Source: Streptomyces paradoxus (GTDB lineage Bacteria; Actinomycetota; Actinomycetes; Streptomycetales; Streptomycetaceae). From it: a DNA stretch of 64,000 nucleotides. Shown here in pieces: positions 1-64,000 of the stretch. Below the pieces are notes generated by a model. That model made no database searches. It was given only the letters and a program-made list of their open reading frames with translations, and was not told the origin of the DNA. The stretch spans positions 676,186 to 740,185 of the forward strand of contig NZ_JACHGV010000001.1 in assembly GCF_014202475.1 (NCBI RefSeq), read 5' to 3'. Positions within the stretch are counted from its first letter, which is position 1, and every line of letters begins with the position of its first letter. The translations under genes and the position numbers were made by a program.

Positions 1-475
1 CGGAGCCGTCCTCGGCGCTGGCCTCCTCGTCCGCGGTGAACGCGACGACGATGTCCCGGCGGGGCCGGACTCCCTGCCGGGCCCAGCCGCGCACGACGGC
101 CAGGATCATCGCGTCCATGTTCTTCATGTCGACGGCCCCGCGTCCCCAGACCACCCCGTCGCGGATCTCCCCGGAGAAGGGGTGCACGCTCCAGTCGGCG
201 GCCGCGGCGGGCACGACGTCCAGATGGCCGTGGAGCAGCAGGGCGTCGGCCGAGGGGTCGGTGCCCTCGATCCGGGCGACGACGTTGGTCCGCCCCTCGG
301 TGCGCTCCAGCAGGACCGGTTCGACGCCGGCCTCGGCGAGCCGTGCGGCGGCGTACTCGGCGGCGGGCCGCTCCCGGCAGTCGCCGCCGCCCCGGTTGGT
401 GGTGTCGATCCTGATGAGGTCGGACGTGAACGTCACGACCTCGTCCAGCGCGGGCGCGTCCACCTGCTCAGCCAT
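1..475 (-). CDS. M20 family metallopeptidase (N-terminal part, runs off the window)
   Basis: The 158 visible residues are the amino-terminal half of an M20/M25/M40 zinc peptidase. I see the metal-ligand motif HGHLDVVP followed by GRGAVDMKN and then TADEEAS, in the order and spacing normal for dipeptidase/ArgE/CPG2-like enzymes. The ATG lies 8 bases inside the end of the upstream M55 peptidase gene on the same strand, so the two are translationally coupled. Known family members cleave dipeptides or N-acyl amino acids; the substrate cannot be told from this fragment. The gene is cut by the window edge, not broken. Confidence 0.88.
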   Translation of the reverse strand, partial: MAEQVDAPALDEVVTFTSDLIRIDTTNRGGGDCRERPAAEYAAARLAEAGVEPVLLERTEGRTNVVARIEGTDPSADALLLHGHLDVVPAAAADWSVHPFSGEIRDGVVWGRGAVDMKNMDAMILAVVRGWARQGVRPRRDIVVAFTADEEASAEDGS

Positions 476-1301
476 ACTGCTCCTCCACCGCGGCCGAGAC
501 GATCGTGGTGACCGCCTTGAAGGCGCGGATGCCCTCGTACATGGTCTCGCTCGTGCAGGCCACCTTCCGTTCCCCGATCCGGTCCACACCCGGCACGACG
601 GTGGCGGCCAGCGCCAGGTGCTCCGCGTCGAACTCCACGGCCACGGTGAACGGGCCGCCGCGCACGGGTTCGTGACGGACCGCCAGCGCGGCCGCCTCCT
701 TCGCCGCCGCCCGGATCTCGGCCGCGGTCCGAGCGGGTGTACGGCACACCGCCGCGTAGCGCGAGACATGGTCCTTCACCGCGACCTTGAGCGCCTCGGG
801 CGCGTACCCGAGCGCGTCCTCGCAGGCGATGTCGTCCCCGGTGACCAGCACGACCGGCACCCCGTACTCGGCGACGACATGGGCGTTGAGCAGCCCCTCG
901 CTCGCCCGTACGTCGTTCACCCAGACACCCGTGATCTGGTTCGCGAGATAGGTGTGGGCGAGGACGCCCTCCATGCCGGCACCCGCGTGGTAGCCGACGA
1001 ACGCGATGCCGTCGACGTCGCCGTGCTGCACGCCCTCCACCATGGACAGCGCCTTGTGCCGGCCGGTGAGCAGCTGGGCGCGGTCGTCGAGCTGCTCCAG
1101 CAGCAGGTTGCGCATCGACCAGTGCGCCTCGTTGATGATCACCTCGTCGGCGCCGCCGTCGTAAAAGCCCCGTACGGCGGCGTTGACGTCGGAGGTGAAC
1201 AGTGAGCGGCAGCGCTCCCACTGGGAGGCCCCCGGCACCACGTCTTCGGGCCAGGTGACGCCGGTGGCGCCCTCCATGTCGGCGCTGATGAGGATTCTCA
1301 T
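468..1301 (-). CDS. M55 family D-aminopeptidase (DppA-like)
   Basis: The 277-residue cytoplasmic protein starts MRILISADMEGATGV, the hallmark opening of the M55 (DppA) zinc D-aminopeptidases, where the Asp and Glu of SADMEG bind metal. Later NEAHWSMRN and VGYHAGAG supply the histidines. An in-frame GTG exists 39 bases upstream, but the internal ATG matches the usual start of the family, so I chose it. The gene overlaps the M20 peptidase by 8 bases, which suggests a peptide-recycling pair; M55 enzymes classically release N-terminal D-amino acids from short peptides, for example from peptidoglycan turnover. That role is inferred from the family. Confidence 0.88.
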   Translation of the reverse strand: MRILISADMEGATGVTWPEDVVPGASQWERCRSLFTSDVNAAVRGFYDGGADEVIINEAHWSMRNLLLEQLDDRAQLLTGRHKALSMVEGVQHGDVDGIAFVGYHAGAGMEGVLAHTYLANQITGVWVNDVRASEGLLNAHVVAEYGVPVVLVTGDDIACEDALGYAPEALKVAVKDHVSRYAAVCRTPARTAAEIRAAAKEAAALAVRHEPVRGGPFTVAVEFDAEHLALAATVVPGVDRIGERKVACTSETMYEGIRAFKAVTTIVSAAVEEQYG

Positions 1302-1375
1302 GACGAGCCGTCCGGGGCGGAGATGTTCATGGTTCGTCACGCTACGCGCTGCGGGCGCAACCGGCTACGTGGTGG

Positions 1376-2467
1376 TCACCAACGGATCGGCAGGTCGGCG
1401 AGGAACGCGGTGAGGCGGTCGGCCAGCAGCCGGTGGTCGCGGGCCGAGTAGTGCCAGTGGCAGCCGGTGTGATCCAGGCCGGTGCTGTCGAGGGGCCAGT
1501 AGCGGACCCCGCGGTCGCCCGCGGCGGTGCGTTCCCGGACGACGTGCTCGACATGGCCGGCGAACGGGCCCGTGCCCGCGGCCAGGATGGTCGTCGCGGG
1601 CCCGTAGCGCCCCCGCAGCTTGACGAGGAAGTCGCTGTAGGCGCTGCGGTAGGCGGCGGCGAGGCTCTCGTCCGTCCACGGCTCGCCCGGGTTGACGGGG
1701 GTCGAGAAGTCGTTCGTGCCGAGGTGGACCACCACGAGCCGCGGCCGCCAGGTGCCCGGGTTCCGCCAGACGTCGCCGGGCACGTTCAGCAGCGCACGGT
1801 CGTAGAAGGTGCGGTAGTTCACCTCCGGGGAGCCGCCGTTGTAGTTGCGCACCATGCCCTGGCCCGAGTACGCGTTGATCTGGTAGTCGGCGCGCATGCC
1901 CCGGGCGGTGAGGGCGCCGTAGCTCACGTCGGCGTTGGTGGTGCGCTTCAGCTGCTCTCCGTCGCAGTCGCGGGAGGTCGAGAGGTTTCCGTAGCCGGCC
2001 GTGAGGGAGTCGCCGATGAACTCGATCTGGCGGCTGCGCGCGGCCGGCCGGGCCAGGACGGCACCGCCGGGAGCGGCGACGAAGCCGCCGAAGGCGCTGG
2101 TGCTCCACGGGGTGTCGTTGCGCTTGACGAGCCGGACGGTGTGCACGCCGTCGCGCAGGCCGCTCACCCAGTGGGTGGTTCTCCCCGGCGTCACGAGGGT
2201 CGCGACGGTGGCTCCGTCGACCTGGACGTCGTAGTCGGCGGCCGGGTCGTCGAGCACGACACCCACCCCGGTGCCCCGCACCCGGCCCTCGAAGTAGACG
2301 CCGGGCCAGCTGTACTGGAGCACGTCACCGGCGTCCTTGACCCGTCCCGCGGTGTGCACGCTGTCCCGGACCCCGCGATGGTCCGGCGCGGCGGCGGTCG
2401 TGACGGCCGCTGCGCCGACCAGCACCGTCGACACCGCCGAGGCGACCAGCGTCCGTAACCAGGGCAT
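1376..2467 (-). CDS. Secreted SGNH/GDSL esterase, CE2-like
   Basis: A 363-residue exported esterase. Residues 1-27 form a signal peptide (short basic start, hydrophobic core, cleavage near AAA/PDH). Residues about 35-140 look like the beta-rich domain that precedes the catalytic domain in carbohydrate esterase family 2. The catalytic part has IEFIGDSLTAGYGN with the nucleophile Ser154, then LGTNDF, and a late DHTGCHWHYS carrying the Asp/His pair. CE2 enzymes deacetylate xylan, glucomannan or cell-wall glycans, so an extracellular deacetylase is likely; the exact substrate is unknown. The ATG has a strong GGAGGA ribosome site, which rules out longer upstream starts. Confidence 0.85.
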   Translation of the reverse strand: MPWLRTLVASAVSTVLVGAAAVTTAAAPDHRGVRDSVHTAGRVKDAGDVLQYSWPGVYFEGRVRGTGVGVVLDDPAADYDVQVDGATVATLVTPGRTTHWVSGLRDGVHTVRLVKRNDTPWSTSAFGGFVAAPGGAVLARPAARSRQIEFIGDSLTAGYGNLSTSRDCDGEQLKRTTNADVSYGALTARGMRADYQINAYSGQGMVRNYNGGSPEVNYRTFYDRALLNVPGDVWRNPGTWRPRLVVVHLGTNDFSTPVNPGEPWTDESLAAAYRSAYSDFLVKLRGRYGPATTILAAGTGPFAGHVEHVVRERTAAGDRGVRYWPLDSTGLDHTGCHWHYSARDHRLLADRLTAFLADLPIRW

Positions 2468-2619
2468 GGCTGTCCTCCGCGGGGGAAACGGGTGCAAGGA
2501 CGGAGCAGAGTGACCGTACACCGACAAATCCGTCGTCCACCAGACGGCGTCCGGCGTGGCCCGGTACCCGTCCTGCCCGGCCGGCCGGCCGGGCAGCGAC
2601 CGCCGCCGACCGCTCCGCC

Positions 2620-3345
2620 TCAGGCCGTACGCCCCGCCACCAGCCAGGTCGAGGGCAGCTCGATGCGGGTGCCGTCGGGCCGGTACTCCGTGGTCTTCAG
2701 AGGCAGCCGGCCGCTCGCCAGGACGGTGAGGCCGGCCGAGCGCAGGTACTCGGGCACGGCCTCGTCCGAGACCTCGCCGGGCGCGAGGCCGTGCCGGAAC
2801 ACGGGCGCGAGCTTGGGCGGCGGGCCGCCCGGATCGCCCGCCAGGCCCGCCAGCACCTGCTTGGCGGCGCCCGAGAGCTCCACCAGGCAGGCGCGGCCGC
2901 GGTCGCCGACCAGCGTGGCGATGCCGTCGACCAAGGGCTGCCGGTCGTCCGGCTCGCACTGGTGCAGGACGCCCCGCATGTAGACGTTGGTGTCACCGAG
3001 CTCCGCGTGCAGGGCCTGGGCCTCGTCCTTCCCGGCGGCGTCCAGCTGCCGGTAGGCGGCCTGTCCCGCCGGATCCGAGCGCCGGGCGTGATCAAGGGCC
3101 GCGGCGGACAGGTCGACGCCCAGGACCCGCGGGAAGCGGTCGGCGAGGTAGCGGGTCTGTGTGCCGTTGCCGCAGCCGAGATCCACCAGCGGCAGCGTGG
3201 GATCGGTCAGATACGGCTCGAAGAGGGCGAGGTGCGGGCCCACGGTCAGGACCGGTTCCGCGTCCCAGAACACCGCCCCGGGTTCGGCGGACGCCTCACG
3301 CCAGAATCCCTCCCAGGCCTCCCGGTACCGACTCGTCACGCTCAT
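2620..3345 (-). CDS. Class I SAM-dependent methyltransferase
   Basis: A 241-residue soluble protein with SAM-binding motif I as VDLGCGNGTQTRYLA (near residue 57) and the acidic end of strand 2 as LGVDLSAAAL. The rest follows a small Rossmann methyltransferase fold. The substrate is not evident. It stands alone, on the same strand as and 122 bases downstream of the SpoIIE phosphatase gene; nothing in the neighbourhood identifies a pathway. The start is the ATG before SVTSRYREAW; the family normally begins shortly before such a Trp-rich helix. Confidence 0.82.
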   Translation of the reverse strand: MSVTSRYREAWEGFWREASAEPGAVFWDAEPVLTVGPHLALFEPYLTDPTLPLVDLGCGNGTQTRYLADRFPRVLGVDLSAAALDHARRSDPAGQAAYRQLDAAGKDEAQALHAELGDTNVYMRGVLHQCEPDDRQPLVDGIATLVGDRGRACLVELSGAAKQVLAGLAGDPGGPPPKLAPVFRHGLAPGEVSDEAVPEYLRSAGLTVLASGRLPLKTTEYRPDGTRIELPSTWLVAGRTA

Positions 3346-3467
3346 GGCCCACTCCCCAGGGGTGCGTACGAATCCCGCCGTACGACGGGCGAGTACGGTG
3401 TATCGCGCCCCGGTCCCGGCCACAAGAACGCGGCACGTACCTTCACGTCCCGTGCGCCCTGGGGTGT

Positions 3468-5885
3468 TCAGCGGCGCGGCAGCGTCAGCTCGAACCAGAC
3501 CGTCTTGCCGGCCGTGGTCCGGCTGGTCCCCCACTCGCGGGACAGGGTGCTGACGACGCGCAGACCACGCCCGGCCTCGTCGAGCGGGCCCGCGTTGAGC
3601 AGCGTCGGCAGCTCGTGGTCGTCGTCGTCCACCTCGCACAGCAGGGTGTCGCCGCGGACCAGGCGCAGTTCGACGGGCCGGGCGTGGGAGTGCCGTACGG
3701 CGTTGGTGACGAGTTCGCCGGCCATGAGCTCGGCGGGCGCGACCAGCTTCGCCAGGCCCCACTCGTGCAGTTGTTCGCGGACCGCCGCGCGGGCCCGGCC
3801 CACCTCGGCCGGGTCGAGGGCGAGGCGCCATTCGGCCACGTCGTCCGGCTCGATGCCGTTCAGGCGGGCCATCAGCAGGGCCACGTCGTCCTTGCGGCCG
3901 CCGCGGGTGTTGAGGGCGCGGATGATGGTGTCGCAGGCGTCGTCCATGGACGCGGCCGGGTGGGCGGCCGACTCGCAGAGCGTCGCGAGGCCCACTCCGA
4001 TGTCTTCGCCGCGCACCTCGACCAGCCCGTCGGTGCACATCACCAGCCGGTCGCCGGGCTCCACGCGCACGCGTACCGCCTCGAAGGGCACTCCCCCGAC
4101 GCCGATGGGCGCGCCCGTGGGCAGGTCCAGCAGTTCGCTGCGGCCGTCTCCGGCCCGGACCAGGACGGGCGGGATGTGCCCGGCGTTGGCGAGGTGGAGC
4201 TCGCTCGCGATCGGGTCGTAGACGGCGTAGAGGCAGGTCGCGAGGTAGGTGTCGCCGAGGCGCTGGGCGAGGTCGTCGAGGTTGCGCAGCAGCTGGGCGG
4301 GCGGCAGGTCGAGCCCGGCCATGGTCTGCACGGCCGTGCGTAACTGGCCCATCATCGCGGCCGAGTTCAGTCCGTGGCCCATGACGTCGCCGACGACGAA
4401 CGCGGTGCGCCCGCCGTGCAGTTTCACCGCGTCGAACCAGTCGCCGCCGACCCGCCCGAGCAGCGTGCCCGGCAGATAGCGGGTGGCGATGTCACAGCCG
4501 GCCATGCGGGGCGGGATGTGCGGCAGCATGCTGTCCTGGAGCGTCTCGGCAACGTTCTCCTGGAAGGTGTACATGCGCGCGTTGTCGAGCACGAGGCCCG
4601 CGCGGGCGGCGAGTTCGGCGCCGGTGACGCGGTCCATGTCGTTGAAGACGGGCCGCTCCGGGTGCCGCAGCAGGATCATGAAGCCGAGCACGACGTTGCG
4701 GGCCTTGAGGGGCACGACCAGCATGGAGCGGCCCGTGATGAGGGGCCGGATGTCGCGCTTCTCGAACTGCGCGGCGATGGCGTGCCCCATCTCCTCGCTG
4801 ATGCGCGGCACGAGGACGGGTTCGCCGCTGGTCATGCACTGGAAGAACGGCGTGTGCGCCGGGAACGGCATGGCCTCGCCGACGGGGACGACGTCGTCCC
4901 AGCGGCCGGGTTCGTCGGTGTGCTCGACGGCGACCCGGTGCCACATCGTGGTCGTGTCGGGCACGCCGTCCGCGAACTCCTCGCCCGCGACCACCTGTTC
5001 GCGCAGGTACGTCCCGGCGACATCGGTGAAGCGGGGCACGACCGCCCTGCTGACCTCGATGATCGTGCGGGACAGGTCGAGGGAGGTGCCGATGCGGCCG
5101 CTGACCTCGTTGAGGAACTCCAGGCGCTCACGGACGGCGGCGTATTCGAGGTCCTCGCCCTCGTCCCGCAGTTCCTCCGGCACGGGTTCACCGGCGGCCA
5201 GGGCCCGCGCGGCCCGTTCGCGGCGCGCCTTGCGCTCGGCGCGCCGGGCCACGCCCCAGTCGGGAGTGACGGGAACCCGGTCGTTCTGGCTGAACTCCAG
5301 AACGGGGTAGCCGAGTTCGAGGATCTGCCCGACGATCCGGGCGCTCTCGCCGACGCTCATGCTGGGCATGATCTCGGGGAGGCGGCGGGCGAGCTCCTCC
5401 GCCCCGGGGAAGTCGGTGTGCAGCGCGAAACCGGGCGCGATCCGCTCGAACGTCCCGTCACCCGCCCGCAGCCCGTCCGCGTCGGCGGCCAGTACGAGCA
5501 GCCGCTCGGGCCCGGGGCCCACCAGCGGGTAGGCCCACCACAGGACATCGACGCGGCCGTCCCCGGGGGCGCTGAGCCGGGCGCGGCCCGCCGCCGGGTA
5601 CGAGAGCCCTCCGCCGAGGGAGGATTCGAGGTCGGGGCCGAGACCGTCGAAGGCGTCGTACGAGGTGTCCTGTTCCTCGGGCAGGGCGCCTGAGACGGGG
5701 AGCAGGTCGAGGGCGGTACGGCCGATCGCTTCTTCCTTGGGCGTGCCGAACAGGCGCCGTGCGCCGCGGCTCCAGTGGGACACGAGGCCGTCGCGGTCGA
5801 CCACGACGACGGCCAGGGGGACGCGGCCGGGCTCGGCGGGTTCCGTCGCCGCGCCCTGCTCAGCCCTGTCGGTGCCACGGTCCAT
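3468..5885 (-). CDS. PAS-GAF-PP2C (SpoIIE/RsbU) phosphatase with C-terminal RsbW-like ATPase domain
   Basis: An 805-residue signalling protein. In order: a PAS domain (about residues 15-130, VVVDRDGLVSHWSRGARRLFG), a linker with an Arg/Glu-rich helix, a GAF domain (about 260-440), a SpoIIE-type PP2C phosphatase (about 455-670; GGDWFDAV, GDVMGHGLNSAAMM, CTDGLVE carry the metal-binding Asp residues), and a histidine-kinase-like ATPase domain (about 685-805, ELVTNAVRHSH and GRGLRVVSTL). In Streptomyces such proteins act on anti-sigma-factor antagonists, and the fused ATPase resembles an RsbW anti-sigma kinase, so one chain may both phosphorylate and dephosphorylate a partner-switch protein. No antagonist or sigma gene adjoins it. 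The start is the ATG with GAGAGGG upstream; an earlier in-frame start would add 33 residues. Confidence 0.88.
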   Translation of the reverse strand: MDRGTDRAEQGAATEPAEPGRVPLAVVVVDRDGLVSHWSRGARRLFGTPKEEAIGRTALDLLPVSGALPEEQDTSYDAFDGLGPDLESSLGGGLSYPAAGRARLSAPGDGRVDVLWWAYPLVGPGPERLLVLAADADGLRAGDGTFERIAPGFALHTDFPGAEELARRLPEIMPSMSVGESARIVGQILELGYPVLEFSQNDRVPVTPDWGVARRAERKARRERAARALAAGEPVPEELRDEGEDLEYAAVRERLEFLNEVSGRIGTSLDLSRTIIEVSRAVVPRFTDVAGTYLREQVVAGEEFADGVPDTTTMWHRVAVEHTDEPGRWDDVVPVGEAMPFPAHTPFFQCMTSGEPVLVPRISEEMGHAIAAQFEKRDIRPLITGRSMLVVPLKARNVVLGFMILLRHPERPVFNDMDRVTGAELAARAGLVLDNARMYTFQENVAETLQDSMLPHIPPRMAGCDIATRYLPGTLLGRVGGDWFDAVKLHGGRTAFVVGDVMGHGLNSAAMMGQLRTAVQTMAGLDLPPAQLLRNLDDLAQRLGDTYLATCLYAVYDPIASELHLANAGHIPPVLVRAGDGRSELLDLPTGAPIGVGGVPFEAVRVRVEPGDRLVMCTDGLVEVRGEDIGVGLATLCESAAHPAASMDDACDTIIRALNTRGGRKDDVALLMARLNGIEPDDVAEWRLALDPAEVGRARAAVREQLHEWGLAKLVAPAELMAGELVTNAVRHSHARPVELRLVRGDTLLCEVDDDDHELPTLLNAGPLDEAGRGLRVVSTLSREWGTSRTTAGKTVWFELTLPRR

Positions 5886-6048
5886 GGCCCAGGCCCTCTC
5901 TCCCCGCCCACGCAAGATCTGTGCCGCGTCACCACCGTACGGCGCCCGCCGGTGGCGATGTGAGGCAATGCGGGAATTGCCCACGCGGGGTGCGCACCGG
6001 CGTACGACCCCGTGCGCCGGTGCTGTCAGGCCCTCGGCCGGTGCCCGT

Positions 6049-8430
6049 TCAGTCCTCGTGGCTCAGCTGGAGATCCCGCTCGGTACGGCCTCCTCCGGCG
6101 ACCTGGAGCACGGTGGCCACGGGCGGGTAGCCGGCGGCGATGACGGTGTACTCGCCGGAGGACAGGTCGACGAAGCGGAATGTGCCGTCGGCGCCGGTGG
6201 TGAGGGTGTCGACGACGTTGCCCGCCACGTCGAGCAGCGTCACGCGCGCGTCCTCGACGGGCCGGCCGCCGCCCGCCCGGACGGTGCCGCGCAGCACGGC
6301 GCCACCGGCCAGTTCGATGTCCCGGCGGGTCTCGCGCGCGGCCTGGACGGTGACGGGGAGCGCGGCCGGGCGGAAGGCGGGCGCACTGGCGGCGAGGGTG
6401 TACTCGCCGGCGACCAGATCGGTGATGACGTAGCCGCCCTCCCGGCCGCTGCGGGTGGTGGCCACGACCTCGCCGTGCACGTTGGTGAGCGTGACGGTGG
6501 CGTCCCGTACGGGCGTGCCGTCGGCGGTGACGACGGTGCCGATCAGGTTTCCTGCGCCGCCGAGGACGATGTCGAGTTCGACGGGGCGTTCGCCGACGGT
6601 CACGGAGACCGCCTGCGGCTGGTGGCCGCCGGCCGTGGCGATCAGCACGTACGAGCCCGGCCCCGGGGTGGCCAGTGCGTAGCGCCCGTCCTCTCCGCTG
6701 GCGCCGCGTCCGGTCTGCTGCCCGGTGGCGTCGATGAGGGTGAGCGCCGCGCGGGGCACGACGGTCCCGTCGTGGTGCTGCACCGAGCCGCACACGGGCC
6801 CGCCGGCTGCGTACGCCCGGGCCTGCGGGATCGTCCCCGGCGCCGTGTCCGGGGCGGTGACGGAGGCGTTGTGGGACACCAGGGGTTTCTCCTTGAGGAA
6901 GAGGGCGATGACCAGTCCGAGGACGAGCACCGGCACCAGGTAGAGGAAGATCCGCGGCATGGCGTCGGCGTACGCCCGGATGTAGTCGTCGCGCAGGGCC
7001 GGGGGCAGGGCGTGCACCAGCTGCGGGGTGATGGACTCGGGGTCCGGCAGCCCGGTGCCCGCGCGGGCGGGCAGGCGCTCGGCGAGGGCGTCGGTGAGCC
7101 GGCCGGCGAAGAGGGTGCCGAAGACGGCGGCTCCGACGCTGCCGCCGATCTGCCGGAAGTAGTTGTTGGCGCTGGTGGCCGTGCCGAGGTCGGCCGGGCG
7201 CACGGAGTTCTGCACGGCGAGGATCAGCACCGGCATCACCATGCCGATGCCGGCGCCGAGGACGGCCATCCAGATGCTGTAGTGCAGCCGGGGCGTGCCC
7301 ACCTCCAGCCGGGAGAGCAGCCACATGCCCACGACGGAGAGGATGCCGCCGAGGACCGGGTAGGCCTTGTAACGGCCGGTGTGGCTGATGAGCCGGCCGA
7401 CGACGACCGAGGCGCCGACGATGCCGCCCATCATCGGCAGCATGAGCAGGCCCGACTCGGTGGCGGAGGCCCCGTCGACCATCTGCAGGTACGTCGGCAG
7501 ATAGCCGGCGGCGCCGAACAGCCCGACGCCGACCACCAGGCCGACCAGGCCGGTGACGTTGAAGACGGAGTCCCTGAACAGCCGCAGAGGGATGAGGGGT
7601 TCGACGGCGAAGTGCTCGGTGACGAGGAAGAGGACGGTCGCCGCCGCCGCTCCGGCCGCGAGGCCGAGGATCACGCGCGAGCCCCAGGCGTACTCGGTGC
7701 CGCCCCAGCTGGTCAGCAGGACCAGGCAGGTGGAGGCGGCGGTCAGCAGCAGCGCGCCGAGGACGTCCAGCCGGGCCCTGGCTGCCGGTTTGGGGAGCTT
7801 CAGCGCGACGGCGACGACGACGAGGGTGACCAGGCCGAAGGGGACGTTGACGTAGAAGCACCAGCGCCAGGAGAGGTGGTCCGTGAAGTAGCCGCCGAGC
7901 AACGGCCCGGCCACGGAGGCGAGACCGAAGGCAGCGCCGATCAGGCCCATGTAGCGGCCGCGCCGCCGGGGCGGCACGATGTCCGCGATGATCGCCTGGA
8001 CACCGATCATGAGGCCGCCCGCGCCGACGCCCTGCAGGGCGCGGAAGGCGATCAGCTGGTCCATGGTCTGCGCCCGCCCCGCGAGCGCGGAGCCGGCGAC
8101 GAAGACGACGATCGCGAACTGGAAGACGCCCTTGCGGCCGAGGAGGTCGCCGAGCTTGCCGTAGATCGGCAGTCCGACGGTGGCGGTGAGCAGGTAGGCG
8201 GTGATGGCCCAGGACATGCGGTCCAGGCCGTGCAGTTCACCGACGATCTTCGGGAGCGCGGTGGCGACGATCATCTGCTCCAGGGCGGCCAGGAGCAGGG
8301 CGAGCATGAGCGCGAAGAAGACCAGCCGGACCCGGCGGGTGCTGGGCCCGGTGTCCGGTTCCGGCGGCGGTGCGGGGGTCTCGGGAGGTGCCACCGCCGG
8401 TTCGTCCTGCGCCAGAGTGATCCCGCCCAC
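6049..8430 (-). CDS. DHA2-family MFS exporter with three C-terminal CarboxypepD_reg-like repeats
   Basis: A 793-residue protein. Residues about 30-510 form a 14-helix drug:H+ antiporter of the EmrB/QacA type (early [18 protein letters not shown], motif [14 protein letters not shown], antiporter motif C region [12 protein letters not shown]). After the last helix come three tandem beta-sandwich repeats of about 80 residues, starting near 548, 628 and 710, each with the pattern G-T-V-x3-G-x-P-V-x-D-A-x-V-T-L and ending in GEYT-like turns, as in carboxypeptidase regulatory domains. The repeats should face outside or inside depending on the helix number; an even number with a cytosolic N-terminus puts them in the cytosol. 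The start is a GTG with GGGGAG upstream. Substrate unknown. Confidence 0.87.
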
Positions 8431-8586
8431 TCACCGCTCCCCTCGTCGCGCTGCCGCGCAATTCCCGCGTAAAAGCGACAACTACGAGCAAGCGCGACGA
8501 GTTACGGCGCAGGAGCGAGCCGTACGGAGATCACCCGAACCGGTGAGGGGCGGCAACACCCCTGTCCTGTCCGCGTCTTGGGAGGG

Positions 8587-9030
8587 CTACTTCTCGACCT
8601 CGGCGGCGAGCTTGGTGAGCATCACGTCGTAGATACGGCCGAGGCCCTTGGGGGCGAAGGTCTTCTCGAAGAAGCCGCCGATGCCGCCGGCCCCGGTCCA
8701 GGTGGTGGTCACGACGACCCGGGACTTGCCCTCGCCGGCCGGGGTGACCCGCCAGGTGGTGACCATGGAGGAGTTGCGGTCCTTCTCGACCAGCTCCCCG
8801 TCGGTGGGCTCACTGACCTCCAGGAGGCAGTCGCGCACGCGCTTGCTGGTGGCCTGGAGCTTCCAGTGGACGAGGGTGCCCTCGCCGTCCCCGCCCTCCC
8901 GGACCTCGTACTCGCTGAACTGCTCGGGCAGCAGCTTCGCGCGCGTGCCGTTGTAGTCGGCGAGGGCGTCGAACACCGTCTCCGCGTCCGCCGCGACGAT
9001 CCGCTCCGTAGTGGCTTCGACCTGCGCCAT
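8587..9030 (-). CDS. SRPBCC (START-like) family protein
   Basis: A 147-residue protein of the polyketide-cyclase/SRPBCC fold: ERIVAADAETVFDALADYNG at the start is the usual first strand plus helix, and the closing helix FEKTFAPKGLGRIYDVMLTKLAAEVEK closes the hydrophobic cavity. These proteins bind or carry hydrophobic ligands; no catalytic residues can be assigned. A strong GGAGGAAA site precedes the ATG, which eliminates the longer upstream reading. It is transcribed divergently from the radical-SAM gene across a 169-base region that holds a LexA-type box, so it may share that control. Confidence 0.85.
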   Translation of the reverse strand: MAQVEATTERIVAADAETVFDALADYNGTRAKLLPEQFSEYEVREGGDGEGTLVHWKLQATSKRVRDCLLEVSEPTDGELVEKDRNSSMVTTWRVTPAGEGKSRVVVTTTWTGAGGIGGFFEKTFAPKGLGRIYDVMLTKLAAEVEK

Positions 9031-9155
9031 CGCTTTCCTCCAGGACCTGGTTGCTCGGGGGTCGGGGCAAGCCAACCACCCCGCCGCCCGGCCCCCCAAA
9101 TCGGGGTGGCCGAATCGGTCGAACGCGTTCGGAAAACACCCTCGCACGATCAAGG

Positions 9156-9173
9156 GAACATGTGTTCTATTCT
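9156..9173 (+). promoter_or_regulatory. LexA (SOS) box with overlapping -10 element
   Basis: GAACATGTGTTC (9156-9167) matches the actinobacterial SOS-box core GAAC-N4-GTTC exactly. It is followed directly by TATTCT (9168-9173), a good -10 hexamer, 17 bases before a GGAGG ribosome site of the radical-SAM gene. LexA bound here would cover the promoter. The seen facts are the match and its position; LexA binding is inferred. Confidence 0.6.
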
Positions 9174-9199
9174 GTGGTCAGTGCTACCGAGGAGGCGTC

Positions 9200-10240
9200 A
9201 TGCGCTGGGAGAACCTCACATCGGACTCCGAACACGGCCGGGCCGATGCCGCGCTGTTCGGCGCGGACGCGGTGACCACGCGAACCTTCGACACGCCGGA
9301 GTTCCGCGGGATCACCTTCCACGAGATCCGGGCCCGCTCGATCATCAACCGGGTGCCGGCGGTCTCGCGGATGTCGTTCCAGTGGACGGTCAACCCCTAT
9401 CGGGGCTGCTCGCACGCGTGCGTGTACTGCTTCGCGCGCAAGACGCACAGCTACCTGGACCTCGACACGGGCCTCGGCTTCGACAGCCAGATCGTGGTGA
9501 AGACCAACGCGCCGGAGCTGCTGCGCCGGCAGCTCGGCTCGCGCCGCTGGCAGGGCGAGCACATCGCGATGGGCACCAACGTCGACTGCTACCAGCGCGC
9601 CGAGGGCCGCTACCGGCTGATGCCGGGCATCATCGCGGCGCTGCGCGACCACGCCAACCCCTTCTCGATCCTCACCAAGGGCACGCTCATCCTGCGCGAC
9701 CTCGAACTGATCGAGCAGGCGGCACAGGTGACCGACGTCGGCATCTCCGTGTCGGTCGGTTTCACCGACCAGGAGCTGTGGCGCACCGTCGAGCCGGGCA
9801 CGCCCGCGCCCGAGCGGCGCCTCGACGTGGTGCGCACCCTGGCCGAGCACGGCATCGGCTGCGGGGTGCTGATGGCGCCGGTGATCCCGTTCCTGAGCGA
9901 CTCGCCCGCCCAACTCCGCGCGACGGTGCGGGCGATCGCCGCCTGCGGTGCCACGTCCGTGACACCGCTGGTGCTGCATCTGCGGCCGGGCGCCCGCGAG
10001 TGGTTCATGGCCTGGCTGGGGCAGCACCATCCGTATCTGGTGGCCCGTTACGAGCGGTTCTACGCGGAGGGCTCCTACGCCCCGAAGTGGTACCAACGGC
10101 GGATCACCCGTCAGGTGCACGAACTGGCCGAGGAGTACGGCATCGGTCCCACGCGCGCGGGGATGCCGCGGCGCATCCGGCCCGCCGAGCCGGCCGAGGA
10201 GCCGCCGGTCACGGGGCCGACCCAGCTCACGCTGCTCTGA
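9200..10240 (+). CDS. Rv2578c-like radical SAM protein (SplB superfamily)
   Basis: A 346-residue cytoplasmic enzyme. The [4Fe-4S] motif is NPYRGCSHACVYCFAR (CxxxCxxC with an aromatic before the last Cys), followed by FDSQIVVKTNAPELLRRQL and MGTNVDCYQRAEGRYRL, typical of the spore-photoproduct-lyase-like, Rv2578c-type radical SAM group. SplB repairs UV photoproducts by direct reversal; the actual reaction of this non-spore subgroup is not established to my knowledge. The SOS-type box before it suggests a DNA-damage role. The ATG has GGAGG 5 bases upstream; a longer upstream in-frame reading has no support. Downstream is a promoter region for the secreted peptidase. Confidence 0.85.
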   Translation: MRWENLTSDSEHGRADAALFGADAVTTRTFDTPEFRGITFHEIRARSIINRVPAVSRMSFQWTVNPYRGCSHACVYCFARKTHSYLDLDTGLGFDSQIVVKTNAPELLRRQLGSRRWQGEHIAMGTNVDCYQRAEGRYRLMPGIIAALRDHANPFSILTKGTLILRDLELIEQAAQVTDVGISVSVGFTDQELWRTVEPGTPAPERRLDVVRTLAEHGIGCGVLMAPVIPFLSDSPAQLRATVRAIAACGATSVTPLVLHLRPGAREWFMAWLGQHHPYLVARYERFYAEGSYAPKWYQRRITRQVHELAEEYGIGPTRAGMPRRIRPAEPAEEPPVTGPTQLTLL

Positions 10241-10348
10241 GACGGTTCGGAACCTGCCCTATTACGAGCATTCGAGCGCATCCGAAGATCCAATCGGGTC
10301 ATGAGCATTACGGAATGAGTTCTTCCGGGACCACCTTCCGGGACGATG

Positions 10349-10399
10349 CCGCGAGGACGGCGACCCTCGCGGTCCTCCATCCCGCCGTCCTGGGAGGAC
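10349..10399 (+). promoter_or_regulatory. Two tandem leader hairpins, the second sequestering the ribosome site
   Basis: CCGCGAG (10349-10355) pairs with CTCGCGG (10366-10372), then GTCCTCC (10372-10378) pairs perfectly with GGAGGAC (10393-10399), which is the ribosome site of the secreted peptidase gene. The two stems share one base at the junction. This could limit translation until the hairpin opens. Only the complementarity is seen; folding in vivo is inferred. Confidence 0.4.
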
Positions 10400-10402
10400 T
10401 CC

Positions 10403-11986
10403 ATGAGAAAACGCGCAGCCGCGCTCTGCGGCGCCGCCGTCGTCATGGCCGGCACCTTCACGGCCGTTCCCGCCGAGGCGAGCGCACCCGGCCCCGCGAA
10501 CACCGTCCAGACCCCGAAGCTCACCTGGAAGAGCTGCGCCACCGACAAGTACCCGACGCTCCAGTGCGCGTCCCTGAAGGTGCCCCTCGACCACAGCAGG
10601 CCGGAGGGGGAGAAGATCACCCTCGCCCTGTCGCGCGTCCCGCACACCGCGCGGACCTACCAGGGCCCGCTGCTGGTCAACCCCGGCGGCCCCGGCGGCA
10701 GCGGGCTGACGCTCGCCGGATTCGTCGCGTCGTCCCTGCCCGCGAAGGTCGCGGCCCAGTACGACGTCATCGGCTTCGACCCGCGCGGGGTGGGGTCGAG
10801 CAAGCCCGCCCTGGACTGCGGGCCGGGCCGCTTCGCCCCGGTCCGCCCGGACTCCCTGCCGACGACGCCCGCGATCGAGAAGGCCAACCTCGACCGCGCC
10901 AGATCCTTCGCCGCCGCGTGCGGCAGGAAGTACGGGCACGTCCTGCCGTACATCAACACCACCAGCGCCGTGCGCGACATGGACGCGATCCGGCAGGCCT
11001 TGGGCGCGAAGAAGATCAACTACTTCGGCTATTCGTACGGCACCTACCTGGGCGCGGTCTACGCCACGTTCTTCCCGGAGCGGGTCCGGCGCCTGGTCCT
11101 GGACTCCGTGGTCGACCCGACCGACGTCTGGTACGAGGCCAACCTCAACCAGGACGTGGCCTTCAACGACCGTCACCGCGCCTTCCTGGCGTGGGTCGCC
11201 AAGAACGACGCGACGTACGGGCTGGGCACCGATCCGGAGCGGATCGAGGCCAAGTGGTACGCGATGCGCGCGGCCCTCGCGAGGAAACCGGCGGGCGGCA
11301 CGGTGGGCGCCTCAGAGCTGGAGGACACGTTCATCCCGGGCGGCTACTACAACGGCTACTGGCCGAGCCTGGCGGAGGCGTTCGCGGCGTACGTGAACGA
11401 CGAGGACTCCGAGCCGCTGGTCGAGGCGTACGAGAACTTCGGCGCGGTCGACGCCTCCGGTGACAACGGTTACAGCGTCTACACCTCGGTGCAGTGCCGG
11501 GACGCCCACTGGCCGCGCGACTGGCGGCAGTGGCGCAAGGACAACTGGGCGGTGTACGCCAAGGCGCCGTTCATGACCTGGAGCAACGCCTGGTACAACG
11601 CACCGTGCGCGTTCTGGCCGACGGACTCGCTGCGCCCGGTGAACGTGGCCAACGGCAAGCTGCCGCCGGCCCTGCTGTTCCAGGCGACCGGTGACGCGGC
11701 CACCCCGTACGAGGGAGCTGTCACCGCGCACCGTCTGCTGGCCCGTTCCAGCCTGGTGGTCGAGGAGGGCGGCGGCAACCACGGCGTCACGCTGAGCGGC
11801 AACGCCTGCCTGGACAACCACCTGGCGGCGTACCTGACGGACGGCACCGTGCCGCGCGGCCACGGCGAGGCGGACGCGGTGTGCGAGGCGCTGCCCGACC
11901 CCGAGCCCGCGGCGGCGACCGCCAAGGCGGCCAAGGCCTCCTCGAACGGCTCGGCGCTGCACGGCCTGCTCGGCTTCCGTCACTGA
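10403..11986 (+). CDS. Secreted tripeptidyl-aminopeptidase-like alpha/beta hydrolase (S33)
   Basis: A 527-residue exported serine peptidase. Residues 1-28 are a signal peptide ending near EASA. The oxyanion region is NPGGPGGSG (93-101), the nucleophile elbow GYSYGTYLG places Ser211, and the late ATGDAATPYEGA and GGGNHGV supply Asp and His. This layout matches the Streptomyces tripeptidyl aminopeptidase/SlpD-SlpE family, which removes N-terminal tripeptides from secreted proteins or acts on short peptides. There is no lipobox Cys, so it is probably released rather than lipid-anchored. The leader can fold so that its ribosome site is paired. Ala/Lys-rich tail residues near the C-terminus look flexible. 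Confidence 0.9.
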   Translation: MRKRAAALCGAAVVMAGTFTAVPAEASAPGPANTVQTPKLTWKSCATDKYPTLQCASLKVPLDHSRPEGEKITLALSRVPHTARTYQGPLLVNPGGPGGSGLTLAGFVASSLPAKVAAQYDVIGFDPRGVGSSKPALDCGPGRFAPVRPDSLPTTPAIEKANLDRARSFAAACGRKYGHVLPYINTTSAVRDMDAIRQALGAKKINYFGYSYGTYLGAVYATFFPERVRRLVLDSVVDPTDVWYEANLNQDVAFNDRHRAFLAWVAKNDATYGLGTDPERIEAKWYAMRAALARKPAGGTVGASELEDTFIPGGYYNGYWPSLAEAFAAYVNDEDSEPLVEAYENFGAVDASGDNGYSVYTSVQCRDAHWPRDWRQWRKDNWAVYAKAPFMTWSNAWYNAPCAFWPTDSLRPVNVANGKLPPALLFQATGDAATPYEGAVTAHRLLARSSLVVEEGGGNHGVTLSGNACLDNHLAAYLTDGTVPRGHGEADAVCEALPDPEPAAATAKAAKASSNGSALHGLLGFRH

Positions 11987-12046
11987 GCGGCTGACGACCT
12001 GTCGGGGGCGGCGGGCGCTGTCGGTGCCATGGTCCACCATGGACCC

Positions 12047-12445
12047 ATGAGTGAGCTGACGAGGATCCCCGCCCCCGACGGCGTCGCCGCCGCGCCCCAG
12101 TACAGCCATGTCGTCCTGGGCACCGGCCGCTTCGTGGCGATCGCCGGTCAGCTCGCCCTCGACGAGCAGGGGCGGCTGGTCGGCGAGGGCGACCCGGCGG
12201 CGCAGGCCGGCCAGGTCTTCGAAAACCTCCGGCGCTGCCTGGCGGCCGCCGGTGCGACCTTCGACGACGTCCTCAAACTCACCTACTACGTCACGGACAT
12301 GGCCCATTTGCCGGCCCTGCGCGGTGCCCGCGCCCGGTACATACCCGACGACCGGCTGCCGGCCGCGTCGGCGGTACAGGTCGCGGCGCTGGTCCGGCCG
12401 GAGTTCCTCATGGAGGTCGAGGCGTTCGCGGTGGTCGCGCCATGA
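12047..12445 (+). CDS. RidA/YjgF family protein
   Basis: A 132-residue RidA-type protein, which as a trimer hydrolyses reactive enamine/imine intermediates made by PLP enzymes. The core AIAGQLALDEQGRLVGEGD, ENLRRCLAAAGATFDDVLKLTYYVTDM and RARYIPDDRLPAASAVQV covers the family, with the late Arg that binds the substrate carboxylate. No clear ribosome site precedes the chosen ATG; an ATG 18 bases upstream is also in frame. The stop overlaps the start of the GNAT gene (ATGA), so the two are co-translated. Confidence 0.87.
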   Translation: MSELTRIPAPDGVAAAPQYSHVVLGTGRFVAIAGQLALDEQGRLVGEGDPAAQAGQVFENLRRCLAAAGATFDDVLKLTYYVTDMAHLPALRGARARYIPDDRLPAASAVQVAALVRPEFLMEVEAFAVVAP

Positions 12446-12969
12446 GCGGGCTGCGGATACGCGAGATGACACTCGCCGACTGCGACCGCGTCGCGGAGAT
12501 CCGCGTCGGCGGCTGGCGCAGCGCCTACCAGGGACTGATCCCGCAGTCGTACCTGGACGGGCTCAGCGTCGAGGAGGACGCCGAGCGCCGTCGCACCCGC
12601 CTCACGCAGGGCGACGGCAGTGTGGTGAACCTGGTCGCCGAGGACGCCGGCGGCGAGCTCGTGGGCTGGGCGTGCCACGGCCCGTACCGGGAGGGCGAAG
12701 TCCTCACGAGTGACGCCGAGTTGTACGCCATCTACGTCCATCCACGGCATGTGGGGCAGGGCGCGGGGCGGGCACTGCTCGCCCGGGCCGTCGCGGGCTG
12801 CGCGGCCGCGGGCCACGGCCGTGTCCTCCTGTGGGTGCTCAAGGGGAACGACCGGGCCCGCCGCTTCTACGAGCGGGCCGGCTTCCGGGCGGACGGCGCC
12901 GAGGAGCCCTTCGAGGTGGACGGGGTCACGGTCCCGGAGGTGCGGTACGCCAGGACACTCCCCCGCTGA
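12442..12969 (+). CDS. GNAT family N-acetyltransferase
   Basis: A 175-residue acetyltransferase. The acetyl-CoA pyrophosphate loop is seen in LYAIYVHPRHVGQGAGRALL, followed by the NDRARRFYERAGF signature of motif B. The substrate is unknown. It is translationally coupled to the RidA gene by an ATGA overlap and ends 2 bases before the convergent HEAT-repeat gene. Confidence 0.88.
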   Translation: MSGLRIREMTLADCDRVAEIRVGGWRSAYQGLIPQSYLDGLSVEEDAERRRTRLTQGDGSVVNLVAEDAGGELVGWACHGPYREGEVLTSDAELYAIYVHPRHVGQGAGRALLARAVAGCAAAGHGRVLLWVLKGNDRARRFYERAGFRADGAEEPFEVDGVTVPEVRYARTLPR

Positions 12970-12971
12970 CC

Positions 12972-13547
12972 TCACCGCTGCTTCGGGATCCGCCCCAGCG
13001 CCCGCACCGCCGCCTCGGCCAGCACCGGATGCGCGAGCGCCTCGTTCAGCACGGGCCGGGCCCGGGTGTCGCCCAGCGCACCGAGCCCGTCCACGCAGGC
13101 GAGGGCCACACGGCGGTACGGATCGTGCGGGCGCAGGCGCCGCTGGAGTGTGGTGATCAGCGCGGGCACCGCCTCGGGGGCGCGCAGCTCGACCAGGAGC
13201 CGCACCGGCTGCAGGGCGTAGGCGACGCGCAGCTCGTTGGTGGCGAGGGCGGCGGCCGCCCGGGCGGTCCGCGGGTCGCCGAGCCGGGCCAGGGCGTGGG
13301 CGGCGGAGGCGCAGCGCGGGGGGTCACGGTGGTTGAGCAGCAGCACCAGAGCCTCGAAGGCCCGCCGGTCCCGCGCGAGCCCCAGCCGGAACGCGGCCAG
13401 TTCCCTCGCCCACAGGTGCTGCCCGGGTTCCGTCAGCACCGCCGCCAGGGTGTCGAGGTCGTCGGTCGCCACGAGCCGCTCGAACGCGGGCGGCGCCCCG
13501 GACTCCTGCCGTAAGCGCTCCGTGAGTGATCGCAACTCTTCGCTCAT
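12972..13547 (-). CDS. HEAT-repeat protein
   Basis: A 191-residue all-helical protein made of about five HEAT/PBS-lyase-like repeats (for example RCASAAHALARLGDPRTARA, YRRVALACVDGLGALGDTRA, LAEAAVRALGRIP). Such repeats form protein-protein scaffolds; no enzyme site is visible. It faces the GNAT gene tail to tail with a 2-base gap and fires away from the ethylmalonyl-CoA block, so its own promoter would lie in the 394-base region on its right. Confidence 0.8.
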   Translation of the reverse strand: MSEELRSLTERLRQESGAPPAFERLVATDDLDTLAAVLTEPGQHLWARELAAFRLGLARDRRAFEALVLLLNHRDPPRCASAAHALARLGDPRTARAAAALATNELRVAYALQPVRLLVELRAPEAVPALITTLQRRLRPHDPYRRVALACVDGLGALGDTRARPVLNEALAHPVLAEAAVRALGRIPKQR

Positions 13548-13941
13548 GCCACAGAGGTTAAGTGCGGCGCGGTCCGTGCGGGACGTACATCACAAAGACG
13601 AGGGCTGGCGTGCTCGTTACCCGCCAGTTAAGCTCAGACGAGCGAGTTACCCACTCGCATTCCTCACGGCGGTCTGGTGACGCGGCTGTCGTGAGAGCAG
13701 TCGGTTCGGTGCCTCAGGTACCGCAGTACGGCTCGGCCCCGGGACAGGGCCGGTCGGAACGCCGTTTCGCCCCGGGCGTGTGCACGCCCGCCGAGCGGCA
13801 CCGGGCGTGTGCGCTTCGCAGCCCGGCCAGCACCCGCACTTCATCACGCACCCGGTGCGCCCGTGGTCCGGCCCCTGCCGGGCCGCCTCCGGCGCACCCG
13901 GAGCGCGTTCCCCGTCGTCACCCTCATCCTGGAGTCCCGCG
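13548..13941. other. 394-base divergent intergenic region before the dehydrogenase gene
   Basis: No convincing gene is present. The left third, 13557-13660, is less GC-rich than its surroundings and holds repeated GTTAAG and GTTACCC words and one dyad; it should contain the control sites for both the HEAT-repeat gene and the hydroxyacyl-CoA dehydrogenase. The right part, 13690-13930, shows no motif I can name. Confidence 0.5.
13615..13658. promoter_or_regulatory. Paired GTTACCC elements, candidate operators
   Basis: CGTTACCCGCCAGTTAA (13616-13632) and the dyad GCGAGTTACCCACTCGC (13642-13658, 6-base perfect arms) share GTTACCC at a spacing of 29 bases. They lie about 300 bases before the dehydrogenase gene and may bind the TetR regulator encoded two genes on. 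The assignment is inference. Confidence 0.35.
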
Positions 13942-15747
13942 ATGGCCACTCCCCTTTCCGACCCGTCCCAGTCCCCGCTGCAGACCGTCGCCGTCGTCGG
14001 CCTCGGCACGATGGGCACCGGCATCGCCGAGGTCCTCGCCAAGGCCGGCCGCACGGTCATCGGCATCGACATCAGCGAGGCCCAGGCCGCCAAGTGCGTC
14101 GCCGCCCTGGAGGCATCCACGGCTCGTGGCGTCGAGCGCGGCCGGCTGACCGAGCAGGAGCGCGCCGGGGTCCTCGGCCGTGTCCGCACCTCCGCCGACC
14201 TGCGCACTGCGGCCGACGCCGACCTGGTCATCGAGGTGGCCCCGGAGTCGTACGAGGTCAAGCAGCAGATCTTCCGGGAACTGGACGGGATCGTGCGCCC
14301 GGAGACCATCCTGGCGACCGGCACCAACGCCCTGTCCGTGACCCGGCTGGCCGCCGAGTCGTCCCGCCCCGAGCGGGTGCTGGGCCTGCACTTCTTCAAC
14401 CCCGCCCCGGCCATGAAGCTGGTCGAGGTCGTCTCCTCGGTGCTGACCGCGCCGGCGGCCGTCACGGCGGTCACCGACCTCGCGCTGGACCTGGGCAAGG
14501 AGCCCGTCGCGGTCGGCGACCGTCCCGGTTTCGTCGCGGACGGCCTGCTGTTCGGCTACCTCAACCAGGCCGCCGCGATGTACGAGGCCAAGTACGCCTC
14601 CCGCGAGGACATCGACGCCGCGATGCGGCTGGGCTGCGGACTGCCCATGGGTCCGCTGGCGCTGCTCGACCTGATCGGCGTCGACACCGCCCGTACGGTC
14701 CTGGACGCCATGTACGCCGAGTCCCGCGACCGGCTGCACGCACCGGCCCCGATCCTCAAGCAGCTCAGCGAGGCGGGCCTGACCGGCCGCAAGGCGGGGC
14801 GCGGCTTCTACACGTACGAGGCGCCGGGCAGCGCGGTGGTCGTTCGGGACGCGCTGACCCCGGCGGAGGGCGGTGACCTCGCCCCCGGGCGGGAGATCAG
14901 CTCGGTCGGTGTCGCGGGCTCGGGCACCATGGCCTCCGGGATCGCCGAGGTCTTCGCCAAGGCCGGGTACGCGGTGGTCCTGGCCGCACGCAGCGCGGAG
15001 AAGGCGCAGACCGCGAAGGCCCGGATCGGCAAGTCCCTGAGCCGCTCGGTCGACAAGGGCCGGATGACCGCGGAGGCCGCCGCCGAGACCCTGGACCGCA
15101 TCACCGCCACGGGCACCTACGACGACTTCGCCGGTGTCGACCTGGCCGTTGAGGCCGTCGCCGAGGACCTGGAGGTCAAGCGGCAGCTGTTCGCGGCCCT
15201 GGACAAGGTCTGCAAGCCGGGCGCGATCCTGGCCACCACCACCTCGTCGCTGCCGGTCGTCGCCTGCGCCCGGGCCACCTCGCGCCCGCAGGACGTGATC
15301 GGCATGCACTTCTTCAACCCGGCGCCGGCCATGAAGCTGGTCGAGGTGGTCCGGACGGTGCTGACGGCCGACGACGTCCACGCGACGGTCCGCGAGGTGT
15401 GCGGCCGGATCAGGAAGCACCCGGTCGACTGCGGCGACCGCGCGGGCTTCATCGTGAACGCGCTGCTGTTCCCGTACCTCAACAACGCGATCAAGATGGT
15501 GCAGGAGCACTACGCGACGCTCGACGACATCGACGCGGCGATGAGGCTGGGCGGCGGCTACCCGATGGGCCCCTTCGAGCTGCTGGACGTCGTCGGACTG
15601 GACGTCTCGCTCGCCATCGAGAAGGTCCTGCACCGCGAGTTCCGCGACCCGGGGCTCGCTCCGGCGCCGCTGCTGGAGCACCTGGTGGCCGCGGGCTGCC
15701 TCGGCCGCAAGACCGGCCGTGGCTTCCGCGAATATGCCAAGCGCTGA
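13942..15747 (+). CDS. Tandem-duplicated 3-hydroxyacyl-CoA (3-hydroxybutyryl-CoA) dehydrogenase
   Basis: A 601-residue protein made of two complete copies of a 3-hydroxybutyryl-CoA dehydrogenase (about 1-290 and 310-601). Each half has a Rossmann motif (VVGLGTMGTGIA; VAGSGTMASGIA), the same catalytic stretch HFFNPAPAMKLVEVV, and a C-terminal CoA domain ending in GRKAGRGFYTYE or GRKTGRGFREYA. It reduces acetoacetyl-CoA to 3-hydroxybutyryl-CoA, the feeder step for crotonyl-CoA and hence Ccr. The first half has Asp after strand 2 (GIDISE), the NAD type; the second has Ala-Arg-Ser (LAARSAE), which resembles NADP binding. It opens the ethylmalonyl-CoA block. The ATG has GGAG upstream; longer upstream frames look non-coding. 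Confidence 0.9.
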   Translation: MATPLSDPSQSPLQTVAVVGLGTMGTGIAEVLAKAGRTVIGIDISEAQAAKCVAALEASTARGVERGRLTEQERAGVLGRVRTSADLRTAADADLVIEVAPESYEVKQQIFRELDGIVRPETILATGTNALSVTRLAAESSRPERVLGLHFFNPAPAMKLVEVVSSVLTAPAAVTAVTDLALDLGKEPVAVGDRPGFVADGLLFGYLNQAAAMYEAKYASREDIDAAMRLGCGLPMGPLALLDLIGVDTARTVLDAMYAESRDRLHAPAPILKQLSEAGLTGRKAGRGFYTYEAPGSAVVVRDALTPAEGGDLAPGREISSVGVAGSGTMASGIAEVFAKAGYAVVLAARSAEKAQTAKARIGKSLSRSVDKGRMTAEAAAETLDRITATGTYDDFAGVDLAVEAVAEDLEVKRQLFAALDKVCKPGAILATTTSSLPVVACARATSRPQDVIGMHFFNPAPAMKLVEVVRTVLTADDVHATVREVCGRIRKHPVDCGDRAGFIVNALLFPYLNNAIKMVQEHYATLDDIDAAMRLGGGYPMGPFELLDVVGLDVSLAIEKVLHREFRDPGLAPAPLLEHLVAAGCLGRKTGRGFREYAKR

Positions 15748-15765
15748 GCGTCCCGGCGACTGGTT

Positions 15766-15808
15766 CCGGTCCGGTGCCGAGTGGGGCGGCCTGCTCGGCA
15801 CGGACCGG
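15766..15808 (+). terminator. Strong stem-loop between the dehydrogenase and tetR genes
   Basis: Arms at 15766-15781 and 15794-15808 pair over 15 bases with one bulged G, around a 12-base loop, starting 18 bases after the stop codon. There is no T-run, as is common for Streptomyces terminators. It probably ends or attenuates transcription before the TetR gene. Confidence 0.45.
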
Positions 15809-15862
15809 TTCCACGAACCAGGCCATGCGCAGCGAGCTGCGCACATGCAGTACGTTCAGGGC

Positions 15863-16672
15863 ATGCCCCAGCCCGCCAAGTCCTCACGTACACCAGCCGC
15901 GACCGACGCGCCGGAGAGTGCCGCCGGCTCTCGCGCCGCCGCCCAGCGGCTCAAGATGCGCCGGGAACTGGCGGCCGCCGCGATGGAGCTGTTCGCGACG
16001 AAGGGGTACGAGGCGACCACCGTCGACGAGATCGCGGCCCAGGCCGGGGTCGCCCGCCGCACCTTCTTCCGCCACTTCCGCTCCAAGGAAGAGGCGATCT
16101 TCCCCGACCACGACGACACCCTGATCCGCGCCGAGGCGGTGCTCAACGCCGCCCCCGCGCACGAGCACCCGCTCGACACCGTGTGCCGCGGCATCAAGGA
16201 AGTCATGAGGATGTACGCGGCCCGGCCGGAGATCTCGGTCGCCCGCTACAAGCTGACGCGCGAGGTTCCCACCCTGCGCGAGGCGGAGATCGCGTCGGTG
16301 GCCCGCTACGAGCGCCTCTTCACCCGCTATCTCCTCGGCCACTTCGACGAGCGCGCGCACGCCGACGACGCCAACGACGACCCGCTGCTGGCGGAGGTCG
16401 CCGCGTCGGCCGTGGTCACGGCCCACAACCATGTGCTGCGGCGCTGGCTGCGCGCGGGTGCCCAGGGGGACGTGGAGGCGCAGCTGGACCACGCCTTCGC
16501 GATCGTGCGGAAGACCTTCGGCACGGGCATCGGGGCCGGGCGCTCCACGGACGCGCAGCCGGCCGTGGCCACGGCCTCGGCGCAGGGCGAGGTGCTGGTG
16601 ACGGTCGCCCGCACCGACGCGCCGCTGGACGAGGTCATGCGGACGATCGAGCAGGCGCTCAAGGAGCGCTGA
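15863..16672 (+). CDS. TetR family transcriptional regulator of the ethylmalonyl-CoA block
   Basis: A 269-residue regulator. The helix-turn-helix is AAMELFATKGYEATTVDEIAAQAGVARRTFFRHFRSKEEAIF region, about residues 35-80, the TetR signature. The C-terminal ligand domain is long and ends in a helix after an Ala/Thr-rich linker. Its place between the acetoacetyl-CoA reductase and ccr, and the acyl-CoA theme of the block, suggest it senses an acyl-CoA or related metabolite. Candidate operators are the dyad in the ccr promoter and the GTTACCC elements. Two in-frame ATGs lie 18 bases apart (15845, 15863); neither has a strong ribosome site. Confidence 0.87.
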   Translation: MPQPAKSSRTPAATDAPESAAGSRAAAQRLKMRRELAAAAMELFATKGYEATTVDEIAAQAGVARRTFFRHFRSKEEAIFPDHDDTLIRAEAVLNAAPAHEHPLDTVCRGIKEVMRMYAARPEISVARYKLTREVPTLREAEIASVARYERLFTRYLLGHFDERAHADDANDDPLLAEVAASAVVTAHNHVLRRWLRAGAQGDVEAQLDHAFAIVRKTFGTGIGAGRSTDAQPAVATASAQGEVLVTVARTDAPLDEVMRTIEQALKER

Positions 16673-16716
16673 ACAGCCCTTCGGCAGGCTCTGAGCGGCT
16701 TTCGCCACTGTGATGA

Positions 16717-16742
16717 CGGCCACCCTGCGGGGTGGCCGTTTT
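16717..16742 (+). terminator. Rho-independent terminator after tetR
   Basis: A perfect 9-base stem, CGGCCACCC (16717-16725) with GGGTGGCCG (16730-16738), a TGCG loop and a TTTT tail, 44 bases after the tetR stop. It separates tetR from the ccr operon. Confidence 0.8.
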
Positions 16743-16805
16743 GGCATGTCAGGGGCCGTTTTGCAGGCTCCTGGAGGGCCCGTTCGATCGATCATCGCTC
16801 ATTTG

Positions 16806-16879
16806 TTACGTAAAGATTTCATCTGAGGCCAAGTTCTGGCACTCAGTGCCTTGCGGGGTGACACGCGGTGTCATACGTT
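16806..16879 (+). promoter_or_regulatory. ccr promoter with three stacked palindromes
   Basis: Within the 403-base gap before ccr, TTGCGG (16851-16856) and TACGTT (16874-16879) are spaced by exactly 17 bases, a good housekeeping-type promoter. The spacer contains a perfect 15-base dyad, TGACACGCGGTGTCA (16859-16873). Just upstream, GGCACTCAGTGCC (16838-16850) abuts the -35, and TTACGTAA lies at 16806-16813. A repressor on the spacer dyad would block transcription; the neighbouring TetR protein is the obvious candidate. The remaining 16880-17062 is an untranslated leader of about 190 bases with no motif I can name. Confidence 0.6.
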
Positions 16880-17075
16880 GAAGAGGTCCGGGCGACGTCC
16901 CAGCAAGCTCACCCGCCTGCTCGCCCGGGCGCCTGCGTCACAGGCAACCTCCCGCGCCACCCAGCGCTGCCGAACAGCACCACCGCCGAACCGACGGCAC
17001 ACCCTCAACCCTCAGCAGCACCGACGTAACCATCGGCGCCCCTCCCTCAGGGCGCTCACCGCCGGAGGCAACACC

Positions 17076-18419
17076 GTGACCGTTAAGGACATCCTGGCCG
17101 CGATCCAGTCGCCCGACTCCACGTCGGAGGACTTCGCCGCCCTCCCGCTCCCCGAGTCGTACCGCGCGATCACCGTGCACAAGGACGAGACGGAGATGTT
17201 CGCGGGCCTCGCGACCCGCGACAAGGACCCCCGCAAGTCGATCCACCTGGACGAGGTGCCGCTGCCCGAGCTCGGCCCGGGCGAGGCCCTGGTGGCCGTC
17301 ATGGCCTCGTCGGTCAACTACAACTCGGTGTGGACGTCGATCTTCGAGCCGCTGTCGACGTTCGGCTTCCTGGAGCGCTACGGCCGGCTCAGCGAGCTCA
17401 CCAAGCGCCACGACCTGCCGTACCACATCATCGGCTCCGACCTCGCGGGCGTCGTCCTGCGCACCGGCCCGGGCGTCAACGCCTGGCGGCCCGGCGACGA
17501 GGTCGTCGCGCACTGCCTCTCCGTCGAGCTGGAGTCCAGCGACGGCCACAACGACACGATGCTCGACCCCGAGCAGCGCATCTGGGGCTTCGAGACCAAC
17601 TTCGGCGGCCTCGCCGAGATCGCGCTGGTCAAGTCCAACCAGCTGATGCCTAAGCCCGACCACCTCAGCTGGGAGGAGGCCGCCGCACCGGGTCTGGTGA
17701 ACTCCACCGCCTACCGGCAGCTGGTCTCCCGCAACGGCGCCGGCATGAAGCAGGGCGACAACGTGCTCATCTGGGGCGCGAGCGGCGGACTCGGCTCGTA
17801 CGCCACCCAGTTCGCGCTGGCCGGCGGCGCCAACCCGATCTGCGTCGTCTCCAGCGAGCAGAAGGCGGACATCTGCCGCTCGATGGGCGCCGAGGCGATC
17901 ATCGACCGCAACGCCGAGGGCTACAAGTTCTGGAAGGACGAGAACACCCAGGACCCCAAGGAGTGGAAGCGCTTCGGCAAGCGCATCCGCGAGTTCACCG
18001 GCGGCGAGGACATCGACATCGTCTTCGAGCACCCCGGCCGCGAGACCTTCGGCGCGTCCGTCTACGTCACCCGCAAGGGCGGCACCATCACCACCTGCGC
18101 CTCGACCTCGGGCTACATGCACGAGTACGACAACCGCTACCTGTGGATGTCGCTGAAGCGGATCATCGGCTCCCACTTCGCCAACTACCGCGAGGCCTGG
18201 GAGGCCAACCGGCTCATCGCCAAGGGCAAGATCCACCCGACCCTGTCCAAGGTGTACTCGCTGGAGGACACCGGCCAGGCCGCCTACGACGTGCACCGCA
18301 ACCTGCACCAGGGCAAGGTCGGCGTGCTGTGCATGTCCCCCGAGGAGGGCCTGGGCGTGCGCGATCACGAGAAGCGCGCCAAGCACATCGACGCCATCAA
18401 CCGCTTCCGCAACATCTGA
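17076..18419 (+). CDS. ccr: Crotonyl-CoA carboxylase/reductase
   Basis: A 447-residue medium-chain reductase that makes (2S)-ethylmalonyl-CoA from crotonyl-CoA, CO2 and NADPH; it is the key step of the ethylmalonyl-CoA pathway and supplies extender units for polyketides. The length and near-complete sequence pattern match Streptomyces Ccr. The NADPH site is WGASGGLGSYATQ (233-245). Asn81, Phe172, Glu173 and His367 line up, with a shift of two, with the CO2-pocket residues I recall for the Kitasatospora enzyme (Asn81, Phe170, Glu171, His365), so carboxylation competence is expected. It starts with GTG, preceded by GGAGG, and is followed 17 bases later by meaA. Confidence 0.97.
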   Translation: MTVKDILAAIQSPDSTSEDFAALPLPESYRAITVHKDETEMFAGLATRDKDPRKSIHLDEVPLPELGPGEALVAVMASSVNYNSVWTSIFEPLSTFGFLERYGRLSELTKRHDLPYHIIGSDLAGVVLRTGPGVNAWRPGDEVVAHCLSVELESSDGHNDTMLDPEQRIWGFETNFGGLAEIALVKSNQLMPKPDHLSWEEAAAPGLVNSTAYRQLVSRNGAGMKQGDNVLIWGASGGLGSYATQFALAGGANPICVVSSEQKADICRSMGAEAIIDRNAEGYKFWKDENTQDPKEWKRFGKRIREFTGGEDIDIVFEHPGRETFGASVYVTRKGGTITTCASTSGYMHEYDNRYLWMSLKRIIGSHFANYREAWEANRLIAKGKIHPTLSKVYSLEDTGQAAYDVHRNLHQGKVGVLCMSPEEGLGVRDHEKRAKHIDAINRFRNI

Positions 18420-18436
18420 GACACCCGGGGTCATAG

Positions 18437-20485
18437 ATGACTGAGCGTCAGCCCGCCGAAGCGCAGCGGGAGAAGGACCGGCCGTGGCTCATGCGCACGT
18501 ACGCCGGTCACTCCACGGCCGAGGCGTCCAACGAGCTGTACCGGCGCAACCTCGCCAAGGGCCAGACGGGTCTGTCGGTGGCGTTCGACCTGCCGACGCA
18601 GACCGGCTACGACTCCGACCACATCCTCGCCCGCGGCGAGGTCGGCCGGGTCGGCGTGCCGATCGCGCACGTCGGTGACATGCGCCGGCTGTTCCAGGAC
18701 ATCCCCCTGGAGCAGATGAACACCTCGATGACGATCAACGCCACCGCCATGTGGCTGCTGGCGCTCTACCAGGTCGTCGCAGAGGAGCAGGGCGCGGACA
18801 TCACCAAGCTCCAGGGCACGACCCAGAACGACATCGTCAAGGAGTACCTGTCCCGCGGGACGCACGTCTTCCCACCGGGGCCGAGCCTCCGCCTGACGAC
18901 GGACATGATCGCGTACACGGTCTCCCACATCCCGAAGTGGAACCCGATCAACATCTGCAGCTACCACCTGCAGGAGGCGGGCGCCACGCCGGTGCAGGAG
19001 ATCGCGTACGCGATGTCCACCGCGATCGCCGTCCTCGACGCCGTGCGCGACTCCGGCCAGGTGCCGCAGGAGCGCATGGGCGATGTCGTGGCACGCATCT
19101 CGTTCTTCGTGAACGCGGGCGTCCGCTTCGTCGAGGAGATGTGCAAGATGCGGGCGTTCGGCCGCATCTGGGACCGCATCACCCGCGAGCGGTACGGCAT
19201 CGAGAACCCCAAGCAGCGCCGCTTCCGCTACGGCGTCCAGGTCAACTCCCTGGGCCTGACGGAGGCGCAGCCGGAGAACAACGTCCAGCGGATCGTCCTG
19301 GAGATGCTGGCCGTCACCCTCTCCAAGGACGCCCGCGCGCGCGCCGTGCAGCTGCCCGCCTGGAACGAGGCGCTCGGCCTCCCCCGCCCCTGGGACCAGC
19401 AGTGGTCGCTGCGCATCCAGCAGGTGCTGGCGTACGAGAGCGACCTGCTGGAGTACGAGGACATCTTCGAGGGATCGAAGGTGATCGAGGCGAAGGTGGA
19501 CGAGCTGGTCGAGGCGTCGTTCGCCGAGATCGACCGCATCCAGGAGATGGGCGGCGCGATGGCGGCCGTCGAGTCCGGCTACCTCAAGTCGCAGCTGGTC
19601 GCCTCGCACGCCGAGCGCCGGGGCCGGATCGAGTCCGGCCAGGAGAAGATCATCGGCGTCAACATGTTCGAGGGCACCGAGCCGAACCCGCTGACCGCCG
19701 ACCTGGACACCGCGATCCAGACGGTGGACCCGGCGGTCGAGGCCCGGGTCATCGCGGCGCTCCAGCAGTGGCGCGACAGCCGCTACCAGCCGCCGTTCAA
19801 CCACCCGCGGCCCTGCAAGGCGCTGGAGCGGCTGAAGGAGGCCGCGCGCGGCAACGAGAACCTCATGGAGGCCACCCTGGAGTGCGCCCGCGCCGGCGCC
19901 ACGACCGGCGAGTGGGCTGGGGCCCTGCGCGAGGTGTTCGGCGAGTTCCGGGCGCCCACGGGCGTCTCCTCGGCGCCGGTGGCCGTCCCCGTCGAGGAGG
20001 GCAGCACGCTCGCCCTGGTGCGCCGCAAGGTGGACCTGACGGCCAAGGACCTGGGCGTCGGCAAGCTGCGCTTCCTGGTCGGCAAGCCGGGCCTGGACGG
20101 GCACTCCAACGGCGCCGAGCAGATCGCGGTCCGTGCGCGGGACGCCGGCTTCGAGGTGGTCTACCAGGGCATCCGGCTGACGCCCGAGCAGATCGTGGAC
20201 GCGGCCCTCGCCGAGGACGTGCACGCGGTCGGCCTGTCCATCCTGTCCGGCTCGCACGCCCAGCTGGTGCCGGACGTCCTCGAACGGCTCCGTGTGGCGG
20301 GTGCCACAGATATACCGGTGATCGCCGGTGGCATCATCCCGAACGGTGATGCCGAGCAGCTCAGGGCAGCCGGAGTGGCCGCGGTCTTCACCCCGAAGGA
20401 CTTCGACATCACCGGAATCATCGGCCGCATCGTCGACGAGATCCGGAAAGCGAACAAGCTCGACCCCCTGGAGGTCCCCGCATGA
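18437..20485 (+). CDS. meaA: Ethylmalonyl-CoA mutase (B12-dependent, MeaA)
   Basis: A 682-residue single-chain adenosylcobalamin mutase. The TIM-barrel part covers about residues 10-520 ([28 protein letters not shown]), and the C-terminal cobalamin domain has DGHSNG (554-559, His556 being the cobalt ligand), then LSILSGSH and [11 protein letters not shown]. In this context it converts ethylmalonyl-CoA to methylsuccinyl-CoA rather than acting on methylmalonyl-CoA; the two types are close relatives, but linkage to ccr and the mesaconyl-CoA enzymes decides. The stop overlaps the start of the lyase gene by four bases. Confidence 0.95.
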
Positions 20486-21444
20486 CCACGGTCAACCGCC
20501 TTCGCCCCCGGCGTTCCTGCCTGGCGGTACCGGGCTCGAACCCGCGCTTCCTGGAGAAGGCCCAGGGCCTCCCGGCCGACCAGGTCTTCCTCGACCTGGA
20601 GGACGCGTGCGCCCCGCTCGCCAAGCCCGAGGCGCGGCACACCATCGTGAAGTTCCTCAACGAGGGCGACTGGACGGGCAAGACGCGGGTCGTGCGCGTC
20701 AACGACTGGACGACCGAGTGGACGTACCGCGATGTCGTCACGGTCGTCGAGGGCGCCGGCCAGAACCTCGACTGCATCATGCTGCCGAAGGTGCAGACGG
20801 CCGAGCAGATCGTTGCTCTCGACCTCCTCCTTACCCAGATCGAGAAGACGATGGGCTTCGAGGTCGGCAAGATCGGCATCGAGGCGCAGATCGAGAACGC
20901 GCAGGGCCTGAACAACGTCAACGAGATCGCGACGGCCTCCCAGCGCGTCGAGACGATCATCTTCGGCCCGGCCGACTTCATGGCGTCGATCAACATGAAG
21001 TCGCTGGTCGTGGGCGAGCAGCCGCCCGGCTACCCGGCGGACGCCTACCACTACATCCTGATGAAGATCCTGATGGCCGCCCGCGCCAACAACCTCCAGG
21101 CGATCGACGGCCCCTACCTGCAGATCCGCAACATCGACGGCTACCGCGAGGTCGCCCAGCGCGCCGCCGCCCTCGGCTTCGACGGCAAGTGGGTGCTGCA
21201 CCCGGGCCAGGTCGAGGCGTCCAACGAGATCTTCTCGCCGTCCCAGGAGGACTACGACCACGCCGAGCTGATCCTGGACGCGTACGACTACTACACGTCC
21301 GAGGCGGGCGGCAAGAAGGGCTCCGCGATGCTCGGCGACGAGATGATCGACGAGGCCAGCCGCAAGATGGCGCTCGTCATCTCCGGCAAGGGCCGCGCCG
21401 CCGGCATGCAGCGCACCAGCAAGTTCGAGATCCCGGAGGGCTGA
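20482..21444 (+). CDS. HpcH/HpaI-CitE family C-C lyase, probable L-malyl-CoA/beta-methylmalyl-CoA lyase
   Basis: A 320-residue CitE-like lyase. RSCLAVPGSNPRFLEKA binds CoA, VFLDLEDACAP and IIFGPADFMASI carry the metal-binding acidic residues, and IGIEAQIENAQGL supplies the catalytic Glu region. In the ethylmalonyl-CoA pathway this enzyme splits beta-methylmalyl-CoA into glyoxylate and propionyl-CoA. The assignment rests on family and operon position, between the mutase and the mesaconyl-CoA hydratase. It overlaps meaA by an ATGA junction and ends 5 bases before the hydratase gene. Confidence 0.92.
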   Translation: MTTVNRLRPRRSCLAVPGSNPRFLEKAQGLPADQVFLDLEDACAPLAKPEARHTIVKFLNEGDWTGKTRVVRVNDWTTEWTYRDVVTVVEGAGQNLDCIMLPKVQTAEQIVALDLLLTQIEKTMGFEVGKIGIEAQIENAQGLNNVNEIATASQRVETIIFGPADFMASINMKSLVVGEQPPGYPADAYHYILMKILMAARANNLQAIDGPYLQIRNIDGYREVAQRAAALGFDGKWVLHPGQVEASNEIFSPSQEDYDHAELILDAYDYYTSEAGGKKGSAMLGDEMIDEASRKMALVISGKGRAAGMQRTSKFEIPEG

Positions 21445-21449
21445 GCGCG

Positions 21450-21962
21450 ATGCAGTTCGGACGCACCTACGAGGAGTTCGAGGTCGGGGCGACGTACAAG
21501 CACTGGCCGGGCAAGACGGTCACGGAGTACGACGACCACCTGTTCTGTCTCCTCACCATGAACCACCACCCGCTCCACATGGACACGAACTATGCGGAGA
21601 AGACGACCGACTTCGGCAAGAACGTCGTCGTGGGCAACTACATCTACTCGCTGCTGCTCGGCATGTCCGTACCGGACATCTCCGGCAAGGCGATCGCCAA
21701 CCTGGAGATCGAGTCGCTGAAGCACGTGGCGCCGACCTTCCACGGCGACACGATCTACGGCCAGACGACGGTGCTCGACAAGTGGCCGTCGAAGTCGAAG
21801 AACGACCGCGGCATCGTCTACGTCGAGACCAAGGGCTACAAGCAGGACGGCACGCTGGTCTGCGTGTTCCGCCGCAAGGTGATGGTGCCGACCGAGACGT
21901 ACATCAAGGAGCGCGGCGGCGAGCAGCCCGGCCGCCCCGAGCTCAGGGAGCAGGAGAAGTAG
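21450..21962 (+). CDS. MaoC-like dehydratase, probable mesaconyl-CoA hydratase
   Basis: A 170-residue single hot-dog-fold hydratase that would add water to mesaconyl-CoA to give beta-methylmalyl-CoA. The hydratase-2 region reads LTMNHHPLHMDTNYAEKT: the His of the G-D-x-N-P-x-H consensus is kept but the Asp position holds Asn. Rhodobacter-type mesaconyl-CoA hydratase is about twice as long with two hot dogs; a single-domain form is expected to work as a dimer. It is packed 5 bases after the lyase and 2 bases before the acyl-CoA dehydrogenase gene, all on one transcript. Confidence 0.9.
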   Translation: MQFGRTYEEFEVGATYKHWPGKTVTEYDDHLFCLLTMNHHPLHMDTNYAEKTTDFGKNVVVGNYIYSLLLGMSVPDISGKAIANLEIESLKHVAPTFHGDTIYGQTTVLDKWPSKSKNDRGIVYVETKGYKQDGTLVCVFRRKVMVPTETYIKERGGEQPGRPELREQEK

Positions 21963-21964
21963 CC

Positions 21965-23170
21965 ATGGCGCGACTCGCCCAGACCGCCGGTCTGACGGAC
22001 GTCCAGCAGGAGATCCTGTCCACCGTCCGGGACTTCGTGGACAAGGAGATCATCCCGGTCGCCACGGAGCTGGAGCACCGCGACGAGTACCCGCAGCAGA
22101 TCGTCGACGGACTGAAGGAGTTGGGCCTGTTCGGCCTGATGATCCCCGAGGAGTACGGGGGTCTGGGCGAGTCGCTCCTGACCTACGCGCTGTGCGTGGA
22201 GGAGATCGCCCGCGGCTGGATGTCGGTGTCCGGCATCATCAACACCCACTTCATCGTGGCGTACATGCTCAAGCAGCACGGCACGCAGGAGCAGAAGGAC
22301 CACTTCCTGCCGAGGATGGCGGCCGGCGACATCCGGGGCGCTTTCTCGATGTCGGAGCCGGGCCTCGGCTCGGACGTGTCGGCGATCACGTCGAAGGCGG
22401 TGAAGGACGGCGAGGAGTACGTCCTCAACGGCCAGAAGATGTGGCTGACGAACGGCGGAACGTCGTCTCTGGTGGCCGTTCTGGTCAGAAGTGACGAAGG
22501 TCACCCCGAGGGCACCGCGCCCCACAAGTCGATGACCACCTTCCTCGTCGAGAAGGAGCCCGGTTTCGGCGAGGTCCGGCCCGGCCTCACGATCCCCGGC
22601 AAGATCGACAAGATGGGGTACAAGGGGGTCGACACCACCGAGCTCATCATGGATGGCCTGCGGATTCCTGCGAATCGGGTGCTCGGCGGGGTCACCGGCC
22701 GTGGTTTCTACCAGATGATGGACGGCGTGGAGGTCGGCCGCGTCAACGTGGCGGCGCGTGGCTGTGGCGTCGCTCAGCGTGCGTTCGAACTGGGCGTCCA
22801 GTACGCGCAGCAGCGCCACACCTTCGGGAAGGCGATCGCCCAGCACCAGGCGATCCAGTTCAAGCTGGCCGAGATGGCTACCAAGGTCGAGGCCGCCCAT
22901 GCGATGATGGTGAACGCAGCACGCAAAAAGGACTCCGGGGAGCGAAACGACCTGGAGGCCGGGATGGCGAAGTACCTCGCCTCCGAGTACTGCAAGGAGG
23001 TCGTGGAAGACGCCTTCCGGATCCACGGAGGGTACGGCTTCTCCAAGGAGTACGAGATCGAGCGCCTCTACCGCGAGGCTCCCATGCTGCTCATCGGTGA
23101 AGGTACCGCCGAGATCCAGAAAATGATCATCGGCAGGCGGCTGCTCGAAGAGTATCGATTCCAGGGATAG
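21965..23170 (+). CDS. Acyl-CoA dehydrogenase, probable (2S)-methylsuccinyl-CoA dehydrogenase
   Basis: A 401-residue FAD enzyme. It has the acyl-CoA dehydrogenase signatures AFSMSEPGLGSDVSAI and QRHTFGKAIAQHQAIQFKLA, and the catalytic-base segment LLIGEGTAEIQK (Glu near 379). The operon position indicates oxidation of methylsuccinyl-CoA to mesaconyl-CoA. The Rhodobacter methylsuccinyl-CoA dehydrogenase carries an extra N-terminal region and is about 550 residues; this shorter form looks like an ordinary acyl-CoA dehydrogenase recruited to the pathway. It is the last gene of the ccr operon and is followed by a stem-loop. Confidence 0.9.
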   Translation: MARLAQTAGLTDVQQEILSTVRDFVDKEIIPVATELEHRDEYPQQIVDGLKELGLFGLMIPEEYGGLGESLLTYALCVEEIARGWMSVSGIINTHFIVAYMLKQHGTQEQKDHFLPRMAAGDIRGAFSMSEPGLGSDVSAITSKAVKDGEEYVLNGQKMWLTNGGTSSLVAVLVRSDEGHPEGTAPHKSMTTFLVEKEPGFGEVRPGLTIPGKIDKMGYKGVDTTELIMDGLRIPANRVLGGVTGRGFYQMMDGVEVGRVNVAARGCGVAQRAFELGVQYAQQRHTFGKAIAQHQAIQFKLAEMATKVEAAHAMMVNAARKKDSGERNDLEAGMAKYLASEYCKEVVEDAFRIHGGYGFSKEYEIERLYREAPMLLIGEGTAEIQKMIIGRRLLEEYRFQG

Positions 23171-23180
23171 ATGTCCGGAT

Positions 23181-23217
23181 ACGGGGTGTTTTCTTGGAGA
23201 AGAAGATCACACCCCGT
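23181..23217 (+). terminator. Stem-loop after the ccr operon
   Basis: ACGGGGTGT (23181-23189) pairs with ACACCCCGT (23209-23217); the 19-base loop contains a second small pairing (TCTT/AAGA). It begins 10 bases after the dehydrogenase stop and lies before psd. No T-run follows, so it may attenuate rather than fully stop transcription. Confidence 0.5.
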
Positions 23218-23342
23218 CAGCACTCTTCTGCCGCCGACTCGGCTGCCTGGCTTACCCAGTTACGGCCCCGAGCCGCTACGATCGCCGGAAAGCCGCCGTC
23301 CCCCGTCAGAGTGCGGCATCATCTCCGCTACGAAGGTCATCC

Positions 23343-23999
23343 ATGCCCCACAGCCAAACCTCTGCACCTCGCGACAGCCGGGCCGGCGTACGCCTCGCGC
23401 GCGGAGCATCGCCGTGGCTCCTTCCGACCGTCGCCACCGCAGCCCTCAGCCTGGCCCGTGCGCGCCGCTCCGGCGCCGCCAAGGCCGTCGCCGTTCCCGC
23501 CACCGCGCTCGCGGCGGGAATGCTGTGGTTCTTCCGCGACCCCGAGCGCGAGATCACCCAGGGCCGGGTCATCTCGCCCGCCGACGGTGTGGTGCAGAGC
23601 ATCATGCCGTGGAAGGACGGCCGCACCCGCGTCGCGATCTTCATGAGCCCGCTCAACGTCCACGTGAACCGCGCCCCGCTGGCCGGCACCGTGACGTCGG
23701 TCGAGCACATCCCCGGTGGCTTCGTTCCCGCCTTCAACAAGGAGAGCGAGAACAACGAGCGGGTCGTCTGGCACTTCGACACCGAGCTCGGCGACATCGA
23801 GATGATCCAGATCGCCGGCGCGGTCGCCCGCCGCATCGTCCCCTACCTGCCCCAGGGCACGAAGGTGGAGCAGGGCGAGCGGATCGGCCTGATCCGCTTC
23901 GGCTCGCGTGTCGACCTCTACCTGCCCGAGGGCGTGGAGGTCGCGGTCGAGGTCGGTCAGAAGACGGTGGCTGGGGTGACTCGCATTGACCGTGATTGA
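23343..23999 (+). CDS. psd: Phosphatidylserine decarboxylase proenzyme (short, archaeal-like form)
   Basis: A 218-residue membrane-associated proenzyme that self-cleaves at a Gly-Ser pair to form the pyruvoyl cofactor; the site is RFGSRVDLYLP near the C-terminus. MSPLNVHVNRAPLAGTV is the other conserved block. A hydrophobic stretch near 25-65 anchors it. It makes phosphatidylethanolamine, the main Streptomyces zwitterionic lipid, from phosphatidylserine supplied by the next gene. The two genes overlap by 8-14 bases depending on the pssA start. Psd and pssA follow the ccr operon with 172 bases between. Confidence 0.95.
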   Translation: MPHSQTSAPRDSRAGVRLARGASPWLLPTVATAALSLARARRSGAAKAVAVPATALAAGMLWFFRDPEREITQGRVISPADGVVQSIMPWKDGRTRVAIFMSPLNVHVNRAPLAGTVTSVEHIPGGFVPAFNKESENNERVVWHFDTELGDIEMIQIAGAVARRIVPYLPQGTKVEQGERIGLIRFGSRVDLYLPEGVEVAVEVGQKTVAGVTRIDRD

Positions 24000-24840
24000 T
24001 CCTGATACCAAGGCCGGCTGGGTCCCGGAGGCCGACGAGGTCGACGAGGAAGAGGAGATGCCCCTCTCCCTCCGCCTGTCGATAGCGGACACCCTGACCC
24101 TCGGCAACGCCACGTGCGGCTTCATGGCGGTGTACTTCACCACCACCGGCATCCTGATCCCGCACCTCACGGGCAGCCAGGAGACCGGCATGGCCCGCCA
24201 CAGCGCGGCCACGGCGGTCATCCTCATGCTCTGCGCGGCGGTCTTCGACCTCTTCGACGGCCTGGTGGCGCGCAAGCTGCGTTCCTCCCCCATGGGCGCG
24301 GAGCTGGACAACCTGTCCGACCTGATCAGCTTCGGCCTGGCACCGGCGTACTTCGTGCTGGTCTACGGCATGGTCGCGAACGACGCCCACCAGCGGGTGG
24401 CGGCGGTCGGGGCGATCGTGGTGCTGCTGGCGGTGGTGCTACGGCTCGCGCGGTTCTCGTGCGTGACGGTGAAGGACGGCACGTTCCAGGGCATGCCCTC
24501 GCCGTTCGGTGCGCTGACGGTGGTCGCGATCGTGCTGCTGGAGCTGCCGTTCGAGGCCACGCTGCTGGCGATCGTGGGGACGGCGTGGCTGATGGTGAGC
24601 CGGGTCGAGTACCCGAAGCCCCGCGGCTGGCTCGCGGTGGCGATGCTGATCTGGATCGTCCTGTCCATGGGTCTGCTGGCGGCCTGGGCCTTCGGCGCGC
24701 CCGGCGGACAGCTCCTCCTGCAGACGGGGTGCGCGCTCCAGCTGGTCACGGGGGCGGTGATCCCGCTGTTCGCGACGGCTCGCCGGGTGAACAACTTCCG
24801 CGACAACCGCCGCGAGGCGCGGGCGGCGCAGCTGCCGTAG
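23986..24840 (+). CDS. pssA: CDP-diacylglycerol--serine O-phosphatidyltransferase
   Basis: A multi-pass membrane enzyme of the CDP-alcohol phosphotransferase family. The signature DGLVARKLRSSPMGAELDNL, continuing to SD, fits D-G-x2-A-R-x8-G-x3-D-x3-D. An acidic cytosolic N-terminus (VDEEEEMP) precedes about seven helices. It makes phosphatidylserine for Psd. The start is unusual: a TTG at 23986 sits 6 bases after GGGGTGA, while a GTG at 23992 is also possible at 12 bases; both lie inside psd. With the TTG the protein is 284 residues. The gene is followed by a strong terminator. Confidence 0.93.
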   Translation: MTVIDPDTKAGWVPEADEVDEEEEMPLSLRLSIADTLTLGNATCGFMAVYFTTTGILIPHLTGSQETGMARHSAATAVILMLCAAVFDLFDGLVARKLRSSPMGAELDNLSDLISFGLAPAYFVLVYGMVANDAHQRVAAVGAIVVLLAVVLRLARFSCVTVKDGTFQGMPSPFGALTVVAIVLLELPFEATLLAIVGTAWLMVSRVEYPKPRGWLAVAMLIWIVLSMGLLAAWAFGAPGGQLLLQTGCALQLVTGAVIPLFATARRVNNFRDNRREARAAQLP

Positions 24841-24856
24841 CGACCGTACGACGATG

Positions 24857-24886
24857 AAGGCCCCGAGCTGAGCGCTCGGGGCCTTT
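24857..24886. terminator. Bidirectional rho-independent terminator
   Basis: GGCCCCGAGC (24859-24868) pairs perfectly with GCTCGGGGCC (24874-24883) around TGAGC, with A residues before and T residues after, between the convergent pssA and glycerate kinase genes. It can serve both strands. Confidence 0.85.
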
Positions 24887-24933
24887 CTCATGGCCGGGCC
24901 TTCGCGTGCCTGCGGCGGCGGGAGCCGCCCGGA

Positions 24934-26094
24934 TCAGGTGAGGAAGTCCCTGGCGATGCGTTCCGCGACCCGTTCCAGGATCGGGCCCGCCTCGGCGATG
25001 CACTTGGCCACGTCCGGCTCGGCGTCCGTCAGGGGGTAGGCCCGGCGGAAACCGGCGCGGCCGAGCACCTGGGGCGGCAGGGCGAGGCGGCCGCAGACCG
25101 CCACGACGTCCTTGTCCGCGGCGCGGGCCGCGGCGGCGACGCCCGCGGGGGCCTTGCCGTGCAGGGTCTGCTCGTCGAGGGAGCCCTCGCCGGTGATGAC
25201 CAGGTCGGCGCGGTCCAGGGCGGGTGCGAAGCCCAGGACGTCGAGCATGACCTCGATACCGGGGCGGAACCGGGCGCCGAGCAGCAGGGCGCCGTAGCCG
25301 ATGCCGCCCGCCGCGCCCGCGCCCGGCGACGCCGCGTAGTCGGCGGCTTTCGCGCCGGCCGGGCCCTGGAGCACCTTCGCGAAGTGCGCGAGGGCGGCGT
25401 CCAGGGCCGCCACGTCCTCGGGTGAGGCGCCCTTCTGCGGGCCGTAGACCGCGGGGGCGCCCTTCGGGCCGGTCAGCGGGTTGTCGACGTCGCTCGCGAG
25501 CACCAGCTCGATCTCGGCGAGACGCGGGTCGAGTCCCGACAGGTCGGCGGTGGCCAGCTCGGCGAGTCCGCCGCCGCCCGGGGGCACCGGCTTCCCGGCG
25601 GCGTCCTGGAACCGGGCGCCGAGCGCCGACAGCATCCCGGCGCCGCCGTCGGTGGTGGCGCTGCCGCCGACTCCGAAGACGATGGTGCGGGCGCCCGCGT
25701 CCAGCGCCGCCCGCAGCAGCTCGCCGGAGCCGTACGTGGATGCCGTGAGCGGGGCGAAGACCCCGGCGGGCAGCCGCTGCAGCCCGCTCGCCTCGGCCAT
25801 CTCCACGACCGCGGTGCCGTCCCGCAGCGCGAACGCCGCCGTCACCTCGTCACCGAGGGGGCCGGCGACCCGTACCTCCCGGCGCTCGAACCCGGCCGCG
25901 ACGGCCGCGGCCACGGTCCCGTCGCCGCCGTCGGCCACCGGAAGTGTCTCGACCGCCAGGTCCGGCAGGACCCGGCGCAGGCCGGCCGCGACCCGCTCGG
26001 CGACCTCCACGGCCGTCAGCGACCCCTTGAACTTGTCCGCGGCGACGAGCACCCGCTGTGCCTTCCGGGTGCCGCTCACTGCAGCGTCCGCCAC
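24934..26094 (-). CDS. Glycerate kinase (GlxK/GarK type)
   Basis: A 386-residue kinase of the glycerate kinase I family: VLVAADKFKGSLTAVEVAERV at the start, LPVADGGDGTV, GVGGSATTDGGAGMLSALGA and DLVITGEGSLDEQT are its conserved blocks. It phosphorylates D-glycerate with ATP (2-phosphoglycerate in this family). Placed next to the ethylmalonyl-CoA block, which yields glyoxylate, it could help bring C2 units to phosphoglycerate via the glycerate pathway; that link is inference. The start is a GTG with GGGGAG 5 bases upstream; other GTG codons nearby are possible. Confidence 0.9.
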   Translation of the reverse strand: MADAAVSGTRKAQRVLVAADKFKGSLTAVEVAERVAAGLRRVLPDLAVETLPVADGGDGTVAAAVAAGFERREVRVAGPLGDEVTAAFALRDGTAVVEMAEASGLQRLPAGVFAPLTASTYGSGELLRAALDAGARTIVFGVGGSATTDGGAGMLSALGARFQDAAGKPVPPGGGGLAELATADLSGLDPRLAEIELVLASDVDNPLTGPKGAPAVYGPQKGASPEDVAALDAALAHFAKVLQGPAGAKAADYAASPGAGAAGGIGYGALLLGARFRPGIEVMLDVLGFAPALDRADLVITGEGSLDEQTLHGKAPAGVAAAARAADKDVVAVCGRLALPPQVLGRAGFRRAYPLTDAEPDVAKCIAEAGPILERVAERIARDFLT

Positions 26095-26261
26095 TTGCAC
26101 TCCCCTTGCTCTCCGGGCCCTCACGCACGTCAAGGCCAGTCGCGCCGCTGTGACCTTAACCGGCAAAGCCCCCGCCCGTCAGCCTTTGCCCACCCCCTGG
26201 ACCGACGTCCGTCAGGGGCGCGGGGCCGCAAGCACCGCCCCGAAACGGGTAGACCTCAACC

Positions 26262-27335
26262 ATGACCCTCGTCGACACCGGAACGGCGCTCTCCGACCGC
26301 ATCCTCGGCGGCTGGCAGGGCCGCATCGCGGGCAACATGCTCGGCAAACCGGTCGAGCAGGGCGAGGTGTGGACCCGCGACCGCATCGACCGCTACCTCA
26401 GACAGGCCGGCGCCCTCCCCCTCACCGACTACCTGCCCGAGCCGATCAGCGAGCACGAGGGCTTCGAGCTGCGGCCGGAATGGCGCCAGTGCGTCCGCGG
26501 CCGCATCCACGGCAGCTGCCGTGACGACGACGTCGACTACGCGATCCTCGGCCTCGACCTGCTGGAGACCCACGGCTTCGGCTTCAGCACCGAGCAGGTC
26601 GGCGACCTGTGGCTGCTGCGGCTGCCGTATCTGCAGACCTTCACCGCCGAGCGGGCCGCGTACCGCAACCTCGCGGGCGGGCTGAAGCCGCCGCTGACGG
26701 CGACGTACGACAACCCGTACCAGGAGTGGATCGGCGCCCTCATCCGCGCCGACATCTTCGGCTGGACCTGCCCGGGCGTCCCGCGCCGCGCGGCGCTGCT
26801 CGCCCGGCGGGACGCGGTGCTGTCGCACACCGGGAACGGGGTCTACGGGGCGATGTGGGCGGCGGCGCTGATCGCGGCGGCGTTCACGGCGCCCACCGTG
26901 CGGCACGCCGTCGACGAGGCCCTGGCCGTGATCCCGGCGAGCAGCCGCCTCGCCCGCACGGTACGCCGGGTCGTCTCCCTGCACGACACCCGGATGTCCT
27001 GGGAGGACACGCTCACCACGGTCGCCGAGGAGACCACCGGCATGGGGTGGATCCACACCGTCCCGAACGCGGCCGTCCTCACCGCCGGTCTGCTCTACGG
27101 GGACGGTGACTTCACCCGCACCATCGCCCTGACCGTCCGCGGGGGCCTGGACACCGACTCCAACGGCGCGACGGCGGGTTCGGTGGCCGGTGTGTTCGGC
27201 GGGGCGGCGGCCATCCCCGGCCAGTGGACGGCCCCGCTGGAGGACACGGTCCGCAGCGCGGTGTTCGGCTTCGACGGGGTGCGGATCAGCGAACTGGCGG
27301 AACGGACGCTGCGGCTGGCGGAGCAGGCGGCCTGA
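26262..27335 (+). CDS. ADP-ribosylglycohydrolase (DraG/ARH) family protein
   Basis: A 357-residue all-helical hydrolase. The first metal cluster is CRDDDVDYAI and the second is GGLDTDSNGATAGS, the paired acidic motifs that hold two Mg ions in DraG/ARH enzymes; GGWQGRIAGNMLGKPVEQGE is the normal N-terminal block. These enzymes remove ADP-ribose from modified proteins or other acceptors. The next genes encode a Nudix hydrolase and a sirtuin, both of which handle ADP-ribose or NAD chemistry, so a functional link is plausible. Partner and substrate are unknown. The following gene starts 46 bases later. Confidence 0.9.
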   Translation: MTLVDTGTALSDRILGGWQGRIAGNMLGKPVEQGEVWTRDRIDRYLRQAGALPLTDYLPEPISEHEGFELRPEWRQCVRGRIHGSCRDDDVDYAILGLDLLETHGFGFSTEQVGDLWLLRLPYLQTFTAERAAYRNLAGGLKPPLTATYDNPYQEWIGALIRADIFGWTCPGVPRRAALLARRDAVLSHTGNGVYGAMWAAALIAAAFTAPTVRHAVDEALAVIPASSRLARTVRRVVSLHDTRMSWEDTLTTVAEETTGMGWIHTVPNAAVLTAGLLYGDGDFTRTIALTVRGGLDTDSNGATAGSVAGVFGGAAAIPGQWTAPLEDTVRSAVFGFDGVRISELAERTLRLAEQAA

Positions 27336-27369
27336 CCGGAGGGGTGAGGCGGGACGCGCGCGGAGCTAC

Positions 27370-27375
27370 TACCCT
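27370..27375 (+). promoter_or_regulatory. -10 element of a probable leaderless promoter (Nudix gene)
   Basis: TACCCT ends 6 bases before the Nudix ATG and no ribosome site is visible, which is the arrangement of leaderless actinobacterial transcripts. The -35 is weak. Confidence 0.45.
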
Positions 27376-27381
27376 GCACCG

Positions 27382-27876
27382 ATGACCTCCTCTCCTGACT
27401 ACGCCGCCTACATCGCGTCCCTGCCCCGCGTCCTGGCCGGTTCCGCGGTGCTGTTCCGGGACGGCGTGGGCCGTGTGCTGCTCGTCGAGCCCAGCTACCG
27501 GGAGGGCTGGGTGCTGCCCGGCGGAACCGTCGAGTCCGACGACGGCGAGACCCCGCGGCAGGGTGCGCGGCGCGAGACGGCCGAGGAGATCGGACTCGAC
27601 CGTGAGCTCGGCCGGCTGCTGACGGTGGACTGGGTGCAGGGCGTGGGCCGTCCGCCGCTGGTGGCGTACCTGTACGACGGTGGGGTGCTGAGCGAGGACG
27701 AGTTCAAGGCGATCCGCCTCCAGGAGGAGGAGCTGCTGTCCTGGCGGCTGGTGGCGCGCGAGGAGCTGACCGAGTACCTGTCGGCCGCCCACAGCGGCCG
27801 GGTCCTGGCCGCCCTCGACGTCCTGGCGGACGGCTCGGGCACGGCGGAGCTGGAGAACGGCCGCCGGGTGTTCTGA
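27382..27876 (+). CDS. Nudix hydrolase
   Basis: A 164-residue Nudix protein. The box reads GGTVESDDGETPRQGARRET followed by AEEIG: the catalytic REx2EE core is intact, but the loop between VE and GE is two residues longer than the standard GGxVExGE form. Substrate could be a nucleoside diphosphate derivative such as ADP-ribose, judging only by the neighbouring ADP-ribosylglycohydrolase and sirtuin genes. The start follows a TACCCT -10 by 6 bases without a ribosome site. Confidence 0.88.
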   Translation: MTSSPDYAAYIASLPRVLAGSAVLFRDGVGRVLLVEPSYREGWVLPGGTVESDDGETPRQGARRETAEEIGLDRELGRLLTVDWVQGVGRPPLVAYLYDGGVLSEDEFKAIRLQEEELLSWRLVAREELTEYLSAAHSGRVLAALDVLADGSGTAELENGRRVF

Positions 27877-27950
27877 CCTGCCCCGGCCGCTCCCCCGTCC
27901 CCCACGGCGTCCTGGCCGATATCCGTTCGCCGCCGCCCCGTGGCCCGGCC

Positions 27951-27956
27951 TACCCT
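27951..27956 (+). promoter_or_regulatory. -10 element of a probable leaderless promoter (sirtuin gene)
   Basis: TACCCT, identical to the element before the Nudix gene, ends 7 bases before the sirtuin ATG, again without a ribosome site. Confidence 0.45.
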
Positions 27957-27963
27957 CGGTGAC

Positions 27964-28719
27964 ATGGCCAAGCCCCTCGTCGCCCTGCTCACCGGTGCCG
28001 GCATCAGCACGGACTCCGGGATCCCGGACTACCGCGGGCCGAACGGGCTGTGGCGGCGGGATCCCGAGGCCGAGAAGCTCGTCACGTACGAGTACTACAT
28101 GGGCGACCCGGAGATCCGTCGCCGCTCCTGGCTGATGCGGCGCGAGACAGGGACGCTGCGGGCGGAGCCCAACGCCGCGCACCGGGCGGTGGCCGGTCTT
28201 GCGCGGTCCGGGGTGCCGGTGCGGGTGATCACGCAGAACGTGGACGGGCTGCACCAGCTGGCCGGGATGCCGGCCCGCAAGGTGCTCGAACTGCACGGCT
28301 CGGCGCGGAGTTTCGTCTGCACGGGCTGCCACGCCCGCGGCCCGATGACGGACGCGCTGGCCCGGGTCGAGGCCGGTGAGGAGGACCCGCCGTGCCGGGA
28401 GTGCGGCGGCATCCTGAAGCCGGCGACGGTGATGTTCGGTGAGCGGCTCGACCCCGTCGTCCTCGGCGAGGCGGCCGCCATCAGCAAGGCCTGCCAGGTT
28501 TTCGTCGCCGTCGGCACGAGCCTTCAGGTCCAGCCCGCCGCCGGTCTCGCCGGTGTGGCCGCCGACCACGGTGCCCGTCTGATCATCGTCAACGCCGAGC
28601 CGACCCCGTACGACGACCGTGCCGACGAGATCGTCCGCGATCCCATCGGCACGGCGCTGCCGGAGCTGCTGCGCGGCCTCACGGCCGAAGCGAGCCCCGC
28701 AGGTCCGCCAGGCGGGTGA
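27964..28719 (+). CDS. Sir2 family NAD-dependent protein deacylase
   Basis: A 251-residue sirtuin: LLTGAGISTDSGIPDYRG binds NAD, ITQNVDGLHQ and the active-site His in LELHGS follow, and a zinc ribbon is formed by CTGCH and CREC. VAVGTSLQVQPAAGL and the terminal INAEPTPYDDRAD complete the Rossmann fold. It removes acyl groups from lysines using NAD and releases O-acyl-ADP-ribose and nicotinamide. The last 41 bases overlap the convergent VOC gene. Its upstream neighbours are a Nudix hydrolase and an ADP-ribosylglycohydrolase. Confidence 0.94.
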   Translation: MAKPLVALLTGAGISTDSGIPDYRGPNGLWRRDPEAEKLVTYEYYMGDPEIRRRSWLMRRETGTLRAEPNAAHRAVAGLARSGVPVRVITQNVDGLHQLAGMPARKVLELHGSARSFVCTGCHARGPMTDALARVEAGEEDPPCRECGGILKPATVMFGERLDPVVLGEAAAISKACQVFVAVGTSLQVQPAAGLAGVAADHGARLIIVNAEPTPYDDRADEIVRDPIGTALPELLRGLTAEASPAGPPGG

Positions 28720-29392
28720 GCGCGTCACGGCCGAGGTCGCGCTCGGCCGGGGTGAGGTCGAGCGCGGCGGCCCGGGCGAGGGCGGTGGCGGTCGCGTCCT
28801 CGTCGTCGAGCCGTGCCGCGACGTCCGCGCGCAGGACGAGGAGCTGCAGCAGCTGGAGGCGCGTCGGCGTCTCGTCCGTCAGGCCCAGTGCCCGGTCGAC
28901 GACCTTGGCGGCGCCCGCCGGGTCCCCCTTGGAATCCGCCAGGAGGGACGCGAAGTGCAGGGCCCGCGCGAACGTCTCCTCGGGGGCGGGCCCGTGGTGC
29001 CGCTCCCCGCCGGTGCGCTGCCCGACGCGGACGCAGTTGCCCCCGGGGTCGGTCACGAGGAACTGCCGCACGCCGTACGACATGTCCTTGAGCGGTCCGA
29101 CCCGTGGCAGCCCGCGGGTGGGGATCCTGCCGTACGTCTTCTTCAGCCCCGCCCGGAACGCCCGGTAGAGGCCGTCGACGTCGTCGGTCAGGACGTAGCA
29201 GGTGCTGAACGACGCGGCCGGCTCGTACTGCTTCATGGCGAAGAACTGCAGCTCGATGCCGCCGCGTTCCACGACCGCGTACGGGTTGGGGCTGCGCTGC
29301 TCGTACGTCACCTCGAATCCGAGGGCGGTGTAGAAGTCGAGGACGGGCTGGAGGGTCCGGCAGGGCAGGATCGGGATCGTCTTCTCCGGCAT
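28679..29392 (-). CDS. VOC-fold (glyoxalase/bleomycin-resistance) protein with helical C-terminal extension
   Basis: A 237-residue protein. Residues 1-125 form a VOC domain (IPILPCRTLQPVLDFYTALGFEV and RQFLVTDPGGNCVRVGQ). Residues about 140-237 are helical and Ala/Leu-rich, with a pattern (ALHFASLLADSKGDPAGAAKVVDRAL, LQLLQLLVLRADVAARL) resembling a pair of TPR units. The VOC part may bind a small ligand such as a drug or metabolite; the classical metal ligands are not clear. The 3' end overlaps the sirtuin gene on the other strand by 41 bases. Confidence 0.82.
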   Translation of the reverse strand: MPEKTIPILPCRTLQPVLDFYTALGFEVTYEQRSPNPYAVVERGGIELQFFAMKQYEPAASFSTCYVLTDDVDGLYRAFRAGLKKTYGRIPTRGLPRVGPLKDMSYGVRQFLVTDPGGNCVRVGQRTGGERHHGPAPEETFARALHFASLLADSKGDPAGAAKVVDRALGLTDETPTRLQLLQLLVLRADVAARLDDEDATATALARAAALDLTPAERDLGRDALTRLADLRGSLRP

Positions 29393-29441
29393 GGTGCCAG
29401 TCTAGTCAAATTTGACGAGCCGCGGGAGGTGAGTCGCGGCG

Positions 29442-29924
29442 TCAGAAGAGCGAGGCTCCGCGTTCGAAGTCCAGCAGACGCTGCTTGCGCTCCAGGCCGC
29501 CGCCGTAGCCCGTCAGGCTCCCGTTCGCCCCGATCACCCGATGGCACGGCACGATGACGCCGATGGGATTGCGGCCGTTGGCGAGGCCGACCGCGCGGGA
29601 GGCGGTGGGGGCGCCGAGGAGGCCGGCCAGCTGACCGTAGGTGCGGGTCTCGCCGTACGGGATGCGGCGCAGTGCGTCCCAGACCGTGCGCTGGAACGGG
29701 GTGCCGTTCAGCCGGAGTTCGACCGTGAACTCCTTCAGCTCGCCCGCGAAGTAGGCCTTCAGCTGCTCCTCCGTCTCGGCGAAGAGGGTGTCGTCGCGGG
29801 TTCCGAAGGTCTCCTCGGGCGGGCGGTGGCGCTGGTCGGTCATGTACAGGCCGCACAGGACACCGTCGTCGGCGACGAGGGTGAGGGGGCCGTAGGGGCT
29901 GTCGGTCACGGTGTGCTGCTTCAT
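29442..29924 (-). CDS. ogt: Methylated-DNA--protein-cysteine methyltransferase
   Basis: A 160-residue suicide DNA-repair protein: the acceptor is Cys127 in IGVIVPCHRVIG, preceded by the Arg-finger/recognition helix GQLAGLLGAPTASRAVGLANGRNP. It takes methyl groups from O6-methylguanine. It starts 9 bases after the stop of the Ada-AlkA gene on the same strand, so both are made together as an alkylation-damage operon. Confidence 0.95.
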   Translation of the reverse strand: MKQHTVTDSPYGPLTLVADDGVLCGLYMTDQRHRPPEETFGTRDDTLFAETEEQLKAYFAGELKEFTVELRLNGTPFQRTVWDALRRIPYGETRTYGQLAGLLGAPTASRAVGLANGRNPIGVIVPCHRVIGANGSLTGYGGGLERKQRLLDFERGASLF

Positions 29925-29933
29925 CGGACGTCC

Positions 29934-31409
29934 CTATACCGGAAGGAAGTTGATCGGGTGGCTGTCGGTCGCCCAGAGGTACTGGACCGCGTAGGCCCGC
30001 CAGGGGCGCCAGGCCCCGGCGCGTGCGGTGAGGGCGGCGGGAGTGAACGGCAGGCCCAGTTCGCGGGCCGCGCGGCGGATGCCGAGGTCGGTGGGGAGGA
30101 AGGCGTCGGGGTCGCCGAGGGCGCGCATGGCGATGACGTCCACCGTCCAGGGGCCGAAGCCGGGCAGGGCGAGGAGCCGGTCGCGGGTGCGGGGCCAGTC
30201 ACTCTCCACACCGAGGTGGAGGTCCCCGTCGGCGAGGGCGCGGACCAGGGTGGTGAAGGTCGTGCGGCGGGTGCGCGGCATCGCGAGCGTCTCGGGGTCG
30301 AGCGCCGCGAGCGCCTCGGGGGCCGGGAAGAGGTGGGTGAGGCCGCCCTCGGGGTCCTCGACCGGTTCGCCGTACGCGCTGACCAGACGGGCCGCGTGGG
30401 TGCGGGCGGCGGCGGTGGAGACCTGCTGGCCGAGCACGGCCCGGACGGCGAACTCGGCCTCGTCGACGGTGCGCGGCACGCGCCGGCCGGGCGCCTTGTC
30501 GACCAGCGGCGCCAGCACCGGGTCCGCGCGGAGCTGGTCGTCGATCGCGACGGGGTCGGCGTCCAGGTCGAGCAGCCGGCGGCAGCGGCTGATGGCGACG
30601 GTCAGATCGCGCAGGTCGCTGAGGGTGAGACGGCAGGCGATGTGGTCCGGCTCGGGGGTGAGGGCCACGATGCCATGGCCGTACGGGAGGCGCAGGGTGC
30701 GGCGGTAGGAGCCGTCGCGCCACTCCTCCACGCCGGGTACGGCGGTCGCGGCGAGGTGGCCGAAGAGGTTGTCGGGGTTGAGCGGGGCTCGGAACGGCAG
30801 CCGCAGCGACAGGGCGCCGGGGGCGCTCGCGCCCTGCCGTTTCGGGGCGCGGGCGCGCAGTTCGCCGGGGGGCAGGGCGAAGACCTCGCGGACCGTGTCG
30901 TTGAAGGTCCGGATGGAGGCGAAGCCGGCGGCGAAGGCGATCTGCGCCATGGGCAGTGCGGTCGTCTCGATGAGCAGCCGGGCCGTCTGGGCGCGTTGCG
31001 CGCGGGCGAGCGCGAGCGGGCCCGCGCCCAGCTCGGCGGAGAGCTGCCGCTCGACCTGCCGGGTGCTGTAGCCGAGCCGGCCGGCGAGACCGGGCACGCC
31101 CTCGCGGTCGACGACCCCGTCGGCGATCAGCCGCATGGCACGGGCCACGAGGTCGGCGCGCTGGTTCCACTCCGGGGAGCCGGGGCTGGTGTCGGGCCGG
31201 CACCGTTTGCAGGCCCGGAACCCGGCCTGCTGACAGGCCGCCGCGCTCGGGTGGAAGACCATGTTCTCCGGTTTGGGCGGCACCACCGGGCAGCTGGGAC
31301 GGCAGTAGATGCCGGTGGTCAGGACGGCCGTGAAGAACCAGCCGTCGAAGCGTGCGTCCTTGGACCGGACGGCGCGCACGCAGCGCTCGGTGTCGGTGTG
31401 CATCCCCAT
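29934..31409 (-). CDS. Ada-type activator fused to AlkA 3-methyladenine DNA glycosylase
   Basis: A 491-residue three-part protein. Residues about 10-75 form the Ada zinc domain with Cys36, Cys40, Cys67 and Cys70 (C-x3-C-x26-C-x2-C); Cys36 would accept methyl from phosphotriesters. An AraC helix-turn-helix follows (about 80-190; GRLGYSTRQVERQL, IRTFNDTVREVF). Residues about 205-491 are AlkA: the glycosylase HhH is LLALPGFGPWTVDVIAMRAL and the catalytic Asp lies in FLPTDLGI. It would both sense alkylation and excise damaged bases. The O6-methyltransferase part is supplied by the next gene. Several ATGs cluster at the start; 31409 has the best GGAG spacing, with a GTG at 31433 the longest option. 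Confidence 0.92.
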   Translation of the reverse strand: MGMHTDTERCVRAVRSKDARFDGWFFTAVLTTGIYCRPSCPVVPPKPENMVFHPSAAACQQAGFRACKRCRPDTSPGSPEWNQRADLVARAMRLIADGVVDREGVPGLAGRLGYSTRQVERQLSAELGAGPLALARAQRAQTARLLIETTALPMAQIAFAAGFASIRTFNDTVREVFALPPGELRARAPKRQGASAPGALSLRLPFRAPLNPDNLFGHLAATAVPGVEEWRDGSYRRTLRLPYGHGIVALTPEPDHIACRLTLSDLRDLTVAISRCRRLLDLDADPVAIDDQLRADPVLAPLVDKAPGRRVPRTVDEAEFAVRAVLGQQVSTAAARTHAARLVSAYGEPVEDPEGGLTHLFPAPEALAALDPETLAMPRTRRTTFTTLVRALADGDLHLGVESDWPRTRDRLLALPGFGPWTVDVIAMRALGDPDAFLPTDLGIRRAARELGLPFTPAALTARAGAWRPWRAYAVQYLWATDSHPINFLPV

Positions 31410-31500
31410 CTGCATGGCTCCAGCATCCGGCACCGGGCGGCGCGGGGCTGGCGAGAATCCGACATGGACGTGCCGGCTCGGAACGGCCCCACGGGTACAG

Positions 31501-31540
31501 TTGAAGATTCATTCATATGTTCGCGTGGGGCCGCTAGGAT
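31501..31540 (+). promoter_or_regulatory. ArsR promoter/operator, probable leaderless transcript
   Basis: TTCATA (31512-31517) and TAGGAT (31535-31540) are spaced 17 bases and the -10 ends 6 bases before the ATG, with no ribosome site. The AT-rich stretch 31501-31522 (TTGAAGATTCATTCATATGT) overlaps the -35, stands out from the GC-rich surroundings and resembles SmtB/CzrA operators, so autoregulation is likely. Confidence 0.55.
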
Positions 31541-31546
31541 GACGTC

Positions 31547-31909
31547 ATGGGTCATGGAGCCGTCACCCCCGTGCAGGACGCCGGCGAGCGCGTGCGCCTG
31601 GACGCGGACAACGTCGCGAAGGTCGCCACCACGCTCCAGGCCCTGTCCACGCCCTCCCGGCTGCTGATCCTGGCTCGGCTGCGCGAAGGTCCGCTGCCGG
31701 CCACGGAGTTGGCCGCCGAGGTGGGCATGGAGCAGTCGGCCTGCTCGCACCAGCTGCGGCTGCTGCGCAATCTGGGCCTGGTCGTGGGCGAGCGGCGGGG
31801 CCGTTCGGTGGTGTACGCGCTGCACGACCACCATGTCGCCGAGCTGCTCGACCAGGCCGTGTACCACGTGGAGCATCTGCGGCTGGGCATCAGCGACGCC
31901 GCCGACTGA
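31547..31909 (+). CDS. ArsR/SmtB family metal-sensing repressor (CzrA-like alpha-5 site)
   Basis: A 120-residue winged-helix repressor. The recognition helix is ELAAEVGMEQSACSHQLRLL. The last helix carries Asp94, His96, His107 and His110, exactly the D-x-H-x10-H-x2-H spacing of the zinc/cobalt sensor CzrA (SmtB has Glu at the last place). A Cys in helix 3 (Cys66) is also present. Metal binding should release it from DNA. No transporter or metal-resistance gene follows, as the next gene is convergent, so its target besides itself lies elsewhere. Confidence 0.9.
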   Translation: MGHGAVTPVQDAGERVRLDADNVAKVATTLQALSTPSRLLILARLREGPLPATELAAEVGMEQSACSHQLRLLRNLGLVVGERRGRSVVYALHDHHVAELLDQAVYHVEHLRLGISDAAD

Positions 31910-31929
31910 GGCGGCGCCGCCGACCCGGT

Positions 31930-35926
<3,997 letters not shown>

Positions 35927-35967
35927 CCGTGCAACTGACGGTGGCGGAGCAACTGCTGAGCAGGCAC

Positions 35968-35996
35968 ACCCTAGGACTCGAACACAAACGAAGCAA
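35968..35996 (-). promoter_or_regulatory. Predicted beta-galactosidase promoter
   Basis: On the minus strand TTGCTT (35996-35991) and TAGGGT (35973-35968) are spaced 17 bases. The spacer is relatively AT-rich (CGTTTGTGTTCGAG) and may hold a sugar-regulator site. The mRNA would have a leader of about 135 bases. Confidence 0.5.
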
Positions 35997-36050
35997 TGAC
36001 CCCGTCGGACTTTGTGCGGTCCTGAGGGGTTCCCCGGGGTCGGACGGCTC

Positions 36051-36881
36051 TCAGGACGTGAGGAACACCAGCAACTCGCCCGTCAGCCGGGCGGGCGCGT
36101 CCAGCGGGACGAGGTGACCGGCCTCCGGGACGGGCACCAGCCGGGCTCCCGGGATCAGGGCGGCGAGTTCCTGCCCCCTGGCGAACGGGATCCAGGTGTC
36201 CTCGGTGCCCCAGCACACCGTGACGGGCAGGTCGATGGTCGGGTAGAGCGGCTGGATCTCGTCGGTGTAGCGCTGGTCGGCCTGCGCGATCTGCCGGTAG
36301 AAGGCGGCCTGGCCCTCCTCCCCTGTCCAGGGCCCGACCAGGGCGTCGAGGGTGGCGGGACGCAGGCCGGGGTGGCTCGCGGAGGAGACGTACTCGCGCA
36401 CCAGGGCCTCGTGCAGCGCCGCCGGGAGCTGCTCGAAGACCCGGCTGTGCTCTCCGACCAGCCGGAAGAAGGGGGAGCCCCAGGGCCTCAGCGCCACCGG
36501 GTCGACCAGCGCGAGCCGCCGGTAGCGGGCCCCGTGCAGCAGATGGGCGCGCAGGGCCACGCACCCCCCGAAGTCGTGCGCGACGACCGCCGGCTCCTCC
36601 AGGCCCCAGTGCGCGAGCAGCTCGGCGAAGATCCGGCCCTGGGCGCCCAGGGAGACGTCCTGGCCGGCGTGCATGCCGGAGGTGCCGTAGCCCGCCATGT
36701 CCCACACATGTACGCGGTGCCCGGCGGCGGCGAGGGCGGGCGCGATCTCGTGCCACACATACGAGGAGAAGGGCGTCCCGTGCAGCAGCACCACCGGCTC
36801 TGCGCCGGGGTCGCCGAGGCGGTCCCAGCGCACGGTCCCCGACCCGGTGACCAGGCTCTCCCGCAGTATCCAGTCAGCCAC
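36051..36881 (-). CDS. Alpha/beta hydrolase with Asp nucleophile (dehalogenase/epoxide-hydrolase type)
   Basis: A 276-residue cytosolic alpha/beta hydrolase. VVLLHGTPFSSYVW gives the oxyanion turn. The nucleophile elbow reads VVAHDFGGCVAL, with Asp where lipases and esterases have Ser; this is the arrangement of haloalkane dehalogenases, fluoroacetate dehalogenases and epoxide hydrolases. The late CWGTEDTWIPF and PEAGHLVPLD carry the acid and His. A dehalogenase or epoxide hydrolase role is therefore more likely than an esterase, but the substrate is open. The GTG start is chosen for the GGGAGGGAG 7 bases upstream. Confidence 0.85.
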   Translation of the reverse strand: MADWILRESLVTGSGTVRWDRLGDPGAEPVVLLHGTPFSSYVWHEIAPALAAAGHRVHVWDMAGYGTSGMHAGQDVSLGAQGRIFAELLAHWGLEEPAVVAHDFGGCVALRAHLLHGARYRRLALVDPVALRPWGSPFFRLVGEHSRVFEQLPAALHEALVREYVSSASHPGLRPATLDALVGPWTGEEGQAAFYRQIAQADQRYTDEIQPLYPTIDLPVTVCWGTEDTWIPFARGQELAALIPGARLVPVPEAGHLVPLDAPARLTGELLVFLTS

Positions 36882-36899
36882 GATCCCGCTCCCTCCCGT

Positions 36900-36924
36900 C
36901 GCGGGCACCTACCCGCGGTTTTTT
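36900..36924 (+). terminator. Terminator-like hairpin between divergent genes
   Basis: CGCGGG (36900-36905) pairs with CCCGCG (36912-36917), loop CACCTA, then G and six T residues. It lies 19 bases upstream of the hydrolase start and about 110 bases before the SpoIIE gene on the plus strand, an odd place for an intrinsic terminator; it may block antisense or upstream readthrough. Confidence 0.45.
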
Positions 36925-37033
36925 GTCATTTCGGCGCGACAGTGCCGCTCCTCCGACCGTAATGTGACCTCATCGGACAGCCAGAGCAGCAGATCATGGC
37001 GGTACCTTTGCCGCGCCGGAAGGAGCGGCTCGC

Positions 37034-39079
37034 ATGAACGGGTATGCGACCTCGGACCGCGACGCCGTCACGGCCGCGCCCGGCGGGTTGCTGGACCTGC
37101 TGAAGGTCGCGGCCGTGGTCCTGGACGCGGGCGGGCGCATCGCGTTGTGGAGTCCCGAGATCGAGCAACTGCTCGGCTGGACCGCGGCGGAGGCCCTGCG
37201 GCAGCGCGCCGACACCCTCCTGGTCTCCCCCGAGAACCGGCCCCGCGGCAGGGAGCTGTTCGCCCAGGTCAGCACAGGTGCCCGGTGGGCCGGTGTCTTC
37301 CCGCTGCGGCACCGCGACGGCACGGAACGCGCCGTGGAGTTCCGTACGATGCGCCTCCTCGACCCCGAGGGGCAGCCCCACCTGCTGGGACTGGCCACGG
37401 ACGCGACGACCGTACGGCAGGTGGAGCGCGACCTCGCCCTCTCGCACAGCCTCGTGAACCAGACCCCGCTCGGCATCGCCGTCTTCGACAACGACCTGCG
37501 CTGGGTCGGCGTCAATCCCGCGCTGGAGCGGATCAACGGCGTGCCCGAGGAGGCCGTCCTGGGGCGCCGGGTGGGTGAGGTGCTGCCGGATCTGGACGTG
37601 GCGGCCATCGAGGCCCGGATGCGGCACGTCCTGGAGACCGGCAGACCCCTGCTCGACCAGCAGACCGTCGGGCGTACGGCGGCGGACGTCCAGGACCGCG
37701 CCTACTCGGAGTCGTACCACCGCATCGAGGACACCGACGGCCGGGTGCTCGGGCTCGCGATGGCCGTGCTGGACGTCACCGAGCGCCAGCAGGCCGCGGC
37801 GGAGGTCGCGCAGGCACGCCAGCACCTGTCGGTGATCGCCGACGCGGGCATGAAGATCGGCACCACGCTGGACCTCCAGCAGACCGCCCGGGAGCTGGCC
37901 GACGTGGTCGTGCCGCATCTGGCGGACCTGGCCGCCGTGGACGTCCTGGAGTCGGTCGTGGCCAGCGGCACCATCACGCCGGTGTCGGGCGGCGCCCCGG
38001 CCGAGTTCCGGGCTCTGGCCGTCGCGGCCGGCTACCCCACCGACGCCATCCACGCCGCCGACCCGGTGGGCGAACTGGCCACGTACGGCTCGTCGCGGGT
38101 CATCACGCAGGTCGTGCGCAGCGCCCGCCCGGTCCTGGTCGAGCGCGTGGACGGCAAGATGCTCCGGCGTCTGGCAAGGGACTCACGGGCCGCCTTGGCC
38201 CTGCACGAGGCCGGTGCCCACTCCTACCTGGCGCTGCCGCTGGTGGCCCGGGGCAAGGTGCTCGGCACGCTCTCGCTGTACCGCACGGTCAACGAGCGCC
38301 CCTTCGACGACCGGGACCGGGTGCTGGCCTCCGAACTCGCCGCCCGGGCCGCGATCTGCATCGACAACGCCCGCCTCTACGGCCGCGAGCGCGGCACCGC
38401 CCTGACCCTGCAGCGCAGCCTGCTGCCGAGCACGCCCGCCGAGCGGGAGGGGCTGGACATCGCCGCCCGCTACCGCCCGGCCCTCAGCGAGGTCGGCGGC
38501 GACTGGTACGACGTCCTGCCGCTGGGCCCGGGGCGCACCGGGCTGATCGTCGGGGACGTCATGGGCAAGGGCGTCCAGGCCGCGGCGATCATGGGGCAGC
38601 TCAGCACCGCGACCCGGGCGCTGGCCCGGCTGGACCTGCCGCCGGCCGAGCTGCTGCGCCACCTCGACGACATCGCCGGCTCGCTCGGCGACGCGATCGC
38701 CACGTGCGTGTACGCGGTGTGCGACCTGGAGCGCGGCACCTGCGAGCTGTCCAGCGCCGGGCATCTGCCGCCGGTGCTCGCCGGGGCGGACGGCAGCGCG
38801 AAGCTCCTCGACGTGCCGGGCGGTGTGCCGCTCGGGGTCGGCGGCGTGGGGTTCGGCACGGTGGAGGTGGAGCTCGCCCCGGGCTCCCTGCTCGCCCTCT
38901 ACACGGACGGGCTGGTGGAGAACCGCTCGGAGCCGATCGACACGGGCCTCGACACGCTGACCCGCCTGCTCGGCAGCGCGGGGCCCAGCCTGCAGCGCGC
39001 GAGCGACAGTCTGCTCAGCGCGCTGAGTCCCGAACCGGACGACGACGTGGCCCTGCTGCTGGTCCGCAGGCGGGTCTGA
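37034..39079 (+). CDS. PAS-PAS-GAF-PP2C (SpoIIE/RsbU) phosphatase
   Basis: A 681-residue signalling phosphatase. Two PAS domains (about 17-130 and 137-255), a GAF domain (about 265-455) and a SpoIIE PP2C domain (about 470-680; GGDWYDVLPL, GDVMGKGVQAAAIMG, LYTDGLVENR, DDDVALLLVRR) are seen. Unlike the phosphatase at 3.5-5.9 kb it has no ATPase domain, so it would only dephosphorylate an anti-sigma antagonist. Ligand or light/redox cofactor of the PAS domains is not evident. GGAAGGAG lies 9 bases before the ATG. It ends 11 bases before the convergent DUF7144 gene. Confidence 0.9.
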   Translation: MNGYATSDRDAVTAAPGGLLDLLKVAAVVLDAGGRIALWSPEIEQLLGWTAAEALRQRADTLLVSPENRPRGRELFAQVSTGARWAGVFPLRHRDGTERAVEFRTMRLLDPEGQPHLLGLATDATTVRQVERDLALSHSLVNQTPLGIAVFDNDLRWVGVNPALERINGVPEEAVLGRRVGEVLPDLDVAAIEARMRHVLETGRPLLDQQTVGRTAADVQDRAYSESYHRIEDTDGRVLGLAMAVLDVTERQQAAAEVAQARQHLSVIADAGMKIGTTLDLQQTARELADVVVPHLADLAAVDVLESVVASGTITPVSGGAPAEFRALAVAAGYPTDAIHAADPVGELATYGSSRVITQVVRSARPVLVERVDGKMLRRLARDSRAALALHEAGAHSYLALPLVARGKVLGTLSLYRTVNERPFDDRDRVLASELAARAAICIDNARLYGRERGTALTLQRSLLPSTPAEREGLDIAARYRPALSEVGGDWYDVLPLGPGRTGLIVGDVMGKGVQAAAIMGQLSTATRALARLDLPPAELLRHLDDIAGSLGDAIATCVYAVCDLERGTCELSSAGHLPPVLAGADGSAKLLDVPGGVPLGVGGVGFGTVEVELAPGSLLALYTDGLVENRSEPIDTGLDTLTRLLGSAGPSLQRASDSLLSALSPEPDDDVALLLVRRRV

Positions 39080-39090
39080 GCCGCGACGGC

Positions 39091-39507
39091 TCAGGCGTCA
39101 CCCCTGCGTGGGGTGCACAGGGCCCAGATGATGAACGCGGACATCGCGATCATGACCACGGACCAGACCGGGTAGGCGGGCAGGGAGAGGAAGTTGGCGA
39201 TGATGACGAGTCCGGCGATGCCCACGCCGGTGACGCGCGCCCAGCCCGACCCCTGGAACAGACCCATGCTGACGAGCACGGCGACCACACCCAGGATGAG
39301 GTGGATCCAGCCCCAGCCGGTGAGGTCGAACGCGAAGACGTAGTTGGGGGTCGAGACGAAGACCTCGTCCTCGGCGATGGCTGCGATGCCGCGCAGCACG
39401 GCGAGGATCCCGGCGATCATGAGCATGACGGCCGCGAAGACCATCATGCCCGTGGCCAAGTTGTGCTTCGCCGTCCTGTGCCCGTGCGTAGGGTGTGTGG
39501 CTGCCAT
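39091..39507 (-). CDS. DUF7144-like four-helix membrane protein
   Basis: A 138-residue membrane protein with helices near 18-42, 66-84, 89-107 and 112-131. The motif TGWGWIHLILGVVAVLVSMGLF is typical of a widespread actinobacterial family named DUF7144, often in stress loci. Function unknown. It follows the SHOCT-domain gene by 32 bases on the same strand and would be read with it from the dyad at 40089. Confidence 0.82.
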   Translation of the reverse strand: MAATHPTHGHRTAKHNLATGMMVFAAVMLMIAGILAVLRGIAAIAEDEVFVSTPNYVFAFDLTGWGWIHLILGVVAVLVSMGLFQGSGWARVTGVGIAGLVIIANFLSLPAYPVWSVVMIAMSAFIIWALCTPRRGDA

Positions 39508-39539
39508 CTGCTGCCTCGTTTCTGTGGCGTCCGGCGCGG

Positions 39540-40010
39540 TCAGCGACCGGAGGTGGAGGTGGCGTGCGGCGAGGATGCCGACGCGCCGGAGCCGCTCAGG
39601 ACCAGGTGCTTGGCCTTGCGGAACTCCTCGTCGGTGATGTCACCGCGGGCGCGGATCTCGGACAGCCTGGCGAGTTCGTCGACGCTGCTCGTCCGGTCGT
39701 CGCCGCCCCGGGCGGTCTGCCGTATGTAGCTGTCCATGGCCTCCTGCTGCTCGCGGGCGTGTGCGATCTCCCTGCGTCCCATGTTCTTGCCGCGGGCGAT
39801 GACGTAGACGAACACCCCGAGGAAGGGCAGGACGATGCAGAACACCAGCCAGCCCGTCTTGGCCCAGCCGCTCAGGGAGTCGTCGCGGAAGATGTCGAAG
39901 ACGATCCGGAAGAGCAGCACGAACCACATGATCCACAGGAAGAACCACAGCATCGCCCAGAAGGCGCTCAGCAGTGGAAAGTCGTACGCCAGGTAGGTCT
40001 GCGCACTCAT
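39540..40010 (-). CDS. SHOCT-domain membrane protein with PLDc_N-like helices
   Basis: A 156-residue protein with two membrane helices (15-38 and 50-71) of the phospholipase-D nuclease N-terminal (PLDc_N) type, a charged coiled region, and a SHOCT motif at about 112-139 (ELARLSEIRARGDITDEEFR). SHOCT motifs are thought to mediate oligomerisation. GAGGAG precedes the ATG. A copy of the island dyad lies 79 bases upstream. Confidence 0.85.
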   Translation of the reverse strand: MSAQTYLAYDFPLLSAFWAMLWFFLWIMWFVLLFRIVFDIFRDDSLSGWAKTGWLVFCIVLPFLGVFVYVIARGKNMGRREIAHAREQQEAMDSYIRQTARGGDDRTSSVDELARLSEIRARGDITDEEFRKAKHLVLSGSGASASSPHATSTSGR

Positions 40011-40088
40011 GTCACTCCTCCGTCCCGGGCGGGGGCCCGGCAGCCTTATGTGCCGTTCTCAGCGTGGTCGCGGTCCGGGACGGCTGCC

Positions 40089-40105
40089 TCACCCGGAGCG
40101 GGTGA
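40089..40105. promoter_or_regulatory. Island dyad A (perfect 7-3-7)
   Basis: TCACCCGGAGCGGGTGA is a perfect inverted repeat, TCACCCG with CGGGTGA around GAG, upstream of the SHOCT gene. It overlaps the YihY stop codon. It is the best match to the five-copy consensus of this region. Confidence 0.7.
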
Positions 40106-40970
40106 TCGTGCGGCCGCCGCGCGGCCGGCCACGGGTGCCGATAGCCCTGCGGTACCAGGCGGACGTGGCCACCGTCTCGCCGAGTGCCAGCCCCGAGACG
40201 GCTACCAGGAAGACCGCGATCAGCCACGACAGGAAGGTGAACACCGGTCCCAGCAGGCCGAACGCCTCCAGGCTGCGGTCCATGGCCGTGGGCATCAGCA
40301 GACGGGCCGCCCAGCTGAGCCCGACCGTCCCCGTCCCCGCCAGGACCGCTCCCGGCAGCAGCTCGCTCCAGCCGACCCTGGCGCCCAGCAGCAGGTGCTG
40401 CGACCACCACCACAGCAGCGTCGCCCCGAGCAGGGACAGCACCGCTCCGAGAACCGGGCCGACGCCGAAGCCGCCGCGCATCGGCGCCTGGAGGAGCAGG
40501 TAGACGAGCCAGACCAGCAGCCACAGCGGCCAGCGCCAGGCCGCCTCCCGCAGCGGGGCCCGGGGCAGGTTCCAGCACCGCTGGCACACCGCCTGGAGCG
40601 CCCGGCTGAAGGCGGTCGCCGAAGCGAGCGTGACCAGCAAGCCCACGGCCCCGACCGTGTTCGCGGTGGGTCCGGTCGCCTCGAAGGCGCGCCGCACCTC
40701 CTCCAGCGTGTCGCCCCGGACCCCGAGCAGCTCCTGGAGCGCGTCGGCCAGCAGGTCCTGTACGCCGTCGGGTGCGAACGCCGCCACCGTCATCAGCAGG
40801 GGCAGCGCGGCGAGGAAGGCCTGGGCGGCCAGCCGGACCGCCCCTTCCACGATGTTGAGCGCGACCAGCCGGGGCAGCAGCCGGGCCGCGGGGCCGGACC
40901 TCAGGTGCGCCGAGATCCGCTCGGCCCTCGACCTGCGGGACGGCGGATCCGGGGCGGCGGTGCCGGACAT
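40089..40970 (-). CDS. YihY/BrkB family inner-membrane protein
   Basis: A 293-residue protein with six membrane segments and the family blocks AAQAFLAALPLLMTVAAF, TAFSRALQAVCQRCWNLPR and FGLLGPVFTFLSWLI. The family is sometimes called RNase BN by an old error; its true role is unknown. A basic cytosolic tail (RGRPRGGRT) ends the protein. It starts 3 bases after the stop of the larger membrane protein gene and belongs to the same minus-strand unit. Confidence 0.86.
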   Translation of the reverse strand: MSGTAAPDPPSRRSRAERISAHLRSGPAARLLPRLVALNIVEGAVRLAAQAFLAALPLLMTVAAFAPDGVQDLLADALQELLGVRGDTLEEVRRAFEATGPTANTVGAVGLLVTLASATAFSRALQAVCQRCWNLPRAPLREAAWRWPLWLLVWLVYLLLQAPMRGGFGVGPVLGAVLSLLGATLLWWWSQHLLLGARVGWSELLPGAVLAGTGTVGLSWAARLLMPTAMDRSLEAFGLLGPVFTFLSWLIAVFLVAVSGLALGETVATSAWYRRAIGTRGRPRGGRTITRSG

Positions 40971-40973
40971 GAC

Positions 40974-42329
40974 TCATGGAGCCGCGGCCGGGCCCGTCCG
41001 CGTGGTATCCGCGCCCAGTGCGGCAGCGGCGAGCGTCTCCAGGACGATCAGCACGACGACGACCAGGCCTGCCACGAGCGCGACCGCGCCGGCCGTGGGG
41101 TGGTTCCACAGGACGAGGGCCAGCACGCCCGCGCCGATGACGATGCCGGTGGTCCACGAGCGGTGCTCCGCCAGGGCGAGGCCGGCGGATCCGGTGCGCA
41201 GCCCGGCACGGGACAGGCCCCGGCCGGCGGCCGAGGTGCCCCGGCGGGCGAGGTTCCGGACGGCCCGGGCCCCGCGCCCGGGGCCGTAGAGGTAGGCGGC
41301 CAGTGCGGTGATCACGGCCACCACGAGCAGGGTGCGGGTGCTGTCGCGCAGGAAGCGGACGAAGGTGTCGTAGATCGCCGCGGCGGCGTCCGGCGGCAGC
41401 GTCGCGCTCGGCACGGCGTCCAGGTAGACCCGCCGCAGGAGGGCGAGCGCCACCAGGAACACGATCATCATCACGCCGACGCCGACAGCCGTGACCAGCA
41501 GCATGCGCCGGTGCCGGGGAGCGGTCCACACGGCGAGGGCTGCCAGGGCGACCGTCAGCACGGGCAGCCAGGTACCCATGGTGTCCAGCAGCCTCATCGC
41601 GTCCTTCGCTTTGCCCAGTTCCTCGGCCTGGAACAGCGTGATGGTCCGGTCGGTGTCCGGGATGGCCGCGGCCTTGTCGAAGCCCGCGTCGACGAGACGC
41701 TGTCGCACCTCGTCGACCACCTGGCCGAGGTCGAGTTGCACGGTGTCGCCCTCGGCGCGGAGCGCGCCCTCGCGCTCTCCGGTGAGCATGCTCACCACGG
41801 CGGCGTGCGCCCGCGTGTTGGCGCCCTCCCACACCTGCGCGAAGACATCGCTGGTCACGACGCGGCTGATGGTCCGGTCCACGACGTCGCGGACGGCGGA
41901 GCGCAGGGGCCCGGCGAGGGACTCGGACGCCTCCACCACGCGCGGCGGTGCCCCGGCGTCCGCCAGCGTCCGCGTGAGCGCGTCCGTCACCGCCTCGACA
42001 TCCACCTGGGCCACCACGCGGTCGGTCAGCCGGTCGGTCACCACGTCCTGGACCGCCGGGTCCGAGGCGAGCGGTGCCACGGTCTGCACGTACCGGCCCG
42101 TGTCGGAGACCTGGTCGTCCACCCAGGTGGCGACGACCGACAGCGGCGCGAGCAGCAGGGCCAGGACGAGCAGCACGCCGGCGCCGGAGTAGCGCAGCCG
42201 GCGGTGCCGTACGCCTGCGTTCCGGCGCAGCCGCTCGTACTCGGCGTCTTCTTCCGTGCTCAGGAAGCGCCCCGACCCCTCATTCCCCTCGCCGGGAGGT
42301 GACGGGACGGGACCGTCGGTGGGGGCCAT
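40974..42329 (-). CDS. Polytopic membrane protein with large extracytoplasmic loop
   Basis: A 451-residue protein I do not recognise by name. An acidic N-terminus (about 1-50) leads to a helix near 52-73, a soluble stretch of about 180 residues rich in Val/Asp/Arg (DRLTDRVVAQVDVEAVTDAL, probably outside the membrane), then helices around 250-275, 280-305, 335-355 and two near the C-terminus. Actinobacterial genomes hold many such proteins in stress or envelope loci. AAGGAG lies 6 bases before the ATG. It is 3 bases upstream of the YihY gene and 55 bases downstream of the HdeD gene. Confidence 0.78.
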   Translation of the reverse strand: MAPTDGPVPSPPGEGNEGSGRFLSTEEDAEYERLRRNAGVRHRRLRYSGAGVLLVLALLLAPLSVVATWVDDQVSDTGRYVQTVAPLASDPAVQDVVTDRLTDRVVAQVDVEAVTDALTRTLADAGAPPRVVEASESLAGPLRSAVRDVVDRTISRVVTSDVFAQVWEGANTRAHAAVVSMLTGEREGALRAEGDTVQLDLGQVVDEVRQRLVDAGFDKAAAIPDTDRTITLFQAEELGKAKDAMRLLDTMGTWLPVLTVALAALAVWTAPRHRRMLLVTAVGVGVMMIVFLVALALLRRVYLDAVPSATLPPDAAAAIYDTFVRFLRDSTRTLLVVAVITALAAYLYGPGRGARAVRNLARRGTSAAGRGLSRAGLRTGSAGLALAEHRSWTTGIVIGAGVLALVLWNHPTAGAVALVAGLVVVVLIVLETLAAAALGADTTRTGPAAAP

Positions 42330-42384
42330 GGCTGCTCCTTGCATGCGGTGACGGCGGTCGCCGTCGTCGGGTGTCCCGCCTGGC

Positions 42385-43047
42385 TCAGGCATTCCCGGTG
42401 GGGCCGTGCGGAACGGCCGTGGACGTTCCGCGCAGCGCGGCCCGCCAGGCGAACGCGAGCCCCGCCTCGGCCAGTCCGAGCAGGACGAGCCACAGGCCGA
42501 GCAGCCGGGTCAGCGCGCGGGCCGACTCCGCGGGCAGGGCGAGCACCACGATGCCCGCGACGATGCCCAGCACCGCGGCGCCCAGGACGAAGCCGCGGTG
42601 CGGCAGGTCCCGGGCGGCGAGGGCGGTGTAGAGGGTGAGGATGCCGGACACCAGCCAGACGAGGCCGACGATCAGCGACAGCGCGGTGATGGTCTGCAGC
42701 GGGTTCCGCAGGCACAGCACTCCGGCCAGCACGTACAGCACGGCCAGGAGCAGACTGGGCAGGCGGTGGCCCTGCTCCTGCCGGGCGAAGGTCGCGACGA
42801 AGCGGAACGCTCCGGCCGCCAGCAGGTACAGGCCCATCAGCACCGCCACGACGTGCAGGGTGGCCTCGGGCCAGACCAGGAGCAGGATGCCCGGCACGAG
42901 GGTCGCCACCGCCGAGGCGAGGATCCACGTCCAGGACCGTCCGAGGGCCGCCAGCAGCTGCGCGGGGTCGCCCGCGGTGCTGTACGCAGGCCCCGCGGGC
43001 TCGTACTCGGCTCCCGCACGTGGCCCCTGACCCGGTGACGTGGCCAT
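42385..43047 (-). CDS. HdeD family membrane protein
   Basis: A 220-residue protein with six helices in three hairpins (about 40-205). The sequence LVPGILLLVWPEATLHVVAVLMGLYLL is the classic HdeD/DUF308 repeat unit, and LPSLLLAVLYVLAGVLCLRNP repeats it. HdeD in Escherichia coli is an acid-stress membrane protein; the biochemical role is unknown. It heads a minus-strand unit, with GGAGGAG before the ATG and the island dyad B about 80 bases upstream. Confidence 0.88.
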   Translation of the reverse strand: MATSPGQGPRAGAEYEPAGPAYSTAGDPAQLLAALGRSWTWILASAVATLVPGILLLVWPEATLHVVAVLMGLYLLAAGAFRFVATFARQEQGHRLPSLLLAVLYVLAGVLCLRNPLQTITALSLIVGLVWLVSGILTLYTALAARDLPHRGFVLGAAVLGIVAGIVVLALPAESARALTRLLGLWLVLLGLAEAGLAFAWRAALRGTSTAVPHGPTGNA

Positions 43048-43122
43048 GACTCCTCCTCACCGGCGATCCGCCGGTCTGCGGGAACGCCCTTGCCGAGCAG
43101 CGTCGCGTGCCCCGCCGGCCTC

Positions 43123-43147
43123 GGGATCACCCCCGGCGGGTGATCCC
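43123..43147. promoter_or_regulatory. Island dyad B (10-base perfect arms)
   Basis: GGGATCACCC (43123-43132) and GGGTGATCCC (43138-43147) form a perfect 10-5-10 inverted repeat midway between the divergent HdeD and potassium-channel genes. The inner 17 bases (43127-43143) match the island consensus TCACCCG-N3-CGGGTGA with one mismatch. Confidence 0.7.
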
Positions 43148-43212
43148 TCTCCCGCGCCGCCGCGGTGAGGTGGTGAGGACCCCATCTGACGGCAGGGAGC
43201 ACGAGACACGAG

Positions 43213-43851
43213 ATGAACGATCCAGCGCTGGCCCGGACCACGTCCCCCCGGCTGCGGCAGAAGCAGGACCAGGAGCAGGACGAGGAGCAGGAGCGGCTTC
43301 GGCGGCAGCACGGTCCGCGGCGACGCGCGCGGGCCGCCGTCCTCGTGCGTGCGGTGCTCATCGCGACCGGTCTCGTCACCGTCTACTACCTGCTGCCTCT
43401 GGACGGGCGGAGCACGACCGGCACCTCGGTCCTGCTCGCCTGCGGGCTGCTGCTGTGCGTCGTGGTCTTCTGGTGGGAGGTGCGGGCCATCACGTACTCG
43501 CCCTACCCGCGGCTGAAGGCCGTCGAGGCCCTGGCCGCCACGCTGGTCCTCTTCCTCCTGCTCTTCGCCGGCACCTACTACCTGCTGGAGCACTCCACCC
43601 CGGGTTCCTTCAGCGAACCGCTGACCAAGACGGACTCCCTGTACTTCACGCTCACCACGTTCACCACGGTCGGGTACGGCGACATCGCCGCCCGTTCCCA
43701 GACCGGACGCGTACTGACGATGATTCAGATGGCGGGCGGACTGCTGCTGGTGGGCGTCGCCGCACGGATCCTCGCCGGTGCCGTACAGGCGGGGCTGCGC
43801 CGTCGGGGACGGGAGCCCTCGGACGACTTCACCTCGCGGCCGGAGGACTGA
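43213..43851 (+). CDS. Two-pore-type potassium channel family protein
   Basis: A 212-residue membrane protein. After a charged Gln/Glu/Arg-rich cytosolic N-terminus (about 1-40) come helices near 42-61, 70-88 and 105-124, the pore loop with selectivity filter TVGYGD (152-157), and a last helix near 165-187. No RCK/TrkA domain is attached. It would conduct K+ passively, perhaps setting membrane potential in stress. The DUF2252 gene starts 3 bases after its stop. The island dyad B lies about 66 bases upstream. Confidence 0.92.
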   Translation: MNDPALARTTSPRLRQKQDQEQDEEQERLRRQHGPRRRARAAVLVRAVLIATGLVTVYYLLPLDGRSTTGTSVLLACGLLLCVVVFWWEVRAITYSPYPRLKAVEALAATLVLFLLLFAGTYYLLEHSTPGSFSEPLTKTDSLYFTLTTFTTVGYGDIAARSQTGRVLTMIQMAGGLLLVGVAARILAGAVQAGLRRRGREPSDDFTSRPED

Positions 43852-43854
43852 GCC

Positions 43855-45264
43855 ATGACCGTACCGGGCCCCCTCACGACCTACCTGTCCCCGGCCGAGC
43901 GGGCGGCCGAGGGCCGGAACGTGCGACGGCACGTCCCCCGCTCGTCCCACGGCTTCTTCGACGCCGGGCCACAGCGCTTCGACCCGGTCGAGGTGGTGGA
44001 ACGTCAGTCGGCCACCCGCATACCGGAGTTGGTGCCGATCCGCTACGCCCGCATGCTCGAATCCCCGTTCCGCTTCTACCGCGGCGCGGCGGCCGTCATG
44101 GCGGCCGATCTCGGGGCCGTCGCGGACACCGGACTGCGGGTGCAGCTCTGCGGCGACGCCCATCTGCTGAACTTCCGGCTGCTGGCCTCGCCGGAACGCC
44201 ACCTGGTGTTCGACATCAACGACTTCGACGAGACCCTGGCCGGGCCGTTCGAGTGGGACGTCAAGCGGCTCGCGACCAGTTTCGCCATCGCGGGCCGGGC
44301 CAACGGTTTCGAGGCCGAGGAGCAGAACCGGGTGGTGGAGACGTGCGTACGGGCCTACCGGCAGCGGATGCGGGAGTTCGCGGGCATGCGCACCCTGGAC
44401 ATCTGGTACGCGCAGGACGACGCCGACCGGCTGCGGGAACTGATGGCCGCGTCGATGACCAAGGAGGCGAGGCGCCGTACCGCCGAGGCGACGGCGAAGG
44501 CCAGGACCCGCACCCACCTCCAGGCCTTCGCGAAACTCACCCGGGTCACGGACGAAGGCCGGCGGATCGCCCCTGACCCGCCCCTGATCACGCCGCTGCG
44601 CGACCTGGTGGACGACTCCGCGCCGCACGGGCAGGAGAAGGAGCTGCGCGCCGTCCTGGAGGGATACGTGCGGACCCTGTCGTCCGAGCGCCGGCATCTG
44701 CTGCGCCGCTACCGGCTGGTCGACATCGCCCGCAAGGTCGTGGGCGTCGGCAGCGTCGGAACCCGCTGCTGGATCGTGCTCCTGCTCGGCCGGGACGACG
44801 ACGATCCGCTGCTGCTGCAGGCCAAGGAGGCACAGGCGTCGGTACTCGCCGACCACACCGACGGCATCCGCTACGACAACGAGGGCCGCCGCGTGGTGGC
44901 GGGCCAGCGGCTGATCCAGACGACCAGCGACATCCTCCTCGGCTGGACGCACGCCGTGGGCCTCGACGGGCACGAGCGGGACTTCTATGTGCGTCAGCTG
45001 CGCGACTGGAAGGGCATCGCCCGGCCGGACACGATGGACCCGGGCCTGCTGCGGCTGTTCGCCGGGCTGTGCGGGGCGAGTCTGGCGAGGGCCCATGCCC
45101 GCTCGGGCGACCCCATCGCCATCGGGGCGTACCTCGGCGGCGGGAACGGCTTCGACCGCGCGCTCACCGCGTTCGCGCAGTCCTACGCCGACCGGAACGA
45201 GCGGGACTTCGCCGCGCTGGGCGCCGCCGCCCGGTCCGGCAGGATCCGGACGGCGGCCTCGTGA
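43855..45264 (+). CDS. DUF2252 family protein (kinase-like fold)
   Basis: A 469-residue soluble protein of the DUF2252 family. LCGDAHLLNFRL and VFDINDFDETLAGPFEWDVKRL mimic the HGDxxxxN and DFD/G motifs of aminoglycoside-phosphotransferase-like kinases, so a small-molecule or protein kinase activity is possible but not shown. FYVRQLRDWKG and YADRNERDF near the end are also conserved in the family. It is directly coupled to the potassium channel gene. Function unknown. Confidence 0.85.
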   Translation: MTVPGPLTTYLSPAERAAEGRNVRRHVPRSSHGFFDAGPQRFDPVEVVERQSATRIPELVPIRYARMLESPFRFYRGAAAVMAADLGAVADTGLRVQLCGDAHLLNFRLLASPERHLVFDINDFDETLAGPFEWDVKRLATSFAIAGRANGFEAEEQNRVVETCVRAYRQRMREFAGMRTLDIWYAQDDADRLRELMAASMTKEARRRTAEATAKARTRTHLQAFAKLTRVTDEGRRIAPDPPLITPLRDLVDDSAPHGQEKELRAVLEGYVRTLSSERRHLLRRYRLVDIARKVVGVGSVGTRCWIVLLLGRDDDDPLLLQAKEAQASVLADHTDGIRYDNEGRRVVAGQRLIQTTSDILLGWTHAVGLDGHERDFYVRQLRDWKGIARPDTMDPGLLRLFAGLCGASLARAHARSGDPIAIGAYLGGGNGFDRALTAFAQSYADRNERDFAALGAAARSGRIRTAAS

Positions 45265-45286
45265 GCCGGTACCTCCTGTGAGCCGG

Positions 45287-45484
45287 TCACTCCGGCAACT
45301 GGCGCATCTCCACGACCCTGAGCCCCAGCGACTGGAAACGGGTCAGCAGCCCGTACAGGTGGGCGTCGTCCACGACCGGGCCGTACAGCAGCGTCTGCCC
45401 GGACACCACCACGTGGTCCAGTTCCGGGAAGACTTTGGCCAGTGTCTCCGACATCTGTCCGGCGATGCGGATCTCGTAGCGCAT
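45287..45484 (-). CDS. Small 65-residue conserved-looking protein
   Basis: A short protein, MRYEIRIAGQMSETLAKVF at the start and LLTRFQSLGLRVVEMRQLPE at the end, with the alternation of strands and amphipathic helices of a ferredoxin-like fold. I cannot name a function. GGGAGAG precedes the ATG, codon use matches its neighbours, and the island dyad C lies about 82 bases upstream, all of which support a real gene. Confidence 0.72.
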   Translation of the reverse strand: MRYEIRIAGQMSETLAKVFPELDHVVVSGQTLLYGPVVDDAHLYGLLTRFQSLGLRVVEMRQLPE

Positions 45485-45565
45485 GAGCTGCTCTCCCGCG
45501 GGCGGCCCGAGAGGGTGAGGCACGCCCTTCCCTAGCGATGGTCCGCCCCGGCGAACCGTGCGCCC

Positions 45566-45582
45566 TCACCCGGCGCAGGTGA
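45566..45582. promoter_or_regulatory. Island dyad C
   Basis: TCACCCGGCGCAGGTGA matches the consensus TCACCCG-N3-CGGGTGA with one mismatch and lies 82 bases before the start of the 65-residue gene on the minus strand, in the gap after the 172-residue membrane protein gene. Confidence 0.65.
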
Positions 45583-45608
45583 ACCTCCGGCCCGGCTCGC
45601 GGGGCGCG

Positions 45609-46127
45609 TCAGTGCTTCACGACGAACTTGAAGGCGATGATCAGCAGACCGAGCAGCAGGTTCACCGCCGCCGAGGCGGCCAGCTGCCCCCGGGAGGCAC
45701 CGGCCCGGACCGCCGCGGCGACCGACCAGCCGACCTGCTCCGCCACGGCCACGGCGAGCGCCAGCCACACGGCGCCCTGTATGTCCAGCCCGAGCAGGGG
45801 GCTGACGGCGACAGCGGCGGCGGGCGGGACCGCGGCCTGCACGATCGGCCACTCCTCGCGGCACACGTGCAGGACGGTCGCGCGGTCGACGGCCCGCTGC
45901 GCCAGCCGCGCTCCGAACAGCTGCGCGTGCACGTGCGCCAGCCAGAACACCCCGCCCGTCAGCACGAGCAGCAGCACCAGTTCCAGCCGGGGCAGCGCGC
46001 CCAGGGTTCCGGCCCCGATCACCACGGAGGCGGCGAGCATGGCCCCGTAGACGCCGCCGGTGTAGTCGGCGTGGGCCCGGCGCTCCGCGCTCCGTGCCCT
46101 GCGTGCGGCACCGCGGTCCGTGGCCAT
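45609..46127 (-). CDS. Integral membrane protein of unknown function
   Basis: A 172-residue protein with a basic N-terminus (RGAARRARSAERR) and about four to five helices; DYTGGVYGAMLAASVVIGAG begins the first, and HVHAQLFGARLAQ lies between helices. The pattern recalls small VIT/DUF-type actinobacterial membrane proteins but I cannot name it safely. Its ATG overlaps the MFS stop by one base (TGATG), so it is translationally coupled to that transporter. Confidence 0.75.
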   Translation of the reverse strand: MATDRGAARRARSAERRAHADYTGGVYGAMLAASVVIGAGTLGALPRLELVLLLVLTGGVFWLAHVHAQLFGARLAQRAVDRATVLHVCREEWPIVQAAVPPAAAVAVSPLLGLDIQGAVWLALAVAVAEQVGWSVAAAVRAGASRGQLAASAAVNLLLGLLIIAFKFVVKH

Positions 46128-47734
46128 CAGACCCCTCCTTCGCCGGCGGGGCGCCGCGCAGGGCGCTGCCCCGCGGTCGGCAGATGCGAGGTGACCAGGA
46201 AACTGGCGACGGTGATCCCACCGGTGGCGAGGACGGCCGCCTTCAGCCCGTCGAGCTGGGCCGACGCGTAGGAGTCCGTGACCGCCTCGACCTCCGCGGG
46301 CGGCAGACCGGCCCGTTCGGCCGCCGAACGGACCTGGCCCGTGGAGACGAAGCTGACCCCGGCCTCCAGGGCCACGCCGGTCTGTCTGCGGGCCTCCTCC
46401 GACAGCCGGGGGTCGGCCTCGACCTGGGTGCTGAAGGCGTGCACCAGGGCCCCGATGAGCAGCGATCCGATGAGCGCGGTGCCCAGCGCGGAGCCCAGGT
46501 TCTGGGCCGTGAACTGGAGCCCTCCCGCCTCACTGCGCTCCTCCTCGCCGACGCCCGACTGGACGACGTTGCCCAGCTGCGAGGCGAGCAGGCCCATGCC
46601 CACGCCCAGCAGGGCCATGGCCCCGGCGAACTGGGCGTCGTCGATGGCGGGGTCGATCGTCGCCAGCAGCCACACGATCGCTCCCGCGAGGGTCAGCAGA
46701 GCCAGCCGCACCACCCGGCGCGGACCCGCCAGCCGGCCGAGCCGTGAGGCGAGCAGGGAGGCCGCGAGCATGGTGAGGGACACAGGGAGCAGCCGCAGGC
46801 CGGTCTCGAACGCGTCGAAGCCCTGCACCACCTGCAGGTACAGCGGGATCGTGAAGAACAGCCCCAGCAGGATGAGGTTCTGGCTCAGGAGCATCAGCAG
46901 ACCGGACCGCAGGACCGGTCTGCCCAGCAGTGGCAGGTGCACCAGGGCGTCGGCCCCCCGGGCGTCCCGCCGCCGCTCCCAGTGCACGAAGACGGACAGG
47001 ACCACCGCTCCTGCGCCGACGACGAACAGGGTGGGGGCGAAGCCCAGGACGGTGAAGGGCGGGTTGCGCGGCTGCACCCAGCCCCAGGTGCTGCTCTGGA
47101 GCACTCCGAGCACGCCCAGTCCGAGGCCGGTGGCGGAGAGCACCGCACCCACGGCGTCGAGCCGGGGCCGCGGTTCCCTCGGGGCCGTCCGGGGGATCGC
47201 GCGGTGCAAGAGCAGTACGGCCACGACGACCACGACCTCGCCGGCGAAGACCAGACGCCAGGTGAGGTACGTCGTCATCCAGCCGCCCAGCAGCGGGCCC
47301 ACCGCGATGCCGGCGCCGGCGAGGCCGCCTATCACGCCGTAGGCGACGGCCCGGTCCCGTCCGCCGTAGGACTCGGCGACGAGGGCCGCCATGGAGGGCA
47401 GGACCATGGCGGCGCCGATCCCCTCGATGACCGACCAGCCCAGGGCGAGGACCCACAGACTGGGCGCGACGGCGGTCAGGGCCGAGCCGGTGCCGTAGAC
47501 CGCCAGCCCCAGGAGGAACATGCGCCGGCGGCCCAGGACGTCGCCGAGCCGTCCGCCGACCATCATGAACGCCGCCATGACCAGGGCGTACAGGGTGATG
47601 ACCGCCTGGATGGCGGTGACCTCGGTGTCGAAGTCCTCGACCAGCTTGCTGATGGACACGTTCATGACGGAGGTGTCCAGCACCATCAGGAACTGAGCGG
47701 TGCCGAGGACGAACAGGGGGCGCCAGCTTCTCAC
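46127..47734 (-). CDS. DHA2-family MFS transporter
   Basis: A 535-residue 14-helix transporter of the EmrB/QacA type: LVLDTSVMNVSISKL near the start, GDVLGRRRMFLLGL as motif A, and GGLAGAGIAVGPLLGG as motif C. A large loop near 460-500 precedes the last helix. It probably exports drugs or metabolites; substrate unknown. It starts with GTG and lacks a strong ribosome site. The small membrane protein gene follows with a one-base overlap, and the island dyad D lies 35 bases upstream. Confidence 0.9.
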   Translation of the reverse strand: MRSWRPLFVLGTAQFLMVLDTSVMNVSISKLVEDFDTEVTAIQAVITLYALVMAAFMMVGGRLGDVLGRRRMFLLGLAVYGTGSALTAVAPSLWVLALGWSVIEGIGAAMVLPSMAALVAESYGGRDRAVAYGVIGGLAGAGIAVGPLLGGWMTTYLTWRLVFAGEVVVVVAVLLLHRAIPRTAPREPRPRLDAVGAVLSATGLGLGVLGVLQSSTWGWVQPRNPPFTVLGFAPTLFVVGAGAVVLSVFVHWERRRDARGADALVHLPLLGRPVLRSGLLMLLSQNLILLGLFFTIPLYLQVVQGFDAFETGLRLLPVSLTMLAASLLASRLGRLAGPRRVVRLALLTLAGAIVWLLATIDPAIDDAQFAGAMALLGVGMGLLASQLGNVVQSGVGEEERSEAGGLQFTAQNLGSALGTALIGSLLIGALVHAFSTQVEADPRLSEEARRQTGVALEAGVSFVSTGQVRSAAERAGLPPAEVEAVTDSYASAQLDGLKAAVLATGGITVASFLVTSHLPTAGQRPARRPAGEGGV

Positions 47735-47768
47735 CCGTCCATCGCAGCCGCAGAGCCGTCGTCGCGCC

Positions 47769-47785
47769 TCACCCGCCCCGGGCGA
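47769..47785. promoter_or_regulatory. Island dyad D
   Basis: TCACCCGCCCCGGGCGA matches TCACCCG-N3-CGGGTGA with one mismatch and fills most of the 75-base gap between the LuxR-type regulator and the MFS transporter gene. Confidence 0.6.
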
Positions 47786-47809
47786 GGGGGCGAAGCCGGA
47801 CCCGTGGGG

Positions 47810-50473
47810 TCAGAGGATCCGCGCGTCGCGTGCGCGGCGCACCGCGTCGCCGCGCCGGCTCACCGCGAGCTTGCGGTAGATGCTCTTCAGGTGGGTCTTC
47901 ACGGTGTTCACCGAGACGTGGAGGTCGGCCGCGATCTCCTCCGTCGACCTCATCTCGGCCAGCCTGCGCAGCACGTCACGCTCGCGCGCGCTCAGTTCCT
48001 CGACGACGAGCGCCGGTGGCTGCGGCTGCTCCGTGGGGGCGGGGGGACCGTGCCCGGGGCCGGGGACGAGCCAGCCGCCCGCCAGCTCCCGCAGGCGGCC
48101 CGTGCTAAGCAGCGGGCGGATCCAGGGGCCGGCTTCCAGGAACGGCAGGCGCAGCTGCTCGCGCCGGCCGTCCAGGAGGGCCCGGCCGAGCAGGCGGTGG
48201 GCGGCGGTGTGGTCGCCGAGCTCGTGGGCGGCCTGGGCGCGGACCAGCGTGGCCCGGACGGTCACCGCCGGCCCGGGCCGGTCGGTCTCCGGCAGGCTGT
48301 GGAGCATCTCCAGCGCTTCTGCGGGGTGGCCCGCGGCGAGCCGGGCCCGGGCGGCTTGCACGGTGCAGGCGGCCCGGCGGTCGGCCACCCGCTCGACGAC
48401 CTTCCGGGCCGGCTCGGGCTGCCCCTGGGCCAGGTAGGCGGCGGAGGCGAGGGCAGCGGCGTGGTCCTGGGCCCAGGGTGAGCTCACGACGGCCGGGACG
48501 ATCGCGTCCGCCGCCGCCAGTGCGGCCCGGGCGTCTCCCCTGGCGAGCAGCAGCCGGCCCCGGGTGAGCACCCGGCCCGCTTCCTCGACGGGATCCTCGC
48601 CGAGCAGGTGGGAGGCGGCGACCTCGTCGAGGAGCGCCTGCGCCTCGTCGAGTTCGTCACGGTCGATGAGGACGGCGGCCCGGACCAGCGTGCCGAGTCC
48701 GGCCCCGGACCGCTGGGGCAGGCTGTACCGCTGGGCCTGGCCGGCCGCCGCCAGGGCCTTGTGCTCCGCCCGGCCGAGCCAGCCGTTCAGGTAGTCGATC
48801 AGAGCCAGATGCCCGAGCGCCTCCCACCGGGGCAGCGCCATGGCCGCTCCGCCGGGTCGTCCGGCAACCGCCGACAGGACGGTACGGGCGTCCTCGAAGC
48901 GCCCGGCCCACAGCCGGGCGGAACCCAGGTGGGTGAGCAGCAGGGCGTTCAGCTCCGGGTGCTCGTCGAGCAGGTGCCCGGGAACCTCCGGCCGGAGGGC
49001 CAGTGCCTGCTCCGCGGCGCGCTCCGCCCTGCCCGGGGTTCCGGTCAGCCGCGCCGCCAGGGCCTCCAGCAGGGCGCAGGTGAGCCCGGCCGCCGCCGGG
49101 TCCGTCGCGCCGTCCCGCGCCAGTTCCTCCTCGGCCCGGTGCAGGTGCGCCAGGCCGTGTTCGACATCGCGGCCGGCCAGCTCGCGGGCCGCGCGGACGA
49201 GGTCCGGGGCCGGGCCCCTGACGTCGGGGCCCATCCGCTCGAACAGCGCGGTCAGGTCGTCGGAGCGCAGGCCGGTGAAGAGCTGACCGAGGGCGAGGTC
49301 GTCGACCACGGCCCGTGCGGTGAACTCCCAGTCGTCCGCCGCCGCTCCCTGGGCGAGCGCTTCGGGCAGGGCTCCGGAACGCCGCAGCCACTGGGCCGCC
49401 CGGCTGCGCAGTTCCGGCTCCAGGCCGGGGAAACGCTCGCGCAGGTGGGCGCGGAGGATCTCGGCGAACAGGGGATGCAGGCTGTACCACGAGTGGCCGA
49501 GGTAGTGGACGAAGGCGTTCTCGCGCTGCAACGCGGCCAGGATGGGCTCCGCGTCGGTGCGCTGTGTCAGCACGTTGACCAGGTCGGGGCAGCAGCGCTC
49601 CAGCACGCTGATGCGCAGCAGCAGGTCCTGTGTGTCGGGTGCCTGCCGGTCGAGCACCTCGGCCAGCAGGAAGTCGGCCACCGCGCTGTGGTCCGCCTCG
49701 AACTGCTTCAGGTAGGCGTGCGGGTCCGTGCCCTGCCGGGCGGCGAGTGCGCAGAGCCTGAGACCCGCGGCCCATCCCCGGGTCCGTTCCACCAGGGCCT
49801 GCACGGCGCTCGTGGACAGGTGGAGGCCGTGCCGTGTCAGGAGCTCATGGGCCTCGTCCGGGGTGAAGGCCAGTTCGGCGTCCCGGATCTCCGTCATCTC
49901 GCCGGACGCCCGGTAGCGGTGCAGCGGCAGCAGGGGTTCGGTGCGGGTGACCAGGATCAGACGCAGGCCACGCCCGGCGTGGTGCAGGACGAACTCCAGT
50001 TGCTCGGCGATCTCGCGGGAGACCACGCGGTCGAACTCGTCGAGGACGACGAGCGTGGATGTGTCCCTGCCCTCCAGATCGGCGGCGAGGCGGGTGAGCG
50101 TCCGCCGGTCCACGCGGCTCGCTTCCGCGGGGCTGCCGACCTCGCTCGCCACCGGCACACCGGCCGCGCGCAGGGCCTGCAGCACATGCGCCCAGAAGAC
50201 GCCGGGGGCCTGATCGGTGCTCTCGGCGGTGAGCCAGGCGACCGGTTGGCGCAGGCCGGAGGCCCAGTCGGCGACCAGGAGCGTCTTGCCGGCGCCGGCC
50301 GACCCGTTGACCATCGTCAGGGGCGTCCCCAGGGCCTGGTCGAGGTGCTCGGTCAGGCGTGGCCGGCGCACGAACATGGCGGGCCGGCTGGGCAGGGCGA
50401 ACCGGGTGCGCAGCATCGGGTCGCCGGTGGGGTCGGCGAACCCCGCCTCCGGAGTCTCATCGGTCGCGGCCAT
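47810..50473 (-). CDS. MalT/LAL-type LuxR family transcriptional regulator
   Basis: An 887-residue ATP-binding regulator. Walker A is GSAGAGKT (57-64), the Walker B region LVVLDEFD, and an arginine-rich NB-ARC-like stretch follows. The middle (about 380-800) is built of helical TPR-like repeats. A LuxR/NarL helix-turn-helix closes the protein (about 820-885; LSARERDVLRRLAEMRSTEE, VNTVKTHLKSIYRKL). Such proteins oligomerise on DNA when ATP and an inducer bind. It sits inside the membrane/stress island and is divergent from the amidotransferase, making it the best local candidate for recognising the repeated dyads. AGGGGTGAG precedes the ATG. Confidence 0.88.
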   Translation of the reverse strand: MAATDETPEAGFADPTGDPMLRTRFALPSRPAMFVRRPRLTEHLDQALGTPLTMVNGSAGAGKTLLVADWASGLRQPVAWLTAESTDQAPGVFWAHVLQALRAAGVPVASEVGSPAEASRVDRRTLTRLAADLEGRDTSTLVVLDEFDRVVSREIAEQLEFVLHHAGRGLRLILVTRTEPLLPLHRYRASGEMTEIRDAELAFTPDEAHELLTRHGLHLSTSAVQALVERTRGWAAGLRLCALAARQGTDPHAYLKQFEADHSAVADFLLAEVLDRQAPDTQDLLLRISVLERCCPDLVNVLTQRTDAEPILAALQRENAFVHYLGHSWYSLHPLFAEILRAHLRERFPGLEPELRSRAAQWLRRSGALPEALAQGAAADDWEFTARAVVDDLALGQLFTGLRSDDLTALFERMGPDVRGPAPDLVRAARELAGRDVEHGLAHLHRAEEELARDGATDPAAAGLTCALLEALAARLTGTPGRAERAAEQALALRPEVPGHLLDEHPELNALLLTHLGSARLWAGRFEDARTVLSAVAGRPGGAAMALPRWEALGHLALIDYLNGWLGRAEHKALAAAGQAQRYSLPQRSGAGLGTLVRAAVLIDRDELDEAQALLDEVAASHLLGEDPVEEAGRVLTRGRLLLARGDARAALAAADAIVPAVVSSPWAQDHAAALASAAYLAQGQPEPARKVVERVADRRAACTVQAARARLAAGHPAEALEMLHSLPETDRPGPAVTVRATLVRAQAAHELGDHTAAHRLLGRALLDGRREQLRLPFLEAGPWIRPLLSTGRLRELAGGWLVPGPGHGPPAPTEQPQPPALVVEELSARERDVLRRLAEMRSTEEIAADLHVSVNTVKTHLKSIYRKLAVSRRGDAVRRARDARIL

Positions 50474-50586
50474 GGGGCTCACCCCTGCCTGCCGTCCGTC
50501 AGTCGGTCCTGAACTGGCGATCGTCCTGATCAGCATCTCAGTGTTGGCTCTGCCGCGCACGCCCGGGCCTCACCGTCCCCCGTCAA

Positions 50587-50603
50587 CCACCCGTGGCGGG
50601 CGA
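50587..50603. promoter_or_regulatory. Island dyad E (weaker copy)
   Basis: CCACCCGTGGCGGGCGA matches the consensus TCACCCG-N3-CGGGTGA with two mismatches. It lies in the divergent region, 61 bases before the amidotransferase ATG and about 114 bases from the regulator start. Confidence 0.5.
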
Positions 50604-50663
50604 TGCGGCCACCGCTCCGGCCGGAGTCTCCTGGGGTCACCGCTCGGAACGGGAGGACCGACC

Positions 50664-51497
50664 ATGTGCCGCTGGCTCGCCTACTCGGGCACCCCCGTAC
50701 TGCTCGACGACGTCCTCTACCGCCCCGAGCACTCGTTGATCGACCAGAGCCTGCACGCGCGGATGGGGGTCGAAACCACCAACGGCGACGGCTTCGGCGT
50801 CGGCTGGTACGCGTGGCATCTGCGCACCCCGGCCGTCATCCGCGACACGGGTCCGGCCTGGAGCAACCGCAACCTGCGGGAGATCGCCGACCACGTCCGC
50901 TCGTCGCTCTTCTTCGCCCATGTGCGGGCCTCCACCGGCACCGCCGTGCAGCAGACCAACTGCCACCCCTTCCGGCACGGACGCTGGATGTGGATGCACA
51001 ACGGGGCGATCGCCGGGTTCTCCGCGCTGCGCCGGGATCTCATGCTGGCCATAGCGCCGGAGCTGTTCCCGTCACTGGAGGGCACGACGGATTCCGAGGT
51101 GATGTTCCACGTGGCCCTCACCCTCGGTCTCGACGGAGATCCGCCGGGGGCGGTGGCCCGGATGGCGGGGCTCGTCGAGCGGCTCGGGCACGAACACGGG
51201 GTGCCGGAGCCGCTCCAGATGACGGTCGCGGTGACCGACGGCGAGCGGGTGTGGTTCTTCCGGTACTCGAGCGGCGGAGCCTCGCGCTCGCTGTACTACA
51301 GCAGCCGGGTGGAGGACGTGCGTGCCCTGCACCCCGATCTCGCGTTCCTGAACCACATCTCGGACGAGACCCGGCTGGTGGTGTCGGAACCGCTGGGCGA
51401 CCTTCCCGGGGTGTGGAACACCGTGCCGGAGAACAGCTACGGCGTCGTCCAGCCCGGCCGGGATCTGCTGCGGCACTTCGAGCCCGAGCCCGTCTGA
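50664..51497 (+). CDS. Class II glutamine amidotransferase (YafJ/EgtC-like)
   Basis: A 277-residue Ntn-hydrolase. After removal of Met the nucleophile is Cys2 in MCRWLAYSGTPVLL; FFAHVRASTGTAVQQTNCHPF and WMHNGAIAGF are the usual glutamine-site blocks. Family members include EgtC of ergothioneine synthesis and YafJ, of unknown role. No EgtA/B/D/E gene is nearby, so EgtC function is unlikely. GGGAGGA precedes the ATG. It stands at the right end of the stress island with a dyad upstream. Confidence 0.9.
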   Translation: MCRWLAYSGTPVLLDDVLYRPEHSLIDQSLHARMGVETTNGDGFGVGWYAWHLRTPAVIRDTGPAWSNRNLREIADHVRSSLFFAHVRASTGTAVQQTNCHPFRHGRWMWMHNGAIAGFSALRRDLMLAIAPELFPSLEGTTDSEVMFHVALTLGLDGDPPGAVARMAGLVERLGHEHGVPEPLQMTVAVTDGERVWFFRYSSGGASRSLYYSSRVEDVRALHPDLAFLNHISDETRLVVSEPLGDLPGVWNTVPENSYGVVQPGRDLLRHFEPEPV

Positions 51498-51515
51498 GCG
51501 CCGGCGTCTCGCGGC

Positions 51516-52021
<506 letters not shown>

Positions 52022-52025
<4 letters not shown>

Positions 52026-53431
52026 GTCTGCCTCAGTCGCTTCCAGACGGCCTTCGCCGCGTTGTGCCCGGACATGCCGTGCACGCCGGGGCCCGGCGGG
52101 GTCGCCGACGAGCAGATGAAGACGGCGGGATGCGGGGTGCGGTACGGGAACAGGGTGGGCTTGGGGCGCAGCAGGAGCTGGAGGCCGGAGACCGCGCCGG
52201 AGGCGATGTCCCCGCCGATGTAGTTGGCGTTGCGGGCGGCGAGTTCGGGCGGGCCGGCCGTGGCGCGGGCCAGGACGCGGTCGCGGAACCCCGGGGCGAA
52301 GCGCTCCAGTTGGCGCTCGATGGTGTCGGTGAGGTCGCCGGTCCAGCCATGCGGGACGTGCCCGTAGGCCCAGAAGACGTGCTTGCCCGCCGGGGCCCGG
52401 GTGGGGTCGACGACGCTCGGCTGGACCGTGATCAGGAACGGCTTGTCGGGGGCCCGGCCCTCCCGGGAGACCGCGCGCAGGGCGGCACCGATCTCCGCGC
52501 TGCTCGCGCCGACCTGCACCGTGCCGGCGGCGCGGGCCTCCTTCGCGGTCCAGGGCACGGGGCCGTCCAGCGCGTAGTCGATCTTGAAGACGCCCGGTCC
52601 GTAGCGGTAGCCGGCGTAGTGGTTGCCGAAGCCGGCGATGCGGGCCAGGGCGGTGGGCGAGGTGTCGAAGACGTACGCCCGGGCCGGCGGCAGGTCGTCG
52701 AGGCGCTTGACCTCGTAGTCGGTGTGGACGCTGCCGCCGAGGTCCCGCAGGTAGGCGGCGAGGGCGTCGGAGAGGGACTGGGAGCCGCCGCGGGCGACGG
52801 GCCAGCCCCGGGCGTGCGCCGCGAGGGCGAAGACCAGGCCGATGGCGCCGGTGGCGAAGCCGCCGAGGGGGGCCATCACGTGGGCGACGAGCCCGGAGAA
52901 CAGGGCCTTGGCCGGTTCGTCGCGGAAGCGGCGCATCAGCAGCGTCGACGGGGGCAGTCCGGCCAGGCCGAAGCGGGCGAGGGTCACCGGGTCGCGGGGC
53001 AGCGCGGTCAGCGGCAGCGACATGAAGTCCCGGGCGAGGGTGTCCCACTTGGGCAGGAAGGGCTCGACGAGCCTGCGGTACGCGTCGGCGTCGCGCGGGC
53101 CGAAGGAGGCGGCCGTCTCGCCGACCGTCCGGGCCAGGACGGCCGCCGATCCGTCCGGGAAGGGGTGTGCCATGGGCAGCTCGGCGTGCAGCCACTCCAG
53201 GCCGTACCGCTCCAGCGGAAGGGCGCGGAACGCCGGGGAGTTGATGGCGAGCGGGTGGGCCGCGGAGCACGGGTCGTGCCGGAAGCCGGGGAGGGTGAGC
53301 TCCTCGGTGCGGGCTCCGCCGCCCACGGTGCTCCGGGCCTCGAAGACGGCGACGGAGAAGCCGCGGCGGGCCAGCTCCACGGCCGCGGTCAGTCCGTTCG
53401 GCCCCGCACCCACTACGACGGCATCGAGCAT
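52022..53431 (-). CDS. FAD-dependent oxidoreductase, phytoene-desaturase-like
   Basis: A 469-residue flavoprotein. The dinucleotide-binding motif [20 protein letters not shown] begins near residue 5 and the sequence [19 protein letters not shown] follows, as in CrtI/amine-oxidase-fold desaturases and the pyridine nucleotide-disulphide oxidoreductase (Pyr_redox-like, PYROXD2) group. The C-terminus [20 protein letters not shown] and [20 protein letters not shown] closes the FAD site. No carotenoid genes adjoin, so a PYROXD2-like role is more likely. The ATG has GAGGTG 7 bases upstream. The macro-domain gene overlaps its end. Confidence 0.88.
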
Positions 53432-53563
53432 CGACGGCACCTCGGACCCCTTCGTCAGCCGACGGCCACTGGGGATCAGGATATGCCCGGGGACTGACAG
53501 TCACCGGCCGCCGGTGGTTTCCGGCAGGGAAGGCCGCTTTGCGGCGACCGAATCCCCTCGCGT

Positions 53564-53590
53564 GCACACACTGCGTAGTCAGCTGTGTGC
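53564..53590. repeat. Inverted repeat before the FAD oxidoreductase
   Basis: GCACACA (53564-53570) and TGTGTGC (53584-53590) are perfect complements across 13 bases, about 133 bases before the oxidoreductase start and 21 bases after the phosphatase stop. It could be an operator or a terminator stem for the upstream gene. Confidence 0.35.
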
Positions 53591-53610
53591 GACACGCAAT
53601 GGCCCGCCGC

Positions 53611-54456
53611 TCATGCCCCGCCCGACAGCAGGCTCACCACCCGGCGGGCCGTGGCCGCGTCGCGGGCGGCGGTGAAGGGCAGGGCGTTGCCGCCCGCGAT
53701 GCGGAACGGCTCGTCCGCGAGCGTCAGGTGGGCGCCGCCGGCCTCCTCGACCAGCAGCAGCCCGGCCGCGTGATCCCAGGCCGCTTCCCAGGAGAACGCG
53801 ACCGCGTCGGACTCGCCGCGGGCGATGGCGAGATACTCCAGTCCGGCGGAGCCGCACGGGCGCGGTGCCACGCCGTCGGTGCGCAGGCCGAGCAGGGCGT
53901 GCTTCTGCTCGTCCGTCGTGTAGTCGGGGTGGGAGGTGGCCACGCGCAGGTCCCGGCCGGCCTCCGGCACTCCGGCGAACAGCCGCTCCCCGTCGAGGTG
54001 GGCACCCTTGCCCCGCAGGGCGGTGGCGAGCCGGTCGCGGGCGGGCGCGTACGTCCAGGACGCGAGCAGGGTGCCGCGGTGGGCCAGCGCGACCAGGGTG
54101 CAGAACCCGGCCTCGCCGCGGACGAACTGGCGTGTCCCGTCGACCGGGTCGACGATCCAGACCGGGGCGTCACCGCGTATCGCCCGGTACGACTCCGGGT
54201 TGGCGTGGACCGCCTCCTCGCCGACCACGACCGAGCCGGGCAGCAGGGCGACCAGCGCCTCGGTCAGGTACAGCTCGGCCTTGCGGTCGGCGTCGGTCAC
54301 CAGATCGTGCGGGCCGCTCTTCTGGTCGACCTCGTGCGCGGCCAGCCGGCGCCAGCGCGGCATGATCTCGTTGGCGGCAGCCTTGCGGATCGCCTCTTCG
54401 ACGTCGAAGGCGTGCTGTGCGAGAAACTCTTCGATGGTTTCGGTGCTGTCGTTCAC
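53611..54456 (-). CDS. Inositol monophosphatase family phosphatase
   Basis: A 281-residue Mg-dependent phosphatase. Metal-binding motifs are VVVGEEAVH, WIVDPVDGTRQFVRGEAGF and FSWEAAWDHAAG, in family order, though DGTxxF and WDxAAG are slightly varied. Relatives dephosphorylate inositol phosphate, histidinol phosphate or 3'-phosphoadenosine phosphate; the substrate cannot be told. The start is a GTG placed right after GGAGGG, an unusually short spacing, so a start nearby may be used instead. Confidence 0.87.
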   Translation of the reverse strand: MNDSTETIEEFLAQHAFDVEEAIRKAAANEIMPRWRRLAAHEVDQKSGPHDLVTDADRKAELYLTEALVALLPGSVVVGEEAVHANPESYRAIRGDAPVWIVDPVDGTRQFVRGEAGFCTLVALAHRGTLLASWTYAPARDRLATALRGKGAHLDGERLFAGVPEAGRDLRVATSHPDYTTDEQKHALLGLRTDGVAPRPCGSAGLEYLAIARGESDAVAFSWEAAWDHAAGLLLVEEAGGAHLTLADEPFRIAGGNALPFTAARDAATARRVVSLLSGGA

Positions 54457-54595
54457 CCCTCCATGACAACACGTGCCACTGACAGCGCGCGCCGGCCGGG
54501 TGCACCGCGGGTGGCACCGCGATGAACAGCGGGGCGTCCGGGGGCGGTCGGACGGCGGTGAGTCCGCGGGCGCGCACCCGAGACCGGCCGGCCGG

Positions 54596-56422
54596 TCACC
54601 GGCCCACCGCGTACCCCTGCATTCCGCGCGGGTTCGCCGCGGCCGACAGGACGCCCGTCTCCGGGTCCCGCGCGACCGCGCACAGCCGGCCCTCCGACCA
54701 GGGGCCGCCCACGGTCACGTCGTGGCCGCGGCGGCGCAGTTCCGCGACGACGGCCGGGGCGGTGCGGGACTCCACCGTCACGCTGCCCGGGCGCATGCCG
54801 CGCGGGTAGAAGGAGCCGGGGAAGCTGTCGTTGTGCCAGTTGGGGGCGTCGATCGCGCCCTGGAGGTCGGGGCCGCCGCGCACGCGGGCGCGCAGCGCGA
54901 CCGCGAGGAAGAAGTGCAGCTGCCACTGGTCCTGCTGGTCACCGCCGGGCGTGCCGAACGCCATGACGGGCACGCCGTCGCGCAGGGCGATCGAGGGTGT
55001 CAGGGTGGTGCGGGGGCGGCGGCCGGGGGTCAGGGAGCCCGGCAGGCCCTCCTCCAGCCAGGTCATCTGGAGCCGGGTGCCGAGCGGGAAGCCGAGTTCT
55101 GGCACGACGGGGTTGGACTGGAGCCAGCCGCCGCTGGGCGTGGCCGAGACCATGTTGCCCCAGCGGTCGACGACGTCGAGGTGGCAGGTGTCGCCCCGGG
55201 TGGTGCCGTCGGCGAGGACCTCCGGTTCGCCGGGAACGGGGGACGCCGGGCTCTTGGCGACGGTCGGTTCACCGGCGCCCAGGGCGTCGAAGCCCTTCTG
55301 GGCGGCGGCGGCCACGCGCGCGTGCGCGCACAGCCGCGGGGTGCGTCCGCCGGGGCTGCCGGGCCGCAGGTCGTTCTCGGCCCGCTCGCCGACGAGGGTG
55401 CGGCGGACCGTGTTGTACGCGTCGGACAGCAGGTCGTCGAGCGGCACGTCGGCGGCGTCCCCGTACCAGGCCTCGCGGTCGGCCATGGCGAGCTTGCAGT
55501 TCTCGACCAGGAGGTGGACGTAGTCGGCCGAACCGTACGGGGGCAGTTCGGGCGGGAGCAGGGCGAGTTGCTGGAGGAGGACGGGGCCCTGGCTCCAGGG
55601 GCCCGGCTTGCACACGGTCCAGCCGTTCCAGTCGTACGTCGCCGGTGCCTCGTAGGTCGCGGACCAGGCGGCGAGGTCGGCGGCCGTGAGGGTGCCGGTG
55701 TGACGTTTTCCGCTGGTGTCCCTGGTCGGGCGGCCGGCCTGGCGGACGAGGGCGTCGGCGATGAACCCGCCGCGCCACACCTGCCGGGCGGCCTCGATCC
55801 GCGCCTCCCGGTCGCCGGCGCCGGCCGTCTCGGCGAGCAGGCGCTTCCAGGTGGCGGCGAGCGCGGGGTTGGCGAAGAGCTCGCCGGGGCGCGGCGCCTT
55901 GCCGCCGGGCAGATAGACGTCCGCCGACGAGGTCCACTCCGTCTCGAACAGCTCGCGCACGGTCTCGACGGTCTCGCCGACGCGCTCCACGGGGGCGTGG
56001 CCGTGCTCGGCGTAGCCGATGGCGTACTTCAGGACGTCGTCGAGGGACCGGGTGCCGTGGTCGCGCAGCAGCAGCATCCACGCGTCGAACGCGCCCGGGA
56101 CGGCGGCGGCGAGCGGCCCGGTGCCGGGGACCAGGTCCAGGCCGAGGCCCCGGTAGTGCGCGACGGTCGCGCCGGCCGGTGCGACGCCCTGCCCGCACAG
56201 CACCCGCACCTCGCCGCCGGCCGGCGCGAGCAGGATCGGGACCTCGCCCGCCGGGCCGTTGAGGTGCGGCTCGACGACGTGCAGCACGAAGGCGCCCGCC
56301 ACTGCCGCGTCGTAGGCGTTGCCGCCGCTCTCCAGGACGGCCATCGCCGACTGCGAGGCGAGCCAGTGGGTCGAGGAGACCATGCCGAAGGTGCCCTGGA
56401 GGGTGGGGCGGGTGGTGAACAT
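54596..56422 (-). CDS. Gamma-glutamyltransferase-like protein (cytosolic form)
   Basis: A 608-residue Ntn-hydrolase-type protein: MVSSTHWLASQSAMAVLESGGNAYDAAVAGAF is split over the N-terminal block, and the expected autocleavage Thr lies in RGDTCHLDVVDRWGNMVSA, where ordinary enzymes read TTH. TPGGDQQDQWQLHFFLAV and RRGHDVTVGGPWSEG are late conserved blocks. There is no signal peptide, so it should stay in the cytosol, unlike classical glutathione gamma-glutamyltransferases. Streptomyces lacks glutathione, which makes a different gamma-glutamyl or amide substrate likely. GAGAAGG precedes the ATG. Confidence 0.88.
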   Translation of the reverse strand: MFTTRPTLQGTFGMVSSTHWLASQSAMAVLESGGNAYDAAVAGAFVLHVVEPHLNGPAGEVPILLAPAGGEVRVLCGQGVAPAGATVAHYRGLGLDLVPGTGPLAAAVPGAFDAWMLLLRDHGTRSLDDVLKYAIGYAEHGHAPVERVGETVETVRELFETEWTSSADVYLPGGKAPRPGELFANPALAATWKRLLAETAGAGDREARIEAARQVWRGGFIADALVRQAGRPTRDTSGKRHTGTLTAADLAAWSATYEAPATYDWNGWTVCKPGPWSQGPVLLQQLALLPPELPPYGSADYVHLLVENCKLAMADREAWYGDAADVPLDDLLSDAYNTVRRTLVGERAENDLRPGSPGGRTPRLCAHARVAAAAQKGFDALGAGEPTVAKSPASPVPGEPEVLADGTTRGDTCHLDVVDRWGNMVSATPSGGWLQSNPVVPELGFPLGTRLQMTWLEEGLPGSLTPGRRPRTTLTPSIALRDGVPVMAFGTPGGDQQDQWQLHFFLAVALRARVRGGPDLQGAIDAPNWHNDSFPGSFYPRGMRPGSVTVESRTAPAVVAELRRRGHDVTVGGPWSEGRLCAVARDPETGVLSAAANPRGMQGYAVGR

Positions 56423-56689
56423 ACGGCCTTCTCATCTCTCGTCGTCCTGTGCGCTCAGGGGGCACACCACCCGTCCCCCTCCCCTTGCCGGGGTCCTGGC
56501 AAAACCTCGGGAAAACCGCCCACCAGCTGCTGAATCGCCCGATTTCCGGGCGGTGAGAAGGGGGCCCCCGTCACCGCGCGGCCACGGAGCGAGTTCGCAC
56601 TTCCGCACCACAGACACTCGTGTGAGACTGTCGTCCCGTCCGCCGTGCGGACCCGCTCCGCACCTTCCGTCCCCCACGAGAAGGGCGCC

Positions 56690-57358
56690 GTGCGTTCCCT
56701 ACCCCTGCCCCTCGCCCTGACCGCACGTCTGTCCCCGGTGGTCGTGCTCGCCGCCGCGGGCTGGGCGCTGTCATCCGGTCCGCTCGCCGCGCCGCAGGCC
56801 GCCGAGCACAAGCCGGCCGAAGAGAAGACCGAGACGCAGTCCGCGTCCGCCCCGTCGACGTCGACGGCGTCGAAGACGTACTCGGCCGCGCCCGCCCCGT
56901 GCGGGAGCATCGCCAAGAAGACGCTCGAATCGCTGGTGCCGGGCGCCAAGACGGCCGGCAAGGAGATCCCGTCCACGGACTCCGAGCTGCGCCGCACCTG
57001 CTCCTGGAACGCGCTCAAGGGGTACGACTACCGCTGGCTCGACGTCTCCTACGAGGTCATGGAGTCGGACGAGGCCGCCCGGAAGTCGTACGAGGAGCAC
57101 ACCACGAAGAAGAGCGGCGGCGGGGCCGTCCCCGGACTCGGTGACAGCGCCTACTCCGTCGTGAACCTCACGACGGAGGACAAGCAGGAGACCCGCGAGG
57201 GCGCCGTGATCGCCCGCGCTTCCAACGCGCTGGTGATGATCACCTACAACGGCAGTGACTTCGAGTCGAAGAAGGCGCCCAGCACGGACACGATCAACAA
57301 GGGCGCCATCAAGGCCGCGAAGGAAGCCGTGGCCGCGCTGGAGAGCGACAAGGGCTGA
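56690..57358 (+). CDS. Secreted DUF3558-like protein
   Basis: A 222-residue exported or membrane-anchored protein. Residues about 5-35 are hydrophobic (LSPVVVLAAAGWALSSGPLA) with no lipobox Cys, followed by an Ala/Ser/Thr-rich low-complexity linker to about 65. The globular part has two cysteines, APCGSI and RRTCSWN, that likely form a disulphide, as in DUF3558 proteins. Function unknown; proteins of this kind are often surface or spore-associated in actinobacteria. The start is GTG with GAAGGG upstream. The gene ends 25 bases before the convergent permease. Confidence 0.75.
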   Translation: MRSLPLPLALTARLSPVVVLAAAGWALSSGPLAAPQAAEHKPAEEKTETQSASAPSTSTASKTYSAAPAPCGSIAKKTLESLVPGAKTAGKEIPSTDSELRRTCSWNALKGYDYRWLDVSYEVMESDEAARKSYEEHTTKKSGGGAVPGLGDSAYSVVNLTTEDKQETREGAVIARASNALVMITYNGSDFESKKAPSTDTINKGAIKAAKEAVAALESDKG

Positions 57359-57383
57359 GCGCCCTCCAGCGCGCCGGCCTTCC

Positions 57384-58904
57384 TCAGACGGTGCTCCGGC
57401 CCCGCGTGGCCATCAGCACCAGGTACAGGACCATCGACGTGCCCAGGCCCACGGCCCAGCCGTAGTCGGCGAGATCGGCCAGGGCGGGAATGGGACGGCC
57501 GTCGATCAGCGGCTTGAAGCTCGCGCCGCCGACGGCGAGGACACCGCCGACGGCGAAGGCGACGACGGCCCGCCAGTTCCAGCCGCCCTGGTACCAGTAG
57601 CGGCCGCCCGGGCGGTACAGGTCGGCGAGGTCGAGCCGGGAGCGGCGCAGGATCCAGTAGTCGGCGATGAGGATGCCCGCGACGGTGCCGAGCAGGCCGC
57701 CGACCAGGCCCAGCCAGGTGAAGATGTAGCCCTGCGGGTCGGAGTAGAGCTTCCACGGGAAGATCAGCACGCCGAGGACACAGGTGGCGAGGGCGCCGGC
57801 CCGGAAACTGATGCGGCGGGGCGCGATGTTGGAGAAGTCGAACGCCGGCGAGACCAGGTTGGCCGCGACGTTGACGGAGAGCGTCGCGACCAGGACGGTG
57901 ACCAGCGCGAAGAGCAGGCCGACCGTGTTGTCGGTCTTGGCGGCGAGCTGCACAGGGTCCCAGATGGCCTCGCCGTAGACGGCCTGGGAGCCGGAGGTGA
58001 CCATCACCGACAGGAAGGCGAAGAGGGTCATGGTGGTCGGCAGGCCGAGCGCCTGGCCCCGGGTCTGTGCCTTCTGGCTCCGGCCGTAACGCGTGAAGTC
58101 GGGGATGTTCAGCGACAGCGTGGACCAGAAGCCGATCATGCCCATGAGGGCGGGGGCGAACAGCTTCCAGAAGTCGGCGCCCCAGCCGAGCTTGGAGGGC
58201 TGGTCGAGCAGCGGGCCGAAGCCGCCCGCCTTGTCGCTCATCCACCACAGCATCACGAACGCGCCGACGAGCACGAAGGGCGCCGCCCAGTTCTCGAAGC
58301 GGCGGATGGTCTCCATGCCCCGGTAGATGATGACGACCTGCAGCGCCCAGAAGATCGCGAACGACAGCCACATCGTCCAGGCGTAGCCGCCGACCTTCGC
58401 CGCGTCGGTCCAGCCGGTGCCGATGAGCTTGCCGGCCAGGAAGTAGATGGCCTCGCCGCCGATCCACGTCTGGATGCCGAACCAGCCGCACGCCACCAAC
58501 GCCCTCACGACGGCGGGCAGGTTGGCGCCGCGGATGCCGAAGGAGGCCCGGGCGAAGACCGGGAAGGGTATGCCGTACTTGGGTCCGGCGTGCCCGGTGA
58601 GCAGCATCGGTATCAGCACGATGACGTTGGCCAGGGCGATGGTGAGCACCGCCTGCTTCCAGTCCATGCCGACGGCGATGAGCCCGGAGGCCAGGGTCCA
58701 GGAGGCCGTGTTGTGGGCCATGCCGACCCACAGCGCGGAGAAGTTGTAGGTGGTCCAGGTGCGCTTCTCGACCGGGACCGGCAGCAGGTCCTCGTTGGCG
58801 TAGGGGCCGGTCGGTGCGGGGGCGCCCGGGGCGATCTCCACCCGGCCGTCGGCGAGGGTGACTTGGGTGGTCGGCGGTGGGGCCGTGGGAGCGGTATCGG
58901 TCAT
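57384..58904 (-). CDS. NCS1 family nucleobase/hydantoin permease
   Basis: A 506-residue, 12-helix transporter of the nucleobase:cation symporter-1 family; the family hallmarks FSALWVGMAHNTASWTLASG, GPKYGIPFPVFARASFGIRG and SLNIPDFTRYG are clear. It should import a pyrimidine, allantoin or hydantoin. It is the last gene of the catabolic cluster that includes dihydropyrimidinase, so uracil, dihydrouracil or a hydantoin is the probable substrate. The start ATG lacks a strong ribosome site. A hairpin separates it from the LLM oxidoreductase gene. Confidence 0.93.
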   Translation of the reverse strand: MTDTAPTAPPPTTQVTLADGRVEIAPGAPAPTGPYANEDLLPVPVEKRTWTTYNFSALWVGMAHNTASWTLASGLIAVGMDWKQAVLTIALANVIVLIPMLLTGHAGPKYGIPFPVFARASFGIRGANLPAVVRALVACGWFGIQTWIGGEAIYFLAGKLIGTGWTDAAKVGGYAWTMWLSFAIFWALQVVIIYRGMETIRRFENWAAPFVLVGAFVMLWWMSDKAGGFGPLLDQPSKLGWGADFWKLFAPALMGMIGFWSTLSLNIPDFTRYGRSQKAQTRGQALGLPTTMTLFAFLSVMVTSGSQAVYGEAIWDPVQLAAKTDNTVGLLFALVTVLVATLSVNVAANLVSPAFDFSNIAPRRISFRAGALATCVLGVLIFPWKLYSDPQGYIFTWLGLVGGLLGTVAGILIADYWILRRSRLDLADLYRPGGRYWYQGGWNWRAVVAFAVGGVLAVGGASFKPLIDGRPIPALADLADYGWAVGLGTSMVLYLVLMATRGRSTV

Positions 58905-58996
58905 GGGCCGGGCCAATCAGGGGAGGTGGGACGGGAAAGGCCGTGCGGTGGCGCCGATGGGGGGTGCGCTCCGGGTGCACCGGGGAGCGTCCTGGG

Positions 58997-59024
58997 CCCC
59001 CTTCCCGAGCCGCTGGGAAGGGGG
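58997..59024 (-). terminator. Hairpin between the LLM oxidoreductase and permease genes
   Basis: CCCCCTTCCC (58997-59006) pairs with GGGAAGGGGG (59015-59024), a perfect 10-base stem with an 8-base loop, inside a 151-base gap. It may reduce, rather than stop, permease expression from the upstream promoter. Confidence 0.5.
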
Positions 59025-59055
59025 AGTTCACGGGGGTGTGGTGCGGCGGAAGAGG

Positions 59056-60078
59056 TCAGCCGTTGACGGCCGGGATCACCCGCGATCCGTAGGCCTCGAT
59101 CACGGCCTCCTGCGCGTCGTGCATGTCGTAGACGGCGAACTGGTCCACGCCGAGCGCGCGCAGCGCGTCCAGCTTCTCGATGTGCTTCTCCACCGGGCCG
59201 ATCAGGCAGAACCGGTCGACGATCTCGTCGGGCACGAACTGGGTGTCCGGGTTGCCGGCGCGGCCGTGGTGGGAGTAGTCGTAGCCCTCGCGGGCCTTGA
59301 TGTAGTCGGTGAGTTCGTCGGGGACGGCGGCCGAGTGCTCGCCGTACTTGGAGACCAGGTCGGCCACGTGGTTGCCGACCATGCCGCCGAACCAGCGGCA
59401 CTGCTCGCGGGCGTGGGCGAGTGCCTCGGGCGAGTCGTCCTCGGTGACGTAGGCCGGGGCGGCCACGCAGACGGTCACCTCGGCGGGGTCCCGGCCGGCC
59501 GCGACGGCCGCGTCCTTCACGGCCTTGACCATGTACTCGGTGAGATACAGGTCGGCCAGCTGGAGGATGAACCCGTCCGCCTCCTCGCCGGTCATCTTCA
59601 GGGCCTTGGGGCCGTACGCCGCCATCCACACGGGCAGTTCGGCGCCCTCCTTGATCCAGGGGAACCGGACGACGGTGCCGCCGCCGAGGTCGGCCTCCCG
59701 TCCGCTGCCGAGGTCCCGGATGACCTTCATGGCCTCGCTGATCCGGGCCAGGGTGTTGGGCTTGCGGCCGGCCACGCGCATGGCGGAGTCGCCGCGGCCG
59801 ATGCCGCAGACCGTGCGGTTGCCGAACATGTCGTTGAGGGTGGCGAACGTGGAGGCGGTGACCTCCCAGGTGCGGGTGCCGGGGTTGGTCACCATCGGCC
59901 CGACCTTCAGGGTCGTGGTGTTGGCCAGGATCTGGCTGTAGATCACGAACGGTTCCTGCCACAGCACGGCGGAGTCGAAGGTCCAGCCGTAGGTGAAGCC
60001 GTTGCGTTCCGCCCGCTTCATCAGGCTGATCACCCGCGAGGCCGGCGGGTCGGCCTGCAGCACGAGTCCGAAGTCCAT
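59056..60078 (-). CDS. LLM-class F420-dependent oxidoreductase of the CPS_4355/TIGR03842 type
   Basis: A 340-residue luciferase-like TIM barrel. FTYGWTFDSAVLWQEPFV, GPMVTNPGTRTWEVTASTFA and CGIGRGDSAMRVAG are characteristic of the group that sits next to hydantoinases, as it does here. The GRGDSAMR loop would bind the flavin or F420 phosphate. It starts 11 bases after the dihydropyrimidinase gene and has AGGAGTG upstream, so they are one transcript. A dihydropyrimidine dehydrogenase gene is not visible, so this enzyme may take a redox step on the ring. Confidence 0.88.
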   Translation of the reverse strand: MDFGLVLQADPPASRVISLMKRAERNGFTYGWTFDSAVLWQEPFVIYSQILANTTTLKVGPMVTNPGTRTWEVTASTFATLNDMFGNRTVCGIGRGDSAMRVAGRKPNTLARISEAMKVIRDLGSGREADLGGGTVVRFPWIKEGAELPVWMAAYGPKALKMTGEEADGFILQLADLYLTEYMVKAVKDAAVAAGRDPAEVTVCVAAPAYVTEDDSPEALAHAREQCRWFGGMVGNHVADLVSKYGEHSAAVPDELTDYIKAREGYDYSHHGRAGNPDTQFVPDEIVDRFCLIGPVEKHIEKLDALRALGVDQFAVYDMHDAQEAVIEAYGSRVIPAVNG

Positions 60079-60089
60079 CTGCGCCACTC

Positions 60090-61490
60090 CTAGTTGAGGT
60101 ACTGACAGGTGGATCGCGGGGTGAACACGCCGTGCCCGGCGTGCCCGGTGTACTCCCGCTCGGTGATGACCGGTTCGCCGCGCGAGAGGACCGTCTCGAC
60201 CCGGCCGGTGGTGCGCTTGCCCTCGTACGCCGAGTAGTCGACGTTCATGTGGTGCGTCTCGGCGGACATGACCTGCTCGGCGTGCGGGTCGTAGATGACG
60301 ATGTCGGCGTCGGCGCCCGGCGCGATGGTGCCCTTCTTCGGGTACAGGCCGAACATCCGGGCCGGGGTCGCGCAGGCGATCTCGATCCAGCGGCGGCGCG
60401 AGATGTGCCCGTCGACGACCGCCTGGTGGAGGAGGTCCATACGGTTCTCCACGCCCGGCAAGCCGTTGGGGATCTTGGAGAAGTCGCCGCGGCCCAGGTC
60501 CTTCTGACCGGCGAAGCAGAAGGGGCAGTGGTCGGTGGAGACGACCTGGAGGTCGTTCGTCCGCAGCCCCCGCCACAGTGCGGCCTGGTGCTCCTTCGGC
60601 CTGAGCGGGGTCGAGCACACGTACTTCGCGCCCTCGAAGTCCGGCTCGGCGAGGTTGTCGGTGGACAGGAACAGGTACTGCGGGCAGGTCTCGCCGAAGA
60701 CGTTCAGTCCCTCGTCGCGGGCCCGGGCGAGCTCGGCGACCGCCTCCGTCGCCGAGACGTGCACGACGTACAGGGGTGCGCCGGCCACCTGCGCGAGCTT
60801 GATGGCGCGGTGGGTGGCCTCGGCTTCCAGCAGGGCCTTGCGGACCTCGCCGTGGTAGCGCGGGTCGGTCTCGCCCCGGGCGAGGGCCTGCTCGACCAGG
60901 ACGTCGATCGCGATGCCGTTCTCGGCGTGCATCATGATCAGGCCGCCGTTCTCGGCGGAGCGCTGCATGGCGCGCAGGATCTGGCCGTCGTCGCTGTAGA
61001 AGACCCCCGGGTAGGCCATGAACTGCTTGAAGGAGGTGACACCCTCCTCGACCAGGTGGTCCATCTCTTTGAGGGTGTGCTCGTTGACGTCGGAGACGAT
61101 CATGTGGAAGCCGTAGTCGATCGCGCAGTTGCCGTCGGCCTTGGCGTGCCAGGCGTCGAGTCCCTCGCGCAGGCTGTGGCCGACGCTCTGCACGGCGAAG
61201 TCGATGATCGTCGTCGTGCCGCCCCAGGCGGCGGCCCGGGTGCCGGTCTCGAAGGTGTCGGAGGCGAAGGTGCCGCCGAAGGGCAGCTCCATGTGGGTGT
61301 GGGCGTCTACGCCGCCGGGGATGACGTACTTTCCGGTGGCGTCGATGGTCCGGTCGGCTGTGAAGGCCTCTGCGGCGGGGGTGTGGGAGGTTGCGAGGGC
61401 GGCGATTCGGCCGTCCTCGATCAGGACGTCGGCGTGGATCTCGTCGGATGCGGTGACTACCAGGCCGCCGCGAATGACTGTACGGCTCAT
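60090..61490 (-). CDS. hydA: Dihydropyrimidinase (D-hydantoinase)
   Basis: A 466-residue cyclic amidohydrolase. Zinc ligands lie in DAHTHMELPFGG and VVHVS, with the carboxylated Lys in SFKQFMAYPG, and MMHAENGIAI and STDHCPF complete the site. It opens dihydrouracil or dihydrothymine to the N-carbamoyl beta-amino acid, or hydantoins to N-carbamoyl amino acids. The upstream nitrilase-type enzyme would take the next step. GAGGAG lies 6 bases before the ATG. Confidence 0.96.
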   Translation of the reverse strand: MSRTVIRGGLVVTASDEIHADVLIEDGRIAALATSHTPAAEAFTADRTIDATGKYVIPGGVDAHTHMELPFGGTFASDTFETGTRAAAWGGTTTIIDFAVQSVGHSLREGLDAWHAKADGNCAIDYGFHMIVSDVNEHTLKEMDHLVEEGVTSFKQFMAYPGVFYSDDGQILRAMQRSAENGGLIMMHAENGIAIDVLVEQALARGETDPRYHGEVRKALLEAEATHRAIKLAQVAGAPLYVVHVSATEAVAELARARDEGLNVFGETCPQYLFLSTDNLAEPDFEGAKYVCSTPLRPKEHQAALWRGLRTNDLQVVSTDHCPFCFAGQKDLGRGDFSKIPNGLPGVENRMDLLHQAVVDGHISRRRWIEIACATPARMFGLYPKKGTIAPGADADIVIYDPHAEQVMSAETHHMNVDYSAYEGKRTTGRVETVLSRGEPVITEREYTGHAGHGVFTPRSTCQYLN

Positions 61491-61530
61491 CGGTCGCTCC
61501 TCACGGTGTGCACGTGACGGTTGGTCGTGG

Positions 61531-61566
61531 CTGGTCGCGCAGTTCCCCGCGCCCCTGTCGGGGCGC
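61531..61566. repeat. Streptomyces-type GC-rich intergenic repeat
   Basis: The stretch GCGCAGTTCCCCGCGCCCCT, followed by GTC and GGGGCGC, forms a hairpin (GCGCCCC with GGGGCGC, loop TGTC). I recall GCAGTTCCCCGCGCCCC-like units as recurrent intergenic elements of Streptomyces genomes. It lies between the nitrilase and hydantoinase genes and could act as a terminator or REP-like element. A partial relative lies near 26205-26230. Confidence 0.55.
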
Positions 61567-62409
61567 TTACGGAGCCGTCAGTGGTCCGTACGCGCCCGGC
61601 GCCCGGTCCCGGTAGAACTGCCAGCGGTCGCGGACCTCGCGGAGTTTGGCCATGTCCAGGTCGCGGACGACCAGTTCGGGCTCCTTGTCGCTCGCCACCT
61701 CGCCGACGAACTGGGCCTCGGGGTCCACGAAGTACGACGTGCCGTAGAAGTCGTTGTCGCCGTACTCCTCGACCCCGACCCGGTTGATCGCGCCGACGAA
61801 GTACTCGTTGGCCACGGCCGCCGCCGGCTGCTCCAGCTGCCAGAGGTAGCCGGACAGGCCGCGGGAGGTGGCCGACGGGTTGAAGACGATCTCGGCACCC
61901 GCGAGGCCCAGGGCGCGCCAGCCCTCGGGGAAGTGGCGGTCGTAGCAGATGTAGACGCCGACCTTGCCGACGGCCGTGTCGAAGACGGGCCAGCCGGAGT
62001 TGCCCGGGCGGAAGTAGAACTTCTCCCAGAAGCCCCTGACCTGAGGGATGTGTGTCTTGCGGTACTTGCCGAGGTAGGAGCCGTCCGCGTCGATCACGGC
62101 GGCGGTGTTGTAGAGGACGCCGGGCTGCTCCTCCTCGTACATCGGCAGCACCAGGACGATGCCGAGTTCCCTGGCGAGTGCCTGGAAGCGCCGGACGATC
62201 GGGCCCTCGGGGATCTGCTCGGCGTACTCGTAGAACGCCGGGTCCTGCACCTGGCAGAAGTACGGTCCGTAGAACAGCTCCTGGAAGCACAGGACTTGAG
62301 CGCCCTGCGCGGCCGCGTCGCGGGCCGCCTGCTCGTGGACCTGGATCATCGATTCCTTGTCGCCCGTCCAGGCGGTCTGGAAGACGGCGGCACGGATCAC
62401 TGGGCTCAT
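61567..62409 (-). CDS. Nitrilase-superfamily amidohydrolase, probable beta-ureidopropionase/N-carbamoylase
   Basis: A 280-residue carbon-nitrogen hydrolase. The triad is Glu in VLCFQELFYGPYF, Lys in LGKYRKTHIPQ and Cys in VGVYICYDRHFPEGW. The order and length match N-carbamoyl-beta-alanine amidohydrolases, which release the amino acid, CO2 and ammonia after dihydropyrimidinase. It is the first gene of the catabolic transcript, with GGAGG 5 bases before the ATG and a TAGGCT -10 about 30 bases upstream. Confidence 0.93.
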   Translation of the reverse strand: MSPVIRAAVFQTAWTGDKESMIQVHEQAARDAAAQGAQVLCFQELFYGPYFCQVQDPAFYEYAEQIPEGPIVRRFQALARELGIVLVLPMYEEEQPGVLYNTAAVIDADGSYLGKYRKTHIPQVRGFWEKFYFRPGNSGWPVFDTAVGKVGVYICYDRHFPEGWRALGLAGAEIVFNPSATSRGLSGYLWQLEQPAAAVANEYFVGAINRVGVEEYGDNDFYGTSYFVDPEAQFVGEVASDKEPELVVRDLDMAKLREVRDRWQFYRDRAPGAYGPLTAP

Positions 62410-62438
62410 CGGGACCTCCGGTCGCTCGGTGTGCCGTG

Positions 62439-62568
62439 AGCCTAGGGAGGGCGAAGGGTGTCTTTGAGTTGCAGCGTGTCACGTCCGAGGGCGTGCGGCG
62501 TGCCACCGTGTCACTCTTCCATGGGCCCATGTTTCACCGCCGTTTTCCCAGGTGGTCGCGTGTTTCAC
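62439..62568 (-). promoter_or_regulatory. Catabolic promoter with four phased TGT-TCAC repeats
   Basis: The -10 TAGGCT is at 62444-62439 and no good -35 is seen. Upstream (to the right) lie GTGTCAC at 62476 and 62508 and TGTTTCAC at 62530 and 62561, spaced 32, 22 and 31 bases, close to three, two and three helical turns. The last overlaps the PucR stop. This fits an activator-dependent promoter, with the neighbouring PucR protein as the likely activator. Confidence 0.5.
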
Positions 62569-64000
62569 TGCTGTTGCGCGTCGTGCGCGAGGAGTGCGAT
62601 GTGCACCGAGGCGGCCTGCTCGAAGTCGTCGAGGTCCACCCCGAGGCGGACCTGTATCGCCTCCAGGCGGCGGTAGAGGGCCGGCCGGGAGACGTGGTGG
62701 AGCTGGGCGGTGCGGGACTTGTTGCGGCCGGTGGCCAGGTAGGTGCGCAGCACCGACAGCAGGTCCTCGTCGGTCTCGCGGAGCAGCCCGTCCAGCTCGC
62801 GTTCCGCGAAGGACTGCACATGCGGGTCGTCGCGCAGCAGCCGGATCAGGCCCCGCAGGTGGACGTCCTTCAGGCGCACGACCGGTGGGAGGTCGAGGGC
62901 GGCGGAGGAGTCGGCCACGGCGTCCGCTACGTGCTGGGCCTCGCGCAGTCCGGTGGGTACGTCGTCCCAGGCGGAGCGGGCTTCGGCCGCTGCGACGACG
63001 GTGTGGTCCGGGCCGGTCTCGGTCCGCAGCCGGGTCGCGAAGTGCGCGGCGAGGGCGCCCGCGTCCTGGTCCCGGGGAAGGCTGAGCAGCACGGCGGTCG
63101 CCCCGTCGGCCAGTTCGGCCACCAGCCCGGGCAGCCCCAGCAGCCGCAGGAGCCGTTCGAGCCGGGCGGGGTCGCCGTCGCGGACGACCAGCGGCACGAA
63201 GGTGCGCCGGTTGACCGGCAGCCCGGCCGCGCGGGCCCGGGGCAGCAGTTGCCGTGCCGGTACGACGCCGCTGACCAGGTCGGTCAGCAGGCTCTGCGCG
63301 GACTGCTCCTCCCAGGAGCACGCGGCGCCCCCGGCGAGCATGCGGTGCAGGACGAGGGCTTCGGCGGCGCGGTCGGCCAGCAGCCGACCGGTGGCGGTGT
63401 CGCCGCGGTAGCCGCACAGCACGATCCGGCCCCAGCGCTCCCCGCGCCCGCCCAGTTCGGCCCGGATCCAGCCGTCGCCCTCGACGCCGCCGGCCTGCCG
63501 GGCGATGCGCTCCCAGTCGCGCAGCACGTCGTCCACCGCGGGCCGCTCCCCCGCCGTGCCGAGGACGCGGTGGGCGAGGTTGGTGACGACGACCGGGCAG
63601 GCGCTGTGCCGGGCGACCTCGTCGAGCAGGCGTTGCAGCGGGGCGCCGGCGGTGATGAGGGCGGTGAGTTCGGTGCGAACGGCCTCGGAGAGGCTGACGG
63701 CGGCGAACTTGCGGCGCACCAGCCGCGACTGGACCTCCTCGGTCAGTTCGGCGAAGGGGAAGGGCCGGTGCAGGACGACCATCGGCAGTCCGCACCGCTC
63801 GGCCGCCCGGCGCATCACGTCCGGCGCCGCGGGGAAGGCGCGGCCGAGCCCGAGGACGACGGCGGCGGCCTCCGCGCGGTGCAGCGACCGGACGTACTCG
63901 GCCTGCTTGTCCTCGTCGCCGGCGAGCAGCACACCGGTGGTGAGGACCATCTCGCCGCCGCTGAGCATCACGCCGACGTCGGCGGCCTCGGCGACGTGCA
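62565..64000 (-). CDS. PucR family transcriptional regulator (N-terminus beyond the window)
   Basis: At least 478 residues. The visible start HVAEAADVGVMLSGGEMVLTTG is the purine-catabolism-regulator (PucR) N-terminal domain, still in frame at the window edge, so the true start lies outside. A GGDEF-like central region and a C-terminal PucR helix-turn-helix follow (RTYLATGRNKSRTAQLHHV, PALYRRLEAIQVRLG). Family members activate purine, hydantoin or pyrimidine catabolism. It lies directly upstream of and on the same strand as the nitrilase-hydantoinase-LLM-permease genes. Confidence 0.92.
   Translation of the reverse strand, partial: HVAEAADVGVMLSGGEMVLTTGVLLAGDEDKQAEYVRSLHRAEAAAVVLGLGRAFPAAPDVMRRAAERCGLPMVVLHRPFPFAELTEEVQSRLVRRKFAAVSLSEAVRTELTALITAGAPLQRLLDEVARHSACPVVVTNLAHRVLGTAGERPAVDDVLRDWERIARQAGGVEGDGWIRAELGGRGERWGRIVLCGYRGDTATGRLLADRAAEALVLHRMLAGGAACSWEEQSAQSLLTDLVSGVVPARQLLPRARAAGLPVNRRTFVPLVVRDGDPARLERLLRLLGLPGLVAELADGATAVLLSLPRDQDAGALAAHFATRLRTETGPDHTVVAAAEARSAWDDVPTGLREAQHVADAVADSSAALDLPPVVRLKDVHLRGLIRLLRDDPHVQSFAERELDGLLRETDEDLLSVLRTYLATGRNKSRTAQLHHVSRPALYRRLEAIQVRLGVDLDDFEQAASVHIALLAHDAQQQ

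Follow-up and report, generated by a model that had tools for sequence, protein, structure and literature searches.

Class II activators of the LuxR/NarL type, such as those acting at the lux box or at NarL heptamers, bind a palindrome placed over the -35 region, with the -10 element at a fixed distance downstream, and the lux box itself lies near -42. The operator of the BldM homodimer (Group I) is reported as a 16-bp sequence, TCACcCgnncGgGTGA, whose half-sites TCACCCG and CGGGTGA are separated by two bases (PMC4125116). Fourteen large LuxR (LAL) regulators are reported for S. coelicolor (PMC3282765), and the papers on such regulators give no general operator in the parts examined: MalT recognizes short boxes, GGA[TG]GA, and not a 17-bp palindrome, and the authors who studied the LAL regulator SCO6993 were unable to predict a consensus for it (PMC9628970, in part). 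For the OsdR/DevR dormancy operator the consensus AGGGCCGATCGGCCCT is given (PMC5069765, in part).

The window analysed here, a stretch of 64,000 nt from Streptomyces paradoxus (GCF_014202475.1, NZ_JACHGV010000001.1, forward-strand positions 676,186-740,185), had been reported in an initial annotation to hold five 7-3-7 dyads (TCACCCG-N3-CGGGTGA) at 40089, 43127, 45566, 47769 and 50587, spanning 40,089-50,603. A pattern scan returned exactly these five, with 0, 1, 1, 1 and 2 mismatches, and the mean in shuffled sequence was 0.89, five sites being reached in one of 100 shuffles. The accompanying statement that no described regulator has this consensus was wrong in part, since the half-sites are those of BldM with one spacer base different (PMC4125116, in part); for an operator with the three-base spacer (N3), we found no describing paper in searches of an open-access library. 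The features of the island are as follows, in window positions, the dyads being given without strand.

39091-39507, reverse strand, DUF7144 membrane protein gene (Pfam PF23636), downstream of SHOCT
39540-40010, reverse strand, SHOCT/PLDc_N membrane protein gene (Pfam)
40061-40066, reverse strand, -10-like hexamer CACGCT for SHOCT, 22 nt from dyad 1
40089-40105, dyad 1, TCACCCG-GAG-CGGGTGA, no mismatch, predicted operator of the SHOCT-DUF7144 promoter, overlapping the BrkB/YihY stop codon
40089-40970, reverse strand, BrkB/YihY gene, on the same strand as HdeD
40974-42329, reverse strand, gene for a 451-aa protein after HdeD, without Pfam match
42385-43047, reverse strand, HdeD-like (DUF308) membrane protein gene (Pfam)
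43099-43104, reverse strand, -10-like hexamer GACGCT for HdeD, 22 nt from dyad 2
43127-43143, dyad 2, TCACCCC-CGG-CGGGTGA, one mismatch, common to the promoters of the divergent HdeD and K+ channel genes
43166-43171, forward strand, -10-like hexamer TGAGGT for the K+ channel, 22 nt from dyad 2
43213-43851, forward strand, K+ channel gene, Kch (Ion_trans_2, Pfam)
43855-45264, forward strand, DUF2252 gene (Pfam, 483 bits), 3 nt past the K+ channel gene
45287-45484, reverse strand, s65, 65-aa protein with a ferredoxin-like fold (structure model, pLDDT 93.5)
45538-45543, reverse strand, -10-like hexamer GACCAT for s65, 22 nt from dyad 3
45566-45582, dyad 3, TCACCCG-GCG-CAGGTGA, one mismatch, predicted operator of s65
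45609-46127, gene for a 172-aa protein without Pfam match, overlapping the end of the MFS gene by one base
46127-47734, reverse strand, MFS (DHA2-like) transporter gene (Pfam)
47741-47746, reverse strand, -10-like hexamer TGCGAT for MFS, 22 nt from dyad 4
47769-47785, dyad 4, TCACCCG-CCC-CGGGCGA, one mismatch, predicted operator of MFS
47810-50473, reverse strand, LAL, 887-aa MalT-like LuxR regulator (Pfam AAA_22, N-terminal ATPase; GerE HTH, C-terminal)
50587-50603, site 5, CCACCCG-TGG-CGGGCGA, two mismatches, doubtful

Dyad centres lie 78-90 nt before four of the starts, as had been noted (SHOCT 87, HdeD 88, K+ channel 78 and the 65-aa gene 90), and that of dyad 4 lies 43 nt before the MFS start. 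The MFS protein scored 192.7 bits against the NCBIfam model EmrB, under its cut-off of 230.2, and s65 had no match in Pfam or NCBIfam, a fold search of its ferredoxin-like model giving a best E of 0.013 and no informative match.

Beside the dyads, -10-like hexamers stand in a fixed geometry. At 22-23 nt from the dyad, the pattern nAnnnT occurs in 38/38 SHOCT, 30/31 s65 and 24/24 HdeD promoters having a dyad, 92 of 93 together, against control-window averages of 1.8, 2.7 and 0.8, respectively, and none of these 92 hexamers starts with T. Among promoters with a dyad, the strict pattern occurs in one of 14 for Kch and in none of 12 for MFS, and the looser N[AG]NNNT[GC] in 13 and 10 of them; dyad 2 has hexamers on both sides. 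As null sets for this geometry, 12 of 79 exact N3 dyads in viral contigs, a scan that yielded no biological lead, and 2 of 20 exact N2 dyads (hexamer at 22-23 nt) were accompanied by a hexamer. With such a distance the -35 region would be covered by the dyad, in the manner of a class II activator, at starts that are themselves predicted. The dyad-hexamer geometry was not part of the earlier note.

Conservation upstream of orthologous genes, the lack of which had been proposed as a refutation, was found when N3 sites with at most two mismatches were sought within 420 nt upstream in 81 sequences: the dyad precedes 38/49 SHOCT, 24/26 HdeD, 14/17 Kch, 31/39 s65 and 12/19 MFS homologs, also where the island is rearranged. 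In 117 of 119 promoter-gene pairs, among which HdeD and Kch have dyads in common, the promoter-proximal half keeps its GGGTGA intact, while the partner half varies. Matched promoters with a repeated dyad are common to many Streptomyces species. The dyad is also spacer-specific, as 80 related loci (L001-L080, 1.54 Mb, the best 80 of 583 DUF2252 matches) contain 116 N3 sites with at most one mismatch, against 0, 3, 1, 2, 3, 2, 2, 1, 0 and 0 sites for spacers of 0, 1, 2, 4, 5, 6, 7, 8, 9 and 10 bases; exact dyads number 31 with N3 and none with any other spacer.

The clustering also withstood a scan of the bacterium's own genome (8.58 Mb), where an even density would have spoken against it: ten N3 sites with at most one mismatch were found, against one for a control pattern, and four of the ten fall in the 10.5-kb island stretch (binomial chance 4.7e-10 for a given stretch of that size, or roughly 4e-7 when crudely corrected for scanning). 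Sites with up to two mismatches are largely background, because 84 of them compare with 45 for the control pattern, and a -10-like hexamer lies beside 9 of the 50 looked at. Outside the island, three of the six sites with at most one mismatch are in coding DNA (L081, L082, L085), one is inside a called gene (L084) and one has a hexamer on one side, without a clear target gene (L086); C3:901299 (L083) is the only convincing further target among them.

The MalT-like LuxR protein that had been proposed as a plausible regulator is the best candidate, with sites that track it across 199 genomes, beyond the island too. LAL has the features of large LuxR regulators (about 900 aa, an N-terminal ATP-binding domain and a C-terminal LuxR HTH), scoring 28.6 bits for AAA_22 (cut-off 27) and 54.6 bits for GerE, with a Walker A motif, GSAGAGKT, recognised by eye; its 263.2 bits against the MalT equivalog NCBIfam PRK04841, with a cut-off of 537, mean that it is not a MalT equivalog. 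It is the sole DNA-binding Pfam match among ten island proteins scanned, and no other GerE protein was found in the 64-kb window or in most island loci, although a second one is present in L033, L035 and L062.

Genomes were counted as LAL-positive with a match of at least 42% identity and E<=1e-60, which gave 74 positive and 125 negative genomes, the latter including nine with weaker or partial matches (one of these, G057, has a fragment of 62% identity). The N3 dyad is associated with LAL: exact N3 sites occur in 58/74 positive vs 15/125 negative genomes (Fisher p 1.7e-21, kinship ignored), leaving 16 positive genomes without one, and the corresponding figures are 46/74 vs 75/125 for N2 and 37/74 vs 60/125 for N4 (p 0.88 for each). 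Means at up to one mismatch were 7.16 N3 sites where the LAL was split or had at least 49% identity (63 genomes), 6.27 in 11 intermediate genomes and 4.48 in the 125 others; counts at this tolerance follow the exact-site trend, with more background. LAL presence and the island genes are linked by descent. Among the matches listed, comprising 75 of 95 exact N3 sites in all and 12 of 16 in negative genomes, distant sites have a -10 in 15/27 cases in positive and 0/12 in negative genomes (p 0.0009), some of the 27 being parts of the island that broken assemblies place on separate contigs (e.g., G099, G026).

The same trend appears around single genes and loci. For SHOCT homologs hand-picked among the matches listed for similar identity, a site lies upstream in 15/20 from LAL-positive and 3/20 from LAL-negative genomes; five of the former have no site, and 3 of the 15 sites are 324-378 nt from the start. 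The three negative genomes retaining the SHOCT site (G139, G008 and G191, two of which retain the -10) had no LAL at E<=1e-15, the assemblies of G139 and G008 being very fragmented. Within the best 80 of 583 loci, all 34 that pass the LAL threshold carry sites, with a -10 at 89 of 93, and s65 lies within 3.3 kb of LAL in each of them; 13 of the 46 loci without a LAL match carry sites, 11 with a -10 (19/23 sites). Some of the LAL-less loci with sites are on truncated contigs, and others (L004, L064, L067 and L079) span about 20 kb in which there is no LAL, a gene that may be located in another part of those genomes.

The proposal that one regulator controls the island stands as regards one conserved operator with a specific spacer and a fixed geometry, and is not supported for the control of the LuxR and amidotransferase genes through site 5, for which the evidence is weak. 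We regard dyads 1-4 as well supported and site 5 (50587) as doubtful: it precedes the LAL gene by 122 nt and the amidotransferase gene by 69 nt, and no -10 element was found at 22-23 nt on either side. The amidotransferase gene was rejected as a target, with a site in 3/10 cases and a -10 in 0/3 of those. Autoregulation of LAL was rejected as a general feature, since just 5 of 30 genomes have a site in the 400 nt upstream of its gene, the own genome and those with the two closest LALs being three of the five; among ten distinct LAL upstream sites (from the best 80 of 583 loci plus the window), none has nAnnnT and two have the looser pattern.

We consider it probable that a single activator, most likely LAL, uses dyads 1-4 as its operators in a membrane/envelope regulon. 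A dimer of LuxR/NarL-type (GerE) DNA-binding domains would bind TCACCCG-N3-CGGGTGA with its promoter-proximal half-site in the -35 region; numbering the hexamer from -12 to -7 puts the dyad centre near -43/-44. The dimer would recruit RNA polymerase to a -10 hexamer of poor quality (SAnnnT or TGnnnT) that follows after 22-23 nt. The single dyad at 43127 would drive the two divergent promoters of HdeD and the K+ channel. By family resemblance, the activator would be a signal-controlled ATPase, and LAL would turn on SHOCT, DUF7144, HdeD, K+ channel-DUF2252, s65 and MFS, plus targets elsewhere in the genome. From sequence comparison, LAL is a well supported but unproven candidate for the activator binding the N3 dyad, and we infer activation, LAL as the binder and a role in envelope stress.

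BldM is a competitor in that its published operator has the same half-sites (PMC4125116, in part), so that the dyads could be homodimer sites tolerating a third spacer base and the island part of the aerial-growth programme. A 203-aa receiver-GerE protein is encoded in the own genome, and by its length and gene neighbourhood (near a sigma factor and guaB, which we take to be typical of bldM) it is BldM; it and LAL are the only ones with K-T-H-x-[KR] among 41 of the 56 GerE domains of this genome looked at. One spacer base corresponds to a turn of about 34 degrees of the half-sites around the helix, which we count against BldM, and dyads 1-4 all have the three-base spacer, as do 116 of the 117 N2 or N3 sites with at most one mismatch in the best 80 of 583 loci. 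Since, in addition, N2 sites are equally frequent with and without LAL while N3 follows it, and just 2 of 20 exact N2 sites have the hexamer, we find this reading improbable. Only slightly less so is the binding of the dyad by another LuxR/NarL-type response regulator, LAL being merely a linked member of the regulon: the genome has 56 GerE matches to choose from, dyad and -10 are retained in LAL-less genomes and loci, and LAL genes themselves have upstream sites in some lineages, but LAL is the sole GerE protein found in its window and in most island loci (exceptions as above), the sole DNA-binding Pfam match of the ten island proteins, and its presence accompanies every distant site with a -10 among the matches listed.

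A protein bound across the -35 region could also keep polymerase out, and the dyads might then be operators of a repressor; the poor -10-like hexamers, never starting with T in 92 cases, and a geometry that matches class II activators make this quite unlikely. In principle the dyad could fold into a 7-bp stem with a 3-nt loop, and dyad 1 overlaps a stop codon, yet the reading of the dyads as RNA hairpins (terminators or leader structures) is contradicted by the promoter geometry, the fixed distance to the hexamer putting the dyad upstream of the likely transcript, and by the conservation of the proximal half while its partner varies; the spacer control and the genome association with LAL argue against chance palindromes of GC-rich intergenic DNA. 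Hairpins or chance are hence extremely improbable. Dyad promoters under one activator probably switch on this group of membrane-protein genes.

With LAL as the preferred activator, one large LuxR regulator gains a concrete operator candidate, together with a promoter geometry and a list of targets, all searchable in any Streptomyces genome, and the functions of the SHOCT, DUF7144, HdeD, DUF2252 and 65-aa families become testable as one response. The pair of LAL and BldM is also a clean example of regulators whose half-sites may be the same and whose sites may differ by a single spacer base. More tentatively, and with the balance somewhat against it, LAL might run a membrane-stress regulon across much of the genus, a single spacer base alone might separate the regulons (N2 for BldM, N3 for LAL), and s65, a predicted target found near LAL in 34/34 loci of the best 80 of 583, might feed back on LAL.

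Among known systems, OsdR/DevR is similar in placing Streptomyces stress genes under a response regulator, and its regulon was rejected because the consensus is unrelated to the dyad (PMC5069765, in part). BldM shares the half-sites, the GerE-type HTH, activation and the palindrome, and differs in its spacer of two bases instead of three and its developmental targets (PMC4125116, in part), N2 sites showing no link to LAL. The geometry is that of LuxR/NarL class II activators, with another sequence, a 7-3-7 spacing and a large ATPase in place of a pheromone-binding or phospho-receiver protein. In its size, N-terminal ATPase and C-terminal GerE HTH the candidate resembles the LAL/MalT family, and, in contrast to MalT and SCO6993, the element here is a 17-bp palindrome standing before many genes in many species.

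The five copies of the dyad TCACCCG-N3-CGGGTGA that the initial annotation had read as one stress-island regulon (40089, 43127, 45566, 47769 and 50587) were all refound by a pattern scan of the window, for which shuffled sequence gives a mean expectation of 0.89 sites and reached five in 1/100 shuffles. Allowing at most one mismatch, the Streptomyces paradoxus genome holds 10 dyads against one site for a control pattern, and 4/10 lie inside the 10.5-kb island, a clustering with a chance of about 5e-10 for any given stretch. At two mismatches the excess shrinks to 84 dyads vs 45 control sites, and for that reason the fifth site (50587, two mismatches) carries little weight alone.

The dyad set is a real, conserved regulon. 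In 80 loci fetched around the closest DUF2252 homologs, mainly from Streptomyces with a few from Kitasatospora and others, 116 dyads with at most one mismatch have spacer 3, compared with 0 to 3 for each other spacer from 0 to 10; 31 exact dyads have spacer 3 and none any other. They precede the same genes even in rearranged islands, as listed below, whereas other spacers gave a maximum of seven upstream matches in any gene class.

Homologs with an N3 site (spacer 3, at most two mismatches) in the 420 nt upstream
SHOCT/PLDc_N protein (SHOCT): 38/49
HdeD/DUF308 protein (HdeD): 24/26
K+ channel (Kch): 14/17
65-aa protein (s65): 31/39
MFS protein: 12/19
Amidotransferase (GATase): 3/10
MalT-like LuxR regulator (LAL): 20/45, fragments of one gene included; 10 distinct sequences

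In one locus (L028:6568-9152) the LAL gene was matched in eight pieces only, with the dyads still there; this gene is probably broken or badly sequenced. The small protein s65 has the following position in the window:

45287-45484, minus strand: s65, 65 aa, carries a dyad promoter

Pfam and NCBIfam searches with s65 were without match, and its AlphaFold model (pLDDT 93.5; best PDB match E 0.013) predicts a ferredoxin-like fold. It lies at most 3.3 kb from LAL in 34/34 LAL-bearing loci.

When the promoters were aligned on the dyad, a second element became visible, an SAnnnT hexamer (CACGCT, GACGAT, GACGCT) starting 22 or 23 nt past the dyad in 38/38 SHOCT, 30/31 s65 and 24/24 HdeD promoters, against averages of 1.8, 2.7 and 0.8, respectively, for control windows of six nt. 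None of these 92 hexamers begins with T. The strict form is missing in Kch (1/14) and MFS (0/12) promoters, where a TGnnnT-like form (N[AG]NNNT[GC]) stands at the same position in 13/14 and 10/12, against averages of 1.8 and 0.9 at other offset pairs; this looser pattern is mostly missing upstream of LAL (2/10) and GATase (0/3). As a null, the hexamer accompanies 12/79 exact dyads of viral contigs and 2/20 exact sites with spacer 2 (N2). Its distance to the dyad is constant and that to the start codon variable. Taken as a -10 element, it sets the dyad at -51 to -35, or a single base beyond, centred near -43, which suggests a class II activator position; the activator type is judged by geometry. 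The promoter-proximal GGGTGA is intact in 117/119 promoter-gene pairs, and mismatches summed over the SHOCT, s65, HdeD and MFS classes number 68 in the distal and 40 in the proximal half, an order reversed only in HdeD (4 distal, 14 proximal, all 14 at the inner C). Within the window the hexamer is present at the four main sites, on each side of 43127, and on neither side of 50587, so that the five-site regulon holds for four, and the fifth is better dropped or kept as doubtful. In S. paradoxus the MFS hexamer stops 6 nt short of the start codon (window 47734-47746 from codon to hexamer), and the transcript may therefore be leaderless; in the nine relatives fitting the looser pattern this gap is 49-108 nt.

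A survey of 199 genomes of the genus found exact N3 sites in 58/74 with a LAL match (LAL+) vs 15/125 without (LAL-; p 1.7e-21, shared ancestry ignored), and exact spacer-4 sites in 37/74 vs 60/125. Among the 75 of 95 exact N3 sites listed, LAL is no more than 15 kb away from 36. Another 27 belong to other parts of LAL+ genomes, 15 of these with a -10-like hexamer, and 12 are in LAL- genomes, with the hexamer at 0/12 and no island-gene homologs in the fetched stretches; SHOCT homologs stand beside the site in 9/25 loci fetched for the distant LAL+ sites. SHOCT homologs of similar identity have a site in 15/20 LAL+ (three at 324-378 nt) vs 3/20 LAL- genomes, shared ancestry again ignored. When nine LAL- genomes were re-searched (the three with a SHOCT site and six others), LAL was missing at E<=1e-15 in 8/9, the ninth holding a 31%-identical part. 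In two fragmented genomes with LAL undetected, L201 (G139) and L215 (G008), the dyad and -10 are kept before SHOCT; LAL may have been lost or left unassembled there, or another activator may act. Of the 80 loci, searched for LAL inside the locus only, 34 pass the threshold of at least 90 residues at at least 40% identity, with sites in 34/34 and the hexamer at 89/93 sites; 13 of the other 46 have sites, with the hexamer at 19/23, in 11 loci. The promoter can therefore occur at a distance from LAL, or where LAL is missing. On this distribution, we regard the neighbouring LAL as the likely activator.

Most products of the island are membrane proteins (SHOCT/PLDc_N, HdeD/DUF308, ion channel, BrkB, MFS), along with DUF2252 and DUF7144, and a role in envelope or membrane stress is suggested. 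One further target in the same genome is convincing: a dyad at C3:901299 (G000; L083:3001-3017), flanked by a hexamer in each direction, separates an Asp23 gene from a second DUF7144 gene. Sites elsewhere precede DUF7144, diacylglycerol-kinase-like and sulfatase genes. In L053:6259-9106, a locus with LAL and s65, three dyads surround two divergent genes, one for a sulfatase (6667-9021) and one for a radical-SAM/SPASM protein (4863-6284).

The initial proposal mostly stands, as a conserved regulon with its LuxR neighbour as likely activator; apart from the doubtful fifth site, what changes is the statement that no described regulator has this consensus, since the published BldM operator, TCACcCgnncGgGTGA (PMC4125116), has half-sites identical to those of the dyad, set one base closer. 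This N2 form does not occur in the island, and exact N2 sites are indifferent to it (46/74 LAL+ vs 75/125 LAL- genomes). The sole N2 site of the window at up to two mismatches is 8531-8546 (TCACCCGAACCGGTGA, one mismatch). The genome encodes a 203-aa receiver-GerE protein; a sigma-factor gene separates it from a guaB (IMPDH) homolog 1.3 kb away. These surroundings are presumably the bldM neighbourhood, SCO4768 is assumed to be bldM, and the protein is taken here as BldM. SCO4768 is listed at 203 aa in PMC3282765. Among 41 of the 56 GerE domains of the genome, K-T-H-x-[KR] occurs only in LAL and BldM. By analogy with NarL these residues may touch bases, and their presence in both LAL and BldM would fit a shared half-site.
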